Positions 1 through 51,660 of a stretch of 51,660 bases of DNA are shown piece by piece. The DNA is from a virus. The translations under genes and the position numbers were made by a program. The notes under the pieces were generated by a model, which saw nothing but the letters and a program-made list of their open reading frames with translations, ran no database searches and was not told the origin of the DNA. The stretch lies in the IMG/VR virus record IMGVR_UViG_3300010354_000126, positions 1-51,660 of that record. The stretch is one strand, 5' to 3'. Position 1 is the first letter of the stretch. The number at the start of each line of letters is the position of its first letter.

Positions 1-1497
1 ATAATTTAGTAGATTGCTTAGTGAGCGAACCAGTACTCTACAGGCCTTTCGCATATCCTGCGGATTGCGGAATGCACCCCAGTTGATTGACCCAAGTGTG
101 CAAAGAGCAATTCGTCCCTCAGGATCTTCAATTCTCTGGAAAGGCTTTGTGGGTAGTAGTATCTCCTGGCATAGATTTGATTGATATATCGGGTCAGTGC
201 TTGTATCAAAGGGACCTTGTTGGATGACATTGTCAATATTGACCAGGTATATTCTACCAGTGTCAGTTCTCTCCTTAAGTATACCATTTTTGAATATCTC
301 ATCTGCCGATAATACTTTTTTCTTTTTTGTCTTATCTTGCTCATAGCGTAGGTATAATCTTTCGAATTCCTTTGAGTCCCTATAATATGCTTCGTATAGG
401 TCAGGTACTTCGTGTGGATCAAATAAGGTAATATTTTCTCCATTCTTGAATCTGCGCCAGAACATAGCGTTGACTACCACTGAGTAGTCCATCTGACGCA
501 CACGAGTTTCTTCTGTGCCTTGATTATTCTTTAACACAATAAGGTCTTCAAACTGTGCGTGCCAGATAGGAAAGGTAACAGTACATGACGCATTACGGAT
601 TCCTCCTTGTGAACATGATCTTAGATCTGAAAACCATTTCTTAAGGAAAGGTACCATTCCTGTGTGCTTGATCTCGCCATTGCGTATAGGAGAACCTAAT
701 GGACGAATACGACCAATTTCTAAACCAATACCGGCACGTTTACTGGCATACTTGGCCATCATCTCTCCAGCGGCAAATATTGAATCTAATGTATCATCGC
801 TGCTGATAAGAACACAACTGCTAAACTGTTTGGTTGTGGTGCCAAGACCTGCGAGTACAGGAGTGGCAAGAGTAAAATGTCCGTCGCTGGCACACTCATA
901 GTAGTCTTTGACATATTTTAATCTCTTGTCTCTATGTTCATTGTGAAAGGCAGTGGCCGCTGCCACAGCATAGCGTACCTGCGGTGTTTCGTAGATTTGT
1001 CCTGTGGCACGATTTTGCACTAGATATTTTTCGCATAACTGCGCTATGGCAGCATAGGTATAGGCTTCGTCTTTGTTATGGTCAATGAATAGGTCTATGA
1101 TATTCCACTCTTCCTCAGTGTACCATTCAAGTAGTTCAGAAGTGTACATGCCCATTTTGACATTTCGTTTTACGATGTCTATCAACTTTGGAGGATCATA
1201 GCTACCATATACTTCTTTGCGTAACATGCTGACTCTCTGTCTGCCTGCTACGTATTGATAATTTACATTGTTGATTTCTTGATTTTCTGATTCGTCGACT
1301 AGGTCGACCATGGCCTTGAGTAGTAGTTCATCAATTGTCTTGGTATGGATTCCGTCGTGTAGTTCAATTTGTGCTTTGATTTCAATCATGCTTGGACTGA
1401 CATTATCTATTCCTCTACATGCATTTGTTACCTGTCTTTGTATTTTTGAGATATCGAGAGGAACACGCTCCCCATTACGTTTAACAACTGTAATCAT
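1..1497 (-). CDS. nrdA: Ribonucleoside-diphosphate reductase class Ia, large (alpha) subunit, 3' end cut by window edge
   Basis: Reduces ribonucleoside diphosphates to deoxyribonucleotides for phage DNA synthesis, working in the cytoplasm with the NrdB radical subunit. The visible 499 codons start at ATG 1497 and stay open to position 1; the family is usually about 750 residues, so roughly the last third lies outside the window. An ATP-cone regulatory domain fills about residues 1-90. Active-site residues are visible: C228 in QFSSCVL, then N441, C443 and E445 in SNLCQEI, and C466 in ALCTLGS, matching E. coli C225, N437, C439, E441 and C462 with a 3-4 residue offset. The redox cysteines at the C terminus are not in view. 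A TTGGAAA stretch about 8 bases upstream may serve as ribosome binding site, and a late-type box overlaps the stop codon of the preceding gene. nrdB is not in the window and may lie beyond the left edge. Confidence 0.96.
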   Translation of the reverse strand, partial: MITVVKRNGERVPLDISKIQRQVTNACRGIDNVSPSMIEIKAQIELHDGIHTKTIDELLLKAMVDLVDESENQEINNVNYQYVAGRQRVSMLRKEVYGSYDPPKLIDIVKRNVKMGMYTSELLEWYTEEEWNIIDLFIDHNKDEAYTYAAIAQLCEKYLVQNRATGQIYETPQVRYAVAAATAFHNEHRDKRLKYVKDYYECASDGHFTLATPVLAGLGTTTKQFSSCVLISSDDTLDSIFAAGEMMAKYASKRAGIGLEIGRIRPLGSPIRNGEIKHTGMVPFLKKWFSDLRSCSQGGIRNASCTVTFPIWHAQFEDLIVLKNNQGTEETRVRQMDYSVVVNAMFWRRFKNGENITLFDPHEVPDLYEAYYRDSKEFERLYLRYEQDKTKKKKVLSADEIFKNGILKERTDTGRIYLVNIDNVIQQGPFDTSTDPIYQSNLCQEILLPTKPFQRIEDPEGRIALCTLGSINWGAFRNPQDMRKACRVLVRSLSNLLNY

Positions 1498-1527
1498 TAT
1501 ATTTTCCAATTTATTGTTTTAGAGTGA

Positions 1528-1535
1528 TATTTACC
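1528..1535 (-). promoter_or_regulatory. Late promoter-like box GGTAAATA before nrdA
   Basis: The minus strand reads GGTAAATATC, sharing the TAAATA core of the T4 late promoter (TATAAATA). It overlaps the TAA stop of the upstream gene and lies 30 bases before the nrdA start. If used, nrdA could be expressed late, which would be unusual for a nucleotide-metabolism gene. Confidence 0.4.
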
Positions 1536-1962
1536 TCGGCCTAGGAATGTACAAGGTATTTTCCAATGAAAATGACTCGGGGATATTTTGTTCTGAAATC
1601 ACTAATTCAGAACTAAAATTAAGCACACTCTGTTCCACAATAACAAGATTATACAATCTAGAATGGATAGAATCAACCATTGTTCTTATTTCTATAGGTG
1701 TTTCGGCAAAACTAGGCATGAGTTTTATAGTATAGGCAATCATCAAGGCTATGGTAAAATCATCATAGACATTATCTGCTATGACTTCCCATGGGCAGGG
1801 TAGAGCATTAGGGTTATATCTTTCAATGCGATGGTTATAGGGTATGGTAGGAACTTTTGACCAAAATTGATTTATACTGGCTAGTGGGTCTGGATCCTTT
1901 TTGAGAGAATCTCTAAAAGACCGCCACATAGACAGTCTTTGATCCAGTTCTAATTTGTACAT
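1531..1962 (-). CDS. Conserved T4-type phage protein of unknown function
   Basis: A 143-residue soluble protein without signal peptide or membrane segment. The central part, NALPCPWEVIADNVYDDF, resembles a conserved protein of aquatic T4-like phages with the pattern PWE-x-I-x-x-N-x-YDDF, whose function I do not know. Its start codon overlaps the stop of the fibre gene upstream by one base (TAATG), so it is probably translated by coupling from the same late transcript. This co-expression suggests a virion or assembly role. Nothing in the sequence points to an enzyme. Confidence 0.8.
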   Translation of the reverse strand: MYKLELDQRLSMWRSFRDSLKKDPDPLASINQFWSKVPTIPYNHRIERYNPNALPCPWEVIADNVYDDFTIALMIAYTIKLMPSFAETPIEIRTMVDSIHSRLYNLVIVEQSVLNFSSELVISEQNIPESFSLENTLYIPRPR

Positions 1963-3620
1963 TAACTGAAGAATTGATTTATTGTAAAAGTTATGATACT
2001 GTTACTCTGAGTATTACCTTGATATTTAACATTAATAGTATTAGTAGAGGTATTTAATTCGCTGAAAAATTCTAGAGTTGGTTGATAACTGTCACCGCTT
2101 ATAACGTAGTCATCGACTATGAGATCACCTATGCTGTCAAGAGTTGAAAAATTCATAGTACCAAATCTTGAATAGACAGGAGTTTTAAGATTATATTCAA
2201 TGGTATAAAATGCAGATCTCAAAGGTTGCCCTGCGGTTGGTAGCGGAGAAGCTGGTAAACGCAACATAGTAGAACTAGTGGTGCCGCTGGAAAATCCTGA
2301 AAATGATCTTATTTTATTGTCAATGATTCTAGCATTACCTGATACGGCTGGTATAAATGTGCTAGTAGATCCCGGCAGTGTCAATGCCTCAAATCTAGAG
2401 AAGTGATCATTCCAACTACTATTGTCTGCTGTGAAAAAGTTGACCACACTGGTCACAGGATTAAAATCACCATTCTGATTATTACCTACATCAACAAAAC
2501 TGTTGTCAGACAGTGAAACCGCAGTAGTGGCTGTGTAATTTGTGGCTGTTACTAACACTCCTTCTAATTTAATATAATTAAATTTATTGTTTTGTATTTT
2601 GGCTCTCTTAGGACCAGTTTGATTTCCTGCTACTAGATTTTCTCCAAATACGATTCCTCTAGTAAGATTATAGAATCTGTTGTTATAGATATTGGTATTT
2701 TCTGTGTCATAATTACTGATAACACCGTAGTAGAGATTTTCAAATATACAATCTCTTATGGTCAAATTATTACTGGTAAGAGCTCCTTGCCCTCTTACGC
2801 TGATGCCAGCATTACTTGCGCTGGTCCCTGTATTATTAACTAGAATAAATTTAATTTTTTCAATATGGCTGTCAGTTAGGCAATCTGCCATGATCATAGG
2901 TGTTGAATTCACAGTGTCAGTACCAAAAAATCTTATAGTCATTCCAGATAAGACATTGTTGGTAGGTATACCATTACTGGTCATACTGTTTAAGGTAACA
3001 TAACTACCCGGAGTACTTCCATAATCAACAAATTGGAAAACAGGCTCAGCGGTAGAACTATTAATATAAGTAATTATGCTTTTGTCTATACCTGCTCCTA
3101 TTATTTCAGTATTCGGCGGCACATATATCGTAGCGCTGACCAAGTATTCTCCTGGTGGAATACCTAACCTTAAACGCGAAACTGGTTGATTTCTATCACT
3201 ATTAAGATATAGATCATTTAGAGCATCTTGTATAACGTTATTGACAAATGTGCCTGTAGATGGTACAATATTCATATCTCTAAGGCTAACAAATTCATCT
3301 AGCTTGCCCTGTAGATTTCTAGGTGCGGGAGTAGTAAGAATTACAGGATCTTGATTAGCCTTAAAAGTGTAAGAGGCTGTGGTAAGGTTAGTATTAGCTT
3401 GAAATATGTTAGGAAGATCTAATACTGTAAGTATACGAGTGTTTGTGGTGTAACTAGCACCATCAGCAGCCTTGTTACCGATGTAGAGCTCAGGTTCTAT
3501 GGTGTTAGCCTGTGTGCCTTGAATAGCCCAGCCAAACTCACCAGTTTCTAATTGTGGCATGCCAGTTGATCTGGCATCACCTCTTCTTACCTGTATTCTC
3601 GCTATCTCGACAACGGCCAT
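1962..3620 (-). CDS. Tail fibre / tailspike with beta-helix domain
   Basis: A 552-residue virion protein that probably contacts the host surface. Residues 1-50 (IQVRRGDA, then TGEFGWAI and ELYIGN) match the N-terminal attachment module seen in many phage fibres (IQLRRGT...GEIG...KIG), which is also present in the gene at 40350-42632. From about residue 140 there is a pectate-lyase-like right-handed beta-helix: a DALNDLYL segment, then GEYLVSATIYVPPNTEIIG, followed at about 260-400 by degenerate coils rich in Asn and Asp such as LTIRDCIFEN and IYNNRFYNL. The C-terminal 100 residues are beta-rich and unassigned. The start at 3620 follows a GAGG ribosome binding site. No catalytic residues of a depolymerase can be assigned with confidence. 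Confidence 0.85.
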   Translation of the reverse strand: MAVVEIARIQVRRGDARSTGMPQLETGEFGWAIQGTQANTIEPELYIGNKAADGASYTTNTRILTVLDLPNIFQANTNLTTASYTFKANQDPVILTTPAPRNLQGKLDEFVSLRDMNIVPSTGTFVNNVIQDALNDLYLNSDRNQPVSRLRLGIPPGEYLVSATIYVPPNTEIIGAGIDKSIITYINSSTAEPVFQFVDYGSTPGSYVTLNSMTSNGIPTNNVLSGMTIRFFGTDTVNSTPMIMADCLTDSHIEKIKFILVNNTGTSASNAGISVRGQGALTSNNLTIRDCIFENLYYGVISNYDTENTNIYNNRFYNLTRGIVFGENLVAGNQTGPKRAKIQNNKFNYIKLEGVLVTATNYTATTAVSLSDNSFVDVGNNQNGDFNPVTSVVNFFTADNSSWNDHFSRFEALTLPGSTSTFIPAVSGNARIIDNKIRSFSGFSSGTTSSTMLRLPASPLPTAGQPLRSAFYTIEYNLKTPVYSRFGTMNFSTLDSIGDLIVDDYVISGDSYQPTLEFFSELNTSTNTINVKYQGNTQSNSIITFTINQFFS

Positions 3621-3635
3621 AACTGATCCTCAATG

Positions 3636-3655
3636 ATCAGATATTTATCTGATCC
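3636..3655 (-). promoter_or_regulatory. Late promoter GATAAATA inside a perfect inverted repeat
   Basis: GATAAATA occupies 3642-3649 on the minus strand, 21 bases before the fibre start. It sits in an inverted repeat with 9-bp arms, GATCAGATA and TATCTGATC, separated by two bases. No T-run follows on the minus strand, so it does not look like a terminator. Confidence 0.6.
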
Positions 3656-3669
3656 TATAACGAAAACAC

Positions 3670-4365
3670 TTAGGCCATGTTATAGTATTGTTCTATCTTT
3701 TTGAGCCATTCTTCCTGCCAATGCTCATATTCGTTTGGCCAAAGGTCAAACTGTTGATAATCAAGGTCTCTAGAGCACATAAAAACATGACCTTCCTTGA
3801 TATCAGTGCCATAGACTTCATTGTGTGCCATGATGTAGGCTACAATTTGTATTTTGTAGTCATCTACCCATTCTTCTTTCTTTTTGCGATTAGTCTGCTT
3901 GTAGTCAACCACACTGGGATTACCTTTATAGACTGCTACAAGATCTGTGGTTCCCGAATACAGTCCAGGAAAATATAGACTCTGTTCCATAGCCCATACT
4001 TCGTCTACGTGTTTTAATCCATTTTCTATAATAACGTCGGCCATTTTATTTGCCTGCACATGCACAGGATTATTGCCAGGTTGACGCTGAATGCCTGCAA
4101 GAAAACGTTCTAGATTACTGTGCATGGCTGTGCCTATACCTGTGGCTTCTCGAGTGATTTGATTGGCTTTTTCATGGCCAATACGATCTCGCCATTCGTT
4201 TAAGGCAGTCATATCTTTGGTCGCGCCTAGTATAGTTGTCACACTGGGCACACGATCACCATCTGGTGTTTGATATACCCTTTTACGAGTTATAGGATCA
4301 TTTATCTGTATACAACTTTTATACTGAAATTTTTCAATAAAAGGAGGAGGTATTAGGGTATTCAT
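3670..4365 (-). CDS. PD-(D/E)XK exonuclease, RecB/Cas4-like
   Basis: A 231-residue nuclease of the RecB-type PD-(D/E)XK superfamily, expected to be metal-dependent and to act on DNA ends in the cytoplasm. The family motifs are in order: GTAMH with H82, E127 in MEQSLYFPG, D141 in GTTDLV, D154 and K156 in VDYKQ, and QIVAY at about 173-177 matching the QxxxY motif. No cysteines arranged as a Cas4 iron-sulfur cluster are seen, and no CRISPR genes are nearby, so a phage recombination or DNA-processing role is more likely. The start at 4365 lacks a clear ribosome binding site. Length fits single-domain phage members. Confidence 0.85.
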   Translation of the reverse strand: MNTLIPPPFIEKFQYKSCIQINDPITRKRVYQTPDGDRVPSVTTILGATKDMTALNEWRDRIGHEKANQITREATGIGTAMHSNLERFLAGIQRQPGNNPVHVQANKMADVIIENGLKHVDEVWAMEQSLYFPGLYSGTTDLVAVYKGNPSVVDYKQTNRKKKEEWVDDYKIQIVAYIMAHNEVYGTDIKEGHVFMCSRDLDYQQFDLWPNEYEHWQEEWLKKIEQYYNMA

Positions 4366-4403
4366 TTATCAATTATAACAGATTTCAGCTGAAAAGCTAG
4401 ATT

Positions 4404-4754
4404 TTATTTACTCAAATCTCTTTGATAGTCTGTAGCAGCACTCTTAGCCATTCTATCCACATCTGGATTTCCTGGCTTGGCTACCGGCTGTTCAGGAGTC
4501 TTAGGATCCTGTTTTTTAGTTCCTAGTACGATATGATCTGCATTAAAATTAGCTATCAAAGGATGGATGCTAGGATTTTCATCATATATAGTCTTAAACA
4601 CGTCATAGTTTATTATGCCATGACCAAGTAGATTAGACAAAGCGGGATAGGTCAATTTTTGTGTAGCTCTAGCACTATCCCCTCTACCAACTAGATTTCG
4701 TAGGATAGTTTCAAGATCTCCTACGAAAGTATTTTCTAATTCAAATAATCTCAT
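4404..4754 (-). CDS. Hypothetical phage protein
   Basis: A 116-residue protein that I do not recognise. It begins [14 protein letters not shown] and is mostly helical in appearance, with a proline-rich and lysine-rich stretch ([15 protein letters not shown]) at about residues 82-97 that is likely a flexible linker. There is no signal peptide or membrane segment. Its ATG overlaps the stop of the gene upstream by four bases (ATGA), so the two are translationally coupled and probably functionally linked. The start MRLFE resembles the short N-terminal tags MRIHE and MKIRD on other small proteins in this window. Confidence 0.75.
4405..4412 (-). promoter_or_regulatory. Possible late promoter box AGTAAATA before the exonuclease
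   Basis: AGTAAATA overlaps the TAA stop of the gene upstream and lies 39 bases before the exonuclease start. The core TAAATA matches other boxes in the window, but this is one of the weaker matches. A TATAAT sequence also occurs in this short gap, so the true promoter is unclear. Confidence 0.3.
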
Positions 4755-6088
4755 CTGGCCAACTTAGCGATTATACTGTGACTTTCTCTAATCCTGCGCA
4801 GTCTTGATTCTCTAAGTTCTCTGCCACTTAGTTCACTACCTCCTGCGGCTGCATCACTGGCTCCAAATTCATCTTCTGGAGGCATATTCATACTGTCAAT
4901 GTCTGTAGGCATGGCGTCGTCACCGGGCATTGGTTCCTGTCCTGGCATGCCCATTGGTTCCATAGCAGGTGTTTCACCAGCTAATACGCTGACTGCCTGG
5001 CTGATAGCTTCACGCTGTGTGGTCAATACTTCTAGAGTGCTGGCCAGTGCAGGTGCTACAGCCTGTTTGAATGCATCGCTTTCGGCCTGTCCAAATTCAC
5101 TGCGAATCGCATCTGCTAGTTCGATCATGCTCTTGGTCTGATATTGTCCCACACGCTGCATCCATGTGGTATAGTCATTGACCATATCGCTGGCTGCTGT
5201 GATAGCCTTGGCCTTGCCTTCTTCGTCCTCGTTGATCATTCTTATCAAGGTTTCATTTACAAGACGAACTCTTGCACGAAACAGACTTTCACGGATCTGT
5301 GTCAGTCTAACTTCGACATCCTCTTTCATCTGTTTCTTTTCTTTGCGCTTACGTGCCTTTTCATCTGAGTCGTCAGCAGTATCTTGTCCAGGTAGATCAC
5401 GTTTGGTATACTTGGTACCTGAACCTGTTTTGGTCGCAGTATGCTTACTGAGTTCCTTGGTCTTACTACCACTACCACTGGGCTTGTCTTTACCGAAGTA
5501 GTAGTCATGTGTTTCTTTGTCGCTTTCCTTGACTTTTTTACTGATCACATTTCTACGGTTTTTAAGATAGCTATCAGTTTTATCTTTCTTGCCATCGTTG
5601 TTAATGTCATCATCTTCTTTACCAACTGGATCAAGTGCCTCTTCGGTCTTTTTCTTAGGTAAACCTTTGTGCTTGGTTTTTGCGAATTTTTCTAGTTCTT
5701 TTGTGCTCATTTTTGCCATTTCCTTTGATGCGCCTTTTAGGCCTGCGCTTGATCCTGAACGCTTTGCCTTCAGTGCTGCTCCAGCTGCCTGCTGTTGAGC
5801 TACACTTAGAGCCTTTTCCATTACTCGTGCTTCACCAAGCATTTCTTTAATTCTGGTGTTCAGAACCTGTAATAGAAATTGATCTTTTTGATATGATTCA
5901 TTTTGTAATAGATCATTGAATCGTGAACTATTTTCAGTTTGACTGATTTTAGTCCTTAGTAGGTTCCTATAATTTTCTAGTTCTTCTCTGGTATATTGAT
6001 CAAAATCAACCCGTGTTCCAAATTTCTTGAACATAGATTCGTTCAGCATAGTGGCTGTAGGTTCTTCGATAAAATCATTAGTTTTCAT
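4751..6088 (-). CDS. Putative structural or scaffold protein with calcium-loop motif
   Basis: A 445-residue, highly charged and largely helical protein. Residues 25-100 look like a coiled coil, followed by an Ala/Lys-rich region. At 161-169 lies DINNDGKKD, which fits the DxNxDGxxD loop of dockerin and EF-hand calcium sites, followed by [11 protein letters not shown] similar motif and tail recur in proteins of aquatic T4-like phages. A low-complexity Lys/Ser/Thr region spans about 185-260. A helical segment with a Met/Pro-rich linker ([15 protein letters not shown]) follows. The charged composition suggests a head scaffold or core-type protein, but this is inference. Start 6088 has an AGGGA ribosome binding site. 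It overlaps the next gene by ATGA. Confidence 0.8.
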
Positions 6089-6104
6089 AGGTAATTCCCT
6101 GAAA

Positions 6105-6584
6105 TTATTTCAAGTATTTAGCGGATTGAACAAGATTATTCAATAGGTCTGTTATCTCTTGTTTAATTATATGAGATCTTAACACAGCATTGTTATATTT
6201 GATTTGCAGCAGAGAAATTTTCTGTAACGAACTTTTCTTGTTGTTTTTTTCTATCAGTCGTTTATAATAATCTATGTCAAATAACCGATGTCCATAGCTT
6301 TGATCAAGTTCATAAATTTTAGCATCTAATATTCTATTTGCGGCCAGTTTATTGGCCAATAGGATGGCCGACTGAAGTAGATTTATATTTTTACAAATAG
6401 TTTCATGTCTTTCTAAAATATCATATAAGCCATATTGATTTTTTACGATTTGATAGTGATTGAACACCAATGTACCATCATGATTTTTAATTGGTACAAC
6501 AAATCCCTGTTTTTTTAACTTGGCTCTTACCGAATCGGCCAGATTGGCTACCTTATCGAAAATTCTGTCTGTTAGTTCTATCAT
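6105..6584 (-). CDS. Hypothetical helical phage protein
   Basis: A 159-residue, lysine-rich, mostly helical protein that I do not recognise. A basic N-terminal region ([19 protein letters not shown]) is followed by predicted helices, including a heptad-like stretch around residues 115-150. No membrane segment is visible. It lies in an operon with ATGA overlap to the gene upstream and a 16-base gap to the calcium-loop protein downstream, so expression with structural genes is likely. Confidence 0.75.
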
Positions 6585-6772
6585 GCTTTGATTAAAAAGT
6601 CGCTTTCTAGATCTGGAATATAGACACCTTTACGAACAAGATTTCTAGCCAACCATACTGAATGTTCATCTAGATGATTTAAATTAACAGATGATCCAAA
6701 TTGATCAATAAATTCTTTTTCTTCATTGGTTATCATTATTGATAGTCCGTTTACTACTTCATATATAGTCAT
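6581..6772 (-). CDS. Small conserved phage protein
   Basis: A 63-residue protein. The stretch ITNEEKEFIDQF followed by DEHSVWLARNLVRKGVY resembles a small protein repeatedly found in aquatic T4-type phages (NAEKEFLD, then DER...ARNMVSRGV); the function is unknown to me. An AGGA ribosome binding site lies 8 bases before the ATG at 6772. It overlaps the neighbouring genes on both sides by four bases (ATGA), showing tight translational coupling. Confidence 0.72.
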   Translation of the reverse strand: MTIYEVVNGLSIMITNEEKEFIDQFGSSVNLNHLDEHSVWLARNLVRKGVYIPDLESDFLIKA

Positions 6773-7176
6773 GCTTGTTTTCCTAATTCTGCAGGATCTA
6801 CATAGATATTGTAGCCCAAAACTTTTTTAGTATCAAGATGAACTCCTTTACTACCTGGAGCACTTGGCAGTACACGAACATTACCAAGTCTAGGATCTTT
6901 TACCATAGTTCCTGGACTGATACTGACTGTACTGAGCTTGTTCTGTGGATCAGTAGTTGTGCCCTGCGTTCCCATAGGAGTTCTAGCGTCTTGGTGTATG
7001 CCAGATGCTGTTCGACTGAGCCCGCCTGCATCTAGAGCCTTACTGACAAGGTTACCTGCCAGTCCTAGATTAGGATCCATACCTATGCCACTTTTAAATG
7101 CTTTTCCTAGGCTACTGACAAAGCCACTTGGCTTGCCCAAAGTAGGTGCAGCTTCTAGAATTTCATGAATACGCAT
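6769..7176 (-). CDS. Hypothetical phage protein, Gly/Ser-rich
   Basis: A 135-residue protein starting MRIHEILEAAP. I prefer ATG 7176 over a TTG one codon earlier because the ATG shares a base with the upstream stop (TGATG). The middle is rich in Gly, Ser and Ala and looks partly disordered; the C terminus (GVHLDTKKVLGYNIYVDPAEL) is more ordered. The pattern of a short helical tag followed by low-complexity sequence is typical of small structural accessory proteins, but I do not recognise the family. Confidence 0.72.
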   Translation of the reverse strand: MRIHEILEAAPTLGKPSGFVSSLGKAFKSGIGMDPNLGLAGNLVSKALDAGGLSRTASGIHQDARTPMGTQGTTTDPQNKLSTVSISPGTMVKDPRLGNVRVLPSAPGSKGVHLDTKKVLGYNIYVDPAELGKQA

Positions 7177-7409
7177 CAATGTTTACCTAGAATGACTACC
7201 ATAGTTGACAGCACGCCAGCTATCACTGTGCCTGCTGTGCCTATAAGAACCTTGATAGTGTTGAGCTGTCCTTTTTGAACTACATCAGTAAGTGAGTTAA
7301 CTTTGTCTTCTATACTGGTAAGACGATTTTCTAGGGCTGCATATCTTTGAGCACATAATTCAACATGAGCTTCTAGATTCTCTTTCTCTATTTCAGTAGG
7401 TTGTGACAT
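7176..7409 (-). CDS. XhlA-like coiled-coil membrane protein
   Basis: A 77-residue protein with an N-terminal coiled coil (about residues 8-48, including ENRLTSIEDKVNSLTDVV) and one C-terminal membrane segment (about 51-74, GTAGTVIAGVLSTMVVI), ending in GKH. This architecture matches XhlA-type hemolysin proteins, which help phage holins or organise lysis, and other small phage membrane proteins. No holin or endolysin is recognised nearby, so a lysis role is only a suggestion. An AAGGA ribosome binding site precedes ATG 7409. Confidence 0.75.
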   Translation of the reverse strand: MSQPTEIEKENLEAHVELCAQRYAALENRLTSIEDKVNSLTDVVQKGQLNTIKVLIGTAGTVIAGVLSTMVVILGKH

Positions 7410-7418
7410 ACCTGTTCC

Positions 7419-7838
7419 TTAATCCTTAAGCATTTCTACCACAGTGTTCTGATTTTCAGGATCAAGGGTGATAAATGCTGATTTAGAAATATTTATCGTC
7501 TCATCTAGATTTTGGATAACAGGCACAAGATTGAGATCATTAACCAAGAGACCTACTCTATTATCATCTAATTTATAGCTATCCGATCTATCAGGACGAA
7601 ATACAAAGGTCCACACTCGTTGTTTTCCTTTGAATTTAGATCCAAAAGATAAATTTTTCAAATCAACTAGATCATTGGATGGGTCGTTTTCATAGGTTAT
7701 ATTACACCTCAGACCAATACATTGAAGCAGTGTCTGCCAATTTTTTTGTTGATTGCCTTCTTTGTTATCCGAAGAGTTAGTTCTACGTGATCTACTATTG
7801 GTAATATCGATAAGCGTTGAGATTTTTATAATTTCCAT
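7419..7838 (-). CDS. Hypothetical phage protein
   Basis: A 139-residue soluble protein that I do not recognise. It has a Ser/Asn/Arg-rich N-terminal part and a beta-rich second half (QRVWTFVFRPDRSD, VGLLVNDLNLVPVI). It is the first gene behind the strongest late promoter match in the window, and the genes down to 3670 could be read from the same transcript. Late timing suggests a structural or assembly role. Confidence 0.75.
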   Translation of the reverse strand: MEIIKISTLIDITNSRSRRTNSSDNKEGNQQKNWQTLLQCIGLRCNITYENDPSNDLVDLKNLSFGSKFKGKQRVWTFVFRPDRSDSYKLDDNRVGLLVNDLNLVPVIQNLDETINISKSAFITLDPENQNTVVEMLKD

Positions 7839-7856
7839 AATATACCTACTTTAAGG

Positions 7857-7864
7857 TATTTATA
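7857..7864 (-). promoter_or_regulatory. T4-type late promoter TATAAATA
   Basis: Exact match to the T4 late consensus, 18 bases upstream of the start at 7838 and just downstream of the terminator that ends the preceding gene. Confidence 0.75.
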
Positions 7865-7867
7865 GCC

Positions 7868-7895
7868 AAAAAAAAGCCCTACTAAAAAGTAGGGC
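7868..7895 (-). terminator. Rho-independent terminator
   Basis: An 8-bp stem, GCCCTACT (7876-7883) with AGTAGGGC (7888-7895), and a four-base loop. On the minus strand it is followed by a run of eight T (7875-7868). It lies just after the stop at 7914 and separates that gene from the next late promoter. Confidence 0.85.
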
Positions 7896-7913
7896 CTTTT
7901 AATCTAAAACCTA

Positions 7914-8315
7914 TTAGATAGCTACAACGCTTGATGTAGATATAGCTAGCTTTGTTGATCTTACATGAGCTAGACTTAGGTCGATACTGTCAACTGTACC
8001 TAACGCACGAATACGATCTTCTAGATCATCTGCAAATGTTTCACTGTTGGTTCCGTCATAGGTGTCTGTACCATAGCGACCACCTACAGCTTCAACAGCT
8101 ACTGTCAATTGGGCGTTGGTTCCATGCAATGGACCAACCATTGCGATTGTATTGCGCTCTTCAATAGTTCTTAGTACAGTTTGAATTGTACTGGTAGCAG
8201 TGGTCTTAGCGTTTACTGCTGCACCGAAATCAATAGTGAAGAAGTGCAGATTTGGACCATTCACAAAATCAGTTGTTACTGCTGCTGGGTTAACTTTATT
8301 AATACCTGCTGGCAT
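7914..8315 (-). CDS. Small abundant-type phage protein, function unknown
   Basis: A 133-residue protein rich in Ala, Thr and Val, starting MPAGINKVNPAAV and beta-rich with one helix around FADDLEDRIRAL. It stands alone as a unit with its own late promoter, a strong AAGGAG ribosome binding site and its own terminator. This isolated, well-equipped arrangement suggests high expression, for example of a small virion protein, but there is no recognised family to confirm this. Confidence 0.78.
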   Translation of the reverse strand: MPAGINKVNPAAVTTDFVNGPNLHFFTIDFGAAVNAKTTATSTIQTVLRTIEERNTIAMVGPLHGTNAQLTVAVEAVGGRYGTDTYDGTNSETFADDLEDRIRALGTVDSIDLSLAHVRSTKLAISTSSVVAI

Positions 8316-8361
8316 TTTATTTCTCCTTAATTCTTAAAACTCAATGAGCTTTTAATAGTTT

Positions 8362-8369
8362 TATTTATT
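8362..8369 (-). promoter_or_regulatory. Late promoter-like box AATAAATA
   Basis: Seven of eight bases match the T4 late consensus, 46 bases upstream of the start at 8315. The leader carries an AAGGAG ribosome binding site just before the ATG. Confidence 0.6.
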
Positions 8370-8383
8370 CCAAATCTAAAAAA

Positions 8384-8677
8384 TCAGTCTTTTAGATCCC
8401 CTTCTATAATCCTAATATTTTTGGCCAATTCCTTGTTGTCTCTGATTTTCCTTATAGCTCGCGTAAACTTTGACGGGTCATTGCCTTTAATAGAATTGAT
8501 AAGTCTACGTTCTAATTCATAGGACTGTTCGGGACTGAAATTTTCTTTGATTAGTTGTAGTAGGTTAATAGCCGATGTTATGACATGTCCTGCTCTGCTT
8601 TCTATAACTAATTCTGAATCTTTTTTGCCTGCTACTTCATTCAGTTCTTCTAAAAGACTTTTGGTTTTTTTATGCAC
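8384..8677 (-). CDS. Conserved small phage protein, GTG start
   Basis: A 97-residue helical protein. The stretch HVITSAINLLQLIKENFSP and then ELERRLINSIKGNDPSKFTR resembles a small conserved protein of aquatic T4-like phages with ELERRFxNSI and KFTRxxxK motifs, function unknown to me. I chose GTG 8677 because AAGGAATT lies about 9 bases upstream and a late-type box lies 19 bases upstream. The frame is also open to an ATG at 8767, but that start would place the late box and the divergent early promoter inside the gene. Confidence 0.72.
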   Translation of the reverse strand: MHKKTKSLLEELNEVAGKKDSELVIESRAGHVITSAINLLQLIKENFSPEQSYELERRLINSIKGNDPSKFTRAIRKIRDNKELAKNIRIIEGDLKD

Positions 8678-8696
8678 AATGGTAATTCCTTTGCAA

Positions 8697-8704
8697 TATT
8701 TATT
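8697..8704 (-). promoter_or_regulatory. Late promoter-like box AATAAATA
   Basis: It lies 19 bases before the GTG start at 8677 and supports that start choice. It is divergent from the sigma70-like promoter just to its right. Confidence 0.5.
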
Positions 8705-8714
8705 TGGTCTTTTG

Positions 8715-8743
8715 TTGAATTTAGAATTATTATCCTGTACAAT
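8715..8743 (+). promoter_or_regulatory. Sigma70-like early promoter
   Basis: TTGAAT (8715-8720) and TACAAT (8738-8743) are separated by 17 bases, a good match to a host vegetative promoter. Transcription would begin near 8750 and read into the plus-strand small-gene island that starts at 8811. Confidence 0.65.
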
Positions 8744-8810
8744 TGTGCAGTGCCACATAAATATCAATGAAGCACAGTTTTTTACTTACATACATATAGA
8801 GGATAATACA

Positions 8811-8981
8811 ATGTCAATTTCAACTATGATGCTCGCCATCCTTGAGCGCCTAGCTGAGATGTTTCCTAGGGACGGTTACCAATCACGTCTAGAAAAATAT
8901 CTCAGTACTAAAAGCATAACTGATGCTGCAACTCTTGACAATTATATCAAAGAGTTTGAATATCAATCCCATAAGGAATAA
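8811..8981 (+). CDS. DUF3563-like small protein
   Basis: A 56-residue protein beginning MSISTMMLAILERLAEMF and ending with YLSTKSITDAATLDNYIKEFEY. The pattern of a Tyr-Leu pair followed by a short acidic helix ending in a aromatic residue resembles DUF3563, a family of small proteins in proteobacteria whose function is unknown. AGAGGA lies 8 bases before ATG 8811. It is first in the plus-strand early island. The assignment to DUF3563 is by eye. Confidence 0.75.
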   Translation: MSISTMMLAILERLAEMFPRDGYQSRLEKYLSTKSITDAATLDNYIKEFEYQSHKE

Positions 8982-8986
8982 AAAAA

Positions 8987-9100
8987 ATGTTTTCATATAT
9001 AGCACTAGTTTTCCATAAAATTTATCTAGCACTAGAGTCAAGCGGTCGTGCCCGCGCTCGTAGATATCTCGTTAATCATAATCCAGGAGCATGGCAATGA
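8987..9100 (+). CDS. Micro-protein, 37 residues
   Basis: Starts at ATG 8987, with AAGGA overlapping the end of the previous gene 9 bases upstream. The sequence begins MFSYIALVFHKIYLALESS and continues with RARARRYL, a hydrophobic helix followed by an Arg-rich helix. Its ATG-spaced, ribosome-binding-site-bearing position between two other small genes and its four-base overlap with the next one (ATGA) support it as real. The basic amphipathic pattern might bind membranes or nucleic acid; function unknown. Confidence 0.65.
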   Translation: MFSYIALVFHKIYLALESSGRARARRYLVNHNPGAWQ

Positions 9101-9204
9101 CTACTTTAAAAATGTTATATTCAGTATGGTGTACTGGCCTACTGGCAGCACAACTTACACGCCTTGGACGTTGGCAAAGTGCTACAAAACTTATGAGCAA
9201 ATAA
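9097..9204 (+). CDS. Micro-protein, 35 residues
   Basis: Starts at ATG 9097, overlapping the stop of the previous gene by ATGA, with AGGAG 8 bases upstream. The sequence contains LLAAQLTRLGRWQSATKL, similar in style to the RARARRYL helix of the gene before it (aromatic and basic amphipathic helix). Function unknown. Confidence 0.62.
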   Translation: MTTLKMLYSVWCTGLLAAQLTRLGRWQSATKLMSK

Positions 9205-9205
9205 T

Positions 9206-9361
9206 ATGGAACCTACTTTAATTTTTACATTTAGTGTTTTAACTTTACTATGTGTGATTGTAGCCATAGATGAAATGCTAGAACACAAAAACTCATTAGG
9301 CGAAGAGTGGGATTTTACGAGAATAAATTTTAAGCCAGGGTCTATTGACAGAAATAAATAA
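9206..9361 (+). CDS. Small single-pass membrane protein
   Basis: A 51-residue protein with one membrane segment at about residues 4-21 (TLIFTFSVLTLLCVIVAI) and a charged tail (DEMLEHKNSLGEEWDF). It starts one base after the stop of the preceding gene, with a weak GAG element upstream. The second early promoter overlaps its 3' end. Such small early membrane proteins often modify host envelope functions in phages, but nothing here defines a target. Confidence 0.62.
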   Translation: MEPTLIFTFSVLTLLCVIVAIDEMLEHKNSLGEEWDFTRINFKPGSIDRNK

Positions 9362-9372
9362 TCATGTATAAT
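9345..9372 (+). promoter_or_regulatory. Consensus sigma70 promoter
   Basis: TTGACA (9345-9350) and TATAAT (9367-9372) with a 16-base spacer: both hexamers are perfect. Transcription would start near 9380, directly ahead of the gene at 9394. It lies partly inside the end of the preceding gene. Confidence 0.8.
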
Positions 9373-9393
9373 AATACACACAGGGAGACAGTT

Positions 9394-9684
9394 ATGTTTA
9401 ATCAACCTTTACTATTCATTGATAGTGTGCAAAATGCCAAGAGGCAATTCGTAGAAAAATATGTGCGTCATCCAGATGTCAAAGCGGACATGATTATCTA
9501 TATTGATGCACAGAGTAAATTTTTGCATAGTGCCTTAGAAGCTACAAGCAATATTATTTCAACTTGTGGCAGAGAAATATTACATACAAAAGTAGAAAAA
9601 TTAGTCAATCCTTTTAGCATTGACTGGTTCAAGGCCAGTTGGGATGCCTGGGCTACACAGAGTCGTGCAGCACAAAAAACCTAA
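9394..9684 (+). CDS. Early protein, possibly phasin-like
   Basis: A 96-residue helical protein. I chose ATG 9394 because AGGGAG lies 6 bases upstream; an in-frame ATG at 9364 would lie inside the promoter. The pattern FIDSVQNAKRQFVEKYV, YIDAQSKFLHSALEATSN and the C-terminal NPFSIDWFKASWDAWATQ is reminiscent of phasin-type amphipathic helical proteins that coat polyhydroxyalkanoate granules, but the match is weak. It is the first gene behind the strongest early promoter, so it should be made early and in quantity. Confidence 0.72.
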   Translation: MFNQPLLFIDSVQNAKRQFVEKYVRHPDVKADMIIYIDAQSKFLHSALEATSNIISTCGREILHTKVEKLVNPFSIDWFKASWDAWATQSRAAQKT

Positions 9685-9719
9685 CATATACGACATACAC
9701 ATACACGAAAGGAGAAATT

Positions 9720-10004
9720 ATGTCTAACAATCAACGTATTATACCAGAAGTTAAGTTACCTGAAGTAAAATTTAATAAAAATGGTTATGAAATTCGTACA
9801 GATATTCTACACATGGCCAAAGATATGGTCCAAGCTGAGTATACCTACAAGTGGCAAGGTTGGGAAATGTCAACCAAGCGTGATGATAAAACCGGACAGA
9901 TCGTCAACACTGTTGGTATGCCAGAATTCCCTGGACTAGATAAAGTTTTAGAAACTGCACAAAAAATGTATGATTTTGTAAATGCAGCTAACGGACGCAA
10001 ATAA
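9720..10004 (+). CDS. Early protein of unknown function
   Basis: A 94-residue protein with a strong AAAGGAG ribosome binding site before ATG 9720. It holds FNKNGYEIRTDIL and TYKWQGWEMSTKRDDKTG, then PGLDKVLETAQKMYDFV, suggesting a mixed beta and helical small domain. It lies 35 bases after the possibly phasin-like gene, is probably co-transcribed with it and is followed by the terminator. The MAKDMVQAEYTYK segment and the preceding gene suggest a paired function, but I do not recognise the family. Confidence 0.75.
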   Translation: MSNNQRIIPEVKLPEVKFNKNGYEIRTDILHMAKDMVQAEYTYKWQGWEMSTKRDDKTGQIVNTVGMPEFPGLDKVLETAQKMYDFVNAANGRK

Positions 10005-10031
10005 TAACATTTAAGGCTTAGCCTACTTAGA

Positions 10032-10058
10032 ACCCCGACCTAGTTCGGGGTTTTTTTT
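10032..10058 (+). terminator. Rho-independent terminator of the early island
   Basis: ACCCCGA (10032-10038) and TCGGGGT (10045-10051) form a GC-rich stem with a six-base loop, followed by eight T on the plus strand. It ends the plus-strand genes just before the convergent minus-strand stop at 10060. The minus strand has no T-run here. Confidence 0.88.
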
Positions 10059-10059
10059 A

Positions 10060-10464
10060 TTAAACAACGTAAGGTTTAGCTTTGAGGAATTGCGGATACT
10101 TTTTGTTAAATTCACGCATGATAACACCCGCCATGGCATTAGCTTCGTTCTCTATAGGACTACCTGTGTCTCCACTGTGTGCGTCTAATTTGTTTTCAGT
10201 ATCCTGTTTGAAATGAACTAGCTCATGGGCCAGTGTTCGCAGTATGTCATTAGGGTGTCTATTGGTTACAATAAGTTCTATCTGTTTAAGATCATTTATG
10301 TATCGGCCAGAAGTAGGCTGCTGGTCTTCTATACTATGGGTTTTTAATTTAATATCGGGAAACTCAGACAGAGATAGTTTTTCAAATACAAAGGGAATAA
10401 ATTTCTCTATGATTTCTCCAAACGAATCTGCCTGATTTTCTCGTAGTATGTCACGAATCTTCAT
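10060..10464 (-). CDS. Putative zinc metallopeptidase (HExxH)
   Basis: A 134-residue protein with HELVH (H80, E81, H84) inside TLAHELVHFKQD, the zincin motif; a likely third ligand is in PIENEANAMAG (E105 or E107). The arrangement resembles small phage SprT- or M48-like metallopeptidase domains. It may process a virion or host protein; the substrate is unknown. The N terminus MKIRDILREN resembles the start tag of other small proteins here. The late-type box lies only 5 bases before the ATG, with no ribosome binding site. It follows the polyprotein gene by 12 bases. Confidence 0.8.
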   Translation of the reverse strand: MKIRDILRENQADSFGEIIEKFIPFVFEKLSLSEFPDIKLKTHSIEDQQPTSGRYINDLKQIELIVTNRHPNDILRTLAHELVHFKQDTENKLDAHSGDTGSPIENEANAMAGVIMREFNKKYPQFLKAKPYVV

Positions 10465-10469
10465 GACAG

Positions 10470-10477
10470 TATTTAGT
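10470..10477 (-). promoter_or_regulatory. Late-type box ACTAAATA abutting the start codon
   Basis: The box is followed after only CTGTC by the ATG at 10464, and it follows directly on the TAA stop of the polyprotein gene. If used as in T4, transcription would begin at or near the start codon. Confidence 0.4.
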
Positions 10478-13400
10478 TAGGATTTCCTTGTAAAATGAAA
10501 GTCAGCATCGATGAGATTATTAATTCTGGGTAAAACAGAACTTACTACGCTAAACCCTATAGAATCCATGAAGGCAAAAACGTCGGAGCTTAAGGGAGCC
10601 CCTATATTGTATTCCTTGAACTGTATTGATAAAAATACATCTCTACAATTTTCTAATACATCTTTTGCACCTTCAAGAATGTCTATTTCACTGCCCTGCA
10701 CATCCATAACGATCATATCTGGCCTAGGAAATGATCTTCGATCTACCACTTCTTTTAGAGTTGTTGTTTCCATATTCCTAGCATGATCTTCTGAAAATAA
10801 AAATTCAGCATTAGGATTAATTGCAGGATTTTCTCTGTAGTAACTGTTACCTGATGATGCAAAACCGTTCTTATAAAATTTCACAGTTTTTTGACTATCA
10901 CTTAAGACATCTATATGGTAATCTATATTTTGTTCTTGATATAAAAAATCGTGTTCTTGACTGGCATCAAATGCAATGATCTTGCTGTCAGGCCATATGC
11001 TTCTTAAAATTTTTGTCCAATGTAGATTACCAGCACCTATATCGTAGATAACTTTGGGATTGATATTGTCATTTTTTTTGAAATCTAATAGATACGAATT
11101 ATATTCGGCCGGTAGTCCGTCTTGTTCATGTCGTTCTCTTATATGTTTTTTAAGTTCTGTTTCAGGAGGTTTTTTTTCGAAGTGTTGATCTTCTACCCTA
11201 TATGTATAAGAGCCAATATGGTCACAAAGTATAGAAGTGTCAGCCCAAATCCTATGACCTCGTTTTTGTGCTTCTTGGCAAAACCATGTATCTTCACTAA
11301 CAGTGCTTCCATGATCCAAGGAGCTCTTATACTCAAACCAAGGATATTGAGTAGATGTAAACACTTCACGTTTTATCAGTACACAACCGAATCCACAGGT
11401 GTCTACTTCTACAAGTCCGCGTCCTTTGAGGTCTTCGTAGGGCACATGAAACACTCCACCATATTGATTTTTGCGCATGACTTCCACAGTGTGCGTTCCT
11501 GGTATACGCTGTATGTATAGAGCGCTGACCATGTCCTTGTCATGTGCTAGCAGCCTTTGCAGGGTATCAGAAGGAAATGCAATATCACTGTCTACACTGA
11601 ATAGGTAGTCCCAACCACCAGAGACAACCCAATGACCTATAAGATTGCGGACTTGTTCAACTTGATATCCGTAGAAATATTGAAATGTGGTTTCATAACC
11701 ATCTGGTATGACTAGATCATAGATTGCCTTAAATGTTTCAACTTCTATGCCAACTCTATTAGGTATGGCTATTAGAATACGTTTTTTGGTTTTTTGCACT
11801 TGTACTATTTCTGTCATTTTTACTTCTGCCTTTTTAGGTATATGTACTATATTATCTTGAGTTTGATTGAGAATCTGATCAGCAGTGATATTTTGTTCTA
11901 CACCGTTTACCTTGTAATCATTTAATGGATTTCTGTCGTTGTATGAACAGGTTAAATCTGAATTTACTGCTACTCTGCTTGGATCACAATTTTCAAGAGG
12001 TAGATAAAAAGTAGAATTATCTCCGCCTGCTTTGAACCAATTTCCTGCATGATCTTTGAATTTAGATTCAGGAATGTCTTTGATTAACTTGGCCTTCATG
12101 GTTCTAAGATGCGTATAGGGCATGCGCCAATTAAACATGTATTGTCTATAGGATTTGGAATTTTTTACATCTGGTGGATAAGGTTGACTGATCAAAGGAA
12201 TACTATCCACTTCACTCCAACAACTACCGTAGATAAAATCGCTGTGTTTATGTAGTTCATTGTAGTAGGTAAAAATATCATATTGCGCCATCAGGCAATC
12301 ATCACCGTCCAATAAAACCACAATGTCATTGTCCTTGAGATTCAAGGATTTAATTGTGGTAATTTGATTGGCAACTGCACTGCCATTCCTAGTCGTATTT
12401 TTTATGAGATGAAATTTAGATTTTATATCTTCAGGAAGTTGATCTATATAGTTTTTAGCAGCATCATATGATCCGTCATCAGATGCATCATCTATAAGAT
12501 AGTGCGCATAATTATCATAATCCTGTGCTGCCACGCTGGCTATACATCTACCTATATAGTCTTTGCAGTTCCAAAATGGAGATATGATCACAAACTTACT
12601 CTCATCAGAAATACGGGGAGCTCTAGTTAATTCTAATCCCTGTGTTCTTCTATCGAAAATCTTGTTATAGATGCTGGTAAAATAACTGTTAAGTTGGTAC
12701 TCGTATCTAGTTAAATGAAGCCCTAGATTATGATATATCCTATGCTTCCATTGCAGTGCTGTGACATCCCACCCTGCTAGGTGTTTAATATGTTCAAGAG
12801 CATCTTGTCTACGTCTAAGTTCTTTTGGATTACTAGCTGCTTCTACTACAAGATCTACAAATTTATTGATCTGCTGTTCAAAGTTAATATTAGGAAATAG
12901 ATAATTTGGTGAAATCGCATAATCTATCATCCAACTTTGATTAGTAGCAGTTTCTTCTAGAGCGCCAAATCTGCAGGTGATTAGAGGAGTATTAGCATAG
13001 AGACTTTCTAGTGTGCTGATACCATATGTCTCGGGCATTTGCGCAGGATATATGAAAAAACTGGATTCAGCGCAGACATCGGCTACAGCCTTTTGTGTAA
13101 TTACTCCTAGAAATTCAATTGAAGGGTCGTCGCGGCTGGTACCTACAATAGCGTTGAAACGTCCTTCTTGATCATGAACTTCTCCAAACGCACTGCCAAG
13201 TTTATAAAACCCGCCAATGACCTTGAGTTTAGCTTCCGGTAGTCTAGCTTTTACTCTGGGCCATACATGATGTAGTAGGGGTTCTAACCCCTTGCTCATA
13301 TTGGCATTAAAAACAAATTGATGGGGATTCTTTTTGTCTAGATCTACTTTGTCAAAATATTTTGTTATACCATTTCTAGTGATCCACATATGTGGTCTAA

Positions 13401-15264
13401 GCACTTCGTAATTTCTAAGATTACCATGATCACAGTTCATCACATACTGTGTATGAAAATCGCTGAGACACCAAATCTCATGAATTGATCCGTTTACTAC
13501 AAGATGTTCTAGATGTTCATCTCCCCAGCTGAATGTGTCATGCATCCAAAATACTTTTAGTTTGGCCTGATCACGTATTCGTTTGAATGTCTTGTAGTTA
13601 AAATCTCTCACTGTGGACATGGCTATGTTATAGTCCTTTTCAGTGATAAAAGGCATGATAGTGCGTGAACCTATCATTACGTCTACCTGATAGTCATCCT
13701 GTGACAGTTCAGCTATAGGTCTATAACTAACACCGTCATAGACTCCCGGACGAGCGTCATCTTCATTACAGGCATTGAAAACAGTGACCTTGAAACCTAT
13801 TTTGACAAGTTCTTTGGCCACAAGTATTATAGCGCTTTCACTGCCGCCTAGACCTCTATGATTTAGTGTGTCACCATCATAGGCCATGCCCTGTATGTCA
13901 ATGAATGCTATGTGTAGATTGAAGTTCGAAAGGCTAGGTTTGGTAGTTATATTGTGTACAATTATCTCATCAGGATTGATTGTGCGACGGCCGAATACCT
14001 TATGCACTCTATAGTTAATCCAACTCACTTTGGCCAATTCGTTTTCAGTTAGTTGATGTCCTAGTTTAAAATAGAAATGCTGTTTCCATTGCAGCGCCAC
14101 AGTGTCCCAGGTACTGACATCTTTGGCAGCATTACAGGCATATTTTTTCTGTTGATGTAGATAAGGATTATGATAGACTTCTAGAACCTTATTGGTGAAA
14201 ATTTTACACTGCTTAATGGTATCAATCTTATTAAACAGAGTATTAGGTTCTACTGCATAGTCAATCATGTAACTGGCCATTTCTGTGGCAGTTTCTTCCA
14301 TGGCACCGAACCTGGTGCCAATAACTGGTGTATTGTAGTTGATAGATTCTAGCGTACTAATACCGCTGGTTTCAGGAAAAGCACCTGGATATATGGTAAA
14401 ATTAGCCTTGGCCAATATTTCTGCTATCTGCGGTTGTGGAATAATACCAGTAAACTCTACAGAAGGATCATCCTTGTATTGTTCTTGAAATCTCAGCAGT
14501 GTCTTTCCCTGTTCATTGATAGGTTCGTTAGGGAACTGATAGTATCCACCTATGATTTTCAAACGAGCTTGTGGTAGTTCTTGCTTGATCCTTGGCCAAA
14601 TACGTTCTAGTAGAGGAACCATGCCTTTGGTCACACTGGCATTATAGACAAAAAGATTAGGATCTTTTTCTTTGACATCAACCCAATCAATCCATCTATT
14701 AATGGCATTTCTAGTTAAAAATGTTTTATTTTTAAGAACTTCGAAGTTACGTCTCGGACCGTGTGAACTATTGAGCGTGTAAGAAAGATGCCAGTCACTG
14801 AGCACGAACAATTCGTCTATGTACTTTTCTACGACCAATTGTTCTAGTATATGATCTCCCCAACAAAAGGAATCTTGTAGCCACAAAATTTTAAGCACAT
14901 GAGGTTTTTGAATTTGTGCAAATGTGTGGACATCGTGGTCTCTAGGGGGAGGTTGTTTAACTTGATCGTATAAGTGAGGAGGCGTAAAAGGCACTACTGT
15001 TCTTTGACTAATGGCAATGTCAAAATTGTAATCTTTCTCTAGTAAACGTGAAATAAGACAGTATTCTACTCCATCATAGATACCTTCACTGGCTCCTTCT
15101 TTGTTGTTATCACCGAAAACAGTGACATCAAAGCCAATTTTAGCCAGCTCTCGTGCTATACTTATAATACTGCTTTCACTACCGCCTATGCCTTTTTTAG
15201 TAAGAGTCGTACCATCATATGGTAACCCTATCACATCAACAATTGCAATTTTGAGTTTTTTCAT
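10477..15264 (-). CDS. Five-domain glycosyltransferase / FkbM methyltransferase polyprotein
   Basis: A 1595-residue cytoplasmic-type protein with no signal peptide. Domains in order: GT4-like GT-B at about 1-440 (KKGIGGSES; PETSGISTLE near 297-306), a second diverged GT4-like copy at about 450-880 (RGLGGSES; PETYGISTLE), a GT2-like GT-A domain at about 888-1130 with the LLDGDD metal motif near 984-989, another GT-A domain at about 1160-1360 with VDSD near 1224-1227 and CGFGC, and an FkbM-type methyltransferase at about 1400-1595 (IYDIGAG; MDVQGSEIDILEGA). It could build and methylate a glycan on virion proteins or the host envelope; acceptor and sugars are unknown. Start ATG 15264 has AAGGA upstream. 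Such fusions normally occur as separate genes. It faces the fibre genes, which makes fibre glycosylation an attractive but unproven role. Confidence 0.9.
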   Translation of the reverse strand: MKKLKIAIVDVIGLPYDGTTLTKKGIGGSESSIISIARELAKIGFDVTVFGDNNKEGASEGIYDGVEYCLISRLLEKDYNFDIAISQRTVVPFTPPHLYDQVKQPPPRDHDVHTFAQIQKPHVLKILWLQDSFCWGDHILEQLVVEKYIDELFVLSDWHLSYTLNSSHGPRRNFEVLKNKTFLTRNAINRWIDWVDVKEKDPNLFVYNASVTKGMVPLLERIWPRIKQELPQARLKIIGGYYQFPNEPINEQGKTLLRFQEQYKDDPSVEFTGIIPQPQIAEILAKANFTIYPGAFPETSGISTLESINYNTPVIGTRFGAMEETATEMASYMIDYAVEPNTLFNKIDTIKQCKIFTNKVLEVYHNPYLHQQKKYACNAAKDVSTWDTVALQWKQHFYFKLGHQLTENELAKVSWINYRVHKVFGRRTINPDEIIVHNITTKPSLSNFNLHIAFIDIQGMAYDGDTLNHRGLGGSESAIILVAKELVKIGFKVTVFNACNEDDARPGVYDGVSYRPIAELSQDDYQVDVMIGSRTIMPFITEKDYNIAMSTVRDFNYKTFKRIRDQAKLKVFWMHDTFSWGDEHLEHLVVNGSIHEIWCLSDFHTQYVMNCDHGNLRNYEVLRPHMWITRNGITKYFDKVDLDKKNPHQFVFNANMSKGLEPLLHHVWPRVKARLPEAKLKVIGGFYKLGSAFGEVHDQEGRFNAIVGTSRDDPSIEFLGVITQKAVADVCAESSFFIYPAQMPETYGISTLESLYANTPLITCRFGALEETATNQSWMIDYAISPNYLFPNINFEQQINKFVDLVVEAASNPKELRRRQDALEHIKHLAGWDVTALQWKHRIYHNLGLHLTRYEYQLNSYFTSIYNKIFDRRTQGLELTRAPRISDESKFVIISPFWNCKDYIGRCIASVAAQDYDNYAHYLIDDASDDGSYDAAKNYIDQLPEDIKSKFHLIKNTTRNGSAVANQITTIKSLNLKDNDIVVLLDGDDCLMAQYDIFTYYNELHKHSDFIYGSCWSEVDSIPLISQPYPPDVKNSKSYRQYMFNWRMPYTHLRTMKAKLIKDIPESKFKDHAGNWFKAGGDNSTFYLPLENCDPSRVAVNSDLTCSYNDRNPLNDYKVNGVEQNITADQILNQTQDNIVHIPKKAEVKMTEIVQVQKTKKRILIAIPNRVGIEVETFKAIYDLVIPDGYETTFQYFYGYQVEQVRNLIGHWVVSGGWDYLFSVDSDIAFPSDTLQRLLAHDKDMVSALYIQRIPGTHTVEVMRKNQYGGVFHVPYEDLKGRGLVEVDTCGFGCVLIKREVFTSTQYPWFEYKSSLDHGSTVSEDTWFCQEAQKRGHRIWADTSILCDHIGSYTYRVEDQHFEKKPPETELKKHIRERHEQDGLPAEYNSYLLDFKKNDNINPKVIYDIGAGNLHWTKILRSIWPDSKIIAFDASQEHDFLYQEQNIDYHIDVLSDSQKTVKFYKNGFASSGNSYYRENPAINPNAEFLFSEDHARNMETTTLKEVVDRRSFPRPDMIVMDVQGSEIDILEGAKDVLENCRDVFLSIQFKEYNIGAPLSSDVFAFMDSIGFSVVSSVLPRINNLIDADFHFTRKS

Positions 15265-15278
15265 AGTATCCTTACTTA

Positions 15279-15300
15279 TCTACGCATATTATAACGTAGA
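15279..15300 (-). promoter_or_regulatory. Sigma70-like -10 with dyad symmetry before the polyprotein
   Basis: TATAAT occupies 15288-15293 on the minus strand, with a poor TTGTAT -35 at 17 bases upstream. TCTACG and CGTAGA arms (15279-15284 and 15295-15300) flank it with a 10-base spacer. The leader to ATG 15264 would be about 17 bases with an AAGGA site. Unlike the fibre genes, no TAAATA box is seen here. Confidence 0.4.
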
Positions 15301-15319
15301 CAAAATTAGAATACAAGAG

Positions 15320-15505
15320 TCAAGCGTAGAAAAATATGAACCAGGCCATGATCCAAAATAGGCCGAGAGCTAGGTATGGATTAACAAGTAAGGCCAAAGC
15401 TATAAAAAACACCAGCCATGTAAAATGATATAAATGAAAAAACCAAGGTATGTTAATTACACCAAGAAGTTTTTGCTTCACCGAAATATTCACGGGCATA
15501 TCCAT
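15320..15505 (-). CDS. Small hydrophobic membrane protein
   Basis: A 61-residue protein whose second half (FTWLVFFIALALL, then LALGLFWIMAWFIFF) contains one long or two short membrane segments; the middle FFHLYHF is also hydrophobic. It overlaps the end of the nuclease gene by 53 bases in another frame. No ribosome binding site is seen before ATG 15505, and a shorter form from a later start is possible. Hydrophobicity across the whole frame argues for a real gene, perhaps a membrane or lysis-associated protein. Confidence 0.5.
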   Translation of the reverse strand: MDMPVNISVKQKLLGVINIPWFFHLYHFTWLVFFIALALLVNPYLALGLFWIMAWFIFFYA

Positions 15506-15887
15506 TTTTAATTAATTCAGCACGAAGGCTGACTCCATTTAAGATCAGGTCACCTAGAACACGGCCACCAAACTTATCCCATCCATAGAGAACGACCTGA
15601 TGACGTTGTGTTGATGCCACAGCGTTCTTGGTAAAGGCTGTGGCTGCTTCACCTCTCTGTGCTTCACTGGGGCATTGAGCACGATGTCCTTTTTCTGGTG
15701 TGTCGACCCCAAAGACTCGGACAGCCAATTCAGGTTTTAATGGTGCTGGTAGAAAGGGTGCGGCAATGACCACAGTATCTCCATCATTGACTCTGACGAT
15801 CTTTGCATCATAGGTCACACCTTGTGGTGTTTTTTGTGCCCAGACTATAGCCGGTGCTAATATTAATGCTAATAATAATTTTTTCAT
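15453..15887 (-). CDS. Exported staphylococcal-nuclease family endonuclease
   Basis: A 144-residue thermonuclease homologue, a calcium-dependent DNA/RNA endonuclease fold. Residues 1-17 (MKKLLLALILAPAIVWA) form a signal peptide, so it should be exported to the periplasm or beyond. Catalytic residues align with S. aureus nuclease: R57, D62 and E65 in RVFGVDTPE and R109 in DKFGGRVLG, plus Asp residues in NDGDTVV. Start ATG 15887 overlaps the previous stop by one base (TAATG); an upstream in-frame start is inside that gene. Possible roles are degrading extracellular or incoming DNA, nucleotide scavenging, or host killing aid; the sequence does not decide. Confidence 0.88.
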   Translation of the reverse strand: MKKLLLALILAPAIVWAQKTPQGVTYDAKIVRVNDGDTVVIAAPFLPAPLKPELAVRVFGVDTPEKGHRAQCPSEAQRGEAATAFTKNAVASTQRHQVVLYGWDKFGGRVLGDLILNGVSLRAELIKNGYAREYFGEAKTSWCN

Positions 15888-17212
15888 TATGTAATTTCTT
15901 CCCAATTAATATGTGCCCATCCTTTTAGACCATTGCCGCCGTGCTTCATTGCTAATACGAACTCGTACCGAGTCGCAGGAGAAGTCATGGTATTTCTAGT
16001 CAATTGATAAAGGAATGGAAAATCTTTGACCTGAGGCGCTGAAGAAGCTTGATTTGAACTTACGATCAGTCCTGTTAAAACTGTGGTTCCTGAGTTTACA
16101 AAGCTAGATGCAGTGAGATTATATTCTACAGAACTATCATCCCCAGCACTTATCCATGTACCACCTGTGGTGATAGCCTTAACAAGAACTTCATATCTAA
16201 ATACATTGGCATCATTTACACTGTAGCTAAAATCTTTCGGAAGAACAATTGCTCCTTCACGTCCAGATTTTAACCTTATAGTGACTAATGGATATAGAAC
16301 ACGAGTGTTATTGCCCGTCATTATATAACCATCAATCTCTGTGCCTACGCTTCTAGGACGACCATTTAGTTCATACCCACCTTCTGATATTACAGTTGAA
16401 CATATTGTGCGCAAAAGACTTGTTGATGTAGTTGTGGCTGTATTTTCAATTTCTGCCCTTATAGGCAGACAGGCCGTGGTCATATAGGTAGTGGTATTAC
16501 CTATAACATTACTGTGATAAAACCTATGACAAGGTATAAATTGGCTGTTGATAACAAAGCCAAGTTCCACACTGCCAACTCCTAGCCACTCTATGTTAAT
16601 ATATAAGATCTGTGCTAAACTTAAATCCAATATAATTTTATCTGCGCCTGTTCCATCTAACTTGGTAATATTCCAACTGGACCTAGACGCTCTTTCCTCT
16701 CTTAGTGATCCCTGTGAACTTGATCTTACCACAAATGAAATATCATCATCTTTTTGTTCAAGGTATACACCGTTTGCAACGTCAAAATATCCTATACGTT
16801 GTCTTAGTCCCGGTTTGGCAGGTCCCATACAAAATGTTCTAAGTATCAACAAACTCTTACCTGGCTGGTAGGCAAATACACGATCACTTTCTCTGTATAC
16901 TGCACTACCTGACCCTGTGCCTATGCTTGATACAATGGTCCCTCCACTGCTGTCAAAGGTTGATGTACTTGCTGTGCCTGTGGTATAGATATTGATCTTA
17001 TTATTATCTTGATACCTATTGAAACTGTCATATAGTGTGAATGGTTGACTTATTCTAAAACGTCCGAATGCATCGCTGGCTGTGGGACCTAGGGTGGTCC
17101 TGAGAATTGGTTGACCAAGCACATTATACTGCATGGCCTTATGAAGGTTAAGAAGATTACCTTCTTGAGGATGTTGGTAATTAGTGGAATTTAGATAACG
17201 ATCTACACTCAC
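15887..17212 (-). CDS. Virion structural protein (GRFRIS/FTLYDS type)
   Basis: A 441-residue protein starting at GTG 17212. Residues 47-66 contain DAFGRFRISQPFTLYDS, matching the DAFGRLRVSxPFTLFDS hallmark of a virion protein repeatedly found in aquatic phages. The rest is beta-rich with LREERASRSSW and a C-terminal WAHINWEEI. It has a two-base gap after the preceding stop and overlaps the nuclease start by one base, so it is part of a coupled late cluster. The exact place in the virion is not known to me. Confidence 0.8.
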   Translation of the reverse strand: MSVDRYLNSTNYQHPQEGNLLNLHKAMQYNVLGQPILRTTLGPTASDAFGRFRISQPFTLYDSFNRYQDNNKINIYTTGTASTSTFDSSGGTIVSSIGTGSGSAVYRESDRVFAYQPGKSLLILRTFCMGPAKPGLRQRIGYFDVANGVYLEQKDDDISFVVRSSSQGSLREERASRSSWNITKLDGTGADKIILDLSLAQILYINIEWLGVGSVELGFVINSQFIPCHRFYHSNVIGNTTTYMTTACLPIRAEIENTATTTSTSLLRTICSTVISEGGYELNGRPRSVGTEIDGYIMTGNNTRVLYPLVTIRLKSGREGAIVLPKDFSYSVNDANVFRYEVLVKAITTGGTWISAGDDSSVEYNLTASSFVNSGTTVLTGLIVSSNQASSAPQVKDFPFLYQLTRNTMTSPATRYEFVLAMKHGGNGLKGWAHINWEEIT

Positions 17213-17214
17213 TG

Positions 17215-17505
17215 TCAGTCACAGTCTATGATGGTAACAAAAGAAGCCGCTGATCCACTGATAGCTGCTACATATTGTCCAGGCACAAAATTAAAATCTA
17301 ATACCGAAAATGCTGGTATCACAGCACTGGCTGTAGTGGCCACCACAGTGCTAGTTCCAAATGCCACATGATGATGATAAGCGCCTGTGGTTATGGTTAT
17401 TCTTCGACTGGTCAGTTGTGTGCTTCTAGCATTGACTCCGCTGGTCCCAAGATTTTGAAATCTGGCTGTACCATTTACATCATATAAGGTGAGATATCTA
17501 CTCAT
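17215..17505 (-). CDS. Small beta-rich phage protein
   Basis: A 96-residue protein with no recognised family. It is beta-rich with Ala/Ser/Thr-rich strands and a histidine triplet (GAYHHHVAFG). An AGGAA ribosome binding site precedes ATG 17505. It lies within 12 bases of both neighbours and is likely a small structural component or fibre accessory. Confidence 0.72.
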   Translation of the reverse strand: MSRYLTLYDVNGTARFQNLGTSGVNARSTQLTSRRITITTGAYHHHVAFGTSTVVATTASAVIPAFSVLDFNFVPGQYVAAISGSAASFVTIIDCD

Positions 17506-17515
17506 AATTTATTTC

Positions 17516-17761
17516 CTAATTTTTAGCCTGAAAGTTAGGATACATACTAACAGAATCAGATCTAATATCAGCTGGATTTTTAGGACCGTTCAGTCCCCCA
17601 CCGGCTGCTGTGGTAACACTGGCCAGGTCCTGCACCCTAGGCTGGGGTGAGTTATCATAGGCAACTGCAATAACATCAGGCTCTGTAATATCACAGGATT
17701 CTGGATGTTCTAGCTTGTCTATAAGATCAAGTATGTCTCTTATGATTTCACTGGCTCTCAT
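17516..17761 (-). CDS. Hypothetical phage protein
   Basis: An 81-residue protein. The first 20 residues (MRASEIIRDILDLIDKLEH) form a helix similar to N-terminal tags seen on several aquatic phage proteins; the remainder is Pro/Ala/Gly-rich (GGGLNGPKNPADIR) and probably flexible. No ribosome binding site is seen, and an exact late consensus ends only 5 bases before the ATG. Confidence 0.7.
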   Translation of the reverse strand: MRASEIIRDILDLIDKLEHPESCDITEPDVIAVAYDNSPQPRVQDLASVTTAAGGGLNGPKNPADIRSDSVSMYPNFQAKN

Positions 17762-17766
17762 AGTGA

Positions 17767-17774
17767 TATTTATA
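17767..17774 (-). promoter_or_regulatory. T4-type late promoter TATAAATA abutting a start codon
   Basis: Exact T4 late consensus, followed after TCACT by the ATG at 17761. In T4 the transcript starts about 6 bases past the box, which would make this mRNA almost leaderless. Confidence 0.65.
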
Positions 17775-17781
17775 CACAGAC

Positions 17782-20700
17782 CTATTGATACTGATCAGTA
17801 TATAAGAGCACATCAGAACTAGTAAACATATGGCTCACATAGTTTTGTGAATTTTGAACATATTGATTTATAACACCGCCTATGAATTTAGGTACAGCTC
17901 CAGTATAGCGCAAGACAAAATAGCCACTACCGCCATTTCCGCTTGGAGGTGAGGAAGGCCATCCTCCTCCAGCGCCTCCACCACCTGTGCCTGCCTGTCC
18001 ATTCTGCGTAGCGAATGGTGATACTGCGTAACCACCACCACCTGCTGTCTGTGCTGGATTAGCCGCTGTGCTAAAGGGATAACCTGAGCCACCACCTCCA
18101 AATGTTCTTGAAGTAGTGTCCTGCCATGTGTTGACACGACCTATTCCGCCATCACCAGCTTTTGTCGGCGATCCTGGTGCGGAAATTCCCGCACCTCCCG
18201 CACCTCCCGCACCTCCGCCACCGCCGGGGCTAAGAGAACTACTACCAGGATTAGCTGTGCCTTGACCACCGGCATTCCCATAGGCAGTCATGGAAAGCAG
18301 ACTGGTTTGAACTGATGCGCCGCCTGGCTGGACATTTGGTCTCTGGGAACCTCCACCTGAGCCCGAACCACCGCTTCTTCCTGAATTCGTAACAGGACTA
18401 TTTGACCAACTTACTCCACCACCGCCTCCTATGGCTGTATATCCAAGGAATTCAGTGTTACCTCCTTCCCCTCCTGCTGCACCGGGCTGCCCAGTGGCGG
18501 GGAGCTGATTCATCAGGCCACCGCGTCCACCTGCTCCTATGATGATAGGAATTGCTCTAGGAACCACAGGAACATCCATAGTACCTTCCAAAACTCCACC
18601 ACCGCCTCCGCCGCTCCCAATTTGGACTCCGCCTCCGCCTCCGCCTCCGCCTACCATGAAAACTTCTACACTGATAGTGGCTGTTATATAGATTGGCAGT
18701 ATATAGGCCTGTTGTGCTGTGCCTCTATCTGTGGTTACGTTTACACTAAAACTATAATTGGTATTTGAAGCCACTACATCAACTACACCAGATATAACAG
18801 CAGTGGCCGTATTAAATGAAAGTCCTGTAGGCAATGAGCCCACAAGAGCGTAGCTTGTGGCCGTAAATTGTGCTAGGTTGATAGAGGCAGTTTCTCCTAC
18901 TATGTATCCTGATAGAGTAATAGGATTAGCTAGTGTGCTAATATATTCGCTGGCATTTAGAACTCTTATGACCGATGATCCTGTTGCAACAACCACCGCG
19001 GGTATGCTAATTGGCCCAGACCTACTTGTAGATGTGGTATAGGTAGAAGAATTATCGCCTATGACTCCAAATCTTATAGAAGAACCTATGGCTTTTAGTA
19101 TAACATCTCTCTGTTCAAAACTACTGTAATCATCAAAAATGCTGTAGTCTCGTCCTGTGCGTTTACTGTTTCTAAATGTCAGCAGCACACATTGATCTGT
19201 TACAGCTTTTACGTATTCAACATTGCTGACTACTGTGGCTGTTTGAACAGCTTCTACAGGTTGACTTGGAGGATAGGGGTATGTTGGTAAATTATAAAGA
19301 GCCACGCCCTTACAGATTCTTAGACCATGCAGATATATCCTTTGAAAATAGGCTGCTCCCTGCAGGTTGTAATTGACTAAAAATGGATAGGTATGCTCGT
19401 GTATATCCACTACAAAATCTCTAGAGGCTATCAAACTGCCGTTTCTGTACCATTGCAGCACATGATCTTTTCTTTGAACCACATAGTGTTCCCAAGCGTT
19501 GGTAGTTGGTGCAACACCTGAGTCAAGGTCATAATAAGTAGAACGTCCAACTCTAAACAGCAGTCCAGTAGTTCCTTTCTGTATACTCCAACCCCAAGAA
19601 GTGTCGTCTAAGCCTCTTTGACTGAATAACCCTGCATTTGCGCTTTGGGATGCCCAGGCCACTTCAGATCTCAACCAAAATTCTATGGTAAAATCAAGAG
19701 TTCTAAAATTAAAATCATTGTGATTTCTACTTTCAAATATACGTGTGCCTGCACTCAGAGGTATGTAAATGCTGGCCACATTTGTTGTAGTGAGACCAAA
19801 AGGATTACTTGGATTTGATTCAAATACCAAGGCGGAATTGGTTCTATATTCTCTAAATAATTTTTTATCATCTACGGCCAAACTAATACTGAAAGAGCTA
19901 GTGGTACCTGTATATTCTAGATTAGGAATACTGGGCACTAGACTTACTTCACCTACTCTCTCAGTATAGGGATTATAGAGATGAACCTCGGCATAGCCAT
20001 TGCCTATATAGTCACTGTCACCAGTTTGTGTTCTAGCTGCGAATCCCTTGGTGGTAATCCAAACTCTACCAGTTGAATCCAACGCATAGCTTCTAGCGTC
20101 TATGCTGGTCACGTTGGTCGCTGTCCATCCTTGTAAAGCATTAAATCTAAATGTGCTTACTCTACCCAATTGTGTGATCAATAGGGTGTCACCTGCAGAA
20201 TTCAATGGACAAAATCCTGTAGGTACATCATCACACCAATTAAACACGTATTCACTGTGCCATGTTAATTGGTTATCATTATTGCCTGCTCCTATACTGT
20301 AGGTAGGCACTGTTCTACTGGCAGCTACATACCATCTAGAACTCAGACCATATTCACTGGTTGAATTTCCCATAAATCCTGTGTCTATGGCCTTGTCTAC
20401 AATCATAACAGAAATATAATCTATGCCGTTGTGATTAAAAACATGTCCTTTCCTAAAGAAGGGCATTTGGTTATTAAAGGTAGCCACGCTGGCTGGATGC
20501 GGTGGATGCTGATGTGATTTAGCAGTGACCAATATAGTAGTAGCTGTATTCACAAAGGTCCTAGCTGTAATACTTTGATCTACTGCCGTTGAACTGGTAC
20601 AGGCCAGCAGTGTGGTAAATGTGCCTGTTGAAATAGCCTGTACATTGGTGCTGGCTGTTTGTGTAGTAGTTAAGGGAGTAGCAGGAACTGTAAAATTACC

Positions 20701-22245
20701 TATATATACCGCGGTACCTAAAACCACTCTAAGGTTACTGATTCTACCTTTGAACCATGAAGAACCGTTTGACCTTGCCCCTATAAAAATACTGTTGCCT
20801 GTGGTTTTAGCCTGTGGGTGAAAAGCTCCGCCCAGACTTCTTCCATTTACAAAAAAAGTAAGATTTTGATTCCTGCGTGCCACAGCCACATGATACCAGG
20901 GTCCAGGCACAATGCCGTGATTGAGTTGACTGGTAAAACCATATGATTCGTAATTAAGAATAAGTTTATTTCTTGATACTTGGAAACTCACACCGTTGTC
21001 CACATTACCGTCGTTGGAACCTATTATTGTATACCAATTGGTTTCATTGGTTGAATCATTTTCAGCTATGCCTGCTGTGGTACTATAGGGAATTGGAAAG
21101 TCTATTTGTATAAATGCTTCTATGGTAAAATCTGTCTGAGTACCGTAATTAATCACTGTTGTGGTATTGACACCTAGAACACTGCCAGTCACACTTGATG
21201 TACCTGCACTGAATAAGTAATTGTTTTTGTAGGGATAGGCAGTCTCGTTGACAGTACAGGTATTCCAGTACATAGTAGCATTCTTTCTATCTACAACTAC
21301 TCTACTGAAATGAGTAGCAGTGGTGGTATCATTTCTCAAAACATAGTGTACCACACGATTAGGATCCGAACTTTTTTTATTGTTACTGGGGAACAACGCA
21401 CCGCCGCCTGCTGAACTTTGAATCGTGGCCATGCTCAATATTAATTCAGGACCTATGGCCTCTGAATTAGGATGATAATAATAACTTAAACTGTTATTAC
21501 TTGGAAAGTGTTCTATAAAAATGTGTCCGCCAGCTTCAGTGTCACAGACATAAAAAGCCAATCCACTGGTAACGGTTCTTCTACGTTGTGGTATATATGT
21601 TGTAGAAATCCCACCGGAATCGAAATTAGATTTTCCAGCATAGGTCGTGCTTAATTCGTGTTCTACGGTAAGATAATCGCCTGCCTCAGTGCGCTGTTTG
21701 GTAATTACTCCAGATATAGCATAGACATTAGATTTATTAAATCCTGTTGGAGTAGGAGAGACAAGATCTTTTGTAGCATATGACTGTATGGTCCTATCTG
21801 AGGCTGTGTTTTGCCAACCTGGAAACAACAAATAACTTCTATCTAGATCTGCATCGTAAAATCCATTAAGTATATTTTTATCATAGTCTAAACTGGTCAA
21901 CCATGAATCTACATAGCCTGGTTGTGCGAATATTCCATAGTCAGTTCCTGCTGTAAGACTGTTGGCGAAACAGCTACCTCTTTTTCCCTGCGTTATAGGA
22001 TAGCCACCCGTGTCGTACAATTGATAGGAGGCGGTATTTTGAATACCCACATCATGAGATCTTAGATTAGCAGTGGCAGTATTGGCAAATACATTACCTT
22101 GAAAACTAAATCGTTCTCTGTATGGTTGTAGGGTATCAAGATCATAGGCCACATTGTTTATAAAAATTCTACGTTTACTAGGATCCGGATCTTCAACCGG
22201 ATATGGAAATTGAAAGGGGTTTTTAATTACTGTGAATAATGACAT
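17782..22245 (-). CDS. Giant tail fibre/adhesin with LamG, Ig-like and Gly-rich domains
   Basis: A 1487-residue member of the four-gene fibre family, starting at ATG 22245 with GGAG upstream; an earlier in-frame ATG lies inside the preceding gene. Residues 15-30 carry the family signature VEDPDPSKRRIFINNVAYDL. LamG (concanavalin-like) domains lie at about 350-520 (FTIEAFIQ, WYHVAVARR) and 845-990 (FTIEFWLR, WEHYVVQRK); the ALDSTGRVWITTK propeller-like motif lies between them. An Ig-like segment follows at about 1095-1160, then a glycine-rich block at about 1195-1450 starting VEVFMVGGGGGGGG, the type found in phage adhesin tips. The order suggests attachment at the N terminus and receptor binding near the C terminus. 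Host ligand unknown, probably a glycan. Confidence 0.88.
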   Translation of the reverse strand: MSLFTVIKNPFQFPYPVEDPDPSKRRIFINNVAYDLDTLQPYRERFSFQGNVFANTATANLRSHDVGIQNTASYQLYDTGGYPITQGKRGSCFANSLTAGTDYGIFAQPGYVDSWLTSLDYDKNILNGFYDADLDRSYLLFPGWQNTASDRTIQSYATKDLVSPTPTGFNKSNVYAISGVITKQRTEAGDYLTVEHELSTTYAGKSNFDSGGISTTYIPQRRRTVTSGLAFYVCDTEAGGHIFIEHFPSNNSLSYYYHPNSEAIGPELILSMATIQSSAGGGALFPSNNKKSSDPNRVVHYVLRNDTTTATHFSRVVVDRKNATMYWNTCTVNETAYPYKNNYLFSAGTSSVTGSVLGVNTTTVINYGTQTDFTIEAFIQIDFPIPYSTTAGIAENDSTNETNWYTIIGSNDGNVDNGVSFQVSRNKLILNYESYGFTSQLNHGIVPGPWYHVAVARRNQNLTFFVNGRSLGGAFHPQAKTTGNSIFIGARSNGSSWFKGRISNLRVVLGTAVYIGNFTVPATPLTTTQTASTNVQAISTGTFTTLLACTSSTAVDQSITARTFVNTATTILVTAKSHQHPPHPASVATFNNQMPFFRKGHVFNHNGIDYISVMIVDKAIDTGFMGNSTSEYGLSSRWYVAASRTVPTYSIGAGNNDNQLTWHSEYVFNWCDDVPTGFCPLNSAGDTLLITQLGRVSTFRFNALQGWTATNVTSIDARSYALDSTGRVWITTKGFAARTQTGDSDYIGNGYAEVHLYNPYTERVGEVSLVPSIPNLEYTGTTSSFSISLAVDDKKLFREYRTNSALVFESNPSNPFGLTTTNVASIYIPLSAGTRIFESRNHNDFNFRTLDFTIEFWLRSEVAWASQSANAGLFSQRGLDDTSWGWSIQKGTTGLLFRVGRSTYYDLDSGVAPTTNAWEHYVVQRKDHVLQWYRNGSLIASRDFVVDIHEHTYPFLVNYNLQGAAYFQRIYLHGLRICKGVALYNLPTYPYPPSQPVEAVQTATVVSNVEYVKAVTDQCVLLTFRNSKRTGRDYSIFDDYSSFEQRDVILKAIGSSIRFGVIGDNSSTYTTSTSRSGPISIPAVVVATGSSVIRVLNASEYISTLANPITLSGYIVGETASINLAQFTATSYALVGSLPTGLSFNTATAVISGVVDVVASNTNYSFSVNVTTDRGTAQQAYILPIYITATISVEVFMVGGGGGGGGVQIGSGGGGGGVLEGTMDVPVVPRAIPIIIGAGGRGGLMNQLPATGQPGAAGGEGGNTEFLGYTAIGGGGGVSWSNSPVTNSGRSGGSGSGGGSQRPNVQPGGASVQTSLLSMTAYGNAGGQGTANPGSSSLSPGGGGGAGGAGGAGISAPGSPTKAGDGGIGRVNTWQDTTSRTFGGGGSGYPFSTAANPAQTAGGGGYAVSPFATQNGQAGTGGGGAGGGWPSSPPSGNGGSGYFVLRYTGAVPKFIGGVINQYVQNSQNYVSHMFTSSDVLLYTDQYQ

Positions 22246-22246
22246 T

Positions 22247-22663
22247 CTAACTCCAATAAGGACCTTGTACCTGTATATACACAGTGTTTTGACCAGCGGA
22301 CCCACCTCCATAGTTTCCGCTGTCAGTTATGTAGATTGTCAAGATCTCGGCATTGGCAATGATGCTTTGAGGCTGGTCATATAGACCTAGATAGCTAAGA
22401 CCCTTGCCAGGTATAGCAGCTACAGGAAAACTTAAAGAACTTAACTCCGATCCTACGGTCAGTGTAAAAGGTTGACAGATATCTGTGTTGATTTGTTCGC
22501 CAATTAGGCTGAAATTGTTTATCGTCAGCGCATTGGCCAAAAAATCTGTGCCTGTACTGGGTAAAATTTGAAATTGTTTTTGATCACTGATAGCAGAATT
22601 GGCAGATATTTGATCCTCTGGCGTAATACCTACTATTTCAAAACTGAATGATAAATCAGGCAT
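22247..22663 (-). CDS. Small beta-rich fibre-cluster protein
   Basis: A 138-residue protein with a beta-rich sequence (SFSFEIVGITPEDQ, FTLTVGSELSSLSFP, NTVYIQVQG) and no recognised family. It sits between two paralogous fibre genes: its ATG directly follows the previous TAG, and it ends one base before the start of the next fibre. This coupling suggests a fibre-associated protein, perhaps a cap or connector, but the role is inferred from position only. Confidence 0.75.
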   Translation of the reverse strand: MPDLSFSFEIVGITPEDQISANSAISDQKQFQILPSTGTDFLANALTINNFSLIGEQINTDICQPFTLTVGSELSSLSFPVAAIPGKGLSYLGLYDQPQSIIANAEILTIYITDSGNYGGGSAGQNTVYIQVQGPYWS

Positions 22664-24625
22664 CTAGGCTAGATTGGCAGTCACAGTGGGTCTGCCTGCT
22701 CCTGTCAATGTTATATTTGTTGCAGTGGTACTGGCGGTATTAGAAACCACAACCTGTGAAGTGGTTCCATCAGGAAATGTGAGCCCTGAGCCCGAAATAC
22801 TTATTCTAACATTTTTAGAAAGACGTTCTCCTGTATAGTCATATACATCTAGGTATAATGTAGACGTGCTAATTGTACCTGTATAAATTAGCGCAGTTTG
22901 TGCAGCAGATATCTTAATTTGTATTGGATTAGTCCATTTATAGATGTGATATTGTCCCCAACCTCGTAGAAAACTGGCATATCGCTGCATCCCCGCATCA
23001 TTTGTTACAAGTCTATGCGAGCCTGACAATGCAGCATTGTACCCAACTGTCCATAATCTGCCGGTACTATCTAAACCATAGGTTTGTGTATATTGGTTTA
23101 TCCTATCATGAGCTACCCAGCCAGTGACCACATTGAAACTCATAGTTTGTTGAGCTCCTTCTGCCAAAGCTACAAAGATTTGATTTCCGTTAGGAGAAAG
23201 AGGCATCCAACTTTCAGGCAGCTGACTCCATTCTCCCCAAAAGTATGTACTGTGAAATACCATTCTATCACCGATTAATTCGAAAGTTATCCATACATTT
23301 TGCCAAGGCCCATGATAGTGTAGGCCTGCACTTTGATACATATTTCTAAATATAAAATCGTTGTTACGGTTAAAAAGATCAAGTCCTTGAAAGGTTAGTG
23401 TTATAAAATTCCGTTGTGAAACGTTGAACACATGAGGCCTATAGAGATGTTGTCTTGTGGTGCCTCTGGTTGGTTCTGCAGTATTCCATTGAGCTGTGGT
23501 GCTCGCGTTGAAATCCATCAGTCTAATAAAATCTGTAGAATCTCCAGGAAATTCAGGATATATCCTATCTCTGGTAATGGTCACATTAATAGGGTCATAG
23601 GTGAACCTATAGAAATATAGTCTCTTATTTGCAGCTATATTTCTAGGGTATGTAGCATCATTTCCGTGACCTGTATGGCTTTCAAATGCTGCTTGCCAAA
23701 ACTGTTTCTTTGTATCAGATACGTGTAGGAAATTGCTGGGCCATTGAATAAATTGACCCACATAATTATTATCTGTTATATGAGAATACACAGTTCTATA
23801 TGTGGTATTAGATCCTTCAAAAAATTCATAGAAAGTCAGTCTATTACGTTGCGGATCTAGATGCGTCCATATCACGCCGCCATCACCTGTTCTGCCCAGA
23901 GTGATTCCATATCCTTCTCCTGGATCTAGTAATTCTGTATAAGAAGCATTGTCTCCTACGCCTACCCCGATTTGTAGTTTACCAAAAGTTCTTTTACGTC
24001 CAAAAAGCCTAGAGGCAAATACAACATTGTCAACTTGCGGGTCTTCATAGTAAAGGTGGAAGGCTCCGTTATAACTTCCTGGACTTGTCGCACTATTGTT
24101 CATATTTGCAGCGGCGGCGCCCGTAAGATCGTAATAGAACCATTTATAGGCTGTGCCCGCGTATGGGGTACCCGCATCAAAACCTGTTAAATCGCTTATA
24201 TAAATTAGACCACTCCTGAGTTTTATGCTAAATTTAGGTAAAAAGTTCCACGGATCTAAAGTGCTTATATAAGGATCTTGATTGCCATGAAGCCAGAATC
24301 CTTCTGCCAAAACAGAGCCTGATGCATTCCATCTTAATAATCCACTCAACCATAATCTTTGGTAGCCCATGTTTGCCGTCTGAGGATAAGCGGTACCGGC
24401 AGTGTTGCTTGTTACACGCTCTGCTGTGGTCTGACCTATAAAATATTCTCCTGCTATAGGTTTAAGAGTGCTGATATCGTGTGCATAGCCATTCATGAAA
24501 ATTCTATTTTTTGTTGTATCAGGATCTTCTATTACCCAATATAAAGCACGACCATCTAATACCTTATAGACCTCGTTAAATTTATATTGGCTGCTTACAG
24601 GACTAGTTGATGAAAACTGGCTCAT
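22664..24625 (-). CDS. Tail fibre paralogue (shortest scaffold form)
   Basis: A 653-residue member of the EDPD fibre family. The signature VIEDPDTTKNRIFMNGYAHD is near residue 30, and the C terminus carries the shared module YGLDSTGRLWTVG, then a beta-sandwich repeat (LYLDVYDYTGERLSKNVRISISG) that recurs in the two following genes. Aromatic strands rich in Trp and Tyr fill the middle. No LamG or collagen-like domain is inserted. An AGGAA site lies before ATG 24625; the next gene's stop is 8 bases upstream. Probably a fibre subunit carrying the basic scaffold. Confidence 0.82.
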   Translation of the reverse strand: MSQFSSTSPVSSQYKFNEVYKVLDGRALYWVIEDPDTTKNRIFMNGYAHDISTLKPIAGEYFIGQTTAERVTSNTAGTAYPQTANMGYQRLWLSGLLRWNASGSVLAEGFWLHGNQDPYISTLDPWNFLPKFSIKLRSGLIYISDLTGFDAGTPYAGTAYKWFYYDLTGAAAANMNNSATSPGSYNGAFHLYYEDPQVDNVVFASRLFGRKRTFGKLQIGVGVGDNASYTELLDPGEGYGITLGRTGDGGVIWTHLDPQRNRLTFYEFFEGSNTTYRTVYSHITDNNYVGQFIQWPSNFLHVSDTKKQFWQAAFESHTGHGNDATYPRNIAANKRLYFYRFTYDPINVTITRDRIYPEFPGDSTDFIRLMDFNASTTAQWNTAEPTRGTTRQHLYRPHVFNVSQRNFITLTFQGLDLFNRNNDFIFRNMYQSAGLHYHGPWQNVWITFELIGDRMVFHSTYFWGEWSQLPESWMPLSPNGNQIFVALAEGAQQTMSFNVVTGWVAHDRINQYTQTYGLDSTGRLWTVGYNAALSGSHRLVTNDAGMQRYASFLRGWGQYHIYKWTNPIQIKISAAQTALIYTGTISTSTLYLDVYDYTGERLSKNVRISISGSGLTFPDGTTSQVVVSNTASTTATNITLTGAGRPTVTANLA

Positions 24626-24633
24626 TATTTTTC

Positions 24634-26940
24634 CTAAATGGCTGTGGTAACAGTGATATTTGTTGCACCAGAACCGATGATATTTACACCCACATTGGTT
24701 TCTCCCACTGTACTGGTTACCACAGTAATAAATTTAAGATTATTAGAAAAATTCATGCTGTTGCCTATGATGGTTAAGGTTATGGTAGATGCCAGTCTTT
24801 GTCCTTGACTGTCATAGGCACTGACTAACAGCGTGGTGGCTATAGTTGAACCTGAGTAAAGATATTTGTTATTGGTTCCGGAAACTGGTGTACTTAAGGA
24901 CAACGTGACCCTTGATGGTACATCGTCTCGTATGAGGTGAATTTCAGATTCTCCAACTGTGGTATTCCTTACGGTTATCCACAGTCTTCCAAGACTGTCT
25001 ACACCATATCCTCTAGCTCTAATTGCAGTGGTCAGACCTGGTTGCCAACCTAATGTTATAGTACCAGTCCCTAAAGTAGGTGTGGTAGGAACAAAGTCTG
25101 CTTGAAATCTCAATGAAGTTAACGTAGGAGCATCGATGACCTTCCAGCATCCATTAATAGGCTGAGATGTAGCGGTTGTTCCTGTAACTGTGATATTAGC
25201 ACCTGCTGATAATCCGTGATCCGCTGCAAAATTCAGTGTTACTATAGGGGAGGTAGGTGATGTATCAACTGCATAACTGGCAAACTGCTGTGTGCTGGTA
25301 TTAAAAGTGTGAATTATTACACCGTTTGACGAAAAGGTAGCTATTTTATTCCCTGCCTGTGTCATAGGGCACCACCCTTGTGGAAAATCAGAAGGATAAT
25401 TTGTGAAGTAGAATCCACTATGAAAAGTCCAAATATTGTCATTGGTATCTTCTGTGGTTCTAAAGGTTATCCATTGACGTCTACGTTGCGTATTGTATCT
25501 AGCCGTAGTTGTAAATTTTTGTTGATTGGTCATGGTGATATAGACAAAACCACCCTGTACCCACTGGTGCGGTTTAGACCAAAATGAATTCATTCCATAG
25601 GCATTATGACCGGTAGAGACCGGTGCTTGAAAGAACCCTGTTGCACTATAAAAAGTTGTAGTTGAATAATTTAGAGGCAAACTAAGCGAACATGTGCTGG
25701 TAGTAAAGGTTCCATTAGCTTGATCCCATACAATTCTAGAAGGTTGGTATGTGTTGTCACTACCCATATGAGAACTAAAAATAACATAACGATTAGCAGT
25801 ATGCCTGCGTAGATTACTAGGCAACCAAGGAGCTGTGTTGGTTAATGGAGAACCTGGCCCTATGTTACCTATCATTGTGGTTTCTACACCTGCACCCTTG
25901 GCATGACTGTATCTAAGTATGTCATAGAGATAATTGGCTGTTGTGCCGTTAGCCTGCATGCGTAGATAGTACACATACTGTGTATCAGTTCCCATAAAAA
26001 AACTATGTCCCACAGTGTTTAGAACCTTAGGTTGAGGCACTGAAATAGCAGGTGTTGTACTAATACCATTCAAATTAAAATAGGCACTCATATGCTGGGG
26101 ATTTGATCCACTTGACACAGAACTAAGGCTATCTCGAGTTCTTACACCCCAACTACGATATTCTGTTGCTGTAAAATTTAGATTCCCTACGGCTGTTCCA
26201 GTAGGCACTGGACCACCTATATAGGTGAAGCTGTTAGCTGAAGGTTGATCCCACACGCTCCATTTTCCGTTTGGTGCTCCGGATCCGGTTACCTGCGCAT
26301 TTGTCACAGTAACAAATGTACCTGAACTTAGACCATGAGCTGTAAGATTTACTGTTACCACTGTGTTTTGATTAGCCCCTGGATTTGTATAAGACCAAGT
26401 ACCAGATTCATTATAATATTCTGTCTGTTCCCAACAATGGATATGATTGTTAAGTGTTGCATCATTTGTATGCCAACCTCCTAGATTACTCCAAGCTAGA
26501 TCTATTCCTATCCACCAGTAGGCCCCTATATTTCCTCCACTGGTATTTCCCATTGTATTGAATAACACACGTTTTGTACCTGGGCTATACCATCCTCTAC
26601 TAGCAGGATAGTTCCATATATCTAATGACATATTCCAAATATCATAGCCCGCAAAATGAAAAAATGCTGTTGCTTCTGCACTAGAATATGCATTTCCAGT
26701 GATACAAGGACCTCTAGTTAGATTTACTGGTAGAGCATTGGTATTATCAGCTGAATTAGCTAGGTTAGCCGCTGCACCAGAATCTCGCTGTGTCCACCAC
26801 CAATTTTCTGTCGGAGTGGGAGACCCTGTGATAAAATTATAAGCGTAGTGATCTAAGAATATACGATTTTTAGATGGATCTGGATCTTCCCATATTCCGT
26901 CTTGCCTTTGTGTTGTTCTAGAAGTCCATATTCTTGCCAT
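24634..26940 (-). CDS. Tail fibre paralogue (scaffold form)
   Basis: A 768-residue fibre-family protein. The signature WEDPDPSKNRIFLDHYAY follows a short N terminus (MARIWTSRTTQRQDGI). Further shared blocks are FFMGTDTQYVYYLRM, LPSNLRRHTANRYVIFSSHM, HQWVQGGFVYITM, ITFRTTEDTNDNIW, GYGVDSLGRLWIT and a C-terminal LVSAYDSQGQRLASTITLTI sandwich. These align block by block with the much larger protein at 26972-33487, so this is the uninterrupted version. A repeated motif, TVVTVNLTAHGLSSGTFVTV and later VTLNFAADHGLSAGANITV, marks two similar beta domains. The start has an AAGGG site and its own late box. Confidence 0.85.
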   Translation of the reverse strand: MARIWTSRTTQRQDGIWEDPDPSKNRIFLDHYAYNFITGSPTPTENWWWTQRDSGAAANLANSADNTNALPVNLTRGPCITGNAYSSAEATAFFHFAGYDIWNMSLDIWNYPASRGWYSPGTKRVLFNTMGNTSGGNIGAYWWIGIDLAWSNLGGWHTNDATLNNHIHCWEQTEYYNESGTWSYTNPGANQNTVVTVNLTAHGLSSGTFVTVTNAQVTGSGAPNGKWSVWDQPSANSFTYIGGPVPTGTAVGNLNFTATEYRSWGVRTRDSLSSVSSGSNPQHMSAYFNLNGISTTPAISVPQPKVLNTVGHSFFMGTDTQYVYYLRMQANGTTANYLYDILRYSHAKGAGVETTMIGNIGPGSPLTNTAPWLPSNLRRHTANRYVIFSSHMGSDNTYQPSRIVWDQANGTFTTSTCSLSLPLNYSTTTFYSATGFFQAPVSTGHNAYGMNSFWSKPHQWVQGGFVYITMTNQQKFTTTARYNTQRRRQWITFRTTEDTNDNIWTFHSGFYFTNYPSDFPQGWCPMTQAGNKIATFSSNGVIIHTFNTSTQQFASYAVDTSPTSPIVTLNFAADHGLSAGANITVTGTTATSQPINGCWKVIDAPTLTSLRFQADFVPTTPTLGTGTITLGWQPGLTTAIRARGYGVDSLGRLWITVRNTTVGESEIHLIRDDVPSRVTLSLSTPVSGTNNKYLYSGSTIATTLLVSAYDSQGQRLASTITLTIIGNSMNFSNNLKFITVVTSTVGETNVGVNIIGSGATNITVTTAI

Positions 26941-26960
26941 TAATCATACCCTTGTTTGAA

Positions 26961-26968
26961 TATTTATT
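26961..26968 (-). promoter_or_regulatory. Late promoter-like box AATAAATA
   Basis: Seven of eight bases match the T4 late consensus, 20 bases before the fibre start at 26940, in the 31-base gap between two fibre genes. Confidence 0.62.
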
Positions 26969-26971
26969 CGA

Positions 26972-29900
26972 TCAAATAATGTAGGAAACTGAGATATTAG
27001 ATCTACCAGATCCTATTAATAATACTGTGGCAGTGGTATCTGCTGAAGCATTGGTCTGCAGAGCTAGGCTACGACTACCACCAGAAAAGGTCATACTAGA
27101 GCCTTCTATAGTCAATGACAAATTCACGCTCATTCTCTGTCCATACAGATCAAATGCATTGACTTTTACCGTACTTTGTTGTGTAAGCCCATTAAATCTA
27201 AAGGTGTTGAGAGCGCCTGTGATAGAATCTACAAGGTCAACTGACACAAAATTTGGAACCCCTTCTTTGATCACATGTACATCATATTCAGTTTGGGCAT
27301 GAGCTTGCCCATGGGCTGCTGTTGGGCCATACAGTAAAGGTTTTGAAGTTATGATTAAATTACCATAACTATCTAAACCATAACCTCTGGCAGAGACCTG
27401 TACAATCTGTGTAGGTCGCCATCCAACTTTGACATTAGGTGTTCCCCGTAGTCCCATTTGGCTATATGATTCAACTCTTTCAGGAAATGGATTAGATTCT
27501 GATATTGCGGGACCTATTTCGTTTTCATTGATTATAGTGGCTACGTAGTTATTGGCACTGTAATCTAAAATAGTGCCCTTTTGAAATACAAGTAATCTAG
27601 GTGTGGCATAGGTAGTAGAATCTAATTCAGCAGTAGGCACTGTGATGGTAGTTGTATTTGCCGAATAGATAACAGTCCCTGTGCCTATTCTAAGATTACT
27701 GATTGACCCTGAAAAATTACCTCTTGTAGCAGAAGCGCCTATAGCTGTATCACTCGATCCTCCTAGATTTAAATATCCTCCACTGGCAAATACATAACTG
27801 CTGCTAGTATTGGCCACTCTTATACCATTAAAAAATATAGAGTTTGAATTAGATTCTCTAGTAAACACTATATGATGCCAAGCGCCCTGGTCTATGGATA
27901 GTGCTGGCGACACAAGGCTAAAATTATTAGAACCGATACTTGTCACTGCAATCTTGCTGGGGATAGGATCAAATGGTCCCGAACTTCTAAGAGATATATC
28001 AAAACTGTTAGATACAGGGTGTCCGGTTACTAATCTAGCGTAGTAATAATTCGAATCTTTGTGTTCAAGATAGCCAGGCAGGTAAATCCAAAATTCTATA
28101 GATAAATCTGTAGATGCTGTTATCCCATAATTATACTGAATGAGATGTCTACCTGTTGATTCTGCTTCATAGGTAAATGTAACAGAGCTACTTTCACTGG
28201 ATCTCAGTTCATATTCTTGTGGTAGATATGCCTCAGCCACAGTGACAGCATATCTCAAACTACGACTGGTAGGACAATCTAATATTTTCCAACATCCGTT
28301 TAAAGGATTGGTTGTAGTATCTATGCCAGTCACTGTTATGGGATAATTAGGTAAGAGTCCATGGTTGCTGCTAAAATAAAGAGTCACTATGGCTCTGTAG
28401 ATATCAGTAGTATTCAAAGACCAACCTGTGGCTGTAATATCAGTGGTGTCAAATGTATTGTGTACTACACTGCTGGTTGAAAAGGTTATTATCTTAGTAC
28501 CAATTGAATTACCAGGTACGAAACTCAAAGGAAAATCTACGATTTCTTGAAATTTCAGTCCGCTGTGAAATTCTAATAGGTGATCGTTAGCATCGTTAGT
28601 GGTTCTAAAAGTAGGCCATGTACGATGTTTCGAATTAACAAATCTCGAAGTTGAAGTACTAGATACACTGACTAATTTATCAATACTGGCCATGGTTATA
28701 TACACATACCCGCCTAGGACAAATTGATGAGCCTTGGTCCAATATGCATTATAACCAGTACCGTCATGACTAGAAGGAACAGGCTCTGTGTAATAGGTCT
28801 TAGGACTGCCTATTGCGTCTAGATATAGTCCTGTATTGGTTCCAGTAATGACCATGGTTCCCGAACTGGCACTTAAAGTTCTGAAATCATTGAAAGGTGA
28901 ATAGGCCACTGTGCTAGGAAAGCCGAACTGTGAAAATACCTTGGTAGAATCACTTTCGTCTGCTATGCTGGTATTGAGCCTAAAAGCCAACAGAGATGTT
29001 AAACCAGGTCTTCGTATCAGTTCCCCTGTGGGCGCTGTAAAGTTAGAAGTATATTGAGCTGCACCCTTCAAGATACGCATGTCATGCACAAAGGCCCTTA
29101 GCTTGCTACCTCTTCTTTCTTGTGTGCCAATTATCAAAGGATAAGGATTAGGTTGTACTGAATAATCTACACTACCAAAGGCATCAGAAGAACTCAAGAG
29201 CGTACCACCCTTATAGATCTGCAGATTAGCACCAGACCTTACTATGGCAAAATGTGTCCACTGATTAAGTATACTAGTAAAGGTACCTGAAAGACCTGTA
29301 CCAGAAATTACACCTTCTCTAAATGATATGGATGTGGGCGAAACTTCTAATAACCAAGAACCTGTTGTATAGTCTTGTATATTACGATTAGTTGCCAACA
29401 CAGCAGGACTGGTTACCCCATAATGATATATCCAATATTCTATCGTGAAATCACCTAACCCAAATTCAAACTGATTAACATCCGATATTGAACCCACAAG
29501 ATAATCAAGACCTTTTAGGTTCAAACTGCCCTGTGATCTAAAAGGACTTTCAAAGCTAGGGGCAACATCTAGTCCAAATGGATCTAGGTTAGTAAAAGTA
29601 TTGGTCCATGTTGTCAAATCAACTATGCTTTGATTATTAGTAAACATTAACAATCTGGTCTGCGTAGATGTTGTCAAAGTAGTGGCTGGAATATATCCGG
29701 ATATGGTAGTACCAGTACCATAGACTGTGGTTCCAGTGGTTATTCTTAGATTACTGATCCAACCATTGAATTTATTCTCATTGGTGATGAACGTACTAGT
29801 GGTCACGAAATGATCTGCAATTCTATTTACAGTTACAGGATCATAGGAAATTGAAGTGGATGTTGCGAAAGATCTAATGCCATTGACAAAATAGGCAAAA

Positions 29901-32900
29901 TGAGTAATACTGCCTACAGTTTCTTTGCACCATGCTACGTGAGTCCACAACTTATCTGCGGTATAACTGAAAATAGCTGTTGTAGTTTGTGTATCTGCGG
30001 TTTGATTCAAAGTTTCATGGGGACCCCAAGGTCCGTCTATTTGTCCTATAACAATATGACATAAATTTATATCGGCAGCACTTGGAGTAATCAAAGAAGC
30101 CGAAGTGGTCCTTAAGGTAGCATTTAAGGCGTTTCTAAGTGTTTGCGTGATTCCACCTGTTTGATAGGTATACATTATTACCAATCTACCTTTGGGTAAA
30201 CTGTATAAAAAACTGGCGAGGCTATCACAGCCTGCTGAAGTTGAAGTGAGAAAAGCATCAGCATATATTACCTCACAGGTAACTTCGTCCAACACAACTA
30301 CCGCATGCCCGGCCAAAGGTGAACGAAACTGACTTCCGCCATCATTACTACCAAACCACGGGTATATGAGTACGCCATTGAGTTTTACATGTGCAGGAAA
30401 GTTTGGCCAACTTCCGCTGCCAACTAGATCACCAGCAGTTACCTGGATAGTAACTGATCTGTATCCAAAGCTATTTTGTGTATATGTAGCAGTGTTGGCA
30501 TCAATCTGCTGACCATTCAATATCAATCTCAAAGTTCCAGTCTGTATATAAAACTGTGTTCCTGAATTACTATAGGAAATATTAGTGCCTGTATTATATG
30601 TGGACCCTAATAGTGTAGTTGCAGTGGTCCAGGATGTCAATGTACTGTGCATATTTCCAGCAGCAGGAGCTGAAATATTTTGCCTCACATAGGCTTCTAC
30701 ACACCAATCACCATTTAGAGTAATAGGATTTTGAAATTCTAAATATGGTCTAGTTCTAGAACCTGGGTAAAGACTGGCTCCTGCCAGATTAGCATTAACA
30801 AATGCAGCCGATCCGGGACCTAGTTTATTGATTGTGTTAAAATCATAGGGATTAAATTTGGTAAATCTTGAACTGCTGTACACAGTTTTATTGATGCTAT
30901 AGGTTGTGGTATTTGAAACTGTGGTGTAGATATATGAACTAGTATTGAACGTCAAAACCACAGTGCCGGTTTCGCCCGCTATGACCTGTAGAGGTTGAGA
31001 CGGAGGATTAAAATTGGGATTCCATCTTGTAGGATTGAAATCGCTTATGTAGGGCGTGCCTGCCACGCTGGTAACTGCAACAGGACTGGCACTAGAATCC
31101 ACAAATGTAGAACTATTACACAGTAACAGAGCCACTGTTCCAGAAAGGGCAAATTGTGAACCTGTCATATCATACCAACCAGTGGCTGAAATTGTCAAAG
31201 GAGCATTAGGTGGTATAAAGGTAGTTGCACTGGTTATTCCTTGTCCTATGATAAATCTAAGATCACTTATATATCCATTTTGCATGTAGGCATTATTAGC
31301 ATCTCTGGCACCACCAATATGCATGGTTTCAGCTGCATCAATTATCGTGCTTGAAAATACTACCTGTTGTACACGGACGCCATCCCTGTATATGCTTACA
31401 TGATTTCCTACTCTGGTAAATGCTAGATGATACCATCTGTAAAGTTCGTTGGTCAAGGTAGCAGTGATAGTTGTATAAGCATTTGTCGCCGTAGGACATA
31501 GGTCAAGTATGATCTGTGTGCTGTTGAAATAGGCTCTAAATTCTTTTTGAGTCGCAAACACCCCTTTTTCAAAAATCATATTGGCCGTATCAAAGGCAAA
31601 GGCATAGGCCCAACATTCTATGGTAAAATTTCCTGATCCTGGATAATATTTCGCATCATCAGGAACGCTTAATCTGTCATCTGTGCCATCAAAGCTCACA
31701 GACCATCCTCCGCTCTGTGGTGCATAGACGTCAAATTTATTGATTCTAAGGTCGCTGATATAGACACTGGCATTAGGTGTGGTAGATCCGTTAGTTCCTA
31801 TATAGGGTCTATTAGCGGTGGTTGCATGACTGGTTGGTATACCGCCAGCTTGAGTTTCCATATAGGGATTACTTATTAATTGTCCATTTATGTGTAGTCT
31901 GCTTTGACCATTATTTTTAGCTAAACAGATATGTGTCCACTGTCCGCTAGGAGCATAACCACCCCCCAAAGTCACTGGCTGATTGTCTGAAGCTCCTGTA
32001 TATCTGTCTATTCTGCCATTTCTGTCTCTTTGGATTACAATTCTAGAATTGGTGGTACCACCTGAATTGAATAACTGTGTAGTTCCATGTTGACCGGTCT
32101 CGGGATAAACCCAAAACTCTATGGTATAGCTGCCAGTACTTAGATTTAACCAGTCTCCTGTGCCTTGTATGTTATGATGGGCTGTTCCATCTAACCATAG
32201 ACTATAGTTATTTATACTATTCCAAAGTGAGTTGGGATAAGTCACTGTACAGGTAGTGGCTACTACAGTACCAGCTGAAGGATTCCAAACTATGCGTTGA
32301 GGTTGATATTCGCCCATAGCTGTCATGTGACTGCTGTATATCACATAGCGTGTACTGCTATCTCGTCTTAGATTACTAGGTAATTGCGGAATTACGTTGA
32401 TCAAACCGTCAAGAGGAGCCACATTACTCAGCATAGTGGTTTCAACAAGATTCCTATTTAAGGCACCATATTTACGAATATCATATTTGTAGAGCGTGCT
32501 GGTATTTTCAGCTTCCATGCCCAAATACCATACACTGCTGGTATCGGTACCCATAAAGAAATTAAATTTACCCCAGTTTAGGCTAGATCTTACAGGTCTG
32601 TTAGTTCCAACCGCATTTTGATTATAGCCATTTAGATTTTCATAACCATAGTACATCACAGCCCTAGTACCGAAACTGGGTCTGGTGCCGGTTCTCTCAG
32701 GTTCTATACCCCAACTTCTGTAGACCGTGGCAGTGAAATTCAGTGTGCCTGCTGCTGAACCTGTAGGAGCCAGTTCCGCTAGATAGGTAAAGCTAGTCTG
32801 TCCATTAGCTCCAGAAACACCATTTACCACATAGATTCCATTTGGGGCATTGGTCGTAGCTGAGGCTCCAGTTACAGTTATCCAAGTACCGGTGCTCAGC

Positions 32901-33487
32901 CCATGATCCTGGGAGTTTACTGTGACTGTGGTCACACCACTTACTGTGCTATAACTCCAACTAGTGGCATTTTGATTTATAGAATCTATTTGTTCCCAAC
33001 AATGCACAAGGCTTTCAGTGGCATCAGGTGCATAGGATATAGCTGGAGCAGCTAGATTTCTCCCTGACCACCAAGTACCATATTGATCGCTGGTAGTTCC
33101 ACCTCCAGGCAAACACACTGTAACTCTGTCTAGGTCACTGGTATACCATTGTCTTACGGGTTTGTAATTGTCATAGTCTAATGATCCCATCCATTGTTCT
33201 AGATTTCCAAACATACTGAGTGGGTCATTAACGGCAGCTGCCATGGTATTACCGCACAGCCCGCTTGTTAAAAATACTGGTTCATATAGCCTAGGATTCC
33301 AAGCTGGTGCCCATCCTTGGTAACTATTGGCCTTTGTTTGATAATACCATTGATCACCTCCAGAGGCTAAAAATGTTCCTTTTTCAAATGGAAAACTATC
33401 TATATAATAGAATCTATTGACGGGGCTAGGATCTTCCCAAACACCATCAGTTCTATTATAGGTAGTTGCCGAATAAATCTTAGGCAT
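26972..33487 (-). CDS. 2171-residue tail fibre with five LamG domains and an ILEI/FAM3-like domain
   Basis: The largest member of the EDPD fibre family. Family blocks sit at about 1-425 (signature DGVWEDPSPVNRFYYIDSF), 1560-1775 and 2020-2171 (GYGLDSYGNLIIT). Five LamG modules are inserted: about 446-585, 617-762, 916-1262, 1329-1486 and 1779-1952, each with strands such as FTIEFW, WTH or WYH and a C-terminal ISDLRI or ISNLRI. The third is interrupted by a segment at about 1005-1155 (AGHAVVVLDE, FLYSLPKGRLVIMYTYQ) that resembles the ILEI fold of FAM3 cytokine-like and GlcNAc-transferase-associated proteins. Likely carbohydrate-binding fibre. ATG 33487 overlaps the previous gene's end by 8 bases. 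Confidence 0.88.
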   Translation of the reverse strand: MPKIYSATTYNRTDGVWEDPSPVNRFYYIDSFPFEKGTFLASGGDQWYYQTKANSYQGWAPAWNPRLYEPVFLTSGLCGNTMAAAVNDPLSMFGNLEQWMGSLDYDNYKPVRQWYTSDLDRVTVCLPGGGTTSDQYGTWWSGRNLAAPAISYAPDATESLVHCWEQIDSINQNATSWSYSTVSGVTTVTVNSQDHGLSTGTWITVTGASATTNAPNGIYVVNGVSGANGQTSFTYLAELAPTGSAAGTLNFTATVYRSWGIEPERTGTRPSFGTRAVMYYGYENLNGYNQNAVGTNRPVRSSLNWGKFNFFMGTDTSSVWYLGMEAENTSTLYKYDIRKYGALNRNLVETTMLSNVAPLDGLINVIPQLPSNLRRDSSTRYVIYSSHMTAMGEYQPQRIVWNPSAGTVVATTCTVTYPNSLWNSINNYSLWLDGTAHHNIQGTGDWLNLSTGSYTIEFWVYPETGQHGTTQLFNSGGTTNSRIVIQRDRNGRIDRYTGASDNQPVTLGGGYAPSGQWTHICLAKNNGQSRLHINGQLISNPYMETQAGGIPTSHATTANRPYIGTNGSTTPNASVYISDLRINKFDVYAPQSGGWSVSFDGTDDRLSVPDDAKYYPGSGNFTIECWAYAFAFDTANMIFEKGVFATQKEFRAYFNSTQIILDLCPTATNAYTTITATLTNELYRWYHLAFTRVGNHVSIYRDGVRVQQVVFSSTIIDAAETMHIGGARDANNAYMQNGYISDLRFIIGQGITSATTFIPPNAPLTISATGWYDMTGSQFALSGTVALLLCNSSTFVDSSASPVAVTSVAGTPYISDFNPTRWNPNFNPPSQPLQVIAGETGTVVLTFNTSSYIYTTVSNTTTYSINKTVYSSSRFTKFNPYDFNTINKLGPGSAAFVNANLAGASLYPGSRTRPYLEFQNPITLNGDWCVEAYVRQNISAPAAGNMHSTLTSWTTATTLLGSTYNTGTNISYSNSGTQFYIQTGTLRLILNGQQIDANTATYTQNSFGYRSVTIQVTAGDLVGSGSWPNFPAHVKLNGVLIYPWFGSNDGGSQFRSPLAGHAVVVLDEVTCEVIYADAFLTSTSAGCDSLASFLYSLPKGRLVIMYTYQTGGITQTLRNALNATLRTTSASLITPSAADINLCHIVIGQIDGPWGPHETLNQTADTQTTTAIFSYTADKLWTHVAWCKETVGSITHFAYFVNGIRSFATSTSISYDPVTVNRIADHFVTTSTFITNENKFNGWISNLRITTGTTVYGTGTTISGYIPATTLTTSTQTRLLMFTNNQSIVDLTTWTNTFTNLDPFGLDVAPSFESPFRSQGSLNLKGLDYLVGSISDVNQFEFGLGDFTIEYWIYHYGVTSPAVLATNRNIQDYTTGSWLLEVSPTSISFREGVISGTGLSGTFTSILNQWTHFAIVRSGANLQIYKGGTLLSSSDAFGSVDYSVQPNPYPLIIGTQERRGSKLRAFVHDMRILKGAAQYTSNFTAPTGELIRRPGLTSLLAFRLNTSIADESDSTKVFSQFGFPSTVAYSPFNDFRTLSASSGTMVITGTNTGLYLDAIGSPKTYYTEPVPSSHDGTGYNAYWTKAHQFVLGGYVYITMASIDKLVSVSSTSTSRFVNSKHRTWPTFRTTNDANDHLLEFHSGLKFQEIVDFPLSFVPGNSIGTKIITFSTSSVVHNTFDTTDITATGWSLNTTDIYRAIVTLYFSSNHGLLPNYPITVTGIDTTTNPLNGCWKILDCPTSRSLRYAVTVAEAYLPQEYELRSSESSSVTFTYEAESTGRHLIQYNYGITASTDLSIEFWIYLPGYLEHKDSNYYYARLVTGHPVSNSFDISLRSSGPFDPIPSKIAVTSIGSNNFSLVSPALSIDQGAWHHIVFTRESNSNSIFFNGIRVANTSSSYVFASGGYLNLGGSSDTAIGASATRGNFSGSISNLRIGTGTVIYSANTTTITVPTAELDSTTYATPRLLVFQKGTILDYSANNYVATIINENEIGPAISESNPFPERVESYSQMGLRGTPNVKVGWRPTQIVQVSARGYGLDSYGNLIITSKPLLYGPTAAHGQAHAQTEYDVHVIKEGVPNFVSVDLVDSITGALNTFRFNGLTQQSTVKVNAFDLYGQRMSVNLSLTIEGSSMTFSGGSRSLALQTNASADTTATVLLIGSGRSNISVSYII

Positions 33488-33713
33488 CGGGTACCTCGGG
33501 TGGAGGTGGAGGAGGTTCTATATGGCTCGCATAGCTTTCTTTTCTAGTTTCCCACCATGCCAATGCAGATTCCTCACTGGGCCATGCCATCATTGAACCA
33601 TCTGGTATAAATGGTTGGTTGATTATAAGATACCTAGTAGCTGTATCATTTTCTTCTTCTACGTAAATCTTAAGTGTGCCTGCAGAAAATTCTGTCTTAA
33701 ACTGTTTTGCCAT
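33480..33713 (-). CDS. Small fibre-cluster protein with proline tail
   Basis: A 77-residue protein: a beta-rich N terminus (FKTEFSAGTLKIYVEEEND, then RYLIINQPFIPDGS), a Trp-rich middle (MAWPSEESALAWWETR) and a tail of six prolines. Its ATG directly follows the stop of the collagen-like fibre gene, and it overlaps the giant fibre start by 8 bases, so it is coupled to both. A chaperone or connector for fibre assembly is plausible, but it has no recognised family. Confidence 0.72.
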   Translation of the reverse strand: MAKQFKTEFSAGTLKIYVEEENDTATRYLIINQPFIPDGSMMAWPSEESALAWWETRKESYASHIEPPPPPPEVPDA

Positions 33714-35720
33714 TTATGCCCTCGTATATAAAAAACTTACCACTAGGTCAGAACCTGAAGCTCCTGTGCCAACACTGACTATGTCGACTGTGATGTAATC
33801 GTCTTCGACCATATTAATTGCAGTTGTGGTTTCTGCTTCATAACTGCCGGCGGATATATTTAATAAAAACAGCGATACTCCATTTTTTCTAATTCTCAAA
33901 GACAAAGGAGCTCCTGTAGGTGCTGTGGTTACTCGGGCTGTGGTTCTACTTACATCAGTGGTTCCCATGCTATACCATCTGGCTGTTCCTGCACTAGATG
34001 CCAGTGCTCCCGGATAGTTATAATGTTTGTCAAGGATAGCACTTCCGCCACCTCCACCGCCACCTCCAGTTCCTGGAGATCCTGTATATCCCATCGGACC
34101 TTGACCAGGTGATCCAACATATCCTTGGCTACCAATAAAACCTTGAGATCCGGAATACCCCAACGATCCTGAGTAACCTTCACTACCAATATATCCCTGA
34201 CTCCCTGTATAGGCTTGACTGCCAACAAAGCCTTGAATTCCTAGACCTGGTGATCCAACGAATCCTACTCCAGAACTTCCAGCCCATCCTTGACTCACAG
34301 CACTTCCTGGCAGTCCTTCTGACCCTGTATATCCTGTAGCGCCTGATCTTACAAAACCTAGTATGGCAATATCACCATACACAAAATTAGCAGAATCACC
34401 TGCTAGAAAGCCAACGTCAAGAGTAAAATGAGTTGAATTGTTGGTTACGGTGGTAACAGAAAATATATGCTGCGCACCCTGAGTGTCGTTTCTTGTAAGA
34501 GTTAAAAATCCTTTGAGTAGGGCCATTGTGGCAGTAAAACTGGCAAAAAAATCTATATAGTCATTATTGTCTAAGGCAGTACGATGTACGTACACTTGGG
34601 TCGCATTGGCCACCACAGCATTATTATATCTGAGTGTGCCGGAGGCCATCGATGTGTCATTAGTGGCAGTATTGAATAAGTACTTGACGCCACTTCTATC
34701 ACCTGGATTTCCCTGACTACCAGTATAGCCCTGTGAACCTATATAGCCTTGACTACCAGTATAGCCTTGACTACCAGTATAGCCCAATGAACCTGTGTAT
34801 CCCTCACTGCCTACAAAACCAGAACTACCAGTATAGCCTTGACTGCCCGTATATCCTAATGAACCTGTGTATCCCTCACTGCCGATATATCCTTCCGAAC
34901 CTGTAAATCCTGCGCTTCCGGTATAGCCCGGTGAACCCACATAGCCTAGACTTCCGCTATAGCCGTAAGAACCACTATAACCTCTATCTCCCTTGAGTCC
35001 TTGAGGTCCTGCTACAGCATCCTCTATGGCCAAGTAGTCAATTTGAAGTTCATGTCCAACAGTTCCAGTACTATCATGATGAATCTTCATATAGACTGTG
35101 CCGGTATTGGTCACTGTGTCAATATAGGGTATATGACTTATTACGCCTGGTGTTATACTGGAAAATTCTTCTAGCCCACGATGTGTGGCAAAATTATCCC
35201 ATATCTGAGTCTGAAAGTTATAAAGGTCAAATTCTAATTCAGCGTCATTGGTTACTGTATATTTTACCTCAGCAGTTATTCTATTAAAACGATCAACATT
35301 AGAAAAAGCAGCATAGACCACTAATGCAGGTGTAGTTAGTGAATCTTGGGCACTCCAGTATCCGTCGGCTTGAGCATAATCACCGAAAGTTTGTACACTG
35401 GCCAATGTGCCTGTAGTATAAACACCGTAGTCAGTGCTGGTTCCGCTGACAGGAATAAGACTGGAAACTAGTGTTACAGTTGTCGCAGTAAATATTCTAG
35501 TTAGGGCTCTAGGACCTTCTGACCCAGTATATCCTTGGCTTCCTGTGTAACCAACACTTCCTACATAACCTTGACTACCTGTAAATCCTGCTCCTTGACT
35601 GCCTGTATAGCCTATGTCAAGAGAAATACTTTCCCAATAGACGCCGTTCCAACTCCAAGCTCTATCTGAGGAAATAAAAACGGTACCAGTTGATGGTGAA
35701 TTAGGAAAATCTACAGCCAT
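33714..35720 (-). CDS. Collagen-like tail fibre
   Basis: A 668-residue fibre. The N-terminal module (DFPNSPSTGTVF, then RAWSWNGVYWE) recurs in the gene at 42664-43038. Three Gly-X-Y blocks, at about 37-69, 242-341 and 460-550, are mostly repeats of GYTGSQ-type hexapeptides; two beta-rich domains are interspersed. The final beta domain (about 560-668, with RWYSMGTTDV and LSLRIRKNGVS) is a common C-terminal fibre cap. The repeats should form a trimeric collagen-like shaft. Unlike animal collagen, the X position is mainly Tyr and there is little proline. ATG 35720 matches its paralogue's start, although no ribosome binding site is visible. Confidence 0.88.
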   Translation of the reverse strand: MAVDFPNSPSTGTVFISSDRAWSWNGVYWESISLDIGYTGSQGAGFTGSQGYVGSVGYTGSQGYTGSEGPRALTRIFTATTVTLVSSLIPVSGTSTDYGVYTTGTLASVQTFGDYAQADGYWSAQDSLTTPALVVYAAFSNVDRFNRITAEVKYTVTNDAELEFDLYNFQTQIWDNFATHRGLEEFSSITPGVISHIPYIDTVTNTGTVYMKIHHDSTGTVGHELQIDYLAIEDAVAGPQGLKGDRGYSGSYGYSGSLGYVGSPGYTGSAGFTGSEGYIGSEGYTGSLGYTGSQGYTGSSGFVGSEGYTGSLGYTGSQGYTGSQGYIGSQGYTGSQGNPGDRSGVKYLFNTATNDTSMASGTLRYNNAVVANATQVYVHRTALDNNDYIDFFASFTATMALLKGFLTLTRNDTQGAQHIFSVTTVTNNSTHFTLDVGFLAGDSANFVYGDIAILGFVRSGATGYTGSEGLPGSAVSQGWAGSSGVGFVGSPGLGIQGFVGSQAYTGSQGYIGSEGYSGSLGYSGSQGFIGSQGYVGSPGQGPMGYTGSPGTGGGGGGGGSAILDKHYNYPGALASSAGTARWYSMGTTDVSRTTARVTTAPTGAPLSLRIRKNGVSLFLLNISAGSYEAETTTAINMVEDDYITVDIVSVGTGASGSDLVVSFLYTRA
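34690..34990 (-). repeat. 18-bp tandem repeat block encoding collagen-like GYTGSQ units
   Basis: Diverged 18-bp units encode Gly-Tyr-Thr-Gly-Ser-Xaa repeats. Some neighbouring copies are nearly identical, for instance the plus-strand text ccagtatagccttgacta occurs twice between 34741 and 34790. Similar blocks lie in 38310-38620, 44030-45600 and 51110-51380. The repeat is coding, and the units could recombine with each other. Confidence 0.8.
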
Positions 35721-35727
35721 AGTCTAA

Positions 35728-35735
35728 TATTTAGC
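35728..35735 (-). promoter_or_regulatory. Late-type box GCTAAATA near the start codon
   Basis: Seven bases before the ATG at 35720, in the sequence GCTAAATATTAGACTATG. No ribosome binding site follows it. Confidence 0.5.
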
Positions 35736-35741
35736 GAGTGA

Positions 35742-36173
35742 TTAACTGGGTGGTACAGGCCAGGAAACTGCAAAGGGAAAACCTTGTTGGCTGGGTATGT
35801 CTCTAAGGGCCTGTCTATATTCTGCCCAGGCCACCTTATCCACTGGACTGTCTGTTAGCTGTGTCCAATCTGATTCTGTTATTTTTTTGTCTCTTTCTTG
35901 TCTAATATTGAGAGCAGCCGTATCGGCAGTCAAGTCAATAACTAGAAAATTTTGTTGATATTTGCCATCAACCAATATAGGCATTTCTTCTCTCACAGTC
36001 TGTGTATGAAGATCGTAATTTGGATATACTGTGCCCTCTACATAATAAAGACCAAGACTGGCCAATAGCTCTTCTGTGGCAGTTCCTGCTAGACTGATAT
36101 TAGGATGTTCCTGTCTGAATTGGTCTAGAGTATAGGGATACCTTTGGTTTTGTCCTTGTATAAAAATGTACAT
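35742..36173 (-). CDS. Phage tail assembly chaperone
   Basis: A 143-residue protein whose C-terminal part (ITESDWTQLTDSPVDK, AWAEYRQALRDIPSQ, PFAVSWPVPP) matches the tail assembly chaperone family Phage_tail_APC, with the conserved sequence ESDWTQLxDxP...YRQALRDxP...WPxPP. The N-terminal 90 residues look like a small fibre-cap domain (YTLDQFRQEHPNISL). It probably helps fibres fold or attach. AGGAA precedes ATG 36173. It sits between fibre genes, and is the only chaperone recognised here. Confidence 0.85.
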   Translation of the reverse strand: MYIFIQGQNQRYPYTLDQFRQEHPNISLAGTATEELLASLGLYYVEGTVYPNYDLHTQTVREEMPILVDGKYQQNFLVIDLTADTAALNIRQERDKKITESDWTQLTDSPVDKVAWAEYRQALRDIPSQQGFPFAVSWPVPPS

Positions 36174-36181
36174 GTCTATTC

Positions 36182-37945
36182 CTATGCAGCGTTAGTGAAA
36201 GCACTGCTTTTAACTGTATAATCGCCGTAGATACCCTGCATGGGTACTCCATAACGATTGGCATCTGTGATTCTAAATTCATCTATATAACCATTGAGAA
36301 TATGACCAGTGGGATATTGGCTATTACTGACACCGCCGATGGCTATTCCCCAGTTATATTCACTTTGTGTTCCGCCACCATTGTTAAAAGTCTTGATAGC
36401 TTCAGCTGCCAAAGTACCGTCAACAAAAAGATAAACGTTTTTCCCTACTTTTTGAACTGCTATGGCATACCATACATTGGCAGATGGTGTCCAGGGGTAA
36501 CTGATAAAATCATCAGGGAGGCCAGTTAGAGTAAATCCCACACAGAGGTTTCCATCTCTAAACCAAATATAATATGCCAGTCTATTTAAAGGAGAGGAAT
36601 ATGACATTTCGGCATACAAAACTGCGTTTGATACTGAAGTAAATCTTACATGAAATTCAACACATCTATTTGTAACAAGCGTAGTGCTGGAGGTTTCTAA
36701 AACCTGTCTAAGGTATCCAGTGCCATTAAACAGAAGACTACTTGAATTGAATTTTGAAACAGCAGAAGTTATGGTAACGGTACCTGTGGTTACAGCCAGT
36801 TTTCTTGAGTTAAATATCTTGCTAGTGCTGTTATCGATAAGTGCTGTGGCAAGTCCACGAGCATAAAAACCACTTCCACTTCCTATGGTTCCTATAGGAT
36901 CACTATAGTAGTATGTACCATTAGGAAGACCCGAATTTGTATATACTTGCGTACCAGCAGACGTATATCTAAAAAGACCTATCTCAGTAGGATTGACAGT
37001 ATTTTGAGCGGTTGGCCAGAGTACATCTTTTTGGTGGGCTTTCCAAATTTGTAGATCCGAAATATAACCGGTAAAAGGAGCGGCTCCAGCCCAGCCGGAT
37101 CCTACTGTAATTGTAGAATTTGTAAAAGTTCTAATATTTCTTCCTCCAGACCTCCCCCACATAAAATAGTCTGGTACACCAGCAGTGGAAAAATAAGCAG
37201 GATAATAGGTGGTACCTGTTCTGAACATCGTATTACCATCTTGATGCACAACAGCGCCAACAGACAACCATGACCAAACGCTGGTTGTTGCACAATAAGA
37301 AAACATAATAAAATGCCATTCATTTTGATATATAACACTACCTGGATCAACAAAAGTTGCGAAGTTGGTTCTAGCGGCGGCGGCAGGTATCAAATTGGCT
37401 TGGGCATTTAGAGTGTTAAATCCAATTAATTCAAGTAACCCGGACCCGTTGATAGAGCAGTACATTGTTGTATTGGCATTAGCGGACCCATTCGAAATTC
37501 TAAAAAGTGTTGTACCCGCAGGGTTCCCTGTTGGTTTAAAAAAACAAGATACTGAGCAGCCATCCGTTCCAAGCCAAGTTCCTGGGACAAAAGGTGCAGA
37601 CAGATAACTAGTTCCGTCAAAATACAGAGATCTAATACCGTTGCCATTAGCTGTTGTAGTATATGAAGGATTACTGGCCGCACCTATTCTGGTAAAAGTT
37701 GGAGCTTGATCAGAGTACCTTACAGTCCCATTATTTGTACCATCTGATATTCTAATGTTACTTGTAGTACTACCAAAACTATTGAAAATCTGTGGTGAAC
37801 CAGAGGACAAAGCTCCCAGCGAGTTATTGTGGCTATCGAAGTGTAGCAGTGCAGATGTAGATGCCAGCAGGGTATCAGTGGTCTCCATGGGAGCCCTAAG
37901 TCTTCGTGAATTTAAAGTTTGTAGAAGCCTACGAGAATTATGCAC
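36182..37945 (-). CDS. LamG-domain tail fibre protein
   Basis: A 587-residue protein from GTG 37945, which overlaps the previous stop (TAGTG); an alternative ATG at 37888 is 19 codons later, so the exact start is uncertain. Two LamG domains are visible: about 100-290 (SLYFDGTSYLSAP, CSVSCFFKP, GYISDLQIW) and about 385-575 (SSLLFNGTGYLRQ, CVEFHVRF, GYIDEFRITD). It lacks the EDPD scaffold of the four-gene family. LamG modules usually bind glycans, so it is probably a receptor-binding part of the fibre set. Its stop is eight bases before the chaperone start. Confidence 0.82.
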   Translation of the reverse strand: MHNSRRLLQTLNSRRLRAPMETTDTLLASTSALLHFDSHNNSLGALSSGSPQIFNSFGSTTSNIRISDGTNNGTVRYSDQAPTFTRIGAASNPSYTTTANGNGIRSLYFDGTSYLSAPFVPGTWLGTDGCSVSCFFKPTGNPAGTTLFRISNGSANANTTMYCSINGSGLLELIGFNTLNAQANLIPAAAARTNFATFVDPGSVIYQNEWHFIMFSYCATTSVWSWLSVGAVVHQDGNTMFRTGTTYYPAYFSTAGVPDYFMWGRSGGRNIRTFTNSTITVGSGWAGAAPFTGYISDLQIWKAHQKDVLWPTAQNTVNPTEIGLFRYTSAGTQVYTNSGLPNGTYYYSDPIGTIGSGSGFYARGLATALIDNSTSKIFNSRKLAVTTGTVTITSAVSKFNSSSLLFNGTGYLRQVLETSSTTLVTNRCVEFHVRFTSVSNAVLYAEMSYSSPLNRLAYYIWFRDGNLCVGFTLTGLPDDFISYPWTPSANVWYAIAVQKVGKNVYLFVDGTLAAEAIKTFNNGGGTQSEYNWGIAIGGVSNSQYPTGHILNGYIDEFRITDANRYGVPMQGIYGDYTVKSSAFTNAA

Positions 37946-40017
37946 TAGATAGTATACCCCACATAAGAACCATGTAGTGTGGCAGTTACTTTCCAAAATA
38001 CTAGAAAATCATTGCCACTAAGACTAGGTTGCGCATTTCCAGATCCACTGACCCATCTAATACCTGATGGCCAGAAAACTGTCCAAGTATTTCCTCCCAA
38101 GAGTTGAAGTGTAATGCTCTGTCCTGCAGAAAGATTGTCTGTAAAAGTGGTAACAGCGGTCAGAGTTTTTCTATGCATGGTCCCTGTGGTAGCTGACAAA
38201 GCAGTGCCTGTATTATTAAACACAGTTTCTGTTATAAAACCTTCTATGACAATACCTGCAAAAGTTTTGTTGGTAAGTGTTTGTCCGCCTGTAAGAGTAA
38301 CTTCACCAACTGATCCTGTATAGCCTAGTTCACCTATGCTTCCAACAAACCCTTGACTACCTGCATAACCTTGACTACCTGTGAATCCAAAACTACCAGC
38401 ATAACCTTGGCTACCAGTAAAACCTCTACTGCCTGTCCATCCTCTGCTACCCGAATGACCAATGCTTCCTGTATAGCCTAGATCACCGACGCTTCCGGAG
38501 TAACCCATGGCGGCAAATTCTCCAGGACTGCCTGCATATCCTATCGGTCCTAAACTGCCCACGTAACCTTCAGAACCCGTATATCCTTGACTGCCTGTAT
38601 AGGCTTGACTGCCTACAAAACCTCTTTCTCCTTGTGGACCTCGTATTTCTCCAACGTCAGTCCAATAGGTAGGAGCGTCAAACCAAACCCAAAGATGTCC
38701 ATCTGCTGATACTATAAATCCGTCTCCTATATCTCCAGTATATCCTAGGGGCAGTAGACCAGATGTGCTAGTCGTTCCTACGATTCTAACACTGGTTCCC
38801 GCAGGTCCTTGGCTACCCGAATAGCCCTGTGGAGGTCCTTGACTACCAGTGAATCCTGTTAGACCCTGTGGACCGGAAGGTGCTACCTGTATCCATTGGC
38901 TGCTGTTACCATCATTGACATAGAGCAGTTCATTCATGGTATTACTGTCTACCCAACGATCACCGGGCTGTGGATTGAGAGGAGGTGTTGGACTGAATAC
39001 GAATGCTGCACGAGCTTGTGCTATACCAAAATCTGCAAGTGTGGTGATTTTTACTGTGCCGCTGCTGACATCTTTGACTAGGAATAGATCATTTTGAGCT
39101 AGTGTGCTGGTAGTAAGACTCTGTTTGTTGTCAAATATAGTAGCCGATACATCTGAAGCTATAGGTCCTGGACCGGTGCCACCTATGGCCGTGCCCACTA
39201 CACTCAACGGTTTATCTAATACCCATCTGTCTAGCGCATAATCGTAATAAAAATTAGTAGAAGTACTGCCTAAATTAACTGTAATACCCGCACCATCTGA
39301 TTGAGTAGATGTGGTGCTGCCCTTGGCCAAGGTAATATTTTTATCTTCGATGTTTAGCGTGGTAGAATCTATAATAGTCTGTGTGCCTTCAACCTGTAGA
39401 TTACCGCGAATAATAACTGTACCTGCTATTGTGCCTGTGGTGGCAGGATCAATTACAAAGTTAGCAGGTCCATATAAAGCATCACTAAGAGTAAGACTCT
39501 TGAAGGTCACATCTGTATTAGTGAAAGGATCCAGTGTGATATTACTATTTGTAGATGTATTGGTTATATAGATAGTACCGCTACTGGAAATAGCCACTGA
39601 CAATGACATGGTTGTAGCGGCTGTTACACGACCGAATTGATCTACTGTTATTACAGGAATGAATTGGCTATCACCGTAGGTTCCTGGAATAACTGTGGAA
39701 GTATTCAGTGTCACTGTGGCAGTATATTGTAGACCACCTGTGGATGTTACTACCAAATTTCCAAGAATGGCTCCACTGGCCGTGGTGCTTGTATTGAAAT
39801 TTAAGGCTGTTACACCTCCACCTAGAATATTAGGAACCCACGATCTATTTCCTGAAATATCAGAAACTAGAATAGCTGTACCATTACCGCCTACAGTAGG
39901 TGGATAACCTAGATCTGGTTCAGCCTGTGACAGATCTAGGAATTCTGTGCGACTAGCCTCTAGATTATTCCCAGAGACCTTGATTACCTTACCACTAAGA
40001 AGTCTGCTTTTACTCAT
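37945..40017 (-). CDS. Collagen-like tail fibre with WVW module
   Basis: A 690-residue fibre. Residues 205-240 (NLQVEGTQTIIDSTTLNIEDKN in two pieces) carry a motif common to phage fibres. A PQPGDRWVDS module at about 340-375 and a collagen-like start lead to TSVRIVGTTSTSGLL and then GHLWVWFDAPTYWTDVG, a small module that recurs in the genes at 43386-50696 and 50724-51660. Collagen-like GYTGS repeats continue to about residue 570, followed by SGQTLTNKTFAGIVI-type linker and a beta-rich tip (GNTWTVFWPSGI). ATG 40017 overlaps the previous gene by 8 bases. Confidence 0.85.
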   Translation of the reverse strand: MSKSRLLSGKVIKVSGNNLEASRTEFLDLSQAEPDLGYPPTVGGNGTAILVSDISGNRSWVPNILGGGVTALNFNTSTTASGAILGNLVVTSTGGLQYTATVTLNTSTVIPGTYGDSQFIPVITVDQFGRVTAATTMSLSVAISSSGTIYITNTSTNSNITLDPFTNTDVTFKSLTLSDALYGPANFVIDPATTGTIAGTVIIRGNLQVEGTQTIIDSTTLNIEDKNITLAKGSTTSTQSDGAGITVNLGSTSTNFYYDYALDRWVLDKPLSVVGTAIGGTGPGPIASDVSATIFDNKQSLTTSTLAQNDLFLVKDVSSGTVKITTLADFGIAQARAAFVFSPTPPLNPQPGDRWVDSNTMNELLYVNDGNSSQWIQVAPSGPQGLTGFTGSQGPPQGYSGSQGPAGTSVRIVGTTSTSGLLPLGYTGDIGDGFIVSADGHLWVWFDAPTYWTDVGEIRGPQGERGFVGSQAYTGSQGYTGSEGYVGSLGPIGYAGSPGEFAAMGYSGSVGDLGYTGSIGHSGSRGWTGSRGFTGSQGYAGSFGFTGSQGYAGSQGFVGSIGELGYTGSVGEVTLTGGQTLTNKTFAGIVIEGFITETVFNNTGTALSATTGTMHRKTLTAVTTFTDNLSAGQSITLQLLGGNTWTVFWPSGIRWVSGSGNAQPSLSGNDFLVFWKVTATLHGSYVGYTI

Positions 40018-40345
40018 TGCTGGTTTCTAATAAACTCAATATAAGATCTACACTGCTATTTGTACTAACTTCTGCTTCAAAACTATTGCCTTCTTCAATA
40101 ACTAATTTTCCTGTGGTAATTTCTACTGCATCTTGTGGCGGTATTCTAAAATCTTTTAATAAAGTATAGTTAATACTGTTTTTGACCAATCTTGCACTGA
40201 TAGTAACTGTTTGCGTGCTGAAATTACTGGCCTGTGCTCCTAATATGATACAGGTTAGGTCCGTAGGTGTAGTGTAGATAGTCTGGGTAGCGGTTGTTAG
40301 CTCAAATGCTCGAGTTCTAAACGTATTTAATGGTAGCGTTGCCAT
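40010..40345 (-). CDS. Small conserved structural protein
   Basis: A 111-residue beta-rich protein (TQTIYTTPTDLTCIILGAQ, VTISARLVKNSINYTL, AVEITTGKLVIEEGN), similar in style to small virion proteins of aquatic T4-like phages that carry a single beta-sandwich. A GGAAAA site lies about 10 bases before ATG 40345. It lies between two fibre genes and overlaps the collagen-like gene start by eight bases, so it is probably a fibre accessory. No exact family is recognised. Confidence 0.72.
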   Translation of the reverse strand: MATLPLNTFRTRAFELTTATQTIYTTPTDLTCIILGAQASNFSTQTVTISARLVKNSINYTLLKDFRIPPQDAVEITTGKLVIEEGNSFEAEVSTNSSVDLILSLLETSNE

Positions 40346-40349
40346 TTAA

Positions 40350-42632
40350 TTATTTTCCAATTGCTAAAATGTAGGGAGTCATAACCGCAAAAAGACTCTT
40401 GGTAAAGGTTCTACCTGTGACAGTTCCGGTTTTCCTATTTATAACGAAGTCATTGCCTATCTTAAAATCTCCCTTTTGATCTGTACTGGTATAGTAAACC
40501 TGCCCACCATTTATCTGTATGACTTCATTGGCAGGCTGTGGAACACCTCCAAGTGTGGGCAAGCTGGTATTGATATTGGTTCCTGCACCAATCCATTCAA
40601 AAGTATGTCCAGAACTGGTAATTAGGCTGTATTCATAAAAGCTGGCTGTGGTATCAGCAGCAGTCGGAGGTATACGATCTTCAAATGTAACCGTACTAGT
40701 ATATCCGTTGGCCAATAATTCAACTGTTATATCAAATAAACCTGCTACAATATTAGATGTAGTTGTATCACTGGCAGGATAGGATGTGTTTTGCAGTTCA
40801 GTGCTGTTAAGCCTTACCAAAGGTGTATTAAGTACTATGGCTGCGCTGATAGTTCCTATAAAAGCATAGGTAGCGATAGTGGCTGTTAGTTCACTGGCAC
40901 CTACTTGAAGAACTCCAGCTTGATAGTATTCGTCAGCAGCATTGGCCGTTTCACTGTTACCATGATAGAGTGTGTCATAGCACACAGCGTCTATGATATA
41001 ACCTATATCTCTGCGGCATTTAGCAGCATCATAGGACAAGGAAGGATAATTAGCAGCGACATAGGCAATACCTTCTTCAATGATAAAGGCTCTATTAGCT
41101 ATTAAAATGTCCTTAGCATAGATACGAGCATTGGATGATGTTGTTGGATTGGCGTATACCAATGGAGGTATAACTGCTGTTCCGGAACTCAGTATACTGG
41201 TCACAGTATTGAAATTGGCCTGTATCCGTTGATATGCAGTGGTTCCGCTGTTAAAACTTCCTACAATAGAATTTAGCACACTGTCTCTGGCAAAGTTAAT
41301 AGCGGTTATTGTTTGAACTTTTTGTGTAGTTGTAGTTAAGGTCAAAGGATTGGCTCTATAATAACTGGCACCTGCATAGACAGTTTTATAATTAGTGCCA
41401 AAAACCATGTCATCGACTACTGCCTGAATAATATAACCTACATCTCTAGAACACTTTCCCTGATCATAATCAAATCCAGGAAAAGTTTCGTTCACAAAGT
41501 CAATGGTATCTATTTGTACTTTTGATTTTATATCTAGTACCAAGCCTCTGGCATTTCTTAAATTAGCCAGTTCACCTAGAAAGTAAGGTTGAACAATTGT
41601 TGATGTTCCTGGTGTCAAATCTAGTGCTGACTCTACGGTATAATATGTACCTGTAGACATGCCCGGTAGTCTCATAGCATCCCCTACCTTAGGCTTTTGA
41701 TAGAGATTGTCTAAAGTCAGTACGGTAGAAGCTACAGTAGTCGTATTTCTAGTTCTAGCAGTATAGAGCAGTGAGCTTACACCATCTGAAACCAGTCCAT
41801 AATTTCCAAAACTTATATTACTGTTAGTGATTGAACAATTACCGCCTGTTTCGCACAATATAGCCTTATCACAACAAATAGTAAACACTGACACCAATTG
41901 AGTATAACCTCTGTTCAACATGTGAATACCTATACCACCTTGATTATACTGTGTATAAGCATCAACAACCATGCTACGAGTTCCTTGAGCATAATTACCA
42001 TTTACCCGCATACCTGCACCTGTTGTGGTCATGCTGGTACAGTTTTGCACATAAGGACTCATATAGATAGCTCCAGCTGATCCATCTGGATTAAACGCCA
42101 CGGCAGCGGCCGGAGATTCATGATCTTTGAAGGTCATGTGAGCTAGATAACAACCATTGTTTACATAAAATATATCTTGTGTTTTATTCTGCGGCCTAAT
42201 AGTAACTGATCTAAGATTATCTCCTATGACACTGACCATATCTGGTACGGTTAAAGGATTGATTTCAACGTAGTCTCCGCTTTTAACAAATATCGTAGTG
42301 CCTGTCGTGGCTATTTGCAGTGCTGCCTTCAGTGTCAACTTACTCTGTGCTAGGTCTACCCCAGTGTTCGAATCAGATCCGCTTTTACTGACATAGAGAA
42401 CATTGGCCACAGCCATACTAGAGCCAGTGTTGCCTTGTAGACCAGCCGATCCTTGGTAGCCTCTCAGTCCTCCGTAGGGTAAGACATTCCAATTATCAAG
42501 TCCATTGCCTATCTTAAACAGTTGAGTATCTGTTTCGATGCCCATCTCACCTTGGGCAAGAACTGGATTTCCGGTAGAAGTGTTAGCCCATTGGGCAGCG
42601 GTACCGCGTCTTAACTGAATTTGCACAGGCAT
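40350..42632 (-). CDS. Beta-helix tail fibre with duplicated KCxRDxGYII motif
   Basis: A 760-residue fibre. The N-terminal module IQLRRGTAAQWANTS and GEMGIETDTQLFKIGNG matches the attachment module of the gene at 1962-3620. A short collagen-like stretch follows, then a right-handed beta-helix (SVIGDNLRSVTIRPQ, GCYLAHMTFKDHE, AVAFNPDGSAGAIYMSP), a combination common in aquatic phages. Two copies of a motif, KCSRDVGYIIQAV near residue 390 and KCRRDIGYIIDAV near 535, mark a duplicated domain; family function unknown. The final part ends DFKIGNDFVINRKTGTVTG, a common fibre C-terminal motif. AAGGAAGG lies before ATG 42632. Confidence 0.87.
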   Translation of the reverse strand: MPVQIQLRRGTAAQWANTSTGNPVLAQGEMGIETDTQLFKIGNGLDNWNVLPYGGLRGYQGSAGLQGNTGSSMAVANVLYVSKSGSDSNTGVDLAQSKLTLKAALQIATTGTTIFVKSGDYVEINPLTVPDMVSVIGDNLRSVTIRPQNKTQDIFYVNNGCYLAHMTFKDHESPAAAVAFNPDGSAGAIYMSPYVQNCTSMTTTGAGMRVNGNYAQGTRSMVVDAYTQYNQGGIGIHMLNRGYTQLVSVFTICCDKAILCETGGNCSITNSNISFGNYGLVSDGVSSLLYTARTRNTTTVASTVLTLDNLYQKPKVGDAMRLPGMSTGTYYTVESALDLTPGTSTIVQPYFLGELANLRNARGLVLDIKSKVQIDTIDFVNETFPGFDYDQGKCSRDVGYIIQAVVDDMVFGTNYKTVYAGASYYRANPLTLTTTTQKVQTITAINFARDSVLNSIVGSFNSGTTAYQRIQANFNTVTSILSSGTAVIPPLVYANPTTSSNARIYAKDILIANRAFIIEEGIAYVAANYPSLSYDAAKCRRDIGYIIDAVCYDTLYHGNSETANAADEYYQAGVLQVGASELTATIATYAFIGTISAAIVLNTPLVRLNSTELQNTSYPASDTTTSNIVAGLFDITVELLANGYTSTVTFEDRIPPTAADTTASFYEYSLITSSGHTFEWIGAGTNINTSLPTLGGVPQPANEVIQINGGQVYYTSTDQKGDFKIGNDFVINRKTGTVTGRTFTKSLFAVMTPYILAIGK

Positions 42633-42657
42633 TGTTGACTAGAACCTTCCTTTTAGA

Positions 42658-42665
42658 TATTTATC
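42658..42665 (-). promoter_or_regulatory. Late promoter GATAAATA
   Basis: Seven of eight bases match the T4 late consensus, 25 bases before the fibre start at 42632, in a 31-base gap that also carries the AAGGAAGG ribosome binding site. Confidence 0.65.
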
Positions 42666-43038
42666 AGGTGACTCCGCCCGCATCAATAGGCGCTATACCA
42701 CCATAAAAACTATCAGGTAAGCCACCATCTAGATTAGGACTGCCGCCACCTCCTCCGCCACCTCCTCCGCTAAGAGAAAGTGTTACTACATCAGATGTAG
42801 CCGTAGCCAGATACCCTGTGCCAACAATACGTAATTCTTTTAAATTATCAGTGAGCTGGACTCCTCCTGCTAGAAATTTGATATCTCCGCCACCTTTTGA
42901 GCCAGTATAACCTATTGAACCAGCGAAGCCTACAGAAACGGTTACGCCTTGCCAGTATCTGCCATTCCACTGCCAAGACCTTAGTCCTTCTGTGTAGACA
43001 TCGCCTACGAGGGGTGATGTTGGAAAATCTAATGGCAT
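42664..43038 (-). CDS. Small fibre protein with N-terminal module of collagen fibre
   Basis: A 124-residue protein. The N-terminal 32 residues (DFPTSPLVGDVYTEGLRSWQW and NGRYWQGV) duplicate the start of the collagen-like fibre at 33714-35720, followed by one short GFAGSIGYTGSKG block, a beta domain and a run of nine glycines. The C terminus ends in GGIAPIDAGGV, a motif seen at the end of several aquatic phage structural proteins. It may be a minimal fibre or attachment protein. ATG 43038 comes one base after the previous stop. Confidence 0.78.
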   Translation of the reverse strand: MPLDFPTSPLVGDVYTEGLRSWQWNGRYWQGVTVSVGFAGSIGYTGSKGGGDIKFLAGGVQLTDNLKELRIVGTGYLATATSDVVTLSLSGGGGGGGGGSPNLDGGLPDSFYGGIAPIDAGGVT

Positions 43039-43039
43039 A

Positions 43040-43375
43040 TCAACTCCAACTTAATGTAGATTCATTCCAAGTCTGACCTGCATGATCTGGTGGTATTGGC
43101 GGTTGCCATAAACAAGTCTGCTCATCTAATATCCATGAAGGGAAAGGCCTAGGTGGTATAAATGCATCACGTTGGCTATCGTAGGTATAACCAATGCCAG
43201 CATAATTTTTTCTTAAAGGTATTCCTCCCTGTAAATGTTGTCCAGCCATGGTATTATAACTTGTCTGCTTCCATCTGTTGGGATCTCCAAAAAAACCCTG
43301 TTGTATTTTATCTGGTTCAGCAACTATTACGTTAACAACAACACTATTTTCATCTATTTGTGCAAAATGCGCCAT
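43040..43375 (-). CDS. Conserved virion protein (MAHFAQIDEN family)
   Basis: A 111-residue protein. I chose ATG 43375, giving MAHFAQIDENSVVVNVIV, because GGAG lies about 6 bases before it and this is the conserved start of a small protein found widely in aquatic T4-like phages; a longer frame from 43399 overlaps the giant gene upstream. Conserved features are FGDPNRWKQTSYNT, LRKNYAGIGYTYD, RDAFIPPRPFPSW and LWQPPIPP. The family occurs next to fibre genes and is probably structural; its precise location in the virion is not known to me. Confidence 0.83.
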   Translation of the reverse strand: MAHFAQIDENSVVVNVIVAEPDKIQQGFFGDPNRWKQTSYNTMAGQHLQGGIPLRKNYAGIGYTYDSQRDAFIPPRPFPSWILDEQTCLWQPPIPPDHAGQTWNESTLSWS

Positions 43376-43385
43376 ATATTCTCCA

Positions 43386-46300
43386 TTACGAAATTCCAAA
43401 ACCAGATAATATCCAGGTGTCGTTAGCTATTTTAATAATCTTGACTACAGCGTTAATAGATATAGTTCTTGTACCTGTGGCTAGACTGTTAGCTAACTTA
43501 AGTGTCACACCCGATGATGGTATAATTTGGAATGTACTACCGTTACTTATAAGACTAATTTCAGCTCCTATAGGAAATGGTACACTTGAATTAAGAGGAA
43601 TAGTTATATTACTATTAGTTAGGAAATGTTTTCCTAAATCTGCTAGACTTAAGACTCCTGTTGCATTCGAACTCTGAGGAAGATATCTAAATCCTATCAA
43701 AAATGGATTACCTAGAACATCTTGAACAGTTGATGCAGCGGCTATTCCTGATAGAGTTTTATTGGACAAAGTTTGTGATGCTGTGGTTATGACTAAAACA
43801 CCGTCTACACTTGGAACTATGACATTTCCGCTTGCCACTGATTGAGCCACTAATGTGGTTTGTCCTGAACTGGCTCCCGACAATCTCAGTCCGGAACTAG
43901 GTACAGTAAAATTGACATCGACTCTAATATCTGCGCCCACTATTGTAGCCGTTACTGCATCACCTACAAAATTAAAACTAGTAACCGTATTACTGACCAC
44001 AGTACCTTCGTTTTTAACTGTGACTGCATTTGTTCCTTGACTTCCTGTGAATCCGTAACCTCTACTACCTGAATAACCTCTGTTACCTTGACTACCTACA
44101 TAACCTTCACTACCTAGGTATCCTTCAATCCCTTGGCTACCGGTAAATCCTCCTGCAGGACCCTGAGGACCTTGACTACCGATAAATCCTGCTCCTTCAC
44201 TTCCAGAATATCCAGGTGGTCCTAGATAACCACTGGCTGCGATTTCTACCCATTGTTGGCTACTACCATCGTCAACATAGACACACAGAGCACCTACGAT
44301 AGTATCTAACCATCTATCCCCTACGGAAGGAAAACTAGGTGGAGTAGATCCGAAAGTAAAAGAACTTTCTCCTCTTACACCCTTACTGCCCGCATAACCA
44401 GAGTCTCCTCTTGATCCTGCATATCCTTGCGATCCAGTATGACCTAGAGAACCAGTGTAGCCTTGACTACCGGTATAACTTTGGCTACCAGTAAATCCTA
44501 TACTTCCTGCATAGCCTAAATCTCCTTGAGGTCCTTGTATAACACCTACATCTACCCAAATATCACCGTCCCAAATCCATAAATGACCGTCATCTTGCGT
44601 TATAATACCATGACCTATAACATCTGGAATGTAAGGAGTAGGAAGTAGACTGTTAGTAGAAGTACTACCTACTATAGTTACTGCTGTTCCGTCAGCACCT
44701 CTGCTACCACTATATCCTAAAGGTCCTTGACTACCTGAGTATCCTAGATCACCTCTACTTCCTATATAACCTTCACTGCCAGTATATCCCTGACTTCCTG
44801 TGTAACCAATTTCTCCTTGACTGCCGATATAACCATCTGAGCCGGTGTAACCTACTGACCCAGCGAACCCTAAACTTCCTGTAAAACCAAAACTTCCTAC
44901 ATGACCCCTGCTACCAACGAATCCCTGACTACCAGAATAGCCCAATGAACCCGCGTAGCCTTGACTTCCTCTAAAACCAATACTACCAGAATACCCAGTT
45001 TCGCCTCGAGCGCCTGATAGGTCTGCAAGAAATACCCAAGTTGATCCAGTCCATTCATAAATCTGTCCATTTTCGTTGTCTTCTACAGAACCTGTGTTAA
45101 CGATAGCCAGTTGTCCTGGTAATATCCCAGTAGGTGCGACATCTGCCAATAATGTAGGTGCATCGTTATAGATTTTAGCTATCTTAAAATCGATTCCCTT
45201 GCTGCCTGTATAACCAAAACTACCTATAAATCCTGTTAGTCCTTGAGGTCCTCGAACAGGACCTACATCAACCCATGTAGAACTATTCCAAATCCATAGA
45301 TTACCATTAGATTCTATGATGTAGCCGTCACCTATATCTCCGACATAGGATGGATTTAACAGACTACTTGTAGATGTTGTACCTACTATGGTAACACTTG
45401 TACCATCTGCACCACGACTGCCCGAATAACCTAGTTCGCCTTGGCTCCCTACGTAACCAACCGAACCTGTGTAACCTTGACTACCTGTATAGCCTATAGA
45501 TCCTGTATATCCTATGCTGCCAGCGTAACCAATAGAACCTACAAATCCCCTAGACCCTGTGAAACCTTGACTACCTGTAAATCCTCTACTACCATGATAA
45601 CCTCTTTCATTGGTCACCGGTGTGGAAATTATTTCAATGTCTAGTGTTCTAGATATAGACTGGTTAATATTATCTGTAATTGTTATGGTTACATTTGTTG
45701 TGCCTAAGGTAGATGGAGTTCCAGCTAGAATACCGGTACTGGTATTGTAAGCCAGTCCACTAGGAGGAGTTGCGGGTGATATAGCATACTTAAACGGTGC
45801 TACACCTCCAGCAGGGCTGACTGGTGTGACAGAATCTAGTACTCCTATTTGAAGTTTCAAAGGATTGCTTAGGACTGTGGCATTTAGAGCAGGTGGAAGG
45901 CCGTCTATAATATTAATTGCTACCACTACACTACTGGATTGGCCTGAGCCATCCGTGATAGTCACAGTGTAATTTTGATCATATAATTGAGTAGGAGTTC
46001 CAGATATTTCACCATTTATGGAATCAAATATTAGGTTACCTGGCAGGGTTGCAGTGTTTGCACCTTGTATAGAATATGATAGACTGCCAAATCCTCCGTT
46101 GGCAGAAACAGGTGAAAACGGTGTGACTTGTAAATATCGGATTAAACTAGAAACACCGTTATTAATAATTACATTGATTGGTGGGGCAACTATGTGATAG
46201 GAAAAGGTAGCTGTCACAGCCTGAGCCGCTTCATCTGTTACTGTCACACTTACACTGGTAGCTGATAATAGTGCATTTGGCGTACCACTTATCAGCGCAG

Positions 46301-49300
46301 TGCTTGTGTTAAAAACTAGACCGTAACTAAGCAGACTGGGACTAATACTGTAACTTAAATTACCGTCACCTCCTGTGACAGTAACTGGTGTGAAACTGCT
46401 AGGAACCCCATATGTATCATAGACGTTGGCATTTGTAGCCACATTGGTTAATGCTGAAGGTGCATTAACAATATAGAAAAACTGTGTTGAACTAGTCCGC
46501 AAATCTGCATCGGTTACAGTTACGGTCACAGCGTCAAAGGTCAACATAGAAGTTATACCTTTGCCACTGATCAGTGATGTTGATGTATTAAATGCTAGGT
46601 TAGCCTGTAGTTGGGGATTTATGCTATATGAATAAGGAACTCTACCTCCAGATGCTATGGCACTAACAAATGGAGTGATAGTCCTATTTTGTGTAAATTC
46701 TACAGAGCTTGTAGTTGCAGTGATGACCAAAGGAGGATCAATCACTATAAGATTAAAGTCTTTGAAACTGGTTTGCCCTTGGCTGTCAGAAGCAGTAATC
46801 CTATATATTGAATTGACTAACTGAGTAGCTACGCCTGATAATCTACCGTTTACGGTACTGAAACTAAGTCCGGTTGGTAAAGGAGGACTTGGCTGAATAG
46901 AAAATGAAATGGTACCATAACCTCCAGAAGCACTAACAGGGCTAATGCTGGCATTGGTCACACCTCTTATCAAGGTAGCTGTTGAAATATCTAAGTTAGT
47001 TGATAACGCTGGAACCGCACTTACTATTATTGTAGTGGTATTAGAAGCTGTGCTCGATGCGTCATCTGTAATGGTAATTGTAAATGTTGTGGTATTGGCA
47101 GCGTTTGGTGATCCAGATATCTGTCCTGTAGCAGCATTAAATGTGAGTCCGTTGGTTGCTGTTAAATCAGGATCAATACTATAAACAAAAGGTGCTATTC
47201 CTCCTACAGCCTGTACAGGTATATAGGCAGTAATTGGCACACCATTGAAAAAGCTTCTAGAAGCTATAAGTCTATTCGCGGACAGTGCGGGAGGTAAAAC
47301 CTCTATACTGATAAAATCAAGTGTAGACTGTTCTGCTTGATCCTCAATGCCTATGGCAAAACTCAAAGGATCACTAGATCTTGTATAGTCTGTTGCTAAT
47401 CCAGAAATAATACCTGTGGCAGGATCGAATATAAGCCCGCTTTTCAAACCTGGATTTATACTATAACTTATACTTCCAAATCCTCCCGATGCTGCCACAG
47501 GTTGGAATGGGGTAAAGGCCACTCCCTGTGTGAGTTGCGTTGTAGATGAATTAACAGTAGAGGTAAGTAATGGAGGATTTACAATATTTAGAACAAATCC
47601 CCCTGTACTTACTTGCTGAAAATCATCAGTCACCGTGATAGCATAAAATGTATTGGGCAGTGTGAAAGTGGGTTTACCTGCTATTTGCCCTGTAGGTGCT
47701 AGGAAATTAAGTCCTGGTGTTATCAGTCCTGGTGATAGACTATAGGTATAGGGTGTTTTTCCTCCTGTCACTGTGATAGGTGTAATGGCTATACTGACAT
47801 TCTTTGTAAGTGTAATATTGGCTGACGGAACAGTTACCACTAATGGAGGAGGAGGAGGTTCAGATTTGACAAAAAGATCAAAGGTAGTAGATGTAGTTTG
47901 ATTTACTGTATCATTTATAGAAATCGTAAAACTATTTGTAGAAAGTGCAACTGTGGCTGTACCTGAAATTTGCCCTGTGCTAGTGTTAAATGTTAATGCA
48001 CCAGGAAGTTGAGATCCTATAGAAAAAGTTTTTGTTCCATGACCGCCTGAAGCTGTCACTGGTGTAAAAGGTGAAAACGATTGATTTTGATCCAATAGTT
48101 TATAAGGAATAATTTTATTGGCCACTAATGGGATAAAATTCACAGATAAGGTAAATGTGCCAGTGCCCTGTCTATTCAAGAAATCCGTTATAGTAACTGT
48201 GTAACTGCTCTGTGTGCTGGTTGTAGTAGGCGTGCCATTTATGGCCCCAGTGGATGTGTTATAGGTTAGGCCAACCGGCAAACTCGTAGATATAGCATAG
48301 GTCAAAGTTCCGTAACCACTTGACCCTTGTACAGGTATAGTAGAACTTACTGCTGTTAAATAGGAGAATGTGAGACTAGGATTAGAGACAGTAACAATAA
48401 TAGCAGGGGGTGGTAAAACTTCTATGAAAATATTTTTGTACTGTGTCTGTGGTGCTTGGTCTGTTACGTCTATTTGATAAAGTTGGTTTATAGAATCAAC
48501 TGTGGGGGTTCCGCTTATCTGTCCAGTTGACGTATTAAAATTTAATCCTGTAGGCGGGCCAGGCGTGATTGCAAATGTCTTAGTGCCAAATCCTCCACTG
48601 GCAATAACTGGCACAAACGGAGTAACTGCTTGAAATTGCTGAAGAGTTGTACTAGGATTGATTATAGTAAGAACTAATGCAGCGGCATTTACAGTTATTG
48701 TAAACTGCTGAGAACTTGTCTGTCCTGCTTCATCTGTTACAATGACAGTTATACTCGTAGGTCCCGTAACAGTAGAAGCTGCGCCGTAGATCAATCCATT
48801 AAGGAAAAACATGCCTGTAGGCAAAGTACCTGTATAGGAGTAGGTAACTATTCCATATCCACCTGTGTGGCTTACTGGAGTAAAACTTACAGGATCTGAT
48901 TGATTAAAAACGAAGGTAGCCTGCGTAAGAGTACTGGTAAGTGCAGGCAAGGCATTGATGGTAAGATTAAAACTTCGAGAAGCAGTCTGTGCTGTAGGTA
49001 ATAACTGATCTGATATTGATATAGTTATCAGTGTAGACGTAGTGGCGCTAGGTGTTCCTGTAATAAAACCAGTTGACGGATCTAGGCTCAGGCCAGCTGG
49101 TAAAGCTGTAACGGCTGTGTAGCTGACAGTTCCGTAACCACCTACAGCTACGACAGGTTTAAATGGTGCAGCAGTTATACCGGCATATATTGGATTAACA
49201 GTGCCAGCATTGGCTAATAATGGAATAGGATTTATTCTAAGATCAAATACACCGTTGGCCGATTGTCCAGGTATAGCACTGTTAACAGTTATAGTATATA

Positions 49301-50696
49301 CATCATAGGCTGCGATATCTGTTGCGGCACCTGTTATGCGTCCGTTGAAAGTATCTAAAGAAAGTCCAGTAGGTAAAGGTTTGTCTATACTATAACGTAA
49401 TGGCGCAGTACCTCCTACCCCAACTACAGGGATAAATGTTGTGGCCATTGTCTGGCCGATTAAAAATGTATTAGTAGGGAAATTTACCAGTGCAGACAGC
49501 GGAGGCGGTTCATTGATGGTAACTGTAATAGTCTGTGAAACACTGGCCGCAGCATTATCTGTAACAAAAATAACATAATTTGAAGATGTTGAGCTAGATG
49601 GTATACCGGTAATACTACCTGTGCTAGGATTAAAAGTTAATCCAGTAGCAGCTGAAAAACTAGCGGCCCCGGATATAGCAGGAGTTATACTAAAGGTATA
49701 AGGAGTTTGGCCACCAGAAGCTGAAACAGGTGTAGATGTTGTAATGGCAATCGCTCTTACACCAGTGACCGTAGCAGAATTCAGTGTAGATACCAGAGGG
49801 GCCCCACCTGAAGCTACAGCTAGGGTAAAAGATTTACTGGTTGTTTGACCTGGTACTTTGCCGTCTGTAAAAGTCACCACATAGCTAGTAGCAGGACTAG
49901 GTGCGGTAGCAGTACCATAGATAAAAAACTCTGCAGAATTATACCAATATAGAACACTGCTGGCATCGGGAACAGTTTTCATACCAGCATCAGTAATAGT
50001 TACTGTGTCTGTAGTACTCCAATTTACTTGCCCTGGGGGATTTGTGCCACCGCTGGCCGAGGGATTGGCATTATATCTTAATTGTATAGTTGTGGCTGTA
50101 ACTGCTGTACATTCCCATATACCGTTGTAGCTGACCTTGGTTTGCCCGCGTAGCGCATAGTAACTGCCTACTGTGGGAGCATCTCCAAATTGACTAGCGA
50201 TTGTAAATGTAGCACGCCAGTCTGTGCCTGATCCTGTTATAGTTGGCGCAGTAGATGTTACTGTTATATTAACTTTTGAAGTGCTATAATTAAGTCCTGA
50301 TGGTAAATTTGGACTTATTGATACTGATAACGGTCCTGTACCTCCATAAGCGCTGACTGGGCTACCTTTGAATGCAGTTCCAGGTGTAAGTGTAAGAGTC
50401 GTATTGTTGACAGTTCCAGAAATTGTTGGAGCTGTTACACCACTGGTAATACCAGGAAAGGGATCGCCTCCATTGGCGCTAAGGGTTTGTCCCAGCAGAG
50501 GTTTACTTCTATCAAATGCTGAAGCTAAAATTTTACCCGCACTTAATCCAGAGCCTAATTGTCCTATCTTGGTCTGAGCACTTTGATTGATATAGATATC
50601 TTGACCGCCAAAGTAACGATCAGCAGCAGCTATAGTTGCATTTGTAGAACTAGGAGCAGGTTGAACAGCAGGATTAGGATAGTAGTATATTGTCAT
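43386..50696 (-). CDS. 2436-residue fibre with about 16 Ig-like repeats and collagen-like shaft
   Basis: The largest protein of the window. After an N-terminal region (about 1-90), residues 90-1690 form about 16 tandem Ig-like (He_PIG type) repeats of about 90 residues. Typical units contain ASGGFGTKTFAI, GLNFNTSTGQISGTPT and TVTITD. From about 1698 to 2290 follow collagen-like GYTGSQ blocks, interrupted by small modules: two copies of a DGxxxTIVGxTST...LWIWxxxxWVDVG unit and a PSVGDRWLDTI unit, ending in a SQTLSNKTLSGI linker and a beta tip. The start lies 9 bases after a GGTAAATA box with no ribosome binding site. Repeat number may vary between relatives. Probably a long tail fibre or whisker-like surface protein; no catalytic domain seen. 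Confidence 0.9.
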   Translation of the reverse strand: MTIYYYPNPAVQPAPSSTNATIAAADRYFGGQDIYINQSAQTKIGQLGSGLSAGKILASAFDRSKPLLGQTLSANGGDPFPGITSGVTAPTISGTVNNTTLTLTPGTAFKGSPVSAYGGTGPLSVSISPNLPSGLNYSTSKVNITVTSTAPTITGSGTDWRATFTIASQFGDAPTVGSYYALRGQTKVSYNGIWECTAVTATTIQLRYNANPSASGGTNPPGQVNWSTTDTVTITDAGMKTVPDASSVLYWYNSAEFFIYGTATAPSPATSYVVTFTDGKVPGQTTSKSFTLAVASGGAPLVSTLNSATVTGVRAIAITTSTPVSASGGQTPYTFSITPAISGAASFSAATGLTFNPSTGSITGIPSSSTSSNYVIFVTDNAAASVSQTITVTINEPPPLSALVNFPTNTFLIGQTMATTFIPVVGVGGTAPLRYSIDKPLPTGLSLDTFNGRITGAATDIAAYDVYTITVNSAIPGQSANGVFDLRINPIPLLANAGTVNPIYAGITAAPFKPVVAVGGYGTVSYTAVTALPAGLSLDPSTGFITGTPSATTSTLITISISDQLLPTAQTASRSFNLTINALPALTSTLTQATFVFNQSDPVSFTPVSHTGGYGIVTYSYTGTLPTGMFFLNGLIYGAASTVTGPTSITVIVTDEAGQTSSQQFTITVNAAALVLTIINPSTTLQQFQAVTPFVPVIASGGFGTKTFAITPGPPTGLNFNTSTGQISGTPTVDSINQLYQIDVTDQAPQTQYKNIFIEVLPPPAIIVTVSNPSLTFSYLTAVSSTIPVQGSSGYGTLTYAISTSLPVGLTYNTSTGAINGTPTTTSTQSSYTVTITDFLNRQGTGTFTLSVNFIPLVANKIIPYKLLDQNQSFSPFTPVTASGGHGTKTFSIGSQLPGALTFNTSTGQISGTATVALSTNSFTISINDTVNQTTSTTFDLFVKSEPPPPPLVVTVPSANITLTKNVSIAITPITVTGGKTPYTYSLSPGLITPGLNFLAPTGQIAGKPTFTLPNTFYAITVTDDFQQVSTGGFVLNIVNPPLLTSTVNSSTTQLTQGVAFTPFQPVAASGGFGSISYSINPGLKSGLIFDPATGIISGLATDYTRSSDPLSFAIGIEDQAEQSTLDFISIEVLPPALSANRLIASRSFFNGVPITAYIPVQAVGGIAPFVYSIDPDLTATNGLTFNAATGQISGSPNAANTTTFTITITDDASSTASNTTTIIVSAVPALSTNLDISTATLIRGVTNASISPVSASGGYGTISFSIQPSPPLPTGLSFSTVNGRLSGVATQLVNSIYRITASDSQGQTSFKDFNLIVIDPPLVITATTSSVEFTQNRTITPFVSAIASGGRVPYSYSINPQLQANLAFNTSTSLISGKGITSMLTFDAVTVTVTDADLRTSSTQFFYIVNAPSALTNVATNANVYDTYGVPSSFTPVTVTGGDGNLSYSISPSLLSYGLVFNTSTALISGTPNALLSATSVSVTVTDEAAQAVTATFSYHIVAPPINVIINNGVSSLIRYLQVTPFSPVSANGGFGSLSYSIQGANTATLPGNLIFDSINGEISGTPTQLYDQNYTVTITDGSGQSSSVVVAINIIDGLPPALNATVLSNPLKLQIGVLDSVTPVSPAGGVAPFKYAISPATPPSGLAYNTSTGILAGTPSTLGTTNVTITITDNINQSISRTLDIEIISTPVTNERGYHGSRGFTGSQGFTGSRGFVGSIGYAGSIGYTGSIGYTGSQGYTGSVGYVGSQGELGYSGSRGADGTSVTIVGTTSTSSLLNPSYVGDIGDGYIIESNGNLWIWNSSTWVDVGPVRGPQGLTGFIGSFGYTGSKGIDFKIAKIYNDAPTLLADVAPTGILPGQLAIVNTGSVEDNENGQIYEWTGSTWVFLADLSGARGETGYSGSIGFRGSQGYAGSLGYSGSQGFVGSRGHVGSFGFTGSLGFAGSVGYTGSDGYIGSQGEIGYTGSQGYTGSEGYIGSRGDLGYSGSQGPLGYSGSRGADGTAVTIVGSTSTNSLLPTPYIPDVIGHGIITQDDGHLWIWDGDIWVDVGVIQGPQGDLGYAGSIGFTGSQSYTGSQGYTGSLGHTGSQGYAGSRGDSGYAGSKGVRGESSFTFGSTPPSFPSVGDRWLDTIVGALCVYVDDGSSQQWVEIAASGYLGPPGYSGSEGAGFIGSQGPQGPAGGFTGSQGIEGYLGSEGYVGSQGNRGYSGSRGYGFTGSQGTNAVTVKNEGTVVSNTVTSFNFVGDAVTATIVGADIRVDVNFTVPSSGLRLSGASSGQTTLVAQSVASGNVIVPSVDGVLVITTASQTLSNKTLSGIAAASTVQDVLGNPFLIGFRYLPQSSNATGVLSLADLGKHFLTNSNITIPLNSSVPFPIGAEISLISNGSTFQIIPSSGVTLKLANSLATGTRTISINAVVKIIKIANDTWILSGFGIS

Positions 50697-50705
50697 AGAA
50701 TCTAA

Positions 50706-50713
50706 TATTTACC
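50706..50713 (-). promoter_or_regulatory. Late-type box GGTAAATA near the start codon
   Basis: Nine bases before the ATG at 50696, in GGTAAATATTAGATTCTATG; the same TAAATATTAGA string occurs at 35728-35735. No ribosome binding site follows it. Confidence 0.5.
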
Positions 50714-50723
50714 CTATGTGCTT

Positions 50724-51660
50724 TTAGCCCAGTATTGAGAACAAATCTAGATATCCAAGTCCGGTGTCGTAACAGACAAACAAGACCTGTGATTGATCAT
50801 CGTAGTACATATCTCCAGGTTTCATATCTGCTGTGGTAAGTCCGTTATTAGCATCTGCATTTGTATACATTCTAGAACCTGCAGATATCTGTTTATATGG
50901 AATATTTGCAAGATTTGTTGCCTGTAGAGCCAAATCATCTATGAAAGTTATGGATCCACCAGCACCTATTACCACATTGGTAAAGGTCACTGTGGCAGAT
51001 GTAGCTACATCTTGTGCGATACTGATGGTGGCTGTTACTGCCTGTCCTATGCCGTCTGTTACTGTAACGCCGACACCACCTACAATACTCTTAATGTATT
51101 CACCTGGTATTCCCTGACTTCCAGTGTAGCCAAATGATCCTGTGTAGCCAAATGATCCTGCGAATCCAAATGATCCTGTATAACCTTGACTTCCTACGAA
51201 TCCTTCACTTCCTGTGTAACCAATAGACCCATCATATCCAGAACCTCCGCCTCCGCCACCGCCACTACCTGTATATCCTCTCAGGCCTTCACTTCCTACG
51301 AATCCTTGAGATCCTACATGTCCTATACCCTCTGATCCAGTGTAACCGTGACTACCTGTATAACCATCGGAACCTACATAGCCTTGATCTCCCTTAGGTC
51401 CTGTAATGTTTCCAACGTCTAACCATGATGTACCGTTAGTTACCCATAAATGGCCGTCGGCTGTAACAAGATACCCAGACCATATTGGCACACTATTAGC
51501 AGCAGGTAATGATGTGTTTGTGGATACATTTCCTGTAATGGTAACACTTTGTCCTGGATCACCCTTACTACCTGTGTAACCAATATCTCCTAGACTACCT
51601 GTGTAGCCGATTGATCCCACATAACCTTCAGATCCAGTATATCCAAAACTACCAGTAAAT
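50724..51660 (-). CDS. Collagen-like tail fibre, 5' end cut by window edge
   Basis: The frame stays open to the right edge (in-frame codons from 51659), giving 311 visible residues. The start is missing; a GTG at 51620 sits in the middle of the repeat and is not the true start. Collagen-like GYTGS repeats flank a SVTITGNVSTNTSLP and GHLWVTNGTSWLDVG module related to those in the genes at 37945 and 43386, and a Gly-rich run. The C-terminal 130 residues are a beta domain (GVGVTVTDGIGQAVT, MKPGDMYYDDQSQVLFVCYD). Probably another trimeric fibre with collagen-like shaft and globular tip. Confidence 0.85.
   Translation of the reverse strand, partial: FTGSFGYTGSEGYVGSIGYTGSLGDIGYTGSKGDPGQSVTITGNVSTNTSLPAANSVPIWSGYLVTADGHLWVTNGTSWLDVGNITGPKGDQGYVGSDGYTGSHGYTGSEGIGHVGSQGFVGSEGLRGYTGSGGGGGGGSGYDGSIGYTGSEGFVGSQGYTGSFGFAGSFGYTGSFGYTGSQGIPGEYIKSIVGGVGVTVTDGIGQAVTATISIAQDVATSATVTFTNVVIGAGGSITFIDDLALQATNLANIPYKQISAGSRMYTNADANNGLTTADMKPGDMYYDDQSQVLFVCYDTGLGYLDLFSILG

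Follow-up and report, generated by a model that had tools for sequence, protein, structure and literature searches.

The locus

The window, by which we mean the whole stretch of DNA analysed, comprises the 51,660 bases of IMG/VR virus record IMGVR_UViG_3300010354_000126, a metagenomic fragment classed as linear. The virus is a phage of aquatic bacteria that encodes four glycosyltransferases and a methyltransferase in one giant fused gene. The gene begins with an ATG at 15264, stops at 10477-10479 and encodes 1595 amino acids in a continuous frame; the initial annotation had placed it correctly at 10477-15264 and left its strand, which is minus, unstated. The features of the locus are as follows.

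10477..15264, minus: whole gene, GT4a-GT4b-GT2-GTA-FkbM, 1595 aa (Pfam, PHROG, NCBIfam)
13990..15264, minus: predicted GT4a, residues 1-425, EX7E at 298 (Pfam Glyco_trans_1_4; motif)
12610..13989, minus: predicted GT4b, residues 426-885, EX7E at 745 (Pfam; motif; 44% identity to GT4a)
11815..12609, minus: GT2 (GT-A fold), residues 886-1150, LLDGDD at 984 (Glycos_transf_2, 1e-17; fold)
11191..11814, minus: second GT-A, residues 1151-1358, VDSD at 1224, SED at 1323 (PHROGs; STIV A197 by profile and fold)
10480..11190, minus: linker and FkbM-family methyltransferase, residues 1359-1595 (Methyltransf_21, TIGR01444, fold)
15288..15293, minus: -10-like TATAAT box before the ATG, conserved among two-GT4 members (upstream motif comparison)
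10060..10464, minus: small metallopeptidase-like protein, downstream neighbour, conserved in relatives (Peptidase_M78, 8e-5; 19 loci)
15453..15905, minus: SNase-type nuclease with a signal-peptide-like N-terminus, upstream neighbour (SNase, 1e-10)
15887..17212, minus: virion structural protein, two genes upstream (phrog_1645, 7e-101)
17782..51659, minus: fibre/adhesin-like genes, candidate acceptors (open reading frames)
33714-35720, 37945-40017, 43386-50696 and 50724-51659, minus: collagen-like Gly-X-Y stretches in fibre genes (repeat scan)

The product had been called a polyprotein. Because nothing points to cleavage, that label is wrong, and we describe the protein as a multidomain enzyme. 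No membrane helix was detected in its 1595 residues (maximum 19-residue Kyte-Doolittle mean, 1.62).

Domains, motifs and fold

The domain reading given initially (two GT4, two GT-A and one FkbM domain) is correct: Pfam and NCBIfam identify the GT4, GT2 and FkbM parts, and PHROG matches together with fold identify the second GT-A. The Pfam family Glyco_trans_1_4 matches two stretches of the protein (7e-21), and on this profile and the EX7E motif the N-terminal half is predicted to be GT4; GT4a and GT4b share 44% identity across 423 residues. The Pfam match of the GT2 domain to Glycos_transf_2 (1e-17) lies above the curated cut-off. The methyltransferase domain matches Methyltransf_21 in Pfam (1e-9) and FkbM TIGR01444 in NCBIfam (8e-13; 49 bits against a cut-off of 37.7). 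The second GT-A received no family assignment in the Pfam scan; it matches phrog_1574 (3e-25) and two PHROGs named glycosyltransferase, and its C-terminal end coincides with the stop position of relatives that lack a methyltransferase.

The catalytic motifs are intact. All those named earlier are present (GGSES at residues 27 and 473, LLDGDD at 984, VDSD at 1224, DVQGSEIDILEGA at 1521), and a motif scan of the protein added EX7E at 298 and 745, GGDN at 1080, SED at 1323 and the SAM-binding DIGAGN at 1408. Across the family, EX7E is retained in 64 of 64 GT4a and 25 of 27 GT4b domains, the LDGDD of GT2 in 63 of 67, and the FkbM motifs in 22 of 22.

Structure prediction, the check that had been proposed for these assignments, was applied to residues 870-1595 with an alignment of 47 relatives. 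The resulting model (mean pLDDT 87) spans the GT2, second GT-A and FkbM domains and supports the GT-A folds and the FkbM fold. The second GT-A resembles STIV A197 by fold (TMt 0.68) as well as by profile, and the methyltransferase part resembles a Moumouvirus FkbM protein (TMt 0.92). The solved structures that best match the model are tandem GT-A enzymes, namely heparosan and chondroitin synthases and LH3/ColGalT1. The synthases, the best whole-model matches, likewise carry two GT-A domains per chain but polymerise repeating disaccharides, and whole-chain TM-scores are low (0.2-0.3), so that only the agreement of the domain folds, not their packing, is trustworthy.

Recurrence of the fusion

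A single-protein search returned 14 viral contigs; scanning with a profile recovered 250 relatives from viral contigs, and 80 of these were retained. The search for the same fusion in related phages, suggested as a check, succeeded: the same five-domain order occurs in six further viral contigs at 56-58% identity (L042, L043=L044, L045=L046, L047=L059, L050 and L058). No match covering at least 80% of the query protein was found among 50,697 annotated phage records. Two uncharacterised UniProt entries from uncultured Caudovirales phages, A0A6J5T3W3 and A0A6J5M7M7, belong to the same family, with 37-39% identity over the GT2/GT-A/methyltransferase part; both carry automatic names, one is 1119 aa (the size of a one-GT4 member), and no study of either was found in the open literature searched. 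A bacterial origin was considered and rejected: the sole match in bacterial and archaeal genomes, L123, lies on a 12-kb MAG contig, where the gene is split in two frames, the second comprising GT-A and a Methyltransf_24-type domain.

After removal of duplicate loci, the order GT4-GT4-GT2-GTA-MT is represented by the window and six other loci, GT4-GT4-GT2-GTA by a dozen loci with complete ends, GT4-GT2-GTA-MT by 13 and GT4-GT2-GTA by about 20. In L011 the methyltransferase stands between GT2 and GT-A, and L052 and L061 have an additional GT2-like domain, a fifth glycosyltransferase identified by weak Pfam matches (9e-5 to 1.5e-4). The enzyme is thus modular: it has either a single GT4 domain or a pair, and its methyltransferase may be C-terminal, internal, encoded by a separate neighbouring gene, or absent.

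The dN/dS ratio was 0.05-0.30 in every domain of the related pairs that could be measured, indicating purifying selection on all domains. Because six contigs share the domain order and each domain shows such ratios, chance and sequencing error are excluded. The proposal that an assembly or sequencing error had fused separate genes in the window draws on nothing except the contig being a metagenomic fragment; the frame is continuous, the identical fusion stands in six more contigs and other fused domain orders recur too. We consider an artefact extremely improbable and, given the recurrence, reject it for this gene. The identity of the enzyme and the conservation of the fusion are near certain.

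Gain, loss and relocation of domains

A tree of the GT2 and GT-A domains groups every two-GT4 member in a single supported clade (100/99). On a GT4 tree, GT4a and GT4b each form a fully supported monophyletic group, and the single GT4 domains lie between them; a duplication may have produced the pair, or a related GT4 may have been captured. The methyltransferase is scattered on the GT2+GT-A tree, where supported branches require at least five changes to account for the five-domain form, a count slightly inflated by truncated loci (L049, for example, ends before any methyltransferase would appear).

The loci L050 and L056 illustrate such a change. Their DNA is 85% identical and collinear on both sides, the methyltransferase is present in L050 only, and the difference is cut exactly at the end of GT-A. 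Members without a fused methyltransferase mostly stop at the same ...TFRVE position. A separate FkbM gene is adjacent in L093, L096, L101, L102 and L105 and a TylF-like gene in L051, and in seven members without the fused domain a methyltransferase-like gene of about 222 aa begins at the stop codon or a few bases away from it. Inspection of the neighbouring genes of several other such members revealed no methyltransferase next door, which counts against the role proposed below. In the contigs of the first 14 relatives no FkbM was found elsewhere, except in L011, and a methyltransferase-only scan of viral contigs returned nothing, probably owing to overly specific peptide patterns.

The family of about 222 aa comprises L004 10597-11262 and homologues in L002, L005, L006, L008, L010, L080, L043, L045 and L051, mostly without a Pfam or PHROG match. 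Its fold model is poor (pLDDT 38 from nine sequences), and the methyltransferase label therefore comes from motifs and from a weak match to Methyltransf_23 (best 0.0013; three of nine members). In L043 and L045 the gene is convergent, on the opposite strand, alongside the fused methyltransferase.

These comparisons qualify the initial description of a chain ending in a methyl cap: FkbM is C-terminal in the window, but the last place is not fixed in the family, being internal in L011 and separate or absent in many relatives. A modular enzyme whose parts are gained, exchanged or lost recurs across many uncultured T4-like phages.

Genomic surroundings

The fibre-gene neighbourhood described earlier is real, since 17.8-51.6 kb consists mostly of fibre/adhesin-like ORFs. 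At 1962-3620 the window also encodes a pectate-lyase-like protein of tail-spike type (PF12708, 1e-8) whose position is conserved in relatives. Contigs of some relatives reach 353 kb, and a T4-type major capsid gene scored above the family cut-off in six of the 14 contigs tested. Across relatives the gene has as neighbours fibre genes, a small metallopeptidase and a nuclease whose N-terminus resembles a signal peptide; a head-tail adaptor (connector) family gene lies directly downstream in nine loci, and tail-fibre-assembly genes are also adjacent. Collagen-like neighbours occur at 30 of 70 loci, and Thr ranks first or nearly first among the residues at position Y of their Gly-X-Y repeats. In most, not all, of eight larger contigs, several of them related, a collagen-like gene lies close by; the nearest one is 11 genes away in the window and 55 in G020. 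Its proximity is modest evidence for a fibre acceptor.

Further genes were noted in several relatives. A 2OG-Fe(II) oxygenase domain lies a few genes from the glycosyltransferase gene and the fibres in three contigs (G001 36727-36975, G007 66795-67046, G012 3806-4057) and could hydroxylate collagen-like fibres ahead of glycosylation; the window has none. A nucleotide-sugar dehydratase family is present in eight of 14 contigs. In G007, a nucleotide-sugar cluster at 4348-12250 (epimerases/dehydratases, a TPP enzyme and a cupin, identified by eye; PF16363) and an HldE-like kinase at 30073-30825 (by eye) possibly supply donors. Series of radical-SAM-like genes (CxxxCxxC) with small ORFs between them, also recognised by eye, occupy G007 (L018-L025) 109007-124688 and G001 90064-93961, which is unusual for a phage. 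CsgG-like and curlin-like curli genes (by eye) are found at G007 (L019-L020) 21038-23303; pelagimyophages and the methylophage Melnitz have curli pore genes without the fibre genes csgA/csgB (PMC9004378). In L034 (G009) a 5-aminolevulinate-synthase-like gene (2110-3306, minus; by eye) adjoins the glycosyltransferase gene.

Promoters and the acceptor

The two-GT4 clade has a conserved TATWAT box before the gene, and several members add a -35 box, TTGACT, 17 bases further upstream. Upstream of the window gene there is no good -35 box, a stricter promoter scan lists no promoter, and no T4-late box was found. Late boxes of the TATAAATA type are common in the one-GT4 clades, where at some loci the box faces a divergent collagen-like gene. 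The sigma-70-like promoter predicted for the window's clade suggests early expression. This hint counts against a virion acceptor and is the main argument for a role in which the host envelope (LPS, capsule or surface glycoprotein) is remodelled early, the altered receptor excluding competing phages. Domains of the GT4, GT2 and FkbM types are characteristic of polysaccharide pathways, and the glycosyltransferases in the host-recognition cluster of pelagimyophages have been proposed to modify the host O-chain (PMC7029224). However, the protein has no membrane segment, no GtrA flippase was found in 19 contigs (those of 326-353 kb included), late boxes are frequent in the one-GT4 clades and connector genes lie immediately downstream in nine loci. 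We regard an envelope acceptor as possible but rather unlikely. GtrABC-type O-antigen conversion in particular was rejected on the same absence of GtrA and of a membrane segment.

T4-like phages use glycosyltransferases to glycosylate hypermodified DNA, and G018 contains a second thymidylate-synthase-family match, so DNA was considered as an acceptor. The jumbo two-GT4 contigs G015, G016, G017 and G019 each encode a single thymidylate-synthase-family protein and therefore show no sign of dCMP hydroxymethylase; the window itself is a fragment. Four sugars plus an O-methyl on a DNA base would, to our knowledge, be unprecedented, and we judge this acceptor highly improbable. Some acceptor other than virion, host envelope or DNA takes up the remaining probability.

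A virion acceptor is favoured by the fibre- and neck-gene surroundings, the Gly-X-Thr collagen-like neighbours and the absence of GtrA. Unrelated host-interaction genes tend to accumulate around fibre genes, and for that reason proximity to them is weak evidence. We give virion fibres about an even chance of being the acceptor.

Comparison with known systems and proposed role

Chlorovirus PBCV-1 A064R makes the methylated end of the capsid glycan (PMC9614988). Like the phage protein it is a virus-encoded chain with several glycosyltransferase domains and a C-terminal methyltransferase (we claim no homology), and A064R and A111/114R have multiple glycosyltransferase domains per chain and build the glycan of the major capsid protein independently of host organelles. 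A064R differs in having 638 aa, two glycosyltransferases and no GT4 pair, and in belonging to a eukaryotic virus. WsaE, from the S-layer glycan system of Geobacillus stearothermophilus, is soluble and trifunctional: two glycosyltransferase domains are joined to a methyltransferase that forms a 2-O-methyl cap (PMC2943079). It too joins these activities on one soluble chain, but its methyltransferase is N-terminal, its glycan is lipid-linked and exported by an ABC transporter, and it has three activities rather than five. PMC11256854 cites work on mycobacteriophage Che8 and relatives that ties phage glycosyltransferases to glycosylation of the phage's own capsid protein; we liken that system to the present family from the description cited there.

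The initial reading of a glycan assembly line with a methyl cap is the best supported, A064R and WsaE being characterised glycosyltransferase-methyltransferase fusions that act likewise, and by analogy with them the product is likely a short, often methylated glycan. We propose that a soluble enzyme acts in the phage-infected cytoplasm, where two retaining GT4 domains, the GT2 and the second GT-A would add sugars in succession to form a short oligosaccharide, and the fused FkbM would O-methylate one of them, probably as a cap. Tethering the domains would keep the steps together in fixed stoichiometry. The likely acceptor would be a protein of the virion surface. The most plausible candidates are fibre proteins encoded nearby, whether the Thr-rich collagen-like ones (Gly-X-Thr) or others, and a fibre so glycosylated would differ in binding, stability or protection. 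In this scheme we infer the donor sugars, the order of reaction, the methylated sugar, the acceptor and the effect. As a whole, a soluble multidomain enzyme that makes a methylated oligosaccharide for the virion surface is the best explanation, with the chances for and against it evenly balanced. A bolder version, which we put forward tentatively and think more apt to fail than to hold in full, is that these are phage-specific modular glycan assembly lines in which the set of domains present dictates the glycan that Thr-rich collagen-like virion fibres carry and provides swappable surface sugars, the second GT4, the extra GT2 and methyltransferases of FkbM or TylF type being gained, lost and moved within one chain.

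Fusion of glycosyltransferases with a methyltransferase is already known from chloroviruses and an S-layer system, and the five-domain form is unusual in phages; no paper on such a phage fusion was found in the open literature searched, a body that mostly leaves out subscription journals. The fusions of several glycosyltransferases and a methyltransferase with a proven role come from chloroviruses and one S-layer system. A phage family this widespread, whose domain content is easy to compare, would open phage glycosylation, of virion or host, to direct testing, and it supplies a natural collection of one-chain oligosaccharide synthases.
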